Source: a virus. From it: a stretch of DNA of 33,898 nucleotides. Positions 1 through 33,898 of this stretch are shown one piece after another. The stretch spans positions 1-33,898 of the IMG/VR virus record IMGVR_UViG_3300049846_000540. One strand, given 5' to 3'. Below the pieces are notes generated by a model. That model did not search any database and was not told where the DNA came from. It saw only the letters and a list, made by a program, of their open reading frames with translations. Each line of letters begins with the position of its first letter. Within the stretch, counting starts at the first letter, position 1. A program made the position numbers and the translations under genes.

Positions 1-48
1 CCCCAAGCCGGCGACGCGCCGCCGTTCACCCGCCCCCACCGCTCCTGA
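1..48 (+). CDS. C-terminal end of a truncated upstream gene (possibly major capsid protein)
   Basis: Only 15 codons and a TGA at 46-48 are visible, in frame 1 of the window. Almost every codon ends in C or G, as in the genes downstream, so I prefer this frame. The alternative is frame 2, which stops at TGA 50-52. The fragment is rich in Pro, Arg and His and carries no recognisable motif. In lambda-like order the gene before this head module would be the major capsid protein, but that is inference from position only. Confidence 0.35.
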   Translation, partial: PQAGDAPPFTRPHRS

Positions 49-54
49 CTGACC

Positions 55-435
55 ATGGCCCTCAACCAGCGCAACTTCGAGGCGCTGCAGCACTTCGCTG
101 CTTACGCCCCCGCCACCGTGACCGCCACGGGCGCGGCCACCAGTGTTGACCTCCTCGGCTACGACGGCGACGTGGTTTTCGTCATGCAAGCCACCGCCGC
201 TGGCGCCTCTGCCGGCTTCAAGGTCCGCCTTGAGCACAGCGACGAGAGCGCCAACAACTTCACCGCCATCACCGGCGGCGCCTTCGACGACATCGGCAAC
301 GCTGCCTACCTCGGCAAAGCGACCATCTCCAAGGACGACGTGAAGCGCTACGTCCGCGTCAACGTCTACGAAAAAGTGGGCACCGCCAGCTCCGTGATCT
401 CCGTGGTCGGCCTCGGCGTCAAGAAGTACCAGTAA
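55..435 (+). CDS. Putative head (capsid-associated) protein
   Basis: The 126-residue protein begins at ATG 55, six bases after the probable stop of the upstream gene. It is Ala/Val/Gly-rich and looks mostly beta-stranded: DLLGYDGDVVFVMQA is at about residues 32-46 and ends with a Lys-Lys-Tyr tail. Small proteins of this look often sit directly behind the capsid gene in siphophages and may decorate or stabilise the head. I do not recognise a named family with certainty. A strong terminator-like hairpin follows 20 bases after the stop, as expected at the end of a highly expressed capsid block. Alternatives are a head-tail adaptor or a minor head protein. Confidence 0.7.
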   Translation: MALNQRNFEALQHFAAYAPATVTATGAATSVDLLGYDGDVVFVMQATAAGASAGFKVRLEHSDESANNFTAITGGAFDDIGNAAYLGKATISKDDVKRYVRVNVYEKVGTASSVISVVGLGVKKYQ

Positions 436-455
436 GCTGCGTCGCTTCCGTCCTC

Positions 456-496
456 AGCCGCTAAGCCTCCTCTTTTGCGAGGCCTAGCGGCTTTTT
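456..496 (+). terminator. Rho-independent terminator after the head block
   Basis: Arms AGCCGCTAAGCCTC (456-469) and GAGGCCTAGCGGCT (479-492) pair with one mismatch around a 9-base loop, and a run of five T (492-496) follows. Only 13 bases separate the T-run from the next ATG at 510. There is no room for a separate promoter, so the hairpin probably acts as a partial terminator or mRNA end stabiliser. Confidence 0.85.
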
Positions 497-509
497 CATT
501 CCTACCGCC

Positions 510-944
510 ATGCTCACTGACGACCCCTCCATCTACCTAGCCGACTTCGGCGTGGATGTCGTCGCCGGTTCCACCACCGGCCAGGGCATCCTCGACATGC
601 CCAGCGAGTTGATCCTCGACGGCCAGGTAATCAGTACCGATTACACCCTTACTTGTGAAGCGTCTAAGTTTGGTGGTTTACTGTACGGAGCACAACTAAG
701 CGTAAATGGTGTTCCATACACCGTAAGAACCACCACTCTACTTACCGATGGTGCGTGGGTACAAATCTGCCTACAGCGCGATCTCGAAACGCCACACACC
801 ACTTCTCTTACGTCTATCGACGCTAATGGTGCCGCTGGCACAATCACCAATCTTGGCCTAGTTCAGCTCGACCCAGACATCGACGGGGGTAGCGCTCCTA
901 CCACCTACATTGATGGAAACACAGTCGATGGTGGAGCGGCATGA
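510..944 (+). CDS. Head-tail connector / joining protein (lambda gpFII-like)
   Basis: The 144-residue protein has an N-terminal stretch YLADFGVDVVAG (about residues 9-20). A Gly-rich turn, a beta-rich core around residues 30-95 and a loose Gly/Thr/Asp-rich C-terminus follow. This arrangement resembles small head-tail joining proteins of the FII type, which bind the portal/adaptor complex and form the platform for the tail. The position between the head gene and the tail terminator fits. The 3' half uses more A- and T-ending codons than its neighbours. Its stop overlaps the next start (ATGA at 941-944), so the two genes are translationally coupled. The family assignment rests on weak similarity and gene order. 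Confidence 0.6.
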   Translation: MLTDDPSIYLADFGVDVVAGSTTGQGILDMPSELILDGQVISTDYTLTCEASKFGGLLYGAQLSVNGVPYTVRTTTLLTDGAWVQICLQRDLETPHTTSLTSIDANGAAGTITNLGLVQLDPDIDGGSAPTTYIDGNTVDGGAA

Positions 945-1549
945 GTAGCATCGCCCGAGTGCGGCCACGCGGCGATACCGCCGCCAATTGGGCCTCTACC
1001 AACCCCGTCCTCGCCTTACGCGAACTAGCTATCGAGACTGATACCCGTCGCATCAAGGTTGGCGATGGCACCACCACCTGGAACGCCCTCCCCTACTACC
1101 TAAGCGGCGCCGACGTTCGCGGCCAAGCCAGTCGCATGACCTCCGGCACTATCGCCATCGCCACCGCTGGCGCCTACGTCTCGACCGGCCTCACCGCCAC
1201 CTTTGACAGCACCACCGCCAGCGGTATGACGCTTGGCACCACTGACCTCTTTGCCCTCAAGAACACCAGTGGCGCTACCAAGCTGCTGCGCTTCTACGCC
1301 AGCATCGACGCCACTGCTGGTAACAACCACGTCCTCGGCATCAAACTTGCCAAAAACGGCACCCTCATCGACGCCTCCGAGTGTCGCGCCTACTCCGCCA
1401 GCGGAAACGCCATTGCCAAACTGGCCACCAGCTGGATGATCTCTGTAGCCGCCAACGAGGAAGTCAGCGTCCGCATCGCCAACATCAGCGACACCACTAC
1501 CATCGACTTCCAACGCGGTCGAATCGTGGCCACCGAAGTCAGGAGCTAA
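941..1549 (+). CDS. Fibre-like structural protein with Mtd-type N-terminal domain
   Basis: The 202-residue protein carries at residues 7-53 the pattern RGDTAANW...NPVLALRELAIETDTRRIKVGDGTTTWNALPYY, the short N-terminal domain first known from the major tropism determinant and common in phage tail fibres. Residues 60-202 are beta-rich and Thr/Ala/Ser-rich, like a small trimeric jelly-roll head domain. Such proteins are usually receptor-binding or decoration fibres. Here the gene sits between the head-tail connector and the tail terminator, so the product may be a neck appendage or capsid fibre. It starts at ATG 941 inside the previous stop. AGGAGC near its 3' end is the ribosome binding site of the next gene. 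Confidence 0.7.
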   Translation: MSSIARVRPRGDTAANWASTNPVLALRELAIETDTRRIKVGDGTTTWNALPYYLSGADVRGQASRMTSGTIAIATAGAYVSTGLTATFDSTTASGMTLGTTDLFALKNTSGATKLLRFYASIDATAGNNHVLGIKLAKNGTLIDASECRAYSASGNAIAKLATSWMISVAANEEVSVRIANISDTTTIDFQRGRIVATEVRS

Positions 1550-1554
1550 GTGTC

Positions 1555-1980
1555 GTGACTACCAAGCGTGAGCAGATCCTAAGCGCATTGCACACTGCGC
1601 TTGCTGGTACTACTGGCGTGGATACACGCATCTACCGCAGCCGTGTCGAACCTCTTACCCGCGCCGAATCCCCTGCACTCGTCATCGAGCCCGATACCGA
1701 CACACCTACCCAGAACACATCCCTCCCCACTCTCGACCATTCCCTCAACGTCCGCATCGTCATCATCATCCGAGCCACAGTTCCCGATCAAGCCGCCGAT
1801 CCCATCATCGAATCGCTCCATGCCAAACTCATGGCCGACCTGAGCCTGGGCGGTCTGACCATCGACATCCAACCAGGCCCCACCAAGTTCACCTTGGAGG
1901 CAGCCGATACCCCTGTAGGCGTCATCTACTGCACCTACCGCGTCCTTTACCGCACCTCCGTAAGTAGCTTGGCGGCCTAA
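1555..1980 (+). CDS. Tail terminator protein (lambda gpU-like)
   Basis: Translation most likely starts at GTG 1555, nine bases after the start of an AGGAGC Shine-Dalgarno at 1541-1546, giving 141 residues. An upstream ATG at 1381 in the same frame would lie deep inside the previous gene and is unlikely. The protein reads TKREQILSALHTAL at the N-terminus, then RIYRSRVEPLTRAESPALVI, then a long beta strand. This is the usual look of minor tail/tail completion proteins that cap the tail tube and join it to the head. Lambda gpU is of similar size (131 residues). Its place just before the tail tube gene supports this. A Z-like completion role cannot be excluded. Confidence 0.7.
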   Translation: MTTKREQILSALHTALAGTTGVDTRIYRSRVEPLTRAESPALVIEPDTDTPTQNTSLPTLDHSLNVRIVIIIRATVPDQAADPIIESLHAKLMADLSLGGLTIDIQPGPTKFTLEAADTPVGVIYCTYRVLYRTSVSSLAA

Positions 1981-2081
1981 GTTGCGGTGGTGCGCTGCTA
2001 TTCGTCCTAGTTAGTGACTTAGCAGTACCGCGAAGCAGTACAACCCTCACCGCCTACCATACACTTACCTGCCAAAGGCTT

Positions 2082-2333
2082 ATGCCGCGCTCTACGGCAC
2101 CCACGTCTGCAGACGATTCAACATTTTCTGCTGACGACGAATCGCTTGATTCTCCCGTGCTCACCGACACCACACCTAGCGTCTCTGCTAAGCGTGAGGC
2201 TAAGGATGTTGCAACCACGCCTCTTACACTTGAAGAGGACTACAGCGGCCAAGGTGGCACCTACATCTTGGACTCGGCTACAGGCATCCGCACCCTTGTC
2301 GAGCGGACGCTGCCCCATTCCCCTCAGCGGTGA
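2082..2333 (+). CDS. Small hypothetical protein before the tail tube gene
   Basis: The 83-residue ORF fills the space before the tail tube gene, with six bases between its TGA and the next ATG. It is rich in Ser, Thr, Asp and Pro in the first half and contains TYILDSATGIRTLVERT near the C-terminus. No family is recognised. The start CTTATG has no Shine-Dalgarno, a context shared with five other genes in the window. The 101 bases before it (1981-2081) hold no other gene, and I see no clear promoter there. A structural or tail-assembly accessory role is possible. Confidence 0.5.
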   Translation: MPRSTAPTSADDSTFSADDESLDSPVLTDTTPSVSAKREAKDVATTPLTLEEDYSGQGGTYILDSATGIRTLVERTLPHSPQR

Positions 2334-2339
2334 TTCACG

Positions 2340-3503
2340 ATGCCCCTCCTTACACGCAAACGCCTGATTCTGGCGAAAACGGAATCCACCTACGGGACGG
2401 ACAGCACCCCCGGCGGTGCCGACGCCATCCTGGTGCGCAACCTGGAAATCACTCCGATGCAGAGTGATGTGGTGGGCCGTGATCTGGTTCGCCCCTACCT
2501 GGGCGCATCTGAGCAGCTTCTGGCCAACACTCGCGTTCAATGCACGTTCAGCGTTGAGATGGCAGGTTCCGGCACCGCCGGCACCGCTCCGCGCTACGAC
2601 TCCGTGCTGAAAGCGTGCGGCCTGGCTGCGACCACGATTACCCCCGCCGTAACTGGCACCGCCACCGCAGGCGCCAGCAACAGCATCACCCTTGCTGCTG
2701 GGGCCAGCGCCACCAACGACTTCTACAAAGGTCAGATCATTCGCATCACTGCCGGCTCCGGCGCCGGCACGATCGCACTGATCACCGCCTACGTCGGCTC
2801 GACCAAAGTTGCCACGGTTCGCCCCCTTAGCGGCGCGGTCACGTTCAGCAACACCAGCGTCTACAGCATCGACGCTCAGGTGGTCTACACCCCAGTAAGC
2901 AGCTCGTTTGGCTCGGCCACCATCTACTACAACATTGATGGTGTGCTTCACAAGCTGACCGGTTGCCGGGGTACCTTCACCCTCAACCCCCAAGTTGGTC
3001 AGATCCCGTCCATCGACTTCACGATGACCGGCATCTACAACGCCCCCACCGACACCGCTGCCCCAACCGTCACCTACGCGGACCAAGCCACCCCGCAAAT
3101 CTTCAAGGCAGGCAACAGCGGCGCTTTCACCCTGCTGGGCTACAGCGGTTGCCTCCAGTCCGTCTCGATGGACCTTGGCGTCACCACCGTCTACCGCGAA
3201 CTGGTGAACTGCACTAAGCAGGTGCTGATCACCGACCGTGCTACCACCGGTACCGTCGTCATCGAAGCTCCGACCATCGCTGAGAAGGACTATTTCACCG
3301 CCGCCCTCACGGACGGCACCCTTGGTGAGTTGTCCTTCATCCACGGCAACACTGGCGGCAACATTGTCGCTCTGCAATCCAGCCGCCTCGACATCGGCGA
3401 CCCGTCCTACTCCGACCAGGACGGCATCCACATGCTGTCCCTGCCCGCCACCTTCGTCCCCTCGACCGCTGGTAACGACGAGTTCCGCCTCGTCTTCGCC
3501 TAA
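2340..3503 (+). CDS. Major tail tube protein (lambda gpV-like)
   Basis: The 387-residue protein starts MPLLTRKRLILAKTESTYGT, a typical opening for siphophage tail tube subunits, which form the stacked hexameric rings of the tail. It is almost entirely beta-rich, with many Thr/Gly/Ala residues, and contains GTAPRYDSVLKACGL near residue 85. The length exceeds lambda gpV (246 residues), so an extra surface domain is likely. Position between the tail terminator and the G/GT chaperones is as in lambda. A strong terminator after the gene fits a highly expressed subunit. The 476-residue open frame on the opposite strand is only its shadow. Confidence 0.85.
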   Translation: MPLLTRKRLILAKTESTYGTDSTPGGADAILVRNLEITPMQSDVVGRDLVRPYLGASEQLLANTRVQCTFSVEMAGSGTAGTAPRYDSVLKACGLAATTITPAVTGTATAGASNSITLAAGASATNDFYKGQIIRITAGSGAGTIALITAYVGSTKVATVRPLSGAVTFSNTSVYSIDAQVVYTPVSSSFGSATIYYNIDGVLHKLTGCRGTFTLNPQVGQIPSIDFTMTGIYNAPTDTAAPTVTYADQATPQIFKAGNSGAFTLLGYSGCLQSVSMDLGVTTVYRELVNCTKQVLITDRATTGTVVIEAPTIAEKDYFTAALTDGTLGELSFIHGNTGGNIVALQSSRLDIGDPSYSDQDGIHMLSLPATFVPSTAGNDEFRLVFA

Positions 3504-3506
3504 GCC

Positions 3507-3538
3507 GCGCTGCAGCCACGCAGCGCTGCAGCCACGCA
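3507..3538 (+). repeat. Tandem duplication of a 16-bp unit after the tail tube gene
   Basis: The unit GCGCTGCAGCCACGCA occurs at 3507-3522 and again, perfectly, at 3523-3538. It lies immediately after the tail tube stop and before the terminator. GCTGCAGC inside each unit is palindromic. Confidence 0.9.
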
Positions 3539-3542
3539 ACTT

Positions 3543-3592
3543 AGCCACGTAGTTACGCAGCCCCTTAGAGCTGCTTGCCTACGTGGCTTTTT
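3543..3592 (+). terminator. Rho-independent terminator after the tail tube gene
   Basis: Outer arms AGCCACGTAG (3543-3552) and CTACGTGGCT (3579-3588) pair perfectly. An inner GCAG/CTGC stem is nested between them, and a T-run follows at 3588-3592. The next gene starts 42 bases later without an obvious promoter, so read-through probably feeds the tail chaperone and tape measure genes at a lower level. Confidence 0.85.
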
Positions 3593-3634
3593 CATGCCTA
3601 CACTGAACTTACCCACATTTCAACGCAACCCCTT

Positions 3635-3961
3635 ATGGCGTTTGTTCGCAAGAAGGTCAGCACCTTCAAGTGGCCTGTCACTGTTCAAGAGCCTGCCGAT
3701 GGTGGTGCTTTCGATCCCAGCACGTTTGAGGCCACCTTCAAACGCATGGGCCGTAAGGAGTTCACCAAGCTCAGCACCAAGGGCGATCTGCCGCTGCTGA
3801 AAGCACTCGTCCTCGACTGGTCCGGCATCAAGGAAGAAGACGGCACCGAAATCCCCTTCTCCACCGAGACCCTCACCGAGTTTGTTGACGACCCTTACTG
3901 GGTGCGCGGGGTCCTGTCTGCCTACACCGACACCTTTGAGGGAGCCCGCGAGGGAAACTGA
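3635..3961 (+). CDS. Tail assembly chaperone, short form (lambda gpG-like)
   Basis: The 108-residue product starts at ATG 3635 (MAFVRKKVSTFKWPVTVQEP). The upstream in-frame start at 3575 would lie in the terminator and is rejected. It has a beta-rich first half and an acidic helical second half ending GVLSAYTDTFEGAREGN, typical of gpG-type chaperones. These coat the tape measure protein and recruit tail tube subunits. The last sense codons GGA AAC form part of a slippery heptamer immediately before TGA 3959-3961, so a fraction of ribosomes shift to make the longer GT form. The position between tail tube and tape measure genes is the conserved place for this pair. Confidence 0.88.
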   Translation: MAFVRKKVSTFKWPVTVQEPADGGAFDPSTFEATFKRMGRKEFTKLSTKGDLPLLKALVLDWSGIKEEDGTEIPFSTETLTEFVDDPYWVRGVLSAYTDTFEGAREGN

Positions 3962-4320
3962 GAGGCGCCGCTGAGTTCTGGGCCGGCGGTAAGCAGGTCG
4001 AAGACAAGACCGTAGATGACGCGGCTGCCTTCGGCCTCGACCCCGCCTTACTTTCCTCGTCGGCCTCCTCCCCCTCCGATTCCGCTACTACCTACGAGGT
4101 CTGGGACGAAAACTGGGACACGGTGCTTATGTTCTTGCGTATGCAAACGCAGTGGAACACCACCATGGCGGGCTACCTCGGCCTCAAGTACGAGATCCTG
4201 CTTATGCCTGGCGGTTTCTTCGATCTATACTGCGTTGAGGACCGCGTTGCCATGCTTGAGGATCTCCGACTCATGGAAGGCGCCGCGCTGAGCACGCTCA
4301 ACAAGAAGGAGGAGGACTAG
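3635..4320 (+). CDS. Tail assembly chaperone, frameshifted long form (lambda gpGT-like)
   Basis: A -1 shift at 3952-3958 moves ribosomes from the G frame into an open frame running to TAG 4318-4320, giving about 228 residues. The T extension (about 120 residues) begins Leu-Arg-Gly-Ala-Ala-Glu-Phe-Trp. It has a Ser-rich linker near DPALLSSSASSPSDS and then a hydrophobic helical part with MFLRMQTQWNTTMAGYLGL. It has no good start of its own near the junction: the first in-frame ATG is at 4123, deep inside the conserved-looking region. In lambda the T part contacts tail tube subunits while G binds the tape measure. The fusion sits directly against the tape measure start (GTG 4321). Confidence 0.85.
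3952..3958 (+). promoter_or_regulatory. Programmed -1 frameshift slippery heptamer G GGA AAC
   Basis: In the G frame the sequence reads GAG GGA AAC TGA. Its heptamer GGGAAAC fits the X XXY YYZ rule and matches the lambda G/T site (GGGAAAG) except at the last base. The stop codon follows at once. A short GC stem, CGCCG 3966-3970 with CGGCG 3984-3988, could act as a weak stimulator, but I do not claim a pseudoknot. Confidence 0.88.
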
Positions 4321-7300
4321 GTGGCCCAGACTGTTGAGGATATTGTCTTACGCCTTGGTATCAAGGGCTTCGACAGTCTCGACAGTGTTCGCGGTGCTTT
4401 TCGGCAGCTTAGTCGCGTTACTCAAGCCTCCGAGCGTGACATTACACTCGCCCGCGAGGCTATTCTTAATTACGCCGATGCAGGTAAAGTTACTACTCGT
4501 ATAATTGATGCACAAATTGCTGGCCTTAAATCCCTACAAGGCCAGGCTGTAATAAACAGTCGTACCTACACGCAACTAGGTGCCGACATTAGCACGCTTA
4601 AAGCCCGGTTTACCGAAGCCACGCAAGAAGTGGCTCGTCAAACAACAGTCCTCGACCGCCAGGGCAGTCGCGTATTCGGCAGCAGCGTCGCCTCGGTCAA
4701 GCGCTACACCGAATCCCTCCGCTCCACTCGCACAGAACTGGCTGCCACATCCCGCAGCATCAACGCCACCACGGCTGACGTTGACCGGCTCAACACCAGC
4801 CTCAAAGCCGTAGACAACTTCAAGCTCGACATCAACGTCGATACCACCCAAGTAACGCAAGCACGCGGCAAAGTCGCCTCCGCCTTCGCTTTCTTTAAGC
4901 GTATGACCGAACAGGCGGGTACGCCTGTCGGAGCCACGGGGCGGATATTTGAAGGTATTACTGCTGGTGTTCTTGCGGGACAGGCTACTGGCATCGGTAC
5001 GGCCGCGTTCGGCGGCGGCGCATCTGCTCTTGCCGGCCTTAGCGGACGGGTGGCCGAGCTGCAGACTGGACTTAACAAACTCAGTGGTCTATTTGGCGGC
5101 GACCTGGGGAATAAGGTACTTGGTGGTCTATCTAAGAATCTTGCCGAAAGTTCTGCGCAGTTCGCTAATTTTCAGAACCGTATAGAGTCACTTAGCGAGA
5201 TTGCTAATAGCTTTACCTCAGCGCTTAGCGGTATAAGCCCCACCGCTGCTGTAGCCACAGGATCCGTAATCACGGCCATGGCGTTTATGCGTCAACGCGT
5301 AGGCAACGAGCTGGACGCTGTACGTGCCGACATCGACGCATCGTTTACCGCAATCACAGACGACATACAAAAGCTAATCGTCGAACTTTCCCGCCTAGGC
5401 GACTACATCGGTCGCATGTCGATGGCGGAAATCGGGCAGCAGCTGAACCGCGCCCGCGAAGCCTTTGCAAGTGTTCCGGCAGGTAGCCCTCGCAGCCGTA
5501 GCTTTGCCTCTCAGATCGCCGGCCTGGAATCCGTGCAGCGCGGTGAGGCCCGCGCTCAGGCCACTGTCCTTGAAGAATACCGCGATCGTGTGCGCGGCTC
5601 CTCCGTAACCGTCGAGGGGCTCAACGAGCGTCTGCAGTACCTCCAACAGCGCATGGCCGGCGTCAACCGTGCCACCGCCGAGGGTACCGAGGAGTTCCGC
5701 AGTCTGGCCGCCGAGGCCACACGCCTCCAGACCCGCATCACCGAGCTGGGCCGTATGCCCACCAACTACGCGGTCTTCGCCATCCGGCAACGCATGGCAG
5801 CGCAGCGCGAAACCTTAGCGCAAAGTGGCTTCGGTGCCTTCTCCAGCGAAGTTCGCCAACGCTACGAAGGTATCGGTGGTGTGACTGGCGAGCGCCAGGC
5901 CGCCGCTGTGCGCGAAGTTCAGGAAGCCTTCGGCAAGTGGGAAGAAGCCTACGACCAGATGTTGCAAGTGGTCCGCGACCACGAAACTGCTAAACGTGCC
6001 ATCGAAGAGCAGGCTAATCGCGAACATCAAGCTCGCCTAGATCACAACGCTGTAGTTGAGCTGGCTAAGAAGAAAGCCGCAAACGATGCACTCTTAGCGC
6101 AGTTTGACGCAAGCCTAAAGCAACGCGATCTTGTTGCCCGCCGCCACAGCCTTATGGCCGAGGCGCTTGGCGTAGACGGTGGGCGTGAGCTGTCACCTCT
6201 TTACGAACGGGTTGTGGGGCTGTCCTCCTCCAGCCTACGCCGCCAACAAGCCTTCATGGGCAAATCGCCCGCCGAGGTCTACAACGACATTGTTGCCTCG
6301 TTCGAGACGGGCTCCCGCACCAATCTGCTTGACAATCGCAGTCAGCAGGTTGGCGAAGGTATAGCTCAGGGCATCGTCAAGGGCGCCACAGACAGTGATA
6401 CACTTAAGAAAGGAAGTAAGTCGCTTGTTGATAAGTACCTTGACTTTATCTTCGGTGATTGGGATATTCATAGTCCTTCGGGCGTAAGTAGGCGTGAGGT
6501 CGGTGAACCTATTGGGCAAGGCATCGTCAAGGGAACCGTAGATGCCATCAAGGCTGGCCGTAAGCAGATCCAAGCTGCCATTCAGTTTGCGCTGGGTAGT
6601 CCTGCCAAGGCTCCGCTGCCTGGCGGCCTAGGTGGTCCGGTATCAGACGTAGCGGACAAGCTGCAGAACTTCCTTATTCGTTCGAGTGCCCGCCCCTCTG
6701 CCACTCTGCCCTTTGCCCGTCTTCTCGGCGAGGGCGTTACCAACTCAGCGGCACTACCCCTCGCCACCTACCGGCGTGCTTACGAGCGTGGTGGCATTGT
6801 TCCTCCAACGTTCCTACCTGTAGAGCAGCGTCGCGGGTTGCGCGGCACCGCCGGGATCCCCGGCGCAGGCTTGGAGGAGGTGATTCGCGCCGAAGCCATG
6901 CGAGCCGTAGGCCGCACCGGTGCGTTCGTTGGTCCCTTGGCTTCCGCCCTTCGTCGTGAGGTGCTGCAGCCCGTCACGCGGCTTAGCGGCGCCGTGCCTG
7001 GCATTTCGCGCCCGTCCAGCGGCGCCACCGCGCTTCCTGTATTCGGAACGCAAGCGCCTGCGCTGCGCCAAGCTCCAGGCATTTTCGCCCCCTATGACCT
7101 TGGCAGGTTCCAGACAGATGGACCGCTTACCCGAGGCGGGCAAACCTTTGGTCGTGCAGCCGCCTCGTCTTCTCTGCGCGAGGCGCTCATCAAGTACCGA
7201 GCCGCCACCGACAACTTCTGGAACGGCGAGACCGGAACCTACGAAACGCTGCGGCGCATCATCAGCGCTTCGGCTCAGGTCGGCGCCAGCAAGCTCGCCC

Positions 7301-10300
7301 GGAACCTAAGCGAGTCGCGTTCCCGTAGTGCCGCCCTAAGCAGCGCTGCAAGCACCCTTATTGATCGTGTGACCAGCCCGCTCGTCACACTGCGCACCAG
7401 CATCCAGACCACCGCGCAGCAGGCCGGCACCAAACTGCGCAGCCTCGACATCGAAGCAGTCAAGAGCGTAGTCCCCACGGCTAAACAGCTTGTTGACCAG
7501 ACCTTGGCACCTATCAAGACGCTGCGCACCAGCCTGAGTACCGCTCTGCAGCAAAGCACCACCAACCTCAGGGAGCTTGGCAGCCTGGGCCTTAGTGGCC
7601 TGTCCTTTGGGATGCGTGGCCGTGGTGGTACACCTCCCGCAGGCGGCGGCGGCAACTTGCCGCCCACGCCGCCTAGTGGTCCTGGCGACAGTGGTGCCGA
7701 TCGCGGCATGGACCGCTTGAACACTCGCCTGCGTGAGTTCGGCCCGCTTAGCCGGCGGTCGATCAGCGACCTGCAGGATCTGCGCTCGGTGCTTGACGAG
7801 CTACAGGCCTCGCTTTCCCCCCTCGATTCCGACTACGCCGCGCTCAATCGCCAGATCGACAAGCAGACGGCTGCAATCGACAGGCAATTGGAACGCCGCG
7901 ACCGAACCCGCCGCCGTCCCCTAAGCGGTATGCAAATGGCCCAAGGCGTCGGCGCCGCACTCAGCGGGGGGATCTTCGGCGGTCCCGAGGGTCTTATCGG
8001 CGGTCTTGGCGGCTTGGCCTTTGGCGGTGTCGGCGGCGCGTTTGCGGGTGCCGCCGCCGGTGCGCAGGTCGGTATGTTCCGTCAGCAGCTGGCGGGCTTT
8101 GCGGACTATGCCGCGTCGCTCGACAAGATGAAGATCGCCCTGCGTGGCATCGTCAAGGACCAGGCCTCCTATAACACGGTGCTCGCTGCCGCGAACGCCG
8201 CTACCCGCGAACTCAACGTCCCCCAAGAAGCCGCAATCGGCGGCCTGACCCGCCTTAGCGCCGCCATCCTCGGCGCCGGTGGCACGGTCAACCAGTCCAC
8301 CTTCGCCTTCCGCGCTCTTACCGAGGCCGTCACCGCCACCGGAGGCAAGGCCGAGCAGGTAGATGGCGCCATGCTCGCCCTCACGCAGGTCTTCTCCAAA
8401 GGCAAGGTAAGCGCCGAAGAACTGAACCAGATCGCTGAACGCCTCCCCGGCACCTACACCCTCTTTGCCGAGGCCACCGGCCGCACCGGTCCTCAACTGG
8501 CCAAGGGCCTCGAACAGGGCAAGATCGGCCTCAACGATCTGATGAAGTTCCTTGAACTTCTCCGCACCAAGCACGGTCAAACCGCCCTGGAGATCGCTGC
8601 CTCCAGCGAAAACGCAGGCGAACGCCTCAAAGTCGCCTACGACAAGATGCGCGAAGACGTAGGCCGCGCCCTGCAGCCGCTTGGTGCGCAGTTCCAGTCC
8701 GTCTTCGCCAAGGCCCTTAAGGACGCCACCCCCGCACTCATCAACCTGGCTCAAGGTCTGGCCAAGGTCATTCAAGCCCTTGGCGCCAACGCCGGTGCAA
8801 TCGCCTTGGTTGCCAAGTTCGGTGTCGTCCTCACCTCCACGATCTATGCCGGTCGCGCTTTCGCCGCACTAGGCCCCCTGGTCAGCGGCGCTGCTGCGCT
8901 TATGGGCGCTGCCTTTGGCCGTACCACAGCACAAGCAATCATGGCAGAGCGGCAACTTAAACTATTTGCCGCTACAGCAAGGGCTACCGCCGCAGCACTA
9001 GCTGGCCCGATTATTATTTCGGTCGCTATTGTTGGTGCTGATCTTGTTATCGACTACTTTAACCGGATTAAGCGGGCGAAAGACCGCCTTATACAGGTTA
9101 GATCGGAAGCAACGGGTGAACAGTTCCTGCGCGATATAGGCGGTTTCGCTCTGGACAGAGCGAGTGTACTACGTGTTGCTAACGACGTAGGCAGGCGCTA
9201 CCAAGTCGTACAGGACTTGGTTGTTAAGCTACAGCGAGAAAGAGAACAACTAAAGAAGGACTTTGAGGCGTCCCCCAGTATGGCTACATACTTCGGGGCT
9301 AAGCTTAATGAACTCGAACCTCGCCTACAAGCGGCTATAGCAGAGAGTGCATTACTGGAGTCACGGTACAAAACACTTGTTCGTCGTGCCCCTAACGCTC
9401 CCACTGCGCCTTCTATGCCCGGCTTCGCCGAGCCCCCAGGGACTGCCGCCGGCGCTGCGGGTGCAGGCGCTGATGCAGCCAAACAACAACGCGACCTATT
9501 CCAGCAGGCTAACGAATATGTAAACGCCAACATCGAGCTGCTCAAAGCTCGCGGTCAGCTCTCCGAGGAACAAGCTGCCACTGAGTTTGACCGCGCTAAT
9601 CTTGCTAAGAAGTTCGCTATTGACGAACTTACTCTGCGTAAGCAGGCACTCGATCTGCAGAAAAAATACAATCAAATTACGCCCGACATCTACACTAAGT
9701 CTCTACAGACACTGGACGTAGAGCGCCAGAAGATCGAAACAGCCTACAACAAAACGGTTGCTCAGATCGGCGAAGACATAAGCAAGATAAACGAGGAAAT
9801 CTTCGCCGGCCTAGGTGCCCCCTTCGACCAGCGGAACGTAAACGAGTTTGAACGCACACTTGATGACCTGCAGATCCGCGTACAAAGAGCCGTAGTAGAT
9901 GTATCCAAGAGAGGCGGCCCAGCGGCTACCGCTTTCTTGAAACGAGCCGGCGAACTCACCACGGCCGACTATCAACGTGCTGCCTCTCGCTCCACCGTCG
10001 AGACACTTACCAAGCAGATCACCGAACTGCAGCGCGGTAAGGGGGAAGTTACGACACTCGACACCCTCATCGCCGACTACGGCGATTCTTGGCAAAAGCT
10101 CGAAGAACCGGTACGCAAGCACCTGGAACAACTGGCCACTACGGTCGATCACCTCAAGGAAATCCAACGCTACAAGCAGGATCCAAACACCTACGCCGGC
10201 CTGCGCGAAGGCGCCCTTGCCTACGTCGAATCCATCGGCACCATCCGCTCCAACGTTGCCGACCTCGCCCAGACTGGCTTCAAAGGCGTCGAAGACTCCA

Positions 10301-10896
10301 TCACCAGCCTGATGACCACTGGCACAGCCAACTTCCGCGAGTTCGCCACCAGCCTGGTTGCTGACATGACCCGCATCATTGTCCGGCAATTCATCATGCG
10401 CTCACTGATGCAGGCAATAGGTTTCTTGGCCCCGTCACCCGCCGCATCTGGCGCCTCCGGGCTAAGCGCACCGCAACTCAACTTCAGTGCGGCTACTGCC
10501 AACCCACTAGCGTTTGATCCCGGCACGCGCCTGTTTGCCTACGGCGGCGCCTTCGATGCAGCCAACCGCATCGTCCCATTCGCCTATGGCGGCGTCGTCA
10601 ACAAGCCCACGATGTTCAAGTTCGCCGATGGCGGGCTTATGCGTAACGGCGTGGCCGGCGAGGCCGGCCCCGAGGCGATCATGCCCCTCCGCCGCCTCCC
10701 CAGCGGCAGGCTGGGCGTCGAGTCCTCCGGCGGTGGTGCGGCCCCAATCACGATCCAAGTCAACGTGGATGCCAGCGGCAACCAGCAGATGTCTGGCGAC
10801 GCCGGCCAAGGACAAGCGCTTGGCCGAGTGATCGCTGCTGTTGTGCAACAGGAGCTGGTCAATCAGAAACGCCCCGGTGGCCTCTTGGCTTCGTAA
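4321..10896 (+). CDS. Tape measure protein (lambda gpH-like), very long
   Basis: The 2191-residue protein starts at GTG 4321, right after the GT stop and behind AGGAGG at about 4306-4315. The first 500 residues are long helices/coiled coil. At about residues 675-750 is the tape-measure pattern DIHSPSGVSRREVG...GQGIVKG, partly repeated. A weak internal repeat (PLVTLRTS / PIKTLRTS) lies near 1015-1095. A Gly-rich stretch (about 1209-1252) precedes the tape measure N-terminal-type domain (about 1253-1425, ALRGIVKDQASYNTVLAA to LMKFLELLR). Hydrophobic, possibly membrane-inserting segments lie near 1490-1535 and 1560-1580. The C-terminus has the lambda tape-measure C-terminal pattern (about 1977-2026) and GEAGPEAIMPL. 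It sets tail length and is ejected with DNA. Patches with A/T-ending codons alternate with GC-rich ones. Confidence 0.93.
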   Translation: MAQTVEDIVLRLGIKGFDSLDSVRGAFRQLSRVTQASERDITLAREAILNYADAGKVTTRIIDAQIAGLKSLQGQAVINSRTYTQLGADISTLKARFTEATQEVARQTTVLDRQGSRVFGSSVASVKRYTESLRSTRTELAATSRSINATTADVDRLNTSLKAVDNFKLDINVDTTQVTQARGKVASAFAFFKRMTEQAGTPVGATGRIFEGITAGVLAGQATGIGTAAFGGGASALAGLSGRVAELQTGLNKLSGLFGGDLGNKVLGGLSKNLAESSAQFANFQNRIESLSEIANSFTSALSGISPTAAVATGSVITAMAFMRQRVGNELDAVRADIDASFTAITDDIQKLIVELSRLGDYIGRMSMAEIGQQLNRAREAFASVPAGSPRSRSFASQIAGLESVQRGEARAQATVLEEYRDRVRGSSVTVEGLNERLQYLQQRMAGVNRATAEGTEEFRSLAAEATRLQTRITELGRMPTNYAVFAIRQRMAAQRETLAQSGFGAFSSEVRQRYEGIGGVTGERQAAAVREVQEAFGKWEEAYDQMLQVVRDHETAKRAIEEQANREHQARLDHNAVVELAKKKAANDALLAQFDASLKQRDLVARRHSLMAEALGVDGGRELSPLYERVVGLSSSSLRRQQAFMGKSPAEVYNDIVASFETGSRTNLLDNRSQQVGEGIAQGIVKGATDSDTLKKGSKSLVDKYLDFIFGDWDIHSPSGVSRREVGEPIGQGIVKGTVDAIKAGRKQIQAAIQFALGSPAKAPLPGGLGGPVSDVADKLQNFLIRSSARPSATLPFARLLGEGVTNSAALPLATYRRAYERGGIVPPTFLPVEQRRGLRGTAGIPGAGLEEVIRAEAMRAVGRTGAFVGPLASALRREVLQPVTRLSGAVPGISRPSSGATALPVFGTQAPALRQAPGIFAPYDLGRFQTDGPLTRGGQTFGRAAASSSLREALIKYRAATDNFWNGETGTYETLRRIISASAQVGASKLARNLSESRSRSAALSSAASTLIDRVTSPLVTLRTSIQTTAQQAGTKLRSLDIEAVKSVVPTAKQLVDQTLAPIKTLRTSLSTALQQSTTNLRELGSLGLSGLSFGMRGRGGTPPAGGGGNLPPTPPSGPGDSGADRGMDRLNTRLREFGPLSRRSISDLQDLRSVLDELQASLSPLDSDYAALNRQIDKQTAAIDRQLERRDRTRRRPLSGMQMAQGVGAALSGGIFGGPEGLIGGLGGLAFGGVGGAFAGAAAGAQVGMFRQQLAGFADYAASLDKMKIALRGIVKDQASYNTVLAAANAATRELNVPQEAAIGGLTRLSAAILGAGGTVNQSTFAFRALTEAVTATGGKAEQVDGAMLALTQVFSKGKVSAEELNQIAERLPGTYTLFAEATGRTGPQLAKGLEQGKIGLNDLMKFLELLRTKHGQTALEIAASSENAGERLKVAYDKMREDVGRALQPLGAQFQSVFAKALKDATPALINLAQGLAKVIQALGANAGAIALVAKFGVVLTSTIYAGRAFAALGPLVSGAAALMGAAFGRTTAQAIMAERQLKLFAATARATAAALAGPIIISVAIVGADLVIDYFNRIKRAKDRLIQVRSEATGEQFLRDIGGFALDRASVLRVANDVGRRYQVVQDLVVKLQREREQLKKDFEASPSMATYFGAKLNELEPRLQAAIAESALLESRYKTLVRRAPNAPTAPSMPGFAEPPGTAAGAAGAGADAAKQQRDLFQQANEYVNANIELLKARGQLSEEQAATEFDRANLAKKFAIDELTLRKQALDLQKKYNQITPDIYTKSLQTLDVERQKIETAYNKTVAQIGEDISKINEEIFAGLGAPFDQRNVNEFERTLDDLQIRVQRAVVDVSKRGGPAATAFLKRAGELTTADYQRAASRSTVETLTKQITELQRGKGEVTTLDTLIADYGDSWQKLEEPVRKHLEQLATTVDHLKEIQRYKQDPNTYAGLREGALAYVESIGTIRSNVADLAQTGFKGVEDSITSLMTTGTANFREFATSLVADMTRIIVRQFIMRSLMQAIGFLAPSPAASGASGLSAPQLNFSAATANPLAFDPGTRLFAYGGAFDAANRIVPFAYGGVVNKPTMFKFADGGLMRNGVAGEAGPEAIMPLRRLPSGRLGVESSGGGAAPITIQVNVDASGNQQMSGDAGQGQALGRVIAAVVQQELVNQKRPGGLLAS

Positions 10897-10941
10897 GCTG
10901 GTTGTATCTGCTCTGCTAAGTCTCGCTGTCGCGCTGCGCCA

Positions 10942-11277
10942 ATGGCCACGTTTACCTGGACCGCCTCTTACGACGTAAGCGAATCGCACAAGCCGCGTGT
11001 TCGCAAGACGCAGTTCGGCGATGGCTATGAGCAGCGCACGCGCTTCGGCCTGAACACCGATCCCGAGGAGTGGCAGCTATCCTTTTCCGAGCGCACCGCC
11101 GCTGAACGCGACGAGATACGCGCCTTCTTGGCTGCCCGTGGTGGTGTCGAGTCCTTCGACTGGACCCCTCCCTGGGGAACACCCGGTAAGTTTGTCTGCG
11201 AGCAGTGGGATGTGTCTGCTAGCAACTGTGTAAGTAACACGGCACGCGCCACATTTAGGCGTGTCTTCGAGCCCTAA
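10942..11277 (+). CDS. Minor tail protein (lambda gpM-like)
   Basis: The 111-residue protein contains the hallmark pattern KTQFGDGYEQR at about residues 22-32. It also has SFSERTAAERDEIRAFLAAR, then FDWTPPWGTPGKFVCEQWDV, and ends with FRRVFEP. These are typical of the phage minor tail protein M family. gpM is part of the distal tail tip and closes the tail tube after the tape measure is loaded. It follows the tape measure gene after 45 bases without features. The next gene (gpL-like) starts 12 bases downstream. Confidence 0.9.
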   Translation: MATFTWTASYDVSESHKPRVRKTQFGDGYEQRTRFGLNTDPEEWQLSFSERTAAERDEIRAFLAARGGVESFDWTPPWGTPGKFVCEQWDVSASNCVSNTARATFRRVFEP

Positions 11278-11288
11278 GCTGCGCAGCT
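11277..11288. repeat. 12-bp perfect palindrome between the gpM-like and gpL-like genes
   Basis: AGCTGCGCAGCT begins in the gpM-like stop codon and ends two bases before the gpL-like ATG. It could form a small hairpin that occludes the start, but it may be incidental. Confidence 0.5.
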
Positions 11289-11289
11289 G

Positions 11290-11970
11290 ATGACCGTACC
11301 AGTCTCCGATCTACAGGCGATTGCGCCTAGCGCCATTATCGAGCTGTTTGAGCTTGATCTAAATACAGCGCAGCATGGTATAACGCAAACGTACCGTTTC
11401 CACGCTGGCAGCTCACTCAACGCTAATGGCGAAGTGGCATGGAACGGCAATAGTTACATGCGTTTTCCAATCGAAGCGACGGGGTTTGAATACAGCGGCA
11501 ACGGTCAACTGCCGCGTCCCAAGGTGCAGGTCAGCAATATCATGGGCACCATCACCGCGCTGCTGCTCAGCTTGCCAAGTGGCCTGGAAGGCGCCAAGTT
11601 TACTCGGGTGCGTACACTAGCCCGTTACATCGACGGCGCTAACTTCCCCGGCAACACCAACCCATACGGCGCACCGGATCCGACCGCTGAATTACCGCGT
11701 GAAATCTACTATGTCGATCGCAAGGTAGTAGAAACACGCGACATTGTAGAGTTTGAACTAGCGGCGGCGTTTGACCTAGCGGGCATCCGCGCACCGAAGC
11801 GGCAGTGCATCGCGAACGTGTGCCAATGGGTCTACAAATCAACCGAGTGCGGTTACACCGGCGGCTTGGCAACATGCGATAAGACACTAGCGGCGTGCAA
11901 GGCGCACTTCGGCACTTACGCTGAGCTGCCATTTGGATCATTCCCTGGTGTGGGGGCCTTCAACGCATGA
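11290..11970 (+). CDS. Minor tail protein (lambda gpL-like, Fe-S type)
   Basis: The 226-residue protein starts at ATG 11290. An N-terminal domain carries [11 protein letters not shown] and [21 protein letters not shown]. The C-terminal part is Cys-rich, with Cys at 173, 178, 187, 196 and 203 ([32 protein letters not shown]). Lambda gpL binds a [4Fe-4S] cluster through such cysteines, so the same is likely here. The protein belongs to the tail tip complex. The order M-L-K is kept. Its stop overlaps the next start (ATGA at 11967-11970). Confidence 0.92.
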
Positions 11971-12689
11971 CATGGCAAGATGCGGCGCTGCAGCACGCAC
12001 AGGCCGAGGACCCACGCGAGGCGTGCGGTCTGTTGGTGGTTGTCAAAGGTCGCCGTCGTTACTGGCACTGCCGCAACCTATCCACCGACGCGGATCAGTT
12101 CATCCTCGATCCCGAGGATTATGCTGCCGCTGAGGATGCCGGCGAGATCATCGCCATCATCCACAGTCACCCGGCAATGCCGCCGGTGCCAAGCGCTGCA
12201 GACCTTGCCGGCATCGAGCGCTCCAGCCTGCCGTGGTACATCTGCAACCCGAAATCCGGCGCGTGGAGCGCAGAGCTGCTCCCAACCGGCTACAAGCCGC
12301 CGCTGGTTGGCAGGCCGTGGGTGTGGTCGCTGATGGATTGCTGGACACTAACTCGCGACTGGTACGCCGAGCATGGTTTGCAGCTGCTGGACTGGGATCG
12401 ACCGCTAACACCAGAAGCGTTTGAGGCGGATCCGTTGTTCGACCGCTACTGGCACTCTGCAGGCTTCCGCGAGCTGCTAGAAGATGAACCGCTACAGGCT
12501 GGTGATGCACTGCTGATGGCGATCGACAACAACAAGCTTAATCATGTTGGCGTCTACGTCGGTGATCAGCTGATACTGCACCACCTACGCGGTCGGCTTA
12601 GCAGTCGTGATCTCTACGGTGGCTGGCTGATGAAATGCACCGGCCGAAGGCTGCGGCATTACGATGCGGGCAGGCTAAGGCTTCGATGA
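11967..12689 (+). CDS. Tail tip protein with JAMM and NlpC/P60 domains (lambda gpK-like)
   Basis: The 240-residue protein has two enzyme-like domains. Residues 1-105 form a JAB/MPN-type domain with PREACGLL (Glu18) and the metal motif HSHP...PSAAD (His66, His68, Ser76, Asp79). Residues 115-240 form an NlpC/P60-type domain with catalytic Cys125 in MDCWTL and His193 in NHVGVY, followed by [10 protein letters not shown]. The second domain would cut peptidoglycan cross-links during DNA entry. The role of the JAMM domain in phage tails is less clear. All key residues are present. The gene overlaps gpL and gpI by 4 bases each. Confidence 0.92.
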
Positions 12690-13294
12690 TGCTGCGCAAA
12701 ATCCGCGTTTATGGCAAGCTGGCATCCTTCCTCGGGCAGCGCACCTTTGAGGCCGCAGTCGATAGCGCAGCCGAGGCTGTGCGCTTCCTGGCGGTCAACT
12801 TCCCCGGCCTGGAGCGCCACATGGCAGACCAGCACTACCGTGTCACTGTCGGCGGTTACGATCTCGGCGAGGATGAACTAGCAGATCCAGTAGGGCAGCA
12901 GGTAATCAAGATCATGCCGGTGATCAGCGGTGCTGGCGGTGGCGTTGGCAAGATAATTGCAGGGGTGGCATTATTTGCTAGTGCTTTTTTCACCGGCGGC
13001 GCCACTATCGGACTGCTTGGACTTGCTGCACCGTTGGCTGTTAGCACTGCATTGGCTGGTGTTGGCATTAGTCTTGCCCTTACTGGTGTTGCGCAATTGC
13101 TATCGCCAACTCCACGCCTGTCAGGCCCAGGCACAAGCGGCAACCGCGAAGCGGACCCACGCGAAAGCTTTAGCTTTAGCGGCATCCAAAACACCAGCCG
13201 GCAAGGTTTGCCAGTGCCGATTGTCTATGGTGAAACTATCGTCGGCAGCGTTGTCATCAGCGCTGGTATCGACACCGTAAGGGTGCGCGGCTGA
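12686..13294 (+). CDS. Tail tip assembly protein (lambda gpI-like)
   Basis: Translation probably starts at ATG 12686, which overlaps the gpK stop as ATGA. An upstream in-frame start at 12635 would overlap gpK by 55 bases. The 202-residue protein has an N-terminal ubiquitin/ThiS-like part ([14 protein letters not shown] to [13 protein letters not shown], about 4-86). A Gly/Ala-rich hydrophobic middle (about 89-140) resembles two membrane helices. The C-terminus contains [15 protein letters not shown]. gpI is needed for tail tip assembly but is not found in mature lambda tails. The stop overlaps the gpJ start by one base (TGATG). Confidence 0.87.
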
Positions 13295-16200
13295 TGGGCA
13301 AACTGATTGCCGGTGCTGGTGGTGGAGGAAGTGGCGGCGGAGCCTCACGATCTGAGCCGCAACGCACTCCAACGGTCGCAGGTGACAGCCTTGACTCGCG
13401 CCAATATGCCACCATCGTTGATCTCATCAGCGAAGGCGAGATCGAAGGCCTGAAGGCCGGCCAGCAGTCAATCATCCTGAACGACACACCGCTTCAAAAT
13501 CCAGACGGCTCATACAATTTTCAAGGTATCACGGTTGATACGCGCACCGGCACACAAGCACAGTCCTACATAGCCATTGCGCCTGACGTAGAAGAAGAGG
13601 TATCTGTCAGCGTTGAGGTGCAATATGGCACGCCAGTAACGCGGCAAATTGCAGACCCTAATGTCAATGCAGTACGGGTTACGCTCACAATTCCACAGCT
13701 GCAGCAGAGCGCAAAAGACGGCAACGTTTACGGGTTATCCGTAACCTATTCTATCGCTGTTCAGTATGACGGCGGTGGCTTTACCACAGTGATTACAGAC
13801 GCAATCTCTGGGCGCACGTCTGATCCATTTCAAACCGATTACATCGTCAACCTAACCGATGGCTTTACCACCGCTGATATTCGTGTAACACGTATCTCAG
13901 TGTCGGATAGCACACGCATTGAGCAAGACTCCAATGTTATCGAGTCCTCTAGCGCAATCCAATGGACCTCATACACTGAGATTATTTACGCCAAACTGCG
14001 GTATCCAAACAGCGCACTGGTAGCGCTACGGCTTGACGCAGAGCAGTTCAATAACATCCCATCACGCGCCTACCACATCCGGGGCATCAAGGTACAAATC
14101 CCTAGCAATGCCACCGTTGATAGCGCAACCGGCCGTTTGACCTATGCCGGCATCTGGAATGGCACCTTTGGCGCTGCGCAGTGGTGTAGCGATCCAGCTT
14201 GGATCCTGTGGGATCTGCTCACCAGCACACGTTACGGATTCGGCGATCACATCAAAGCAGCGCAGCTTGATAAGTGGGCGTTCTTGGCAGCTTCGCAATA
14301 CGCCAGCGAGTTGGTGCCTAATGGCTTCGGCGGGACGGAGCCACGCTTTAGCTGTAATGTCAACATCCAGACGCAAACTGAGGCATACAAGCTGATCAAT
14401 GATCTGTGCAGCGTTATGCGTGTGATGCCCTACTGGGGCATTGGTACGCTAACAATCAGCCAGGACAAGCCAACTGACAGCGCATACCTATTCACGCTAG
14501 CCAATGTCACAGCAGAGGGCTTTAGTTATCAAGGCAGCAGCCGTAAGGCACGACCTACTGTTGCCGTGGTCAGTTACCTTGACCTTGAAACACGTGAGAA
14601 GGCTTACGAGGTAGTTGAGGATCAAGATGGCATAAGCAAATACGGTGTTGTCAAGGAAGAAGTAGACGCTTTTGCCTGCACTAGCCGTGGACAGGCGCAT
14701 CGCCTAGGCGAATGGCTACTCTACTCCGAGCGCTACGAATCTGAGGTGATCAGCTTCACCACCAGCATCGACGCCGGTGTGGTTGTACGCCCTGGCCAAG
14801 TGATCGAGGTGGCAGATCCGCTACGCGCTGGGGTACGTCGTGGTGGACGCATAGCAGCCGCCTCCGCCTCCACTATCACCGTAGACGATGCTACCGGCCT
14901 ATCAGCCGTAGCCGGCGCTGAGTTATCGGTCATCTTGCCAACCGGCGCCGTTGAATCACGCGCTATCCAATCCATTGTTGGCAATAGCATCGTCGTTACC
15001 AGTAATTTCAGTGCCGCACCTAATGCAAACAGCGTATGGGTGTATCAAACCAGCAATATACAAGCATCAACATGGCGGGTGCTGTCTATTACTGAAACAG
15101 ACGAAGGCAATCAGTATGGCGTTACCGCACTGGCCTATAACGCCAGTAAGTACGCCTACGTTGAACGTGACATCGCGCTGCAGCAACGGGACATCACAGA
15201 CCTAAACATCGTCCCGCCACCGCCGATCGACCTGACAGGAAATGAAGTGCTCTATGACGCTGGTGGTATCGCCAAGGCAAAGCTGATCATTAGCTGGCGG
15301 GCGGTTACTGGTGTCACGCAATATCAAGTGCAGTGGCGTCGCGATAGCGATAACTGGAATACCCGCACAGTCAGCAGCCCGGACTATGAGATCCTTGACA
15401 CCACACCAGGCACCTATGCGGTGCGTGTTTACAGCCTCAGCGCATCACTGCTGCCGTCAACACAACCGGCAGAGCTAACTAAGGTAACCGCTGGTAAGAC
15501 GGCACCGCCTGCCACTGTAACTGGACTGTCGCTAATCCCTATCGACACGGCAAGCGCTATCCTCAGCTGGGATCGTGCTACTGAGCTTGATGTGTTGCTG
15601 GGCGGCAAGGTACTGATCCGCCATAACATCGCTAGCACTGGTGCGTTATGGGAGGATAGCCAAGAGATCGTATCAGCAGCAGCCGGAAGCCAGACGCAAA
15701 AGCAAGTGCCATTACTGACCGGCACCTATCTGGTCAAGTTTGAGGATGACGGTGGCCGACGTTCTGCCACCGCTGCCACCGCTGTAGTACAACTGCCGGC
15801 GCCGCAACCGCGCCTACTGGTGCAGTCCTACCGTGAAGATCAAGAGACGCCGCCATTCTCGGGCAATGTCACCGACATGATCTACAGCGCTGAGCTAGAT
15901 GGCCTGATCCTCGCCACCGGTACCAAGATCGACGCATTAGCAACGGATGGCAACTGGGACGCACTAGGTACCATCGACGCCGTAAGCGGCAGCCTGGGCT
16001 CTGGGGAATACGAGTTCGGCAGTACCTTTGATCTAGGTGGCGTATATGACCTTGACATGCGCCGGTATTTTGTCACACGGCCTTATGCGCCTGGCGATCT
16101 GTTCGATGACAATACCGCATTGATTGATACGTGGCCCACCTTTGATGGCACGCTTTATGATGCTGTCAACGCTGCGCTTTATGTACGTTCTACCAACGAC

Positions 16201-16599
16201 GATCCTGGCGCGTCGCCCGCGTGGACGGCATGGCGCGAGTTTGCTAATGCGTTGACCCGTGGCCGCGCATTTCAGTTCAAGACCATTGCTACCAGCACCA
16301 GCAACGATCAAAACATCGTCATCGACGAGCTTGGTTGTGAGCTTGAGTTACAGCAACGCAGCGCCAGCGCTGGCCCGCTGACGACAGCTGCAGCAGCCTA
16401 TGCGGTCACGTTCGCTAACCGCTTCTACCAGGCCCCGCAGCTTGGCATCACCGCATACAACATGGCAACGGGTGATTACTATGTGATCAGCAGCCCCACC
16501 CGGTCTGGGTTCTCGATCACCTTCTACAACGCAGCTAATAGCATGATCTCGCGCCAGTTCAGCTACACTGCCATCGGCTACGGCCGGGAGGTCATCTGA
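13294..16599 (+). CDS. Central tail tip / host specificity protein (lambda gpJ-like)
   Basis: The 1101-residue protein starts with a flexible Gly-rich segment (residues 2-17), then QYATIVDLISEGEIEGL, typical of gpJ. The region up to about residue 640 is the baseplate-hub-like body, including SDPAWILWDLLTSTRYGFGD (about 300-320). Two fibronectin type III-like domains follow (about 640-735 and 740-835). The C-terminal third holds EFGSTFDLGG and DTWPTFDG. It ends in a beta-rich domain (FANRFYQAPQLGITAYN...SYTAIGYG) that resembles lectin-like receptor-binding ends. The protein forms the tail tip hub and probably contacts the host. It runs one base into the next fibre gene. Confidence 0.92.
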   Translation: MGKLIAGAGGGGSGGGASRSEPQRTPTVAGDSLDSRQYATIVDLISEGEIEGLKAGQQSIILNDTPLQNPDGSYNFQGITVDTRTGTQAQSYIAIAPDVEEEVSVSVEVQYGTPVTRQIADPNVNAVRVTLTIPQLQQSAKDGNVYGLSVTYSIAVQYDGGGFTTVITDAISGRTSDPFQTDYIVNLTDGFTTADIRVTRISVSDSTRIEQDSNVIESSSAIQWTSYTEIIYAKLRYPNSALVALRLDAEQFNNIPSRAYHIRGIKVQIPSNATVDSATGRLTYAGIWNGTFGAAQWCSDPAWILWDLLTSTRYGFGDHIKAAQLDKWAFLAASQYASELVPNGFGGTEPRFSCNVNIQTQTEAYKLINDLCSVMRVMPYWGIGTLTISQDKPTDSAYLFTLANVTAEGFSYQGSSRKARPTVAVVSYLDLETREKAYEVVEDQDGISKYGVVKEEVDAFACTSRGQAHRLGEWLLYSERYESEVISFTTSIDAGVVVRPGQVIEVADPLRAGVRRGGRIAAASASTITVDDATGLSAVAGAELSVILPTGAVESRAIQSIVGNSIVVTSNFSAAPNANSVWVYQTSNIQASTWRVLSITETDEGNQYGVTALAYNASKYAYVERDIALQQRDITDLNIVPPPPIDLTGNEVLYDAGGIAKAKLIISWRAVTGVTQYQVQWRRDSDNWNTRTVSSPDYEILDTTPGTYAVRVYSLSASLLPSTQPAELTKVTAGKTAPPATVTGLSLIPIDTASAILSWDRATELDVLLGGKVLIRHNIASTGALWEDSQEIVSAAAGSQTQKQVPLLTGTYLVKFEDDGGRRSATAATAVVQLPAPQPRLLVQSYREDQETPPFSGNVTDMIYSAELDGLILATGTKIDALATDGNWDALGTIDAVSGSLGSGEYEFGSTFDLGGVYDLDMRRYFVTRPYAPGDLFDDNTALIDTWPTFDGTLYDAVNAALYVRSTNDDPGASPAWTAWREFANALTRGRAFQFKTIATSTSNDQNIVIDELGCELELQQRSASAGPLTTAAAAYAVTFANRFYQAPQLGITAYNMATGDYYVISSPTRSGFSITFYNAANSMISRQFSYTAIGYGREVI

Positions 16600-17747
16600 T
16601 GGCGCAGCACGACTACGCGATTGCCAACCAATCCGGGGCCGCCTTCCGCGCTGACCTGAACAACGCCCTGGCTGCGATCGTCAGCCAGAACAGTGGCGCC
16701 GCTGAGCCCAGCACCACCTTCGCATACATGCGCTGGGCCGATACCACGGCCGGCGTGATGAAGATGCGCAATGGCGCAAACTCAGCCTGGATCACGCTCT
16801 ACCAACTGGATGGAGAGTGGACAAGCATTGCCCTTGAGAACGGCACTGCTGCAGCGCCATCGCTGTATTTCAAGGACTCCGGTATTGACACCGGCATCTA
16901 CAGCAGCGGTACTGATGCGCTTGACTTTGCCACTGGCGGCACGCGCCGCGTTGGCATCAGCAGCGCCGGTGATGTCACCATCTACGGTCAAGGTGACCTG
17001 CGCCTGGCTGATAGCGACAGCAGCAACTGGGTAGCCTTCCAAGCGCCGGCTACAGTATCGAGCAATGTTACGTGGACGCTGCCGGCTACTGATGGCACCA
17101 ACGGACAGGCGCTGAAGACCAACGGCAGTGGCACGCTCACATGGGGTGATGCTGGCGCCGCTGTGGCCACCCGCACCGACATCAATGGCATCCACACCAC
17201 TGGCACCATCACCAGCGGCACCGCCAGCCTGACGGTCGCCAGCGCCACCGGCATCGTTGCTGGCATGGTGGTGACCGGCGAAGGCATCACACCCGGCACG
17301 ACGGTCGCCAGCATCAGCGGCACCACCGTCACACTCAGCGCCAATGCAGGCGCCACACTCAGCAGCGATCCGGTTGGGTTCTACGACAACACCAAGGCAC
17401 TCAGCCCTGGCAGTGTTGGCGGGCAACTGTGCCGCGCCTGGGTCAACTTCGACGGCACCGGCATCGTGGCGATCCGCGCCAGCTACAACGTCAGCAGCAT
17501 CACTGACAATGGCGTGGGTGACTATACGGTGAACTTCACGACGGCGATGCCGGATGCAAGCTACTGTGTAAACTCGACTATCCATCGTGGTGACGGCACT
17601 ACCGGCAACCCTGGCTATTCCGGTGTGTGGCCAACCAGCGGCAACGCTTATACAAGCATTGCCGCAAACTCAGTCCGTATTCAGACAAATAACAGTGCAA
17701 CTGGCCTTCAAGACATGCCTTACGTTGGCGTGTCTATCTTCCGCTGA
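16599..17747 (+). CDS. Tail fibre protein
   Basis: The 382-residue protein starts at ATG 16599 within the gpJ stop. The N-terminus (1-60) has FRADLNNALAAIVSQNSG and TFAYMRWADTTAG. Residues 132-183 are a beta-helix-like module (LRLADSDSSNWVAFQAP to NGSGTLTWGDA) that recurs in the fibre gene at 20565. Residues 205-260 are a Thr/Gly-rich repeat-like section. The C-terminal 110 residues (AWVNFDGTGIVAIRASYNVS to MPYVGVSIFR) form a compact domain I associate with many aquatic phage fibres, probably a trimeric receptor-binding head. The receptor is unknown. Confidence 0.85.
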   Translation: MAQHDYAIANQSGAAFRADLNNALAAIVSQNSGAAEPSTTFAYMRWADTTAGVMKMRNGANSAWITLYQLDGEWTSIALENGTAAAPSLYFKDSGIDTGIYSSGTDALDFATGGTRRVGISSAGDVTIYGQGDLRLADSDSSNWVAFQAPATVSSNVTWTLPATDGTNGQALKTNGSGTLTWGDAGAAVATRTDINGIHTTGTITSGTASLTVASATGIVAGMVVTGEGITPGTTVASISGTTVTLSANAGATLSSDPVGFYDNTKALSPGSVGGQLCRAWVNFDGTGIVAIRASYNVSSITDNGVGDYTVNFTTAMPDASYCVNSTIHRGDGTTGNPGYSGVWPTSGNAYTSIAANSVRIQTNNSATGLQDMPYVGVSIFR

Positions 17748-17750
17748 CCC

Positions 17751-18161
17751 ATGACCTACATCATCCATCCCACCGCTACCGGCGTCGCGATCACCACTCC
17801 CACCGGAGAGGTGCCGATCGAGCAGGTCGCCCAGCAGGTCGCACCAGACGGCATCTACGCCATCGTCACCGCTGACCAGATCCCCTCCGACCGCACCTTC
17901 CGCGCTGCGTGGGTCTACTCCCCCGATGGCATCGAGATCGACCTGGACCGCGCCAAGGCCATCGCGCACGACATTCGCCGCCGCCGCCGCGCTGATGAGC
18001 TGGCGCCGCATGACCGCATGATCAGCCTGAAGATCCCCGGCGCCAGCGCCGACCAGGCCGAAGCCGCTCGCGCTGCTATCCGCGCCCGGTACGTCATCAT
18101 CGAATCTGCCATTGATGCAGCCACTACCACGGATGAGATCAAGGAGGCGCTTAGTGCCTAA
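17751..18161 (+). CDS. Hypothetical protein, possible tail fibre assembly factor
   Basis: The 136-residue protein starts four bases after the preceding fibre gene. It begins MTYIIHPTATGVAITTPTGE and has a helical, highly charged middle (DLDRAKAIAHDIRRRRRADE, about 62-81). A helical end carries ADQAEAARAAIRARY. Position right after a fibre gene and the helical C-terminal half resemble tail fibre assembly chaperones, but I do not recognise the family firmly. AAGGAGG at its 3' end serves the next small gene, whose GTG start overlaps this stop. Confidence 0.7.
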   Translation: MTYIIHPTATGVAITTPTGEVPIEQVAQQVAPDGIYAIVTADQIPSDRTFRAAWVYSPDGIEIDLDRAKAIAHDIRRRRRADELAPHDRMISLKIPGASADQAEAARAAIRARYVIIESAIDAATTTDEIKEALSA

Positions 18162-18276
18162 GTATCTTCCCTTGATCGACGCTTTGCCTATGCCGCTGAC
18201 CGCCGCCGAGCGCTTGAAAGCCGCAGGTTTCGACCTTGATGAGTTGCGAGCGCTGCTTCTGGGAGGTGCAGTCTGA
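18154..18276 (+). CDS. Small 40-residue hypothetical protein
   Basis: This short gene starts at GTG 18154, six bases after a strong AAGGAGG (18141-18147), and overlaps the previous stop by 8 bases. The product contains LTAAERLKAAGFDLDELRAL, an amphipathic helical stretch. Its stop overlaps the next ATG by one base (TGATG). The good ribosome binding site and coupling on both sides make it a likely real gene. Function unknown. Confidence 0.65.
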   Translation: MPKYLPLIDALPMPLTAAERLKAAGFDLDELRALLLGGAV

Positions 18277-18413
18277 TGGCAGTCCGCAGCAAAACCGGCA
18301 CTGCCGCCGTCCAGCACCAGCCCGGCAAGCCGAAAACTACACGGGATGGCTACGGCAAAAACTCTCGCCCTCGGCGAAGAGGCAAAAAACCTCTTCGGGG
18401 TCAAGGGCGATAG
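18276..18413 (+). CDS. Small basic protein ending in LRGQGR
   Basis: The 45-residue protein starts at ATG 18276 behind GGGAGG (18261-18266) and is strongly basic. It reads MAVRSKTGTAAVQHQPGKPK at the start and ends KKPLRGQGR. Small basic proteins with a K-x-RGQG-R/K tail are, as far as I recall, frequent in cyanophage and marine phage genomes; the function is unknown, possibly nucleic acid or virion associated. Its last 77 bases overlap, in antisense, the 3' end of the HNH endonuclease gene. Confidence 0.65.
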   Translation: MAVRSKTGTAAVQHQPGKPKTTRDGYGKNSRPRRRGKKPLRGQGR

Positions 18414-18924
18414 GGGCAAATTTTCCGTAAGTGAATTTTTCAGCAACTTCTCTAGCGGCAATCGCCGCTTCTTTGGTCGCGTATGATCCAAGATGAAGCT
18501 GCCTACCCTTGACAACTACATAAGCCTTCCAATATTCGATGCCTCCAACTACGGCGTACAGTACGCCTGATCGGCCAGACGTATTGTTTCTGCGCAGTCT
18601 TCTGCAGTTCCGCAAATTCTCTGTTGCAGTAGCCATTCGTAAATTACTAGGACAGTTGTTAGACGGGTTTCCGTCTATATGATCTATAAAGTAATTGCCA
18701 GGATTTTCCTTGGTGGCAATATAGTAAGCGATTCTATGTGCAAGCATTTTATTATTTTGTTTCCTAATCTCGATGTATCCGTCTGGTCGCAAATATCCAG
18801 CGCGCTTGCCTATGAGTTCCTTGAAATAGCTAGTACGCCAAACAAGGTCTGATCCGTCAATGGCAAACCACGTCTCTAATTCGTGCAAAGGGGGCAGTGG
18901 TTTGATACCGCGAGTGGTGGCCAT
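18337..18924 (-). CDS. HNH homing-type endonuclease with AP2-like domain
   Basis: The likely start is ATG at 18924 (MATTRGIKPLPPLHELETWF), giving 195 residues. The longer open frame upstream runs antisense through the next fibre gene and is rejected. The HNH core is at about residues 55-105, with MLAHRIAYY (His63), FIDHIDGNPSNN (Asp81-His82) and NLRMATATENLRN (Asn94, Asn103). An AP2-like DNA-binding part follows (TSGRSGVLY...GSYATKEAAIAA, about 115-165). It is the only minus-strand gene inside the late block and is visibly richer in A/T. That is typical of a free-standing homing endonuclease that invaded an intergenic site. Confidence 0.9.
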   Translation of the reverse strand: MATTRGIKPLPPLHELETWFAIDGSDLVWRTSYFKELIGKRAGYLRPDGYIEIRKQNNKMLAHRIAYYIATKENPGNYFIDHIDGNPSNNCPSNLRMATATENLRNCRRLRRNNTSGRSGVLYAVVGGIEYWKAYVVVKGRQLHLGSYATKEAAIAAREVAEKFTYGKFAPIALDPEEVFCLFAEGESFCRSHPV

Positions 18925-18945
18925 GAAACACGTCAAAATCAGGGT

Positions 18946-19030
18946 CAGCTTAGCGCAGGTCAAGGGCATGGCCGCCATAGCAGGCCAAGCCACAACCGCA
19001 AAAAGCTGCGCGGCCAGGGTCGCTAAGCTG
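18946..19030. repeat. Inverted repeat upstream of the HNH gene and fibre gene
   Basis: CAGCTTAGCG at 18946-18955 is the exact complement of CGCTAAGCTG at 19021-19030, with 65 bases between. It sits in the 111-base gap between the divergent HNH gene and the next fibre gene. It could be an operator or mark the insertion boundary. The words are also common elsewhere in this genome, so chance is possible. Confidence 0.5.
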
Positions 19031-19035
19031 GAGCC

Positions 19036-19374
19036 ATGGCAGTCTCTCCGGGCACGTACAACATCACGCTCCAGCGCCGAGCGGATTACAGCGTCACGCT
19101 GCGGTTCAAGGACAGCAACAACGCCGTAATCAACCTCACCGGTTGGACTGCCGCCGCTCAGGTCTGGAATCAAAATCGCACCACTAAGTACGCTGACTTT
19201 ACCGTTACCTACACCGACCGCAGCACCGGCACCATTGAAATCGCACTTAGCGATACCGACACCGCCACCTTCCCCAACGAAGCCTATTACGACGTACTAC
19301 TTACCAACCCAAGCGGCCTGAAAGAGTATTACCTCGAAGGCATCATCTACGTCAGCGAGGGGTACACCGCATGA
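19036..19374 (+). CDS. Tail fibre-associated beta-sandwich protein
   Basis: The 112-residue protein starts at ATG 19036 and contains YNITLQRRADYSVTLRFKDS, then LTGWTAAAQVWNQNRTTKYA, and ends with EYYLEGIIYVSEGYTA. This resembles the N-terminal domains of baseplate/fibre proteins (BppU-type) in phages, which are about the same length and attach fibres to the tail tip. The stop overlaps the collagen-like gene (ATGA at 19371-19374), so the two are probably made and assembled together. Confidence 0.7.
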   Translation: MAVSPGTYNITLQRRADYSVTLRFKDSNNAVINLTGWTAAAQVWNQNRTTKYADFTVTYTDRSTGTIEIALSDTDTATFPNEAYYDVLLTNPSGLKEYYLEGIIYVSEGYTA

Positions 19375-19772
19375 CATCCGTAAACGTTACCGCTGTAAAT
19401 AATACGGTTACTTTTATCGAAGGTGATGGAACAACGACCGTTGTAACCACGCCGCTTACCACTACAGTCACAGCATTTACAGCCGGTCCACAAGGTCCCG
19501 TAGGTGCGCAAGGTCCTGAAGGCCCTCAAGGTCCTGAAGGTCCTCAAGGTCCTGAAGGCCCTCAAGGCCCAGCCGGCGGTTCTGCCTATGTTCACACACA
19601 ATCCATACCCGCAACAACTTGGACTATTAACCATAATCTTGGCTATAAGCCATCGGTTGAATTGCTGGATAGCGGCAGCCAAGAAATCGACGGTGACATA
19701 GCGCATCCAAGCGCCAACCAGACTGTGGTTACACTGAATCCAGCATCTGCTGGCCTCGCCCGCCTGATCTGA
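19371..19772 (+). CDS. Collagen-like tail fibre protein
   Basis: The 133-residue protein has a beta-rich N-terminus (1-38). About ten Gly-X-Y triplets follow (about residues 39-68, GPQGPVGAQGPEGPQ and on), then a small C-terminal domain with TWTINHNLGYKPSVELLDS. Collagen-like stretches trimerise and form rods in phage fibres. The repeat DNA consists of three 18-bp units (19512-19565), so length can change by slippage. The C-terminal domain is a common trimer-forming end of aquatic phage fibres. The next fibre gene starts two bases after the stop. Confidence 0.85.
   Translation: MTSVNVTAVNNTVTFIEGDGTTTVVTTPLTTTVTAFTAGPQGPVGAQGPEGPQGPEGPQGPEGPQGPAGGSAYVHTQSIPATTWTINHNLGYKPSVELLDSGSQEIDGDIAHPSANQTVVTLNPASAGLARLI
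19512..19565 (+). repeat. Three 18-bp tandem units coding Gly-X-Y triplets
   Basis: Units start with GGTCCTGAAGG and code Gly-Pro-Glu-Gly-Pro-Gln three times, differing at a synonymous third position. They are in frame, so gain or loss of a unit would only change the rod length. Confidence 0.85.
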
Positions 19773-19773
19773 T

Positions 19774-20565
19774 ATGGCTCGCAAGTTCTTCACCGACCTC
19801 GACCTGCAGTCGGTCTCGAAGGTCATTAACCTGCCGTCGCCTACGGCAAGCGGCGACGCTGCAAACAAAGCGTATGTCGATTCAGCCATCGAGGGCTTGG
19901 CATGGAAGGACAGCTGTCGTGTCGCCACGCAAAGCAACGTCAACCTGAGCAGCCCTGGCGCCACGATTGATGGCGTCACGATGGCGTCGCAGGATCGCGT
20001 GCTGGTGCGCAACCAGACCGCGCAGAGCGCTAACGGCATCTATGTGTGGAACGGCGCTGCTGTCGCGATGACGCGGGCGCTGGATGCCAGCACCTTTGCC
20101 GAGCTTGAGCAGGCCGTCACGACAGTCGAGGAAGGTACCGATGCCGGTGCAACCTTCCGACAGACGCAGGTGAATGGCACGCTGGAGAGCAGCAACGTCA
20201 TTTGGTCATCGTTTGGTACTGTTGCGCCAGCTGCAAGCGAGACTACCGCTGGCATCGCCGAGATCGCCACGCAGGCAGAAACGGACGCTGGAACGGACGA
20301 CGCTCGCATTGTCACCCCAGCCAAACTGGCGAACTGGTCCGGCCGGCTGCGGAAGTACAGCACCAGCATTGGCGATGGCAGCGCCACAAGCTACACGATC
20401 ACGCATAGCTTGAACACCCGCGACGTGATCATCCGCGTGTTCCCCAACTCCGGCAACTACGACGACGTGGAGGTTGATGTCTACCGCCCCACGACGACAA
20501 CATGCCAGCTGGTGTTTGCCACGGCCCCAGCGGCTAATGCCTACCGCGTGGTGGTGATGGGCTGA
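19774..20565 (+). CDS. Tail fibre protein
   Basis: The 263-residue protein begins MARKFFTDLDLQSVSKVINL, with PTASGDAANKAYVDSAIEGL (about residues 23-42), a typical short N-terminal fibre segment. The middle (about 45-150) reads SQDRVLVRNQTAQSANGIYV and TRALDASTFAELEQAV. This is a beta-rich repeat domain common to aquatic phage fibres. It ends in a domain with YTITHSLNTRDVIIRVFPNS similar in style to the end of the collagen-like protein, probably a trimeric tip. The stop shares a base with the next start. Receptor unknown. Confidence 0.82.
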   Translation: MARKFFTDLDLQSVSKVINLPSPTASGDAANKAYVDSAIEGLAWKDSCRVATQSNVNLSSPGATIDGVTMASQDRVLVRNQTAQSANGIYVWNGAAVAMTRALDASTFAELEQAVTTVEEGTDAGATFRQTQVNGTLESSNVIWSSFGTVAPAASETTAGIAEIATQAETDAGTDDARIVTPAKLANWSGRLRKYSTSIGDGSATSYTITHSLNTRDVIIRVFPNSGNYDDVEVDVYRPTTTTCQLVFATAPAANAYRVVVMG

Positions 20566-21986
20566 TGGCAAGGGTTTTTGAAACCGACATAACGCTAAAC
20601 GCGCGACGCGAGCTGCGGCTGGCTGATGCGGATTCGTCTGCTTATGTCGGCCTCAAGGCTCCTACCACTATTGCCACCAACTGCATCTGGACACTGCCTT
20701 CTGCTGATGGCGCCAGCGGTCAAGTGCTGAGCACAAACGGATCTGGTGTGCTGTCGTGGGCAACAGCAGGTGGTGGCGGCGGCGGCGGCCTGACCCACTT
20801 CGTCGAGTCCGAGAGCACCGCATCGCCCAATGCGACCGTGCCGGTCGATGCGCTGACGGCGACGGATGCGAGCTACACGAACATCGACGTGGCCATCGTC
20901 GCCAAGGGCACAGGCGCAACACTCGCAGCGGTGCCGGATGGCACGGCGTTTGGGGGGAATAAGCGGGGAGCGTATGCAGTCGATTGGCAGCGTTTTCGTG
21001 CAGACCCACTACAAGTTGCAAGTGGCGACAAATCTGTAATTGCTGGAGGCGATCAAAACAGGGCCACTGCTTTATACAGTGCCGTCGGCGGAGGTAGTGC
21101 TAATAGGGCCACCGCCCAGGCAACTGCTGTTTCAGGAGGCGACAGCAATACGGCGATCAGCGCCTACAGCTTCATCGGCGGCGGCCAAAGCAATACCGCC
21201 CAAACCAACACCCACGCCACGGTTTGTGGGGGTAATGGCAATACGGCGTCGGGGCTGTATGCGTTTGTGGGGGGTGGAAATGCAAATAGCGCCACAGCTT
21301 CAAGAGCTGTCGTTATTGGTGGCGATACCAATTCATGCTCCGGCTCACATACCTTAATTGGTGGCGGTTACAACCACAACGCAAGCGGCTCCTACTCATT
21401 CATGGGTGGCGGCGTTAGCAACGTCATTAGCAGCAATTATTCCGGGATTTGTGGAGGCAGCAACAACACCGCCAATGGCGAGAACTCCTTTATCTCCGGT
21501 GGCTCCTACGGCAACACACGGAGTATCACCGGGTATCACGTCTTCCCGGCATGTAGTGCCCCCATCTCCAGTGCGGCTGGCCGCACCCAGTCCGCCCTCC
21601 TACTCCTAGGTCGCCAAACCACCGACGCCACCGCCACCGTCCTCACCAGCAACACCAGCGCCGCAGGCACCACCAACCAAGTCATCCTCCCCAACAACGC
21701 CGCATACAGCTTCTCTGGCGAAGTGATCGCAGGCGTCACCGGCGCAGGCAACACCGCCCGCTGGACAATCTCAGGCGCCATCAAGCGCGGCGCCAGCGCA
21801 GCCACCACCGCCATGGTCGGCACACCCACCGTCACGATGACCCACAACGACGCTGGCGCAGCCGCCTGGACCGTGGCCGTCACCGCTGACACCACCAACG
21901 GCGGCATCAAGGTTGAAGTCACCGGCGCGGCATCCACCACCATCAGGTGGGTGTGTAAGATCAACACCACCGAGATGACCTTCTGA
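20565..21986 (+). CDS. Large tail fibre/spike with period-15 glycine repeats
   Basis: The 473-residue protein starts at ATG 20565. Residues 17-66 repeat the module seen in the 16599 fibre gene (LRLADADSSAYVGLKAP to NGSGVLSWATA). A run of Gly (69-75) forms a hinge. Residues about 158-318 hold eleven copies of a 15-residue repeat centred on GG or GGG (161, 176, 191, 206 and so on), as in YadA/haemagglutinin-like beta-roll heads. The C-terminus has LLLLGRQTTDATATVLTSNT and IRWVCKINTTEMTF, a domain I associate with cyanophage fibres. The structure would be a trimeric beta-helical shaft with a compact tip. It probably binds the host surface. Confidence 0.85.
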   Translation: MARVFETDITLNARRELRLADADSSAYVGLKAPTTIATNCIWTLPSADGASGQVLSTNGSGVLSWATAGGGGGGGLTHFVESESTASPNATVPVDALTATDASYTNIDVAIVAKGTGATLAAVPDGTAFGGNKRGAYAVDWQRFRADPLQVASGDKSVIAGGDQNRATALYSAVGGGSANRATAQATAVSGGDSNTAISAYSFIGGGQSNTAQTNTHATVCGGNGNTASGLYAFVGGGNANSATASRAVVIGGDTNSCSGSHTLIGGGYNHNASGSYSFMGGGVSNVISSNYSGICGGSNNTANGENSFISGGSYGNTRSITGYHVFPACSAPISSAAGRTQSALLLLGRQTTDATATVLTSNTSAAGTTNQVILPNNAAYSFSGEVIAGVTGAGNTARWTISGAIKRGASAATTAMVGTPTVTMTHNDAGAAAWTVAVTADTTNGGIKVEVTGAASTTIRWVCKINTTEMTF

Positions 21987-22261
21987 TGGCCCTGATCACC
22001 GACCTCGCCGAAACTCCCTACGGCATCGCCATCACCGGCGCCTACGCCCGCATCAGCCTCCTGCGTGCCGACAAGCACGGCCTGCTGCTGCAGGTCAGCC
22101 ACTACGTCAGCGAGGCCGCCGCCCAATCTGGCGCCAGCCCCATCCTCGACCGCACCAAGTTCGCGCCCACCGAGGAGCTGGCCCCCGGCCCCAACCCGCT
22201 GGCGATCGGTTACGCCTGGCTCAAGGCGCAACCCGCCTACGTTGAGTCAAAAGACGCATAA
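21986..22261 (+). CDS. Hypothetical protein following the fibre block
   Basis: The 91-residue protein starts in the stop of the fibre gene (TGATG). It contains MALITDLAETPYGIAITGAY, then RISLLRADKHGLLLQVSHYV, and ends LAIGYAWLKAQPAYVESKDA. Proteins with a similar MAL...YGI..SGAY opening are frequent next to fibre genes in aquatic phages; the function is not known. The beta-rich first half and short helical end suggest a small structural or fibre-associated protein. Confidence 0.68.
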   Translation: MALITDLAETPYGIAITGAYARISLLRADKHGLLLQVSHYVSEAAAQSGASPILDRTKFAPTEELAPGPNPLAIGYAWLKAQPAYVESKDA

Positions 22262-22273
22262 GTACCGCAGCCC

Positions 22274-22528
22274 ATGCCCACCTGGCTCTGGCGCAGCATC
22301 GCTGCCACATCCCTGGCAATCGTCGTGCTTTCCTCTGCGCAGTGGGCATCCTGCCGCTTCTACGTCCTCCCAACGGTCTGGCCGTGGTACGCCAAGTTCG
22401 TCGGCACCCCCCAAGGCAAAGCCGTTGACCCCACGCCCATGGGCTGCGCTGACTCCGATGCCCGTTCGATCACCGTGCTAATGGGCGTGCTCACCACGCT
22501 CATTAGTCTGTCCCGTAAGGCCGAGTAG
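22274..22528 (+). CDS. Putative holin or small membrane protein
   Basis: The 84-residue protein has two hydrophobic segments (about residues 5-27, LWRSIAATSLAIVVLSSAQW; and about 64-82, RSITVLMGVLTTLISLSRK) and a charged tail. It opens a row of three small membrane proteins directly before the endolysin gene, the usual place for holins. The two-helix layout fits a class II holin. There is no family match I can name. The interval 22529-22574 downstream holds no gene. Confidence 0.65.
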   Translation: MPTWLWRSIAATSLAIVVLSSAQWASCRFYVLPTVWPWYAKFVGTPQGKAVDPTPMGCADSDARSITVLMGVLTTLISLSRKAE

Positions 22529-22574
22529 CGCAGCCTGGTGCGGTAGTCTACAAAAGTAGTCACGGCGACACGCC

Positions 22575-22850
22575 ATGATCGAAAATCTGATCGTCGGCGT
22601 TGTCTGCCTTATTGCCGGCGGCATCGGCAGCAAAACCAGCCAGTGGATAGCCAAGCGCGGTACTGAAGACGAAACTGCAAAGCTTACCATAGTCAAACTT
22701 ACTTCTGGTGTTGAGCACATTGCCAATGAACTAACTGCTATCCGCGAAGACATGCGTACCGATCGCCGCGAACTCTTCGGCAGACTTAGTGGAGTCGAGC
22801 AGCGCGTCGCTAGGCTGGAAGCAACCGCAGAAACGCGCCATGGCGCTTGA
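22575..22850 (+). CDS. Membrane-anchored coiled-coil protein, putative spanin or holin partner
   Basis: The 91-residue protein has one N-terminal hydrophobic helix (LIVGVVCLIAGGIG, about residues 5-18). A long charged helix follows with heptad-like spacing (VEHIANELTAIREDMRTDRR, then LFGRLSGVEQRVARLEATAE). This is the layout of an inner-membrane spanin or an antiholin-like protein: anchor plus periplasmic coiled coil. No lipoprotein partner (outer spanin) is obvious. It overlaps the next small membrane gene by 11 bases. The assignment is from architecture and position. Confidence 0.65.
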   Translation: MIENLIVGVVCLIAGGIGSKTSQWIAKRGTEDETAKLTIVKLTSGVEHIANELTAIREDMRTDRRELFGRLSGVEQRVARLEATAETRHGA

Positions 22851-22983
22851 CGCCAACACGACCACGATGATCGCAATCGGCGTCGCCGCTACAAGCGAGA
22901 TCATCGGCATCAGCCCACTGCGTTCCAATAGCATCCTCCAGCTGCTTCTGCAGGTGGCACGCCTTGTTTTCCCCAAGCGGTGA
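22840..22983 (+). CDS. Small hydrophobic protein of the lysis cassette
   Basis: The 47-residue protein starts at ATG 22840 and overlaps the previous gene by 11 bases. It reads MALDANTTTMIAIGVAATSE, then IIGISPLRSNSILQLLLQVA and ends RLVFPKR. One weak hydrophobic helix and an amphipathic C-terminal helix with a basic end are visible. I recall similar short proteins with SEIIG...N..(I/L)QL(L/V)L in cyanophages, usually near fibre or lysis genes. A holin-related role is plausible but unproven. The endolysin starts five bases after its stop. Confidence 0.68.
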   Translation: MALDANTTTMIAIGVAATSEIIGISPLRSNSILQLLLQVARLVFPKR

Positions 22984-22987
22984 GCTA

Positions 22988-24049
22988 ATGAGTTCCCTGC
23001 GCCTCGCTGACCTGTTCCGCTACTACAAAGCACTGCCACATCAGCTGGCGGCCATCACCGAACTGGAAGCGGCCATCATCGCTGCTGATCCCGCGCTGCT
23101 CGATCGCGACCAGTCGTGGTTCAAAACATGGAGCGCCGCCGGTCAACAAGCGGATCTCGCCGCTGCTATCGCGCTGCTCAAGGAGTTCGAGGGCTGCCAC
23201 CTAAGCGCCTACCCGGATCCGCTCAGCGGTGGTGATCCTTGGACCATCGGCTACGGCACCACGCGCTACAGCGCCGGTGAACCCGTCAAGCGCGGCGACA
23301 AGATCACCGTGATCGAAGCTGACATGCTGCTCCGCCTTGAGGTGGATCGCATCGCCGATAAACTCCGTGCCACGGTGCCACACTGGCAGGCCATGAGTGA
23401 TGCGCAGAAGTCAGCGCTGGTCAGCTTCGCCTATAATCTCGGCGTTGACTTCTACGGTGCTTCAGGTTTCGAGACCATCTCACGCTGCCTGCGTGATCGC
23501 GACTGGGAGGCAGTGCCAGCAGCGTTTGAGTTGTACCGCAACCCCGGCACATCCGTCGAAGCGGGTCTGCTTCGCCGACGTAAGGCCGAGGGGCACCTCT
23601 GGGGTATCACCACACCAGTACCAGCAGCCAAGATCACACCAAACAGCAGCTTCACCACGCGCTTGACGCCGCACATTACCTTGGGCGAGTTCGCACTTAA
23701 TCAGCAGGCGCGACGCTTTGATCATCAACATCAGCTCGATACCGCAGCTGAGCTGGCTGCCTTCATGGAGCGTGCTCGCACCGCATTTGGTGGTAAGCCG
23801 GTCATCATCACTAGCGGCTACAGGCCAGCAGCGATCAATCGCGCAGTTGGTGGCGCCAGTGGCAGCGAGCACCTATACAACGCACCTAATGTCGGCGCTG
23901 TGGACTTCTACATCGACGGTGTAGACATCTACAAGCTGCAGGACTGGTGTGATAAGCACTGGCCATACTCCCTAGGCTACGGCGCACCTAAGGGTTTCGT
24001 ACACCTCGGCATCCGCGCCGGCAGACCTCGCGTCAGGTGGGACTATTGA
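22988..24049 (+). CDS. Bifunctional endolysin: GH24 lysozyme plus M15 peptidase
   Basis: The start is taken as ATG 22988; the longer frame from a TTG at 22964 overlaps the previous gene. The 353-residue enzyme has a helical N-terminus (1-60). A T4-lysozyme-type domain (about 62-205) follows with the catalytic triad pattern Glu68 (FEGC), Asp77 (AYPDP) and Thr86 (WTIGYG). A C-terminal peptidase M15-type domain (about 222-342) has candidate zinc ligands His295 (SGSEHL), Asp306 (GAVDF) and His339 (GFVHLG). It would cut both glycan strands and peptide stems. No signal peptide is visible, so release depends on a holin. The stop overlaps a possible TTG start of the next gene. Confidence 0.92.
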   Translation: MSSLRLADLFRYYKALPHQLAAITELEAAIIAADPALLDRDQSWFKTWSAAGQQADLAAAIALLKEFEGCHLSAYPDPLSGGDPWTIGYGTTRYSAGEPVKRGDKITVIEADMLLRLEVDRIADKLRATVPHWQAMSDAQKSALVSFAYNLGVDFYGASGFETISRCLRDRDWEAVPAAFELYRNPGTSVEAGLLRRRKAEGHLWGITTPVPAAKITPNSSFTTRLTPHITLGEFALNQQARRFDHQHQLDTAAELAAFMERARTAFGGKPVIITSGYRPAAINRAVGGASGSEHLYNAPNVGAVDFYIDGVDIYKLQDWCDKHWPYSLGYGAPKGFVHLGIRAGRPRVRWDY

Positions 24050-24228
24050 AACAGTACGTCCTTGAGATCGAGTACACAATCGTCGTCGAGAGCGACGCAG
24101 AAGACCCCGTTGAAGTCAGTGACGACTTCGCTGCACGTCTGACCGAGCTAGCTCAAACCAATGACCACATCCTGGGCCTGTCGGTCCAGGTACTCCCTAT
24201 CCCAGAACTGCGTGGACCATGCGATTGA
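24046..24228 (+). CDS. Small acidic hypothetical protein
   Basis: The product is about 60 residues: KQYVLEIEYTIVVESDAEDP, then VEVSDDFAARLTELAQTNDH and a short beta end. I prefer the TTG at 24046, which overlaps the endolysin stop as TTGA and has AGGTGG five bases upstream. A GTG at 24037 is the alternative. The protein is acidic, with a beta-alpha-beta look. No family is recognised. It overlaps the HNH gene downstream by about 17 bases. Confidence 0.55.
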   Translation: MKQYVLEIEYTIVVESDAEDPVEVSDDFAARLTELAQTNDHILGLSVQVLPIPELRGPCD

Positions 24229-24508
24229 TGGCACCAATCTCGTTCCAAAGCGCAGCGCAAAGCAGCAGTTCCGTGAGCACATCTTCAACGCCTGGAACCA
24301 CTGCTGTGCATACTGCAGCGCTCCTGCCGACACCCTAGATCACGTAAAACCTAGGCATAAGGGAGGTAGTACGGTCACAAACAACCTAGTGCCCGCCTGC
24401 CAATCTTGCAACCGCAGCAAAGGAAGTGAAGACTGGCTTGCTTGGTACATGCGTCAATCTACCTATAGTCACCTACGCATTAGTCGCATCCAGCAGTGGT
24501 TGGCCTAG
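24212..24508 (+). CDS. HNH endonuclease
   Basis: About 98 residues from a likely GTG start at 24212; an ATG at 24161 in the same frame would overlap the previous gene by 68 bases. The HNH fold is clear: CCAYCSAPADTLDHVKPRHK (CxxC at 32-35, Asp43-His44) then NNLVPACQSCNRSKG (Asn58, CxxC 63-66, Asn67). The paired CxxC motifs hold a structural zinc. Such compact HNH nucleases in phages act either in DNA packaging together with terminase or as homing enzymes. The position at the end of the late block does not decide between these. Confidence 0.85.
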   Translation: MDHAIDGTNLVPKRSAKQQFREHIFNAWNHCCAYCSAPADTLDHVKPRHKGGSTVTNNLVPACQSCNRSKGSEDWLAWYMRQSTYSHLRISRIQQWLA

Positions 24509-24534
24509 GCTAAAGGCAGCAAGCAGTACGCCTT

Positions 24535-24825
24535 ATGGCCGACGACATGGCGTGGTTGACCGGGGAGCTTAGCCTTCCCTCGCAGCTTCACCAAGAACTG
24601 GATCGCCGAGCTGCTGCCAAACTCAGTCGAGACGAGCTGTCGATCTTGGTGGATCGTCTAATCACAGAGTGGTATCGTCACACCACTACCATCGACGCTC
24701 TGCTTGGTAAAGTTCGCCATCTGCAAGTCGAACTAGCCTTAAGCAGTGGCATACAGGGTATTCCACCGCCATCGGCTGAGCATTACGATATGGCTAAGCA
24801 GCTTGGTGCTCACCCAGATGGCTAA
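24535..24825 (+). CDS. Hypothetical helical protein at the end of the late strand
   Basis: The 96-residue protein starts at CTTATG (ATG 24535) without a Shine-Dalgarno. It is mostly helical: LHQELDRRAAAKLSRDELSI and LVDRLITEWYRHTTTIDALL, then a heptad-like KVRHLQVELALSSG. Similar helical proteins with LSRDxL occur in cyanophages as far as I recall, without a known role. Its last codons are the first copy of a 28-bp tandem duplication that extends past the stop. It is the last gene on the plus strand before the convergent minus block. Confidence 0.65.
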   Translation: MADDMAWLTGELSLPSQLHQELDRRAAAKLSRDELSILVDRLITEWYRHTTTIDALLGKVRHLQVELALSSGIQGIPPPSAEHYDMAKQLGAHPDG

Positions 24826-24845
24826 GCAGCTAGGTGCTAACCCAA
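24790..24845. repeat. 28-bp tandem duplication spanning a stop codon
   Basis: A 28-bp unit starting ATGGCTAAGCAGCT at 24790-24817 is repeated at 24818-24845 with three mismatches. The first copy codes the end of the 24535 gene. The TAA inside the second copy (24823-24825) is its stop. The duplication may thus have lengthened or shortened the protein. Confidence 0.85.
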
Positions 24846-25138
24846 AAAGCGGCGCAGTCCTTTGCGTGGGACCCGCCGCTTTGCTTTCCCTCCGGGAACC
24901 CGAGACTGCAAACACCCTTCACGAAGTGCCAGTGAATACACTGCTGGCACCGCGCCTTACCCTCAGCAAGAACATAGGCGTCTGCGTACAACTGCTCTGC
25001 CTGCATAAGCGCCGTCTCTAGGTCTACAGCGCGTATGCTTACTTCAATCAACCCTTGCTTAGTCCGCAGGCGTAGCAGCCAACCCTCAGCTTGAGGGATC
25101 AGCACCATCTTACCTGAGTGGTATCGTAGCGAGGGCAT
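24830..25138 (-). CDS. Hypothetical protein with Cys-rich, zinc-ribbon-like C-terminus
   Basis: Up to 102 residues from ATG 25138; an internal ATG at 25108 (MVLIPQAEGW) is an alternative start. The N-terminal half is beta-rich with a helix (VDLETALMQAEQLYADAYV). The C-terminal half carries CQQCIHWHFVKGVCSLGFPE and GGSHAKDCAAF: four cysteines at about 64, 67, 76 and 91 that could bind zinc. I have seen this kind of CxxCxHW...CSLGFPE...DC tail in cyanophage hypotheticals. It overlaps the upstream kinase gene by 29 bases, suggesting coupled expression, and ends the minus-strand block. Confidence 0.7.
   Translation of the reverse strand: MPSLRYHSGKMVLIPQAEGWLLRLRTKQGLIEVSIRAVDLETALMQAEQLYADAYVLAEGKARCQQCIHWHFVKGVCSLGFPEGKQSGGSHAKDCAAFWVST
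24846..24882. terminator. Bidirectional terminator-like hairpin at the convergence point
   Basis: AAAGCGGCG (24846-24854) pairs perfectly with CGCCGCTTT (24874-24882), and an inner GTCC/GGAC stem (57-60 with 69-72) extends it. On the minus strand the arm runs into five T. On the plus strand TTTGCTTT follows. The hairpin overlaps the last codons of the minus-strand gene, so it more likely stops late plus-strand transcripts. Confidence 0.65.
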
Positions 25139-25652
25139 CAGCTAGATCCTGGAGCGTACCGTTATTGGTAATATACCGCGAAAAATGTGGCCAACCATCC
25201 AAACTACCTTCGGAAGAGTGGTCTGTATCACGCAACTGCCCAGGCCGTTCTACGTGCCACACCTCACCTCCAAGTTCCCTAATAAGTTCAGCCTCGTTAA
25301 CAAACCTTACGTCATCCACAACTACCCGGTTGTAGTGGCGCACGCGGCGTTTCCATACGCGCAACCACACATCAGGCGAGACGCATGTACGCCCCCATTC
25401 TGTACCTAAGGTTTGCTGCAGATGACGTGACGTAACCCCCAAGGGCTCCACGCGCTCATGCTTGTCACAATAAAGGATCCTCTCTACATCAAAATCGCTG
25501 TATCCCAACTCTTCAAGCAGAGGCGTAAGCATCAACTTTAGAGGTTCTGCGAACGGCACCCGTACATACCCTTTATCGCTTAGGTACGTGCCGGTTGTGG
25601 TTTTTCCGCTTTGGGGAGCGGGAGAATAGAGTCCGATGATGTGCGTAGACAT
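25110..25652 (-). CDS. P-loop kinase, putative deoxynucleoside monophosphate kinase
   Basis: The 180-residue protein starts at ATG 25652 and begins STHIIGLYSPAPQSGKTTTG, a slightly unusual P-loop (SPAPQSGKT). DKGYVRVPFAEPLKLMLTPL is like the dNMP-binding region of T4 gp1-type kinases. RVVVDDVRFVNEAELIRELG (Walker-B-like VVVDDVRF) and a C-terminal HVERPG follow. The enzyme would phosphorylate dNMPs for phage DNA synthesis. Its grouping with thyX and dCTP deaminase on the same strand supports this. A general AAA-type kinase of unknown substrate is the alternative. The end overlaps the next gene. Confidence 0.8.
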   Translation of the reverse strand: MSTHIIGLYSPAPQSGKTTTGTYLSDKGYVRVPFAEPLKLMLTPLLEELGYSDFDVERILYCDKHERVEPLGVTSRHLQQTLGTEWGRTCVSPDVWLRVWKRRVRHYNRVVVDDVRFVNEAELIRELGGEVWHVERPGQLRDTDHSSEGSLDGWPHFSRYITNNGTLQDLADALATIPLR

Positions 25653-25697
25653 GGGCTGTAAGTTGACGAAGTGGACTAAGAAAAGGTAAAGCGCTGC

Positions 25698-26588
25698 TTA
25701 TTGAAGACGCGCCTTACTCAAGTGAAAGCGCATCTTATTGTGAGCGCACTCCAGTCTCTGACGTACACGCTCCCGAGACACACCGTCTTCGGCAGCGATA
25801 CTTGGCATAGAACGCGGTTCACCTCCATTCAGCCCGTAGCGACGACTGATTGTGTAAAGCTCCGCCTCGCTTAGGCAAGCTAGGCCTACGCGCAACATCG
25901 CTGCTTTTTCGTCGCGCTCCATGCACTCTCGCTGCGCAGTAGCGCTTGATTCGTCAGCAATTAAATCAATCATGTTACTGCCATCTTCTACAGCAGACGT
26001 ATCCAAACTACAGTGATTGACATTACGAGCCAAGAGCATACGAAGGTGCTCAGGCTCAACCTCTACGGCCTCCGCCATTTCCTGCAGAGAAGGCAATCTC
26101 CCGTGTTGCTGCATAAAGGTTTTCTGAAACTTTGTAGCCTTATACACAGTCTCTAAGCTGTGCTGCGGCACTCGAATCAACCGCTCCTTAGTGTCAATAC
26201 CACGTGTTATGGCTTGACGTACCCACCAATAAGCATAGGTGGAGAACTTGTAGCCCTTTGTACTGTCGAACAGTTCGACGGCTCGCGTAAGTCCAAAGGC
26301 ACCCTCCTGCACTAAGTCCATAAGTTCTAGTCCTGTTCCGCTAAGGCGATGCGTGTACTGCTTAGCAAGATGCACTACTAAGCGCAAATTAGAGTTGATA
26401 AGGTCGCGCTTTGCTCTCTCTCCTCGCTTGATGACGCGCTTCTGGGCAGGTGTGGGATCATGTACGTCACGCAAAGCTTGCATCGCATCGACTTGGCGTG
26501 ACAGCTCAATCTCTTGTGCGGGTGTGAGCAACGGATAGCGTGAAATCTCATTGAGATACGCTTTGACAGAATCGTGCATAATGCGCAT
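25698..26588 (-). CDS. RNA polymerase sigma factor, sigma-70 family
   Basis: The likely start is ATG 26588 (a TTG three bases upstream and ATG 26579 are alternatives), giving 296 residues. It contains DSVKAYLNEISRYPLLTPAQ (region 1.2, about 6-25). Region 2 (about 60-130) has LINSNLRLVVHLAKQY, MDLVQEGAFGLTRAVELFD and KFSTYAYWWVRQAI. Region 3 (about 138-215) starts RLIRVPQHSLETV, and region 4 (about 235-296) has a helix-turn-helix at SIAAEDGVSRERVRQRLECA. Region 1.1 is missing, as in alternative sigma factors. The style resembles cyanobacterial group 2/3 sigma factors rather than the short T4 gp55. It would redirect host RNA polymerase to phage or selected host promoters. Full length, no lesions seen. 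Confidence 0.93.
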   Translation of the reverse strand: MRIMHDSVKAYLNEISRYPLLTPAQEIELSRQVDAMQALRDVHDPTPAQKRVIKRGERAKRDLINSNLRLVVHLAKQYTHRLSGTGLELMDLVQEGAFGLTRAVELFDSTKGYKFSTYAYWWVRQAITRGIDTKERLIRVPQHSLETVYKATKFQKTFMQQHGRLPSLQEMAEAVEVEPEHLRMLLARNVNHCSLDTSAVEDGSNMIDLIADESSATAQRECMERDEKAAMLRVGLACLSEAELYTISRRYGLNGGEPRSMPSIAAEDGVSRERVRQRLECAHNKMRFHLSKARLQ

Positions 26589-26616
26589 CAAGGTAAGAAC
26601 AGAATGAGATGGAAAT

Positions 26617-26790
26617 CTATAGAGTAACAGTCACATCAAACACATAGCGGGGGCCGCTGCTGTGTGATGTATAGGTCTCGAAAGACACTCCACTAATGGT
26701 AAGTCCGGTGTTACGTGCAAACGCATTAGCGGTGTCGGCAAACACGCGAAGCAGTTCCTCTTTAGCCTGAGTCGCTTCCTCAATGCTCAT
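26617..26790 (-). CDS. Small hypothetical protein upstream of the sigma factor
   Basis: A 57-residue protein starting MSIEEATQAKEELLRVFADT and ending YVFDVTVTL with TAG 26617-26619. Its ATG overlaps the stop of the upstream gene (ATGA at 26787-26790). The layout is helix, then GLTISGVSFETYT and a beta hairpin. No family recognised. The coupling and balanced codon use make it a likely gene. It lies 28 bases before the sigma gene, so they may share a transcript. Confidence 0.68.
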   Translation of the reverse strand: MSIEEATQAKEELLRVFADTANAFARNTGLTISGVSFETYTSHSSGPRYVFDVTVTL

Positions 26791-26957
26791 GACTGGTACG
26801 GAATAAAGTACAAGCAGTCCTCAACGCCCTCGATGTTGAGGTTGCGTACCCAACGGAGAGCTGTATTCTCCGGCTGGTCGCGGGACCTCGCACACCGGTC
26901 GCGTTCGGGACATTTAGGCGTTTCACCCATGCAGCGGGTGTAGTCAGTTGGTAGCAT
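26787..26957 (-). CDS. Small Cys-containing hypothetical protein
   Basis: The 56-residue protein starts at ATG 26957 behind a strong GGAGGAA; a longer frame to 27032 lacks a ribosome binding site. It reads MLPTDYTRCMGETPKCPERD, with Cys at 9, 16, 22 and 48 (C...CP...C.R...DCLYFIP). That pattern could hold a metal. I have the impression of similar short C..CP..C proteins in aquatic phages but cannot name a family. It begins a pair with the next small gene. Confidence 0.68.
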   Translation of the reverse strand: MLPTDYTRCMGETPKCPERDRCARSRDQPENTALRWVRNLNIEGVEDCLYFIPYQS

Positions 26958-26994
26958 GTGTGTTCCTCCATTTCGGTGAGAGGCAGTCCGTTGC

Positions 26995-27043
26995 GGCCGG
27001 CAGCGGTGAGGCGGGTTAGGCGCGTGAGCCACCGCTACCGGCC
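26995..27043 (-). other. Strong stem-loop between dcd and the next small gene
   Basis: GGCCGGCAGCGGTG (26995-27008) pairs with CACCGCTACCGGCC (27030-27043), 14-base arms with one mismatch around a 21-base loop. No T-run follows on either side, so it is not a typical terminator. It could protect the 3' end of the dcd message or serve as a protein binding site. The rest of the gap 26958-27049 shows nothing further. Confidence 0.65.
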
Positions 27044-27049
27044 AACCCC

Positions 27050-27559
27050 TTACCCTAAGCTCCCTTGGACTGTGGAGCTTCCGTTGTATCTTCCAGTCAC
27101 CGCATAGCTGCGCTGGGGGATCCCCGCCATCAGGTCGAAGACCATTTGGCCAATTTTCATTCCCGGCCAGATCGGGAGCGAGTGCAGCTGGCGGCTATTG
27201 ACCAACTCAAGGGTCAGGACCCCGTAGAATCCCGGATCGGCGTAGCCGGCCAGCAGGTGCTCAGTCCCCTCGCGGGCGCGGGAGGACTTGAGCACGAACT
27301 GTCCCGCAACATCATCGGGCAGGTGGAACGTCTCGGCCGTGCAGGCCAACACGAACTGTCCAGGCCGGAGCAGGTAGGGGTTCTGCTCCGTGTGGCCGGC
27401 AAACGGGTAGGGCACTAGTTTCGCCCCCTCGGCGGACTCGATCAGCAGCGTGTCGCCGAGCCTTAAGTCAAGGCTGGCCGGACCCACCAGCTCGGGGTCA
27501 AAGGGCGTCACCATGCCGCCGTTGCAGCGGGCGATGATCTGCCAGTCGGGGAGGATCAC
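27050..27559 (-). CDS. dcd: dCTP deaminase
   Basis: The 169-residue protein starts at GTG 27559, overlapping the upstream stop as GTGA. Family motifs are present: GPASLDLRLGD (about 26-36), KSSRAREG (91-98) with the likely catalytic Ser/Arg pair, AGYADPGFYGVLTLELVN (104-121) with candidate catalytic Glu118, and the nucleotide-binding end PGMKIGQMVF. It converts dCTP to dUTP, the first step from cytidine to thymidine nucleotides; whether it also has dUTPase activity cannot be told. It lies downstream of thyX on the same strand and would feed the substrate dUMP to it. A large hairpin follows the stop. Confidence 0.92.
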   Translation of the reverse strand: MILPDWQIIARCNGGMVTPFDPELVGPASLDLRLGDTLLIESAEGAKLVPYPFAGHTEQNPYLLRPGQFVLACTAETFHLPDDVAGQFVLKSSRAREGTEHLLAGYADPGFYGVLTLELVNSRQLHSLPIWPGMKIGQMVFDLMAGIPQRSYAVTGRYNGSSTVQGSLG

Positions 27560-27774
27560 TGCTCTACCTCCTGCTGCGCCGAGGCAAAATGCCCAGTGAC
27601 AGAGGCCGGCTCCCTGCCACCGGGCACAGCCGGTCCATCTGCCGCTTGGGCGAGGCCGGTGTAGAGCGCGTGCATGGGATGGTCCGGGTTGTCGCGGCCA
27701 TCGGCCAGGTAGAGCGCGTCGAGGTGGCCTTGACGTGCCTGTTGTTCAGTCGGATTGCAGTCGGAACTGACCAT
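27556..27774 (-). CDS. Small hypothetical protein before dcd
   Basis: The 72-residue protein starts at ATG 27774 and contains QQARQGHLDALYLADGRDNP and HPMHALYTGLAQAA, then a loose C-terminus. Short proteins with LYxxDGRDxPxHPxHxxYTGL are, as far as I recall, frequent in cyanophages without a known function. Its stop overlaps the dcd start by four bases. The overlapping 102-residue frame (27564-27872) runs through an octamer repeat and is rejected. Confidence 0.7.
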   Translation of the reverse strand: MVSSDCNPTEQQARQGHLDALYLADGRDNPDHPMHALYTGLAQAADGPAVPGGREPASVTGHFASAQQEVEQ

Positions 27775-27849
27775 AGGGACCTAAGGGGGGTGTGGTGGAA
27801 CGGGGGTAGACGGGAGACAAGGTAGCACAGTAGTTGCGTGGCGTCTAGG

Positions 27850-27897
27850 CAGCCAAACAGCCAAACAGCCAAGCAGCCAAGCAGCTAAGGAGCTAAG
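27850..27897. repeat. Six tandem 8-bp units at the 3' end of thyX
   Basis: Units read CAGCCAAA, CAGCCAAA, CAGCCAAG, CAGCCAAG, CAGCTAAG, GAGCTAAG on the plus strand. The last units contain the thyX stop (27885-27887) and last codons. The others fill part of the 110-base gap before the next minus-strand gene. The rest of that gap (27775-27849) holds no gene. Confidence 0.85.
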
Positions 27898-28610
27898 CGA
27901 GCCTTATGCAGGCGGTGCTTCTCGTACCAAGCAGCGATCTCCGGCGCCCACGTCTGCAGGTGCGGCCACATCAGCTCGCACAAGGCGCGGATCTCCTCCT
28001 GGGCGTCGAGCTTGGCGCGTAGGTCCATGAAGTGCAGGAAGGCCCGCAGAGAGAAGCTCACCACGAAGTGTTGCCTGTAGTCGAATGGCAAGATTCCACG
28101 AGCGTGTTCCTCTGCATAACCGCGCTCAAGTAGGTCGCGGTAGCGTTCAGCAGCATGACGACACATGCGCAAATCTATACCGCGCTGCAGCTGTGTGTAG
28201 TCGTACTGCTTGCCCTGTCGATCTTTGTAAACACCTACAGGCCGTAGGTAGAACACGTCCTCTAGGGCTATCGCGCCCTCAGCAGCTTGACATACCCGTT
28301 TACCGGTATAACGCATAGATTGCACATCAAAGCTCACGCCGACCCGGTGTGTGCGGGCCTGCTGCATCACGCTATGCGGAAACCAGCCGATATTAAGCGT
28401 GATCTGCGGATGCTCCAACGGTCCGTAGTGACCACGCTCACCGGCCAACAGCTTGCGAACGATCGTATGGCCGCATACGGTTTCATCCGGCAACTGCTCA
28501 TCAGCCACAAACGTCTCGGCGTAGTCCTGGTGCATCGCGGCGTAGATGCACTGCTGCGGATTAGGCGTAGCGGCGATCACCTCAACCCGGAAATGAGAAT
28601 CAAGCACCAT
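27885..28610 (-). CDS. thyX: Flavin-dependent thymidylate synthase ThyX
   Basis: I take ATG 28610 as the start (MVLDSHFRVEVIAATPNPQQ), which overlaps the upstream gene by 11 bases; a longer frame to 28706 would overlap it far more. The 241-residue enzyme has the ThyX signature RTHRVGVSFDVQSMRY (residues 86-101), equivalent to the family motif RHRxxSxxxxSxRY. The helical body includes HPQITLNIGWFPHSVMQQA and HFVVSFSLRAFLHFMDLR, typical of FAD and dUMP binding. It makes dTMP from dUMP using FAD and methylenetetrahydrofolate. It is the last gene of a chain of overlapping genes, and its 3' end contains the octamer repeat. Confidence 0.95.
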   Translation of the reverse strand: MVLDSHFRVEVIAATPNPQQCIYAAMHQDYAETFVADEQLPDETVCGHTIVRKLLAGERGHYGPLEHPQITLNIGWFPHSVMQQARTHRVGVSFDVQSMRYTGKRVCQAAEGAIALEDVFYLRPVGVYKDRQGKQYDYTQLQRGIDLRMCRHAAERYRDLLERGYAEEHARGILPFDYRQHFVVSFSLRAFLHFMDLRAKLDAQEEIRALCELMWPHLQTWAPEIAAWYEKHRLHKARLAP

Positions 28611-28794
28611 AAGAAGGTGGAGTAGAGGACGTGGAGCGTAGCATTTGATCAAGGTACATTTCAGCCTGCCAGCGATCTTCGCACGATCGACAGATGCCAT
28701 GCGCACAGACGCGGTGATAGGTCATCCCGCGCTCATCCTGCAGCACCTCGATGGTGCCGCCGTCGCGCTCTATCCGGTCGATCAGCTCCGTCAT
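28600..28794 (-). CDS. Small Cys-containing hypothetical protein before thyX
   Basis: The 64-residue protein starts at ATG 28794, overlapping the tiny membrane gene as ATGA; a GTG at 28818 is less likely. It contains LIDRIERDGGTIEVLQDERG and VCAHGICRSCEDRWQAEMYL: three cysteines in a short HGICRSC context that could bind metal. It overlaps thyX by 11 bases. No family is known to me; the C-terminal DRWQAEMYLDQ helix is shared in style with cyanophage hypotheticals. Confidence 0.65.
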   Translation of the reverse strand: MTELIDRIERDGGTIEVLQDERGMTYHRVCAHGICRSCEDRWQAEMYLDQMLRSTSSTPPSYGA

Positions 28795-28880
28795 GGCAGG
28801 ATCTTGGACGCTACCCACAAGCTAAGCAGGCACACCACCACATAAGCTACGGCGAGGACGCCGAACTCGTTGAGGCTCAC
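28791..28880 (-). CDS. Tiny 29-residue single-pass membrane protein
   Basis: Reading from GTG 28880 the peptide is MSLNEFGVLAVAYVVVCLLS followed by LWVASKILP and TGA (28791-28793). One clear membrane helix (about 7-24) and a basic end are visible. The start overlaps the stop of the gene before it (GTGA) and the stop overlaps the next start (ATGA). It therefore fits exactly into the coupled chain, the main reason to call it a gene. Function unknown. Confidence 0.65.
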   Translation of the reverse strand: MSLNEFGVLAVAYVVVCLLSLWVASKILP

Positions 28881-29299
28881 TCGCCCACCTCCGGCAGCGG
28901 CAGGGCGTGGGCGGGGAGCCAGGCTTTGACCTCGTCAACCAGCCATTCGCGGCGGATCATTCGCCACCTGCCGCTGTAGGGGATCGGATCATGCTGCACC
29001 CATCCCCAGCACCACTGTCCCTCACCTGTTCGCGGATTAGTGGTGCAATCCCCCGGCCCCGGTAGGCGCTCGCTCACCGGTACCGGCTGCGGTGGGTTCA
29101 GGCGCTGCAGCAGCTCGGCGGCGCGGTCCAGTCGATCAGCTTGGCGTATATCAAACGGGGATGGATCGCCTTCTCCGGGTCTACCACGGCGCCTCCAGTG
29201 AGCGATGCCTGTGAGCGTACGCACCAACTCCGCCACCTCCCCATCGGCTGGGGGTGCGGGCTCAGGCGGTTCATCTGCCAGGGCGGCGCGGATGGTCAT
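28877..29299 (-). CDS. DUF551-type hypothetical protein, chimeric
   Basis: The 140-residue protein starts at ATG 29299, overlapping the upstream stop as ATGA; the longer frame to 29404 lies inside that gene. The N-terminal 63 residues (RAALADEPPEPAPPADGEVA to RLDRAAELL) are encoded by a 180-bp segment that is repeated in the gene at 29496. The C-terminal part carries VSERLPGPGDCTTNPRTGEG, WCWGWV and WLPAHALPLPEVGE. This is the DUF551 signature seen in many phages, function unknown. So this is an N-terminal module joined to a DUF551 end. Confidence 0.8.
   Translation of the reverse strand: MTIRAALADEPPEPAPPADGEVAELVRTLTGIAHWRRRGRPGEGDPSPFDIRQADRLDRAAELLQRLNPPQPVPVSERLPGPGDCTTNPRTGEGQWCWGWVQHDPIPYSGRWRMIRREWLVDEVKAWLPAHALPLPEVGE
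29112..29291 (-). repeat. Perfect 180-bp direct repeat, copy 1
   Basis: Identical by eye to 29530-29709, offset 418 bp. It spans 60 codons inside the DUF551 gene in the same reading frame as the other copy. Confidence 0.92.
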
Positions 29300-29499
29300 G
29301 AGTCGAGTTCGTCGGCGATGGTCATGAGGATGCGTCGCTCTTGGGGGCAGTAGAGCGCAGCAGCACGCAGGGCGGCGACGACCGATGCGCGTTCCAAAGC
29401 CCACAAGTTGTCATCTTTGGGGATGTTGTCTGCGTAGGTAGCCAGCACGGCATCACGCACTGCCTGCGCGGCTGGGCTCAGTGGGATGGGGTTAGTCAT
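29296..29499 (-). CDS. Small LSPAAQAV-family hypothetical protein
   Basis: The 67-residue protein starts at ATG 29499 in the upstream stop (ATGA). It reads MTNPIPLSPAAQAVRDAVLA, a middle ERASVVAALRAAALYCPQ and an end RRILMTIADELDS. It is a paralogue of the gene at 30486 (LSPAAQAVLDAV...AALRAVADQVVP...LALATELENHQ). Both are all-helical. I recall such proteins being common in freshwater cyanophages, often in several copies. Role unknown; a regulatory or anti-host role is only a guess. Confidence 0.72.
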   Translation of the reverse strand: MTNPIPLSPAAQAVRDAVLATYADNIPKDDNLWALERASVVAALRAAALYCPQERRILMTIADELDS

Positions 29500-29795
29500 T
29501 GGTTCTCCAGCTCGGTGGCGATGGTAAGAAGCTCGGCGGCGCGGTCCAGTCGATCAGCTTGGCGTATATCAAACGGGGATGGATCGCCTTCTCCGGGTCT
29601 ACCACGGCGCCTCCAGTGAGCGATGCCTGTGAGCGTACGCACCAACTCCGCCACCTCCCCATCGGCTGGGGGTGCGGGCTCAGGCGGTTCATCTGCCAGG
29701 GCGGCGCGGGCGCGGTTCATGGCGCCAACGATGTCGTCTCCTTTTAGCCAAGCGTCAACCAGCTCAGCGCACAAGGCGCGAAATGCGTCAGCCAT
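29496..29795 (-). CDS. Chimeric small protein carrying the duplicated module and an ELENQ end
   Basis: Translation starts at ATG 29795 (MADAFRALCAELVDAWLKGD), overlapping the upstream stop by 8 bases, and gives 99 residues. The frame open to 30113 is poly-Leu translated from the microsatellite and is rejected. Residues about 30-90 are encoded by copy 2 of the 180-bp repeat. The last residues LLTIATELENQ match the ends of other genes in the array. So the gene combines a private N-terminus, the shared module and a shared C-terminal tail. Confidence 0.72.
   Translation of the reverse strand: MADAFRALCAELVDAWLKGDDIVGAMNRARAALADEPPEPAPPADGEVAELVRTLTGIAHWRRRGRPGEGDPSPFDIRQADRLDRAAELLTIATELENQ
29530..29709 (-). 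repeat. Perfect 180-bp direct repeat, copy 2
   Basis: Second copy of 29112-29291, in the same reading frame but inside a gene with different 5' and 3' ends. No mismatch was seen, including synonymous positions. Confidence 0.92.
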
Positions 29796-30489
29796 TGGTA
29801 GTCTCCACAACAGGGGCCTCATGTATGAGGCGAAGCAGCAGGTCACGCTGGCGCAGGACGGCGGCAGCCCGAGCAGCACCAGCATCCCTAGCAGCATCCC
29901 AAGCAGCAGCAGCATCAGCAGCAGCATCAGCAGCAGCAGCAGCATCCCTAGCAGCATCCCAAGCAGCAGCAGCAGCAGCAGCATCAGCAGCATCAGCAGC
30001 AGCAGCAGCAGCCCTAGCAGCAGCCCTAGCAGCAGCAGCAGCAGCATCAGCAGCAGCAGCAGCCCTAGCGACAGTCCACTCTTGCCCACTGGCAAGAAGG
30101 TCCATCCCTGCAATCACCGGATCAATGACTGCCTGAAGTTCAGCAGACTGCGCGGGCAAACAACGCAACTCAGCAGCAAGAAACTGCCAGCCAACCTTAG
30201 TCAGATCCTTGCCATCGCATCCAACCGCATCAGGCAAAGCTGCAAAGAACGCCTTGGCCTCATTAGCGGGCAGGCTTTCAAAGATGCTCTCAGCAATGCG
30301 TTGCAGCATCACAGGAAGACCGTAGATGGCTTCATTGATGGTGGGATCCTCGCTGCGCCCCAAGCACCCGATGAAGCATCCTCTCTCGTTTTCTGCGTCC
30401 CAGTAAATACCCTGAACAATAGAGTCAGCGGCAACATGTGCCGCCACTTCTTCGCGGAGTTTGTCAGTGTTCTTGGTAAGGATGCTCAT
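29788..30489 (-). CDS. Protein with alanine-rich repeat C-terminus
   Basis: The 233-residue protein starts at ATG 30489 (ATGA overlap). Residues 1-140 form a normal globular part: NTDKLREEVAAHVAADSIVQ, GCFIGCLGRSEDPTINEAIY, LPVMLQRIAESIFESL. Residues about 141-210 are almost pure Ala with Asp/Arg/Trp at intervals; WDAARDA occurs at 177-183 and 197-203, a 20-residue period. The end RQRDLLLRLIHEA is helical. Related Ala-rich helical repeat proteins occur in phages and bacteria; function unknown. The repeat would form one long helix. Confidence 0.82.
   Translation of the reverse strand: MSILTKNTDKLREEVAAHVAADSIVQGIYWDAENERGCFIGCLGRSEDPTINEAIYGLPVMLQRIAESIFESLPANEAKAFFAALPDAVGCDGKDLTKVGWQFLAAELRCLPAQSAELQAVIDPVIAGMDLLASGQEWTVARAAAAADAAAAAARAAARAAAAAADAADAAAAAAAWDAARDAAAAADAAADAAAAWDAARDAGAARAAAVLRQRDLLLRLIHEAPVVETTNG
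29871..30070. repeat. Trinucleotide microsatellite coding poly-alanine
   Basis: The plus strand is dominated by AGC/ATC triplets (GCT/GAT codons, Ala/Asp, on the minus strand), with a larger 60-bp period: similar blocks start at 29881 and 29941 with AGCATCCCTAGCAGCATCCC. It lies entirely in frame inside the 29788 gene and is prone to slippage. Confidence 0.9.
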
Positions 30490-30725
30490 TGGTGGTTCTC
30501 CAGTTCAGTGGCGAGGGCTAGAAGCTTGTGGCGTATTCCAAGGCGGGTTTGAGCACGGGTCGCGTTAGTGCCGCAGATGTGAAGCGGCACCACCTGATCC
30601 GCAACAGCACGCAGGGCGGCGGCGGCGGCTGAATGGCTGTGATAACGGGCATGCCAGTCCAGTTGTGCAGTTACGGCATCCAACACTGCCTGCGCGGCGG
30701 GGCTCAGTGGGGTGCGGTCAGTCAT
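30486..30725 (-). CDS. Small LSPAAQAV-family protein with ELENHQ end
   Basis: I use ATG 30725 (MTDRTPLSPAAQAVLDAVTA); a TTG at 30731 would give a TTGA overlap with the upstream stop and is a real alternative. The product is about 79 residues and all-helical: AAAAALRAVADQVVP in the middle and HKLLALATELENHQ at the end. It is a paralogue of the gene at 29296 and shares its tail type with genes at 29496, 31067 and 31672. Function unknown. Confidence 0.72.
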   Translation of the reverse strand: MTDRTPLSPAAQAVLDAVTAQLDWHARYHSHSAAAAALRAVADQVVPLHICGTNATRAQTRLGIRHKLLALATELENHQ

Positions 30726-30727
30726 AG

Positions 30728-30979
30728 TCAAGCTGGGAAGAGAGAACCAAATGGGATGTGATCCTCAACATAGGGTTCATCCTGAGTTTCCAGGTCGCGC
30801 CACTCGCGGCCAAACTCTTTGCCCTGTCTCCAGGTGAACATGCCTTGCAGCACAGGGAGCATGTTCCCATTGCCGTCGCCTCGACGGACTAGCCGATAGG
30901 CGAGAGGGACATTGGATTCAACGCGGGCTGCTGTATGGGTGTATTGGCCAGGAAGACTGATCTCGTTAAGGTGAGTCAT
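30728..30979 (-). CDS. Hypothetical protein in the coupled array
   Basis: The 83-residue protein starts at ATG 30979, inside the stop of the tiny upstream gene (ATGA); the frame open to 31015 overlaps that gene. It contains THLNEISLPGQYTHTAARVE, VPLAYRLVRRGDGNGNMLPV, LQGMFTWRQG and EWRDLETQDEP. The layout is beta-rich with an acidic end, and no family is recognised. It does not carry the shared ELEN tail. Confidence 0.7.
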   Translation of the reverse strand: MTHLNEISLPGQYTHTAARVESNVPLAYRLVRRGDGNGNMLPVLQGMFTWRQGKEFGREWRDLETQDEPYVEDHIPFGSLFPA

Positions 30980-31074
30980 CGTTTGTAGTGAATGAGGTGG
31001 TGAATGGCTATCCAAAGAATCGGATTGGCTAGAAAACCAATCGCAAATGCTTGGATAAAGCGGGGGTCATCCAT
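30976..31074 (-). CDS. Tiny 32-residue single-pass membrane protein
   Basis: From ATG 31074 the peptide reads MDDPRFIQAFAIGFLANPIL then WIAIHHLIHYKR and TGA (30976-30978). A hydrophobic helix (about 7-26) and a basic tail are visible. The start overlaps the upstream stop by 8 bases and the stop overlaps the next start as ATGA, so it is in phase with the chain on both sides. Function unknown. Confidence 0.65.
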   Translation of the reverse strand: MDDPRFIQAFAIGFLANPILWIAIHHLIHYKR

Positions 31075-31453
31075 TGTTCTCCAGCTCCTGCAGCCGCTCC
31101 AGGGCGCGGCGGCTCAGTTCCAAGGTTTCGCGCACCTCTATCAAAAGCACTCGGTTTGGGTCGTCCAGAATGGCGTTGGTTTGTGCCAGCGCCTGTTCTC
31201 TTAGGCTCGCCGGCCTGGGGCGGCGGGCGGCGCGGAGTTCAGCAAGTCGAAACTTCGGAGCCACAAACCACCTCCCAGGGCCAGCGATGTACTCAATACA
31301 CGCCTCCAGCTCCTGATCAGCGCCAGCGCGGTAGGCGGCGATGACCAAGTGCCGCTCTCGGGCGACGCCAGCATCGCGGATGTCACGCGGCGCATCGTTG
31401 CGCAATTTCTCTACCAACTCTGGTGGCGGGGTGATCGGGTGTTGTTCAGTCAT
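31067..31453 (-). CDS. ITPP-family hypothetical protein with ELENNG end
   Basis: The 128-residue protein starts at ATG 31453 (MTEQHPITPPPELVEKLRND), 8-base overlap with the gene before it; the frame open to 31492 is longer but uncoupled. Features are AYRAGADQELEACIEYIAGP, ELRAARRPRPASLREQAL and RRALERLQELENNG. It is a clear paralogue of the gene at 31672. The last 41 bases of coding sequence are identical between the two. I recall proteins of this type in cyanophages, function unknown. Confidence 0.8.
   Translation of the reverse strand: MTEQHPITPPPELVEKLRNDAPRDIRDAGVARERHLVIAAYRAGADQELEACIEYIAGPGRWFVAPKFRLAELRAARRPRPASLREQALAQTNAILDDPNRVLLIEVRETLELSRRALERLQELENNG
31072..31112 (-). repeat. 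41-bp direct repeat at a gene 3' end, copy 1
   Basis: Identical to 31677-31717. It codes the shared ALERLQELENN tail and includes the start of the next gene, so the repeat spans a gene junction. Confidence 0.9.
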
Positions 31454-31679
31454 TGGCACTAGGGATAGGGTACATTTCCATTGCTTGATCAACTAAGTCG
31501 TCAAGCGTAGGCAAGCCAGAAAAACCTGTATCAAACGCAGCAAGAGAATGTGTAACTTTGTACCTTTCCCCTGTTTCTGCGGAAATCCAGAAGTGAGAAT
31601 CAGGCATCCTTTCAATCCGCAACCCTGGGGCTGCTTTGATCCAGCGGTAACGAGCAGCGTCACGTTCAAGATCAGTCAT
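31446..31679 (-). CDS. Hypothetical protein, RDAARYRW type
   Basis: The 77-residue protein starts at ATG 31679, overlapping the upstream stop by 8 bases (ATGACTGA); an upstream in-frame start at 31739 is rejected. It begins MTDLERDAARYRWIKAAPGL and has a beta-rich middle (HFWISAETGERYKVTHSL). It ends PTLDDLVDQAMEMY. Small proteins with (R)DAxRYRWL and a C-terminal LDxxxDxAM helix are common in phages of many hosts; function unknown. It sits between two ITPP-family paralogues. Confidence 0.75.
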   Translation of the reverse strand: MTDLERDAARYRWIKAAPGLRIERMPDSHFWISAETGERYKVTHSLAAFDTGFSGLPTLDDLVDQAMEMYPIPSAND

Positions 31680-32046
31680 TGTTCTCCAGCTCCTGCAGCC
31701 GCTCCAGGGCGCGGCGGATGATGTCGGTGTTGGTACCAAGCCCGTGCGCTTTCAGGTCAGCGTGCAGTGAATCGAGCTGCGTCAGCGCCTGCTCTTTCAA
31801 GCTCGGCGGCTTAGGGCGCATGGCGGCGCGGAGTTCTTCAGTGCCAGAAATTAAGCACCTTCTGTGCAGCCACTCACAGTCAGCGTTCAGCTGCTGGTCA
31901 GCGCCCCAGCGGGCGACCTGGATGGCGACGTACTCTGTGAATCCAACGTTGACCCTGACCTTGAGCCGATACCAGTCGTCGCACCACTCCTGCACCAGCT
32001 CCTCTGGCGGGGTGATCGGGTGTTGCCGCTGGTCAAACATAGTCAT
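31672..32046 (-). CDS. ITPP-family hypothetical protein with ELENND end
   Basis: The 124-residue protein starts at ATG 32046 behind GAGAGG six bases upstream. It carries QHPITPPEELVQEWCDDWYR, QVARWGADQQLNADCEWLHR, ELRAAMRPKPPSLKEQALTQ and IIRRALERLQELENND. It is a paralogue of the gene at 31067 (shared HPITPP, GADQ, RP-P-SL-EQAL and RALERLQELENN). It is the first gene of the coupled chain and the only one there with a visible Shine-Dalgarno, so it may drive translation of the rest. Function unknown. Confidence 0.8.
   Translation of the reverse strand: MTMFDQRQHPITPPEELVQEWCDDWYRLKVRVNVGFTEYVAIQVARWGADQQLNADCEWLHRRCLISGTEELRAAMRPKPPSLKEQALTQLDSLHADLKAHGLGTNTDIIRRALERLQELENND
31677..31717 (-). 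repeat. 41-bp direct repeat at a gene 3' end, copy 2
   Basis: Second copy of the 31072-31112 repeat, at the end of the other ITPP-family gene and again covering the next gene's ATG. Confidence 0.9.
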
Positions 32047-32092
32047 AGAATACCTCTCAAAAAAAGTAACGTAAACCTCAATGCTTAGCTAC

Positions 32093-32536
32093 TTAAGGAA
32101 CAAACCACATAGGTTGCTTAGTGGTTTCAACCCAAGTACGATAATCCGTTTTGGCAGCTTGCATAGCTTCTTGTTCAATCTCCTGCAACTCGTTCTCTCC
32201 AAACTCCTCCACAAGGATGGCACGCAACCGCTGCTTGTAAAGCTCTTCATACTTCTGCCGCTGCTCGATCGTCGTACCTCCATGAATACGACTATGCGCC
32301 TCCGTAGCAAACTTAAGCGCAATCCGCTTCTTGGTACTTACCCTATGTAACCAGTCAGGGTCCATAGGCACACCACTGGCACGCTCCTTACTTTTCGCTT
32401 CTGTAAGTACCGCGTTAAGTGTACCAACTGTTTCGCACAACTCAGTGTAAAACAAACTTAGCTGCTCCTTATTCAAAGCCTCAAGCTGGTCGAACTGAAC
32501 ATGGCGCAACAACGAATTACTGAAAAACGTAAGCAT
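32093..32536 (-). CDS. Hypothetical helical protein
   Basis: The 147-residue protein starts at ATG 32536 (a TTG three bases upstream is possible). It is largely helical and charged: FDQLEALNKEQLSLFYTELC, WLHRVSTKKRIALKFATEAH, RQKYEELYKQRLRAILVEEF, ENELQEIEQEAMQAAKTDYR, ending KQPMWFVP. Codons use more A/T endings than the late genes. No family recognised. Between its stop and the next gene (32047-32092) is a T-rich stretch without a hairpin. Confidence 0.72.
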   Translation of the reverse strand: MLTFFSNSLLRHVQFDQLEALNKEQLSLFYTELCETVGTLNAVLTEAKSKERASGVPMDPDWLHRVSTKKRIALKFATEAHSRIHGGTTIEQRQKYEELYKQRLRAILVEEFGENELQEIEQEAMQAAKTDYRTWVETTKQPMWFVP

Positions 32537-32568
32537 CAACTAAGTGGAATGAAGGTTGGAAGGTAAGT

Positions 32569-32599
32569 GTGGGTCTTGTGTTGGTACACTAAGACCCAC
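32569..32599. other. Very stable hairpin between two minus-strand genes
   Basis: GTGGGTCTT (32569-32577) pairs with AAGACCCAC (32591-32599). Inside it GTGT (32578-32581) pairs with ACAC (32586-32589) around a TGGT loop with one bulged T. That is 13 base pairs in 31 bases. No T-run follows in either direction, so this may be an mRNA processing or binding element or an unusual terminator. The rest of 32540-32606 shows nothing else. Confidence 0.75.
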
Positions 32600-32606
32600 G
32601 GGTAGC

Positions 32607-32915
32607 TCAAGCGCTGGGCTTACGGCCGCGCTTGGGTTCGTCGGGCAGCTTGGGACCGGCGATCAGATAACAGCCAGTCCCATCCGGCTTACGCCTAACC
32701 GAGTACCGGACAGTCTCGGAGCGGGAGGTCATCGTACCTGCCACCTGGCTGATGGTGGTGGGACGGTAGCCCTTCTCAGGATCGAACTCGTCATAGGCCA
32801 CCTCGATGGCCTCGCCGATCTCCAGCGCTGCCAAGGCATTGCGCAGAGGCGTGGTCTTGCTGGTGCGCGTGGCTCGCGCCGGCACAGCAGAAGCCGAAAT
32901 CACATCGAATGTCAT
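32607..32915 (-). CDS. Hypothetical basic protein
   Basis: The 102-residue protein starts at ATG 32915. It contains MTFDVISASAVPARATRTSK, PLRNALAALEIGEAIEVAYD, PTTISQVAGTMTSRSETVRY, SVRRKPDGTGCYLIAGPKLP and a basic tail KRGRKPSA. The AGTMTSRSETVRYSVRR stretch and the lysine/arginine tail suggest nucleic acid binding, but no known fold is recognised. It sits in the replication-side gene row between the RHH gene and the helical 32093 gene. Confidence 0.72.
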   Translation of the reverse strand: MTFDVISASAVPARATRTSKTTPLRNALAALEIGEAIEVAYDEFDPEKGYRPTTISQVAGTMTSRSETVRYSVRRKPDGTGCYLIAGPKLPDEPKRGRKPSA

Positions 32916-32970
32916 GGATGGTGCGTAGCACGCTTGGAAGTCTACACCCTAAGCCGATCGTTGCAGCGTG

Positions 32971-33219
32971 TCAACCCTGTGTCTTTACACGGCCTTGCAC
33001 TTGGTTCTGAATACCCTGCCTATGCAGTGCCTGGTCCTTAGCCGCAGCCAGCCCATAAGCAGCACCGTCCGTACCACGCTGGAGTGCCCGGTAGACCATA
33101 TCCCTAACCAACGCCGTGGTACGCACCCCCTTATCCGCTGCTAGCTTCTCCAGCAACGCAGCCCGATGCGGATCCAACAGGATCTGGTAATGAATCTTGT
33201 TGCCGTGGATCTTGGTCAT
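32971..33219 (-). CDS. Small ribbon-helix-helix-like DNA-binding protein
   Basis: The 82-residue protein begins MTKIHGNKIHYQILLDPHRA. A beta strand (KIHYQILLD) is followed by two helices (PHRAALLEKLAADKGVRTTA and LVRDMVYRALQRG), the layout of a ribbon-helix-helix repressor. The C-terminus is loose and basic. It starts with CTTATG and no Shine-Dalgarno, two bases after an inverted repeat that could be its own operator. It may regulate the replication-side genes. The function is inferred from fold only. Confidence 0.7.
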   Translation of the reverse strand: MTKIHGNKIHYQILLDPHRAALLEKLAADKGVRTTALVRDMVYRALQRGTDGAAYGLAAAKDQALHRQGIQNQVQGRVKTQG

Positions 33220-33221
33220 AA

Positions 33222-33255
33222 GTGGACAGGAGGCTTAGCAATGTGCTACGTCCAC
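33222..33255. promoter_or_regulatory. Inverted repeat immediately upstream of the RHH gene
   Basis: GTGGAC (33222-33227) pairs with GTCCAC (33250-33255), and TAGCA (33236-33240) with TGCTA (33244-33248) around ATG. The outer arm ends two bases before the RHH start codon, a fitting place for an operator or a translational block. No other feature is seen in 33220-33284. Confidence 0.55.
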
Positions 33256-33284
33256 CCTAACAACACAAGTACCTGAACACCAAC

Positions 33285-33488
33285 CTACCAACGCAGGTCC
33301 GTGTCAACGTACCTGCGCCAAGCGCTGCTTTGTTGCTTACGCGCACCCCTACGCTGTACCGCACATCCTTGCCGCGTAAGCCGCGCAAACTCCAGAAACG
33401 CAGCGGCCCTCTGCAGATCCGCAACCGTCGCCACGCGCATCTCCTCACGCAACCACGCCACCATAACTTCGCGTCCAGTACGCGCCAT
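33285..33488 (-). CDS. Small basic hypothetical protein next to the DNA polymerase
   Basis: The 67-residue protein starts with CTTATG (ATG 33488): MARTGREVMVAWLREEMRVA, TVADLQRAAAFLEFARLTRQ, ending YVDTDLRW. Two helices and a basic C-terminus are visible. An overlapping frame (33257-33523) is less convincing. No family recognised. It follows the polymerase gene after an 84-base gap that holds a heptamer repeat and a near-palindrome (GGTGCTAAGCGCTTGGCACC). Confidence 0.6.
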   Translation of the reverse strand: MARTGREVMVAWLREEMRVATVADLQRAAAFLEFARLTRQGCAVQRRGARKQQSSAWRRYVDTDLRW

Positions 33489-33543
33489 AAGTGGCGTGGC
33501 ATAAGCGGTAGGGGGTTACGCAAGCATAGGTGCTAAGCGCTTG

Positions 33544-33564
33544 GCACCAAGCACCAAGCACCAA
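33544..33564. repeat. Three tandem 7-bp units after the DNA polymerase gene
   Basis: GCACCAA occurs three times in a row (33544-33550, 33551-33557, 33558-33564), nine bases after the polymerase stop as read on the minus strand. Confidence 0.85.
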
Positions 33565-33572
33565 GCTCCGCA

Positions 33573-33898
33573 CTACTTAGCGGCGGCCCAGCTGGGCCCG
33601 TCGTTGGCCTCAGCCAGGGGCGGAATGATCCCCAACCACAGGCTCTCAGCGTCTTCCATCACCTTCTGCAGTGTCTGCTTCCAGTACGTGGTTTCATCAT
33701 CGCGGACCAGCAGCAGGATTTCGTCATGCACCACAGCAGCCAGCTTGGCGTAGTCCTCACCCGCCTTAAGCAGGTAAGGCCACAACTTACCAAGAGCACA
33801 CTTAAGCACAGCTGCACCACTACCTTGCACAGGCGTGTTACAGCGCACCGTAACCCTATTCATATCACCAGGCAAGAACCTACGCATCCCACTAATAG
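33573..33898 (-). CDS. DNA polymerase family A, C-terminal part (5' end outside window)
   Basis: About 108 residues are visible; the frame is open to the window edge and reads ISGMRRFLPGDMNRVTVRCN, so the ATG at 33887 is internal. Next is NTPVQGSGAAVLKCAL, typical of the palm/fingers junction, and AAVVHDEILLLVRDD. The latter contains motif C (VHDE), whose Asp is one of the two catalytic metal ligands. The C-terminal helix (YWKQTLQKVMEDAESLWLG) and the end PSWAAAK complete the gene, with TAG at 33573-33575. It would replicate the phage genome. The polymerase gene is the most upstream minus-strand gene in the window. Motifs A and B and any exonuclease domain are beyond the edge. Confidence 0.93.
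   Translation of the reverse strand, partial: ISGMRRFLPGDMNRVTVRCNTPVQGSGAAVLKCALGKLWPYLLKAGEDYAKLAAVVHDEILLLVRDDETTYWKQTLQKVMEDAESLWLGIIPPLAEANDGPSWAAAK

Follow-up and report, generated by a model that had tools for sequence, protein, structure and literature searches.

Which genes does a complete σ70-family factor serve when a siphovirus-like cyanophage encodes it for itself? The question is raised by a minus-strand gene (25698..26588) of a 33,898-base IMG/VR virus record, the whole of which was analysed and is called the window below. The original prediction, made from the letters of the DNA, proposed that such a factor may retarget the host RNA polymerase (RNAP), whose choice of genes is made by its σ factor, either to the late genes of the phage or to stress or night genes of the host.

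The σ gene and its surroundings

The open frame is real: it is intact from an ATG at 26588, encodes 296 amino acids on the minus strand, and the plus strand over the same interval contains many stop codons. The closest relatives, which have no start codon upstream of residue 4, begin at the position of the ATG at 26579, corresponding to a product of 293 amino acids. One copy of the gene is present in the record. The four Pfam regions were found in order, each above its gathering score, namely region 1.2 (Sigma70_r1_2, residues 6-36, 6.3e-13), region 2 (residues 63-134, 2.2e-18), region 3 (residues 146-219, 1.6e-9) and region 4 (residues 236-287, 3.5e-7), so that the matches cover residues 6-287 and the prediction of a full-length σ70 factor with regions 1.2 to 4 intact is borne out. 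The σ70 identity of the frame is confirmed far beyond chance. The protein also belongs to phrog_351, “RNA polymerase sigma factor” (1e-76), and its fold is certain, since closely related σ factors have been solved.

The top NCBIfam model for the protein was TIGR02997, which describes cyanobacterial RpoD/SigA (1.7e-79). Since the score of 267.2 bits lies under the curated cut-off of 384.5 bits, the protein is filed as a phage sister clade and not as a member of TIGR02997. Models of group 3 σ factors also scored under their cut-offs (SigF, 76.8 of 261 bits; SigBFG, 90.3 of 234 bits). Two stretches that align with DNA-reading motifs are the same as in host factors: RQAITR, at the −10-reading motif of region 2.4, and SRERVRQ, at the −35-reading motif in the recognition helix of region 4.2. 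Because these stretches match the host factors, the phage protein is predicted, by established knowledge of σ70 factors, to read ordinary −10 elements; from its residues, region 4 does not appear to be obviously disabled. Between regions 2.1 and 2.2, most phage sequences in the alignment carry four inserted residues, which are missing from every cellular σ factor aligned with them.

The window carries on its plus strand a siphovirus tail module with a tape measure gene (4321-10896), a central fibre J gene (13294-16599), minor tail and fibre genes and an endolysin gene (22964..24049), the latter near the end of this late arm and convergent with the σ gene. An HNH endonuclease gene is found on the same strand. 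The minus-strand replication/nucleotide arm extends from 25110 to the right window edge. It includes a deoxynucleoside monophosphate (dNMP) kinase-like gene (25110..25652) directly downstream of the σ gene and, upstream of it, genes for a dCTP deaminase (27050-27559) and a thymidylate-synthase-like protein (27885-28706), with a DNA polymerase fragment (33573..33887) at the window edge. As can be seen from these positions, the σ gene lies near the end of the replication/nucleotide arm and head-on to the late arm. A single consensus match, TAGATT (26614..26619, minus strand), 31 nt before the ATG at 26588, may be the −10 element of a putative promoter of the σ gene. Records of the “linear” type are often fragments, and this one is probably partial, since neither a terminase nor a portal or major capsid gene could be recognised in the window proteins that were scanned.

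Two minus-strand genes of the replication arm (31067-31492 and 31672-32046) belong to phrog_32006, a family without an assigned function, and appear to be a tandem duplication; a relative of this family lies upstream of the σ gene in 26 loci.

Relatives and origin of the factor

The closest annotated homologues are encoded by Synechococcus phages S-CBS1 (48% identity), KBS-S-2A (46%), S-CBS3 (42.5%) and S-LBS1 (33%). The proteins of S-CBS1 and S-CBS3 are annotated as RpsD4 (“rpsD4, group 2 sigma”) and those of KBS-S-2A and S-LBS1 as RpoD. All four are homologous to the window factor over its full length, and their genes are likewise convergent with lysozyme/late genes. They differ from the window gene in sequence (33-48% identity) and in their other neighbours, the downstream gene in the window being the dNMP kinase-like one. 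The genes next to the σ gene on its upstream side are oriented the opposite way in S-LBS1, whose σ sequence is too divergent for the tree described below. The σ70 factors of two further cyanosiphoviruses, P-SS2 (ORF113, type II sigma) and S-CBS2 (RpoD), are encoded at other genomic positions; the former has a very long branch and is too divergent to be placed reliably, and the latter was outside the tree set. The authors of the P-SS2 study proposed that this phage modulates the host polymerase with its own σ factor (PMC2784084), and putative σ factors have been reported in 65 of 153 cyanophage genomes (PMC10452541). Given these RpoD- or RpoS-like annotations in S-CBS1, S-CBS3, KBS-S-2A, S-LBS1, P-SS2 and S-CBS2, the rarity among cyanophages that the original prediction implied does not hold.

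An IMG/VR search returned at least 596 candidate stretches encoding a relative of the factor, and the best 80 of these were analysed. Among them, one contig (L006) encodes an identical protein, and the gene is intact and syntenic over all 80 distinct contigs, with identity falling to about 41%. Wherever the respective neighbour was detected in these best 80 of at least 596 candidates, the endolysin gene was downstream on the opposite strand (59 of 59 relatives), as was the fibre J gene (18 of 18), while the DNA polymerase fragment was upstream on the same strand (8 of 8); these counts are not independent, because related contigs share ancestry. In 19 relatives of the same set, a dNMP kinase-like gene is found downstream on the same strand. 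Such conservation of an intact frame and its position down to about 41% identity, together with the conserved functional motifs, makes it very improbable that the gene is a passenger, or is decaying, without a role in the phage cycle.

The origin of the factor was analysed by maximum likelihood (support values are bootstrap/SH-aLRT) in a set that combined phage sequences with group 1 and group 2 factors of five cyanobacterial genomes, further cyanobacterial loci and σ factors of other phyla. A first quick tree was rebuilt without its long-branch rows, which included P-SS2, S-CREM2 and S-LBS1. The resulting tree unites 33 phage sequences in a single clade (100/97), whose sister (100/98) consists of Synechococcus/Prochlorococcus group 2 σ factors. 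Both are nested within cyanobacterial group 2, and the group 1 (SigA) clade stands apart (100/99). By its position, the phage factor therefore belongs with group 2 and not with group 1, as expected from the cyanobacterial alternative-σ style noted in the original prediction, and the phage clade is not placed with unrelated bacteria. A resemblance to T4 gp55 had been denied in that prediction, and rightly so: the factor is not a reduced σ closest to gp55 homologues but has all four regions, and the σ factor of the cyanomyovirus S-CREM2 matches it at only 27% and, in the first quick tree, was placed far outside with a long branch.

Besides the DNA-reading motifs, the phage factors and their picocyanobacterial sister have in common that regions 1.2 and 2.1 are separated by a short spacer. 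The cellular proteins differ in being chromosomally encoded, in lacking the four-residue insertion of most phage members and in their full-length identity to the phage factor, which among the cellular factors found is about 45% at best. Since even the best full-length similarity is this low, the gene is not a recent acquisition from a sampled host. By its sequence relationships, it is an old transfer from picocyanobacterial (Synechococcus/Prochlorococcus) group 2 that then evolved within cyanosiphoviruses. With full-length homology and a clade common to it and the S-CBS1, S-CBS3 and KBS-S-2A proteins, and with the same location at the end of a replication arm convergent with the lysis/late arm, the window factor is another member of a known, old and widespread cyanosiphovirus σ family and, in the window, an expected component.

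The same divergence of the phage clade from every host σ factor found, and the location of the gene among phage replication genes, speak against the idea that the factor is an auxiliary gene product that mainly switches on a host regulon, such as carbon metabolism or stress genes. According to a review (PMC10452541), the S-CBS3 homologue (42.5% identical) enhanced the growth of Synechococcus elongatus PCC 7942 and raised acetyl-CoA 1.9-fold; in that experiment, the protein overexpressed was a distant homologue and the strain was not a host, and we regard a primarily host-directed role as quite improbable.

Two phage rows of the tree lie outside the main clade, those of Microcystis phage MaAM05 and of the unverified “Enterococcus phage” record OR846618.1 (L206). 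The σ factor of the latter groups with primary SigA of Bacillota and is probably bacterial contamination. The σ factors of the Prochlorococcus contigs AG-402-N23 and AG-673-M19 (L093 and L142) are group 2 factors that belong to the cellular sister clade.

Promoter-like signals upstream of late genes

Host-type promoters (TTGACA/TATAAT) were not enriched in the window relative to shuffled sequences, and 13 phage genomes or contigs likewise showed no consistent enrichment over shuffles. A search for 22-mers repeated between genes and a comparison of word counts in sense and antisense orientation yielded no late motif that holds up given the number of words tested. Two candidates were rejected in the course of this search: TTTTCAT followed by TAnnnT, which represents terminator T-runs and then a −10 element, and CAAGACC (11 of 11 occurrences in the sense orientation), which lies in contexts of different kinds, several apparently being coding sequence missed by the gene finder.

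A strong signal came from a positional scan of late-arm genes in a set of 36 phage genomes and contigs, with 463 genes after removal of redundancy. TANNNT peaks 25-34 nt upstream of the late start codons (123 vs. 40 expected); the top late hexamer in these genes is TAGACT (13 vs. 0.7 expected), and the pattern TA[CG]A[ACG]T is found 32 times (4.4 expected). A purine is present 7 nt after the hexamer, at the expected position of the start site, in 35 of 37 TA[CG]A[ACG]T sites (A in 25, G in 10), and no −35 element is apparent around these 37 sites. In the window itself, such −10-like sites precede only a few late genes, and none was found upstream of the tape measure gene. Candidate late −10 elements on the plus strand are TACACT at 2060..2065 (22 nt before the ATG at 2082), TACACT at 3599..3604 (36 nt before the ATG at 3635, directly after a terminator-like T-run), TAGTCT at 22544..22549 (31 nt before the ATG at 22575) and TAGGCT at 24506..24511 (29 nt before the ATG at 24535).

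A late-arm T-run resembling a terminator and followed immediately by a −10-like element, in an overlapping terminator-promoter arrangement, is seen at 3599 in the window, at 7340-7391 in S-CBS1 and at 7565-7616 in S-CBS3. Within the window, T-run regions were noted on the plus strand at 470-500 and at 3560-3604.

As a host control, we used three picocyanobacterial genomes with G+C contents of 35, 58 and 69%, one of them matched to the phages in G+C. The TANNNT peak is present at the same distance in hosts, being strong in the two G+C-rich genomes and weak in the AT-rich one, and the absence of −35 elements from S. elongatus promoters has been published (PMC3219970). Since the −10-only architecture is thus host-like, the hexamer preference is the one feature that may be specific to the phages; and since short leaders are host style as well, host σ factors may themselves read the late sites. 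The host hexamers do differ (TAAGTT, TAGGTT, TAGGGT or AT-rich). C at hexamer position 5 is found in 45% of late sites vs. 12-19% in hosts; after collapse by protein family, this difference has p=2e-4 against the two G+C-rich hosts and is suggestive only (p=0.08) when compared with the background of the phages themselves. TAGACT remains, with genes collapsed in the same way, in 8 late families from 12 contigs. In small samples from single phages, S-CBS2, which encodes a different RpoD-like factor, also prefers C at position 5 (16 sites), and S-CBS4 has A rather than C there (22 sites).

These data bear on whether the factor is a generalist, supplying additional or stress-proof σ for the −10-only promoters that host group 1/2 factors also read, so that both phage arms remain transcribed when SigA is limiting (in the dark or in stationary phase), with no late-specific switch. 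Such a role would fit the DNA-reading motifs, which in regions 2.4 and 4.2 are nearly unchanged from those of the host factors, as well as the architecture shared with host promoters and a weaker TANNNT peak 25-34 nt upstream of early-arm genes (43 vs. 15). The invariant position of the gene at the replication-arm end, convergent with the late arm, and the distribution of TAGACT, which accounts for 15 of 146 late-arm sites, 2 early sites and 0 of 316 sites in the three host genomes, argue against it, and we consider it unlikely, though less so than a host-directed role.

A proposed role in late transcription

We favour, with a probability of roughly 0.6, the reading that the factor, descended from picocyanobacterial group 2, retargets the host RNAP to the late (tail and lysis) genes through −10-only promoters. 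The protein would be expressed where the replication arm ends, presumably before the late genes, and would bind the host RNAP core in place of a host σ factor. The polymerase carrying it would then be directed to the late arm, which runs the opposite way. The promoters there would be of the −10-only TANNNT type, favour TAGACT and have short leaders, and the phage factor, rather than a host one, would read them. Of the two targets named in the original prediction, the late genes are consistent with the layout and with the late-promoter signal, and nothing was found in support of host stress or night genes.

The late promoter element of T4 is TATAAATA. If the late-switch reading is true, the likeness to gp55 would lie in a phage σ factor that acts with the host core at −10-only late promoters; the differences are that the window factor has the complete set of regions 1.2 to 4 and that the late −10 element is TAGACT-like instead of TATAAATA. 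That these viruses possess a σ subfamily of their own, dedicated to late genes and acting, independently of gp55, at a TAGACT-type −10-only promoter peculiar to it, is a more tentative proposition, to which we give somewhat less than even odds. If true, cyanophages would have a second way of transcribing late genes besides gp55, and a full-length σ factor inherited as a core gene by many small cyanosiphoviruses would represent a means of late transcription unrelated to gp55. What the present analysis adds is a firm phylogenetic place, a conserved position and a late-promoter hypothesis, which is testable also in the cultured phages KBS-S-2A, S-CBS1, S-CBS3 and S-LBS1; the promoters and the factor may in addition provide parts for use in cyanobacteria.

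Several repeats were observed in the window. An exact 22-base direct repeat, AGCTCGGCGGCGCGGTCCAGTC, occurs at 29112-29133 and 29530-29551, about 420 bases apart, and further similar repeat pairs are located within 27621-29696. HIP1 (GCGATCGC) has no occurrence in the window or its three closest long relatives, G006 (L211-L212), G007 (L213-L215) and G009 (L229-L230). CTTAGC/GCTAAG is over-represented about 2- to 3-fold in the window and these three relatives (39 vs. 20, 74 vs. 27, 89 vs. 42 and 57 vs. 24); the excess is missing from the other cyanosiphoviruses checked, and the hexamer is possibly a clade-specific repeated signal.
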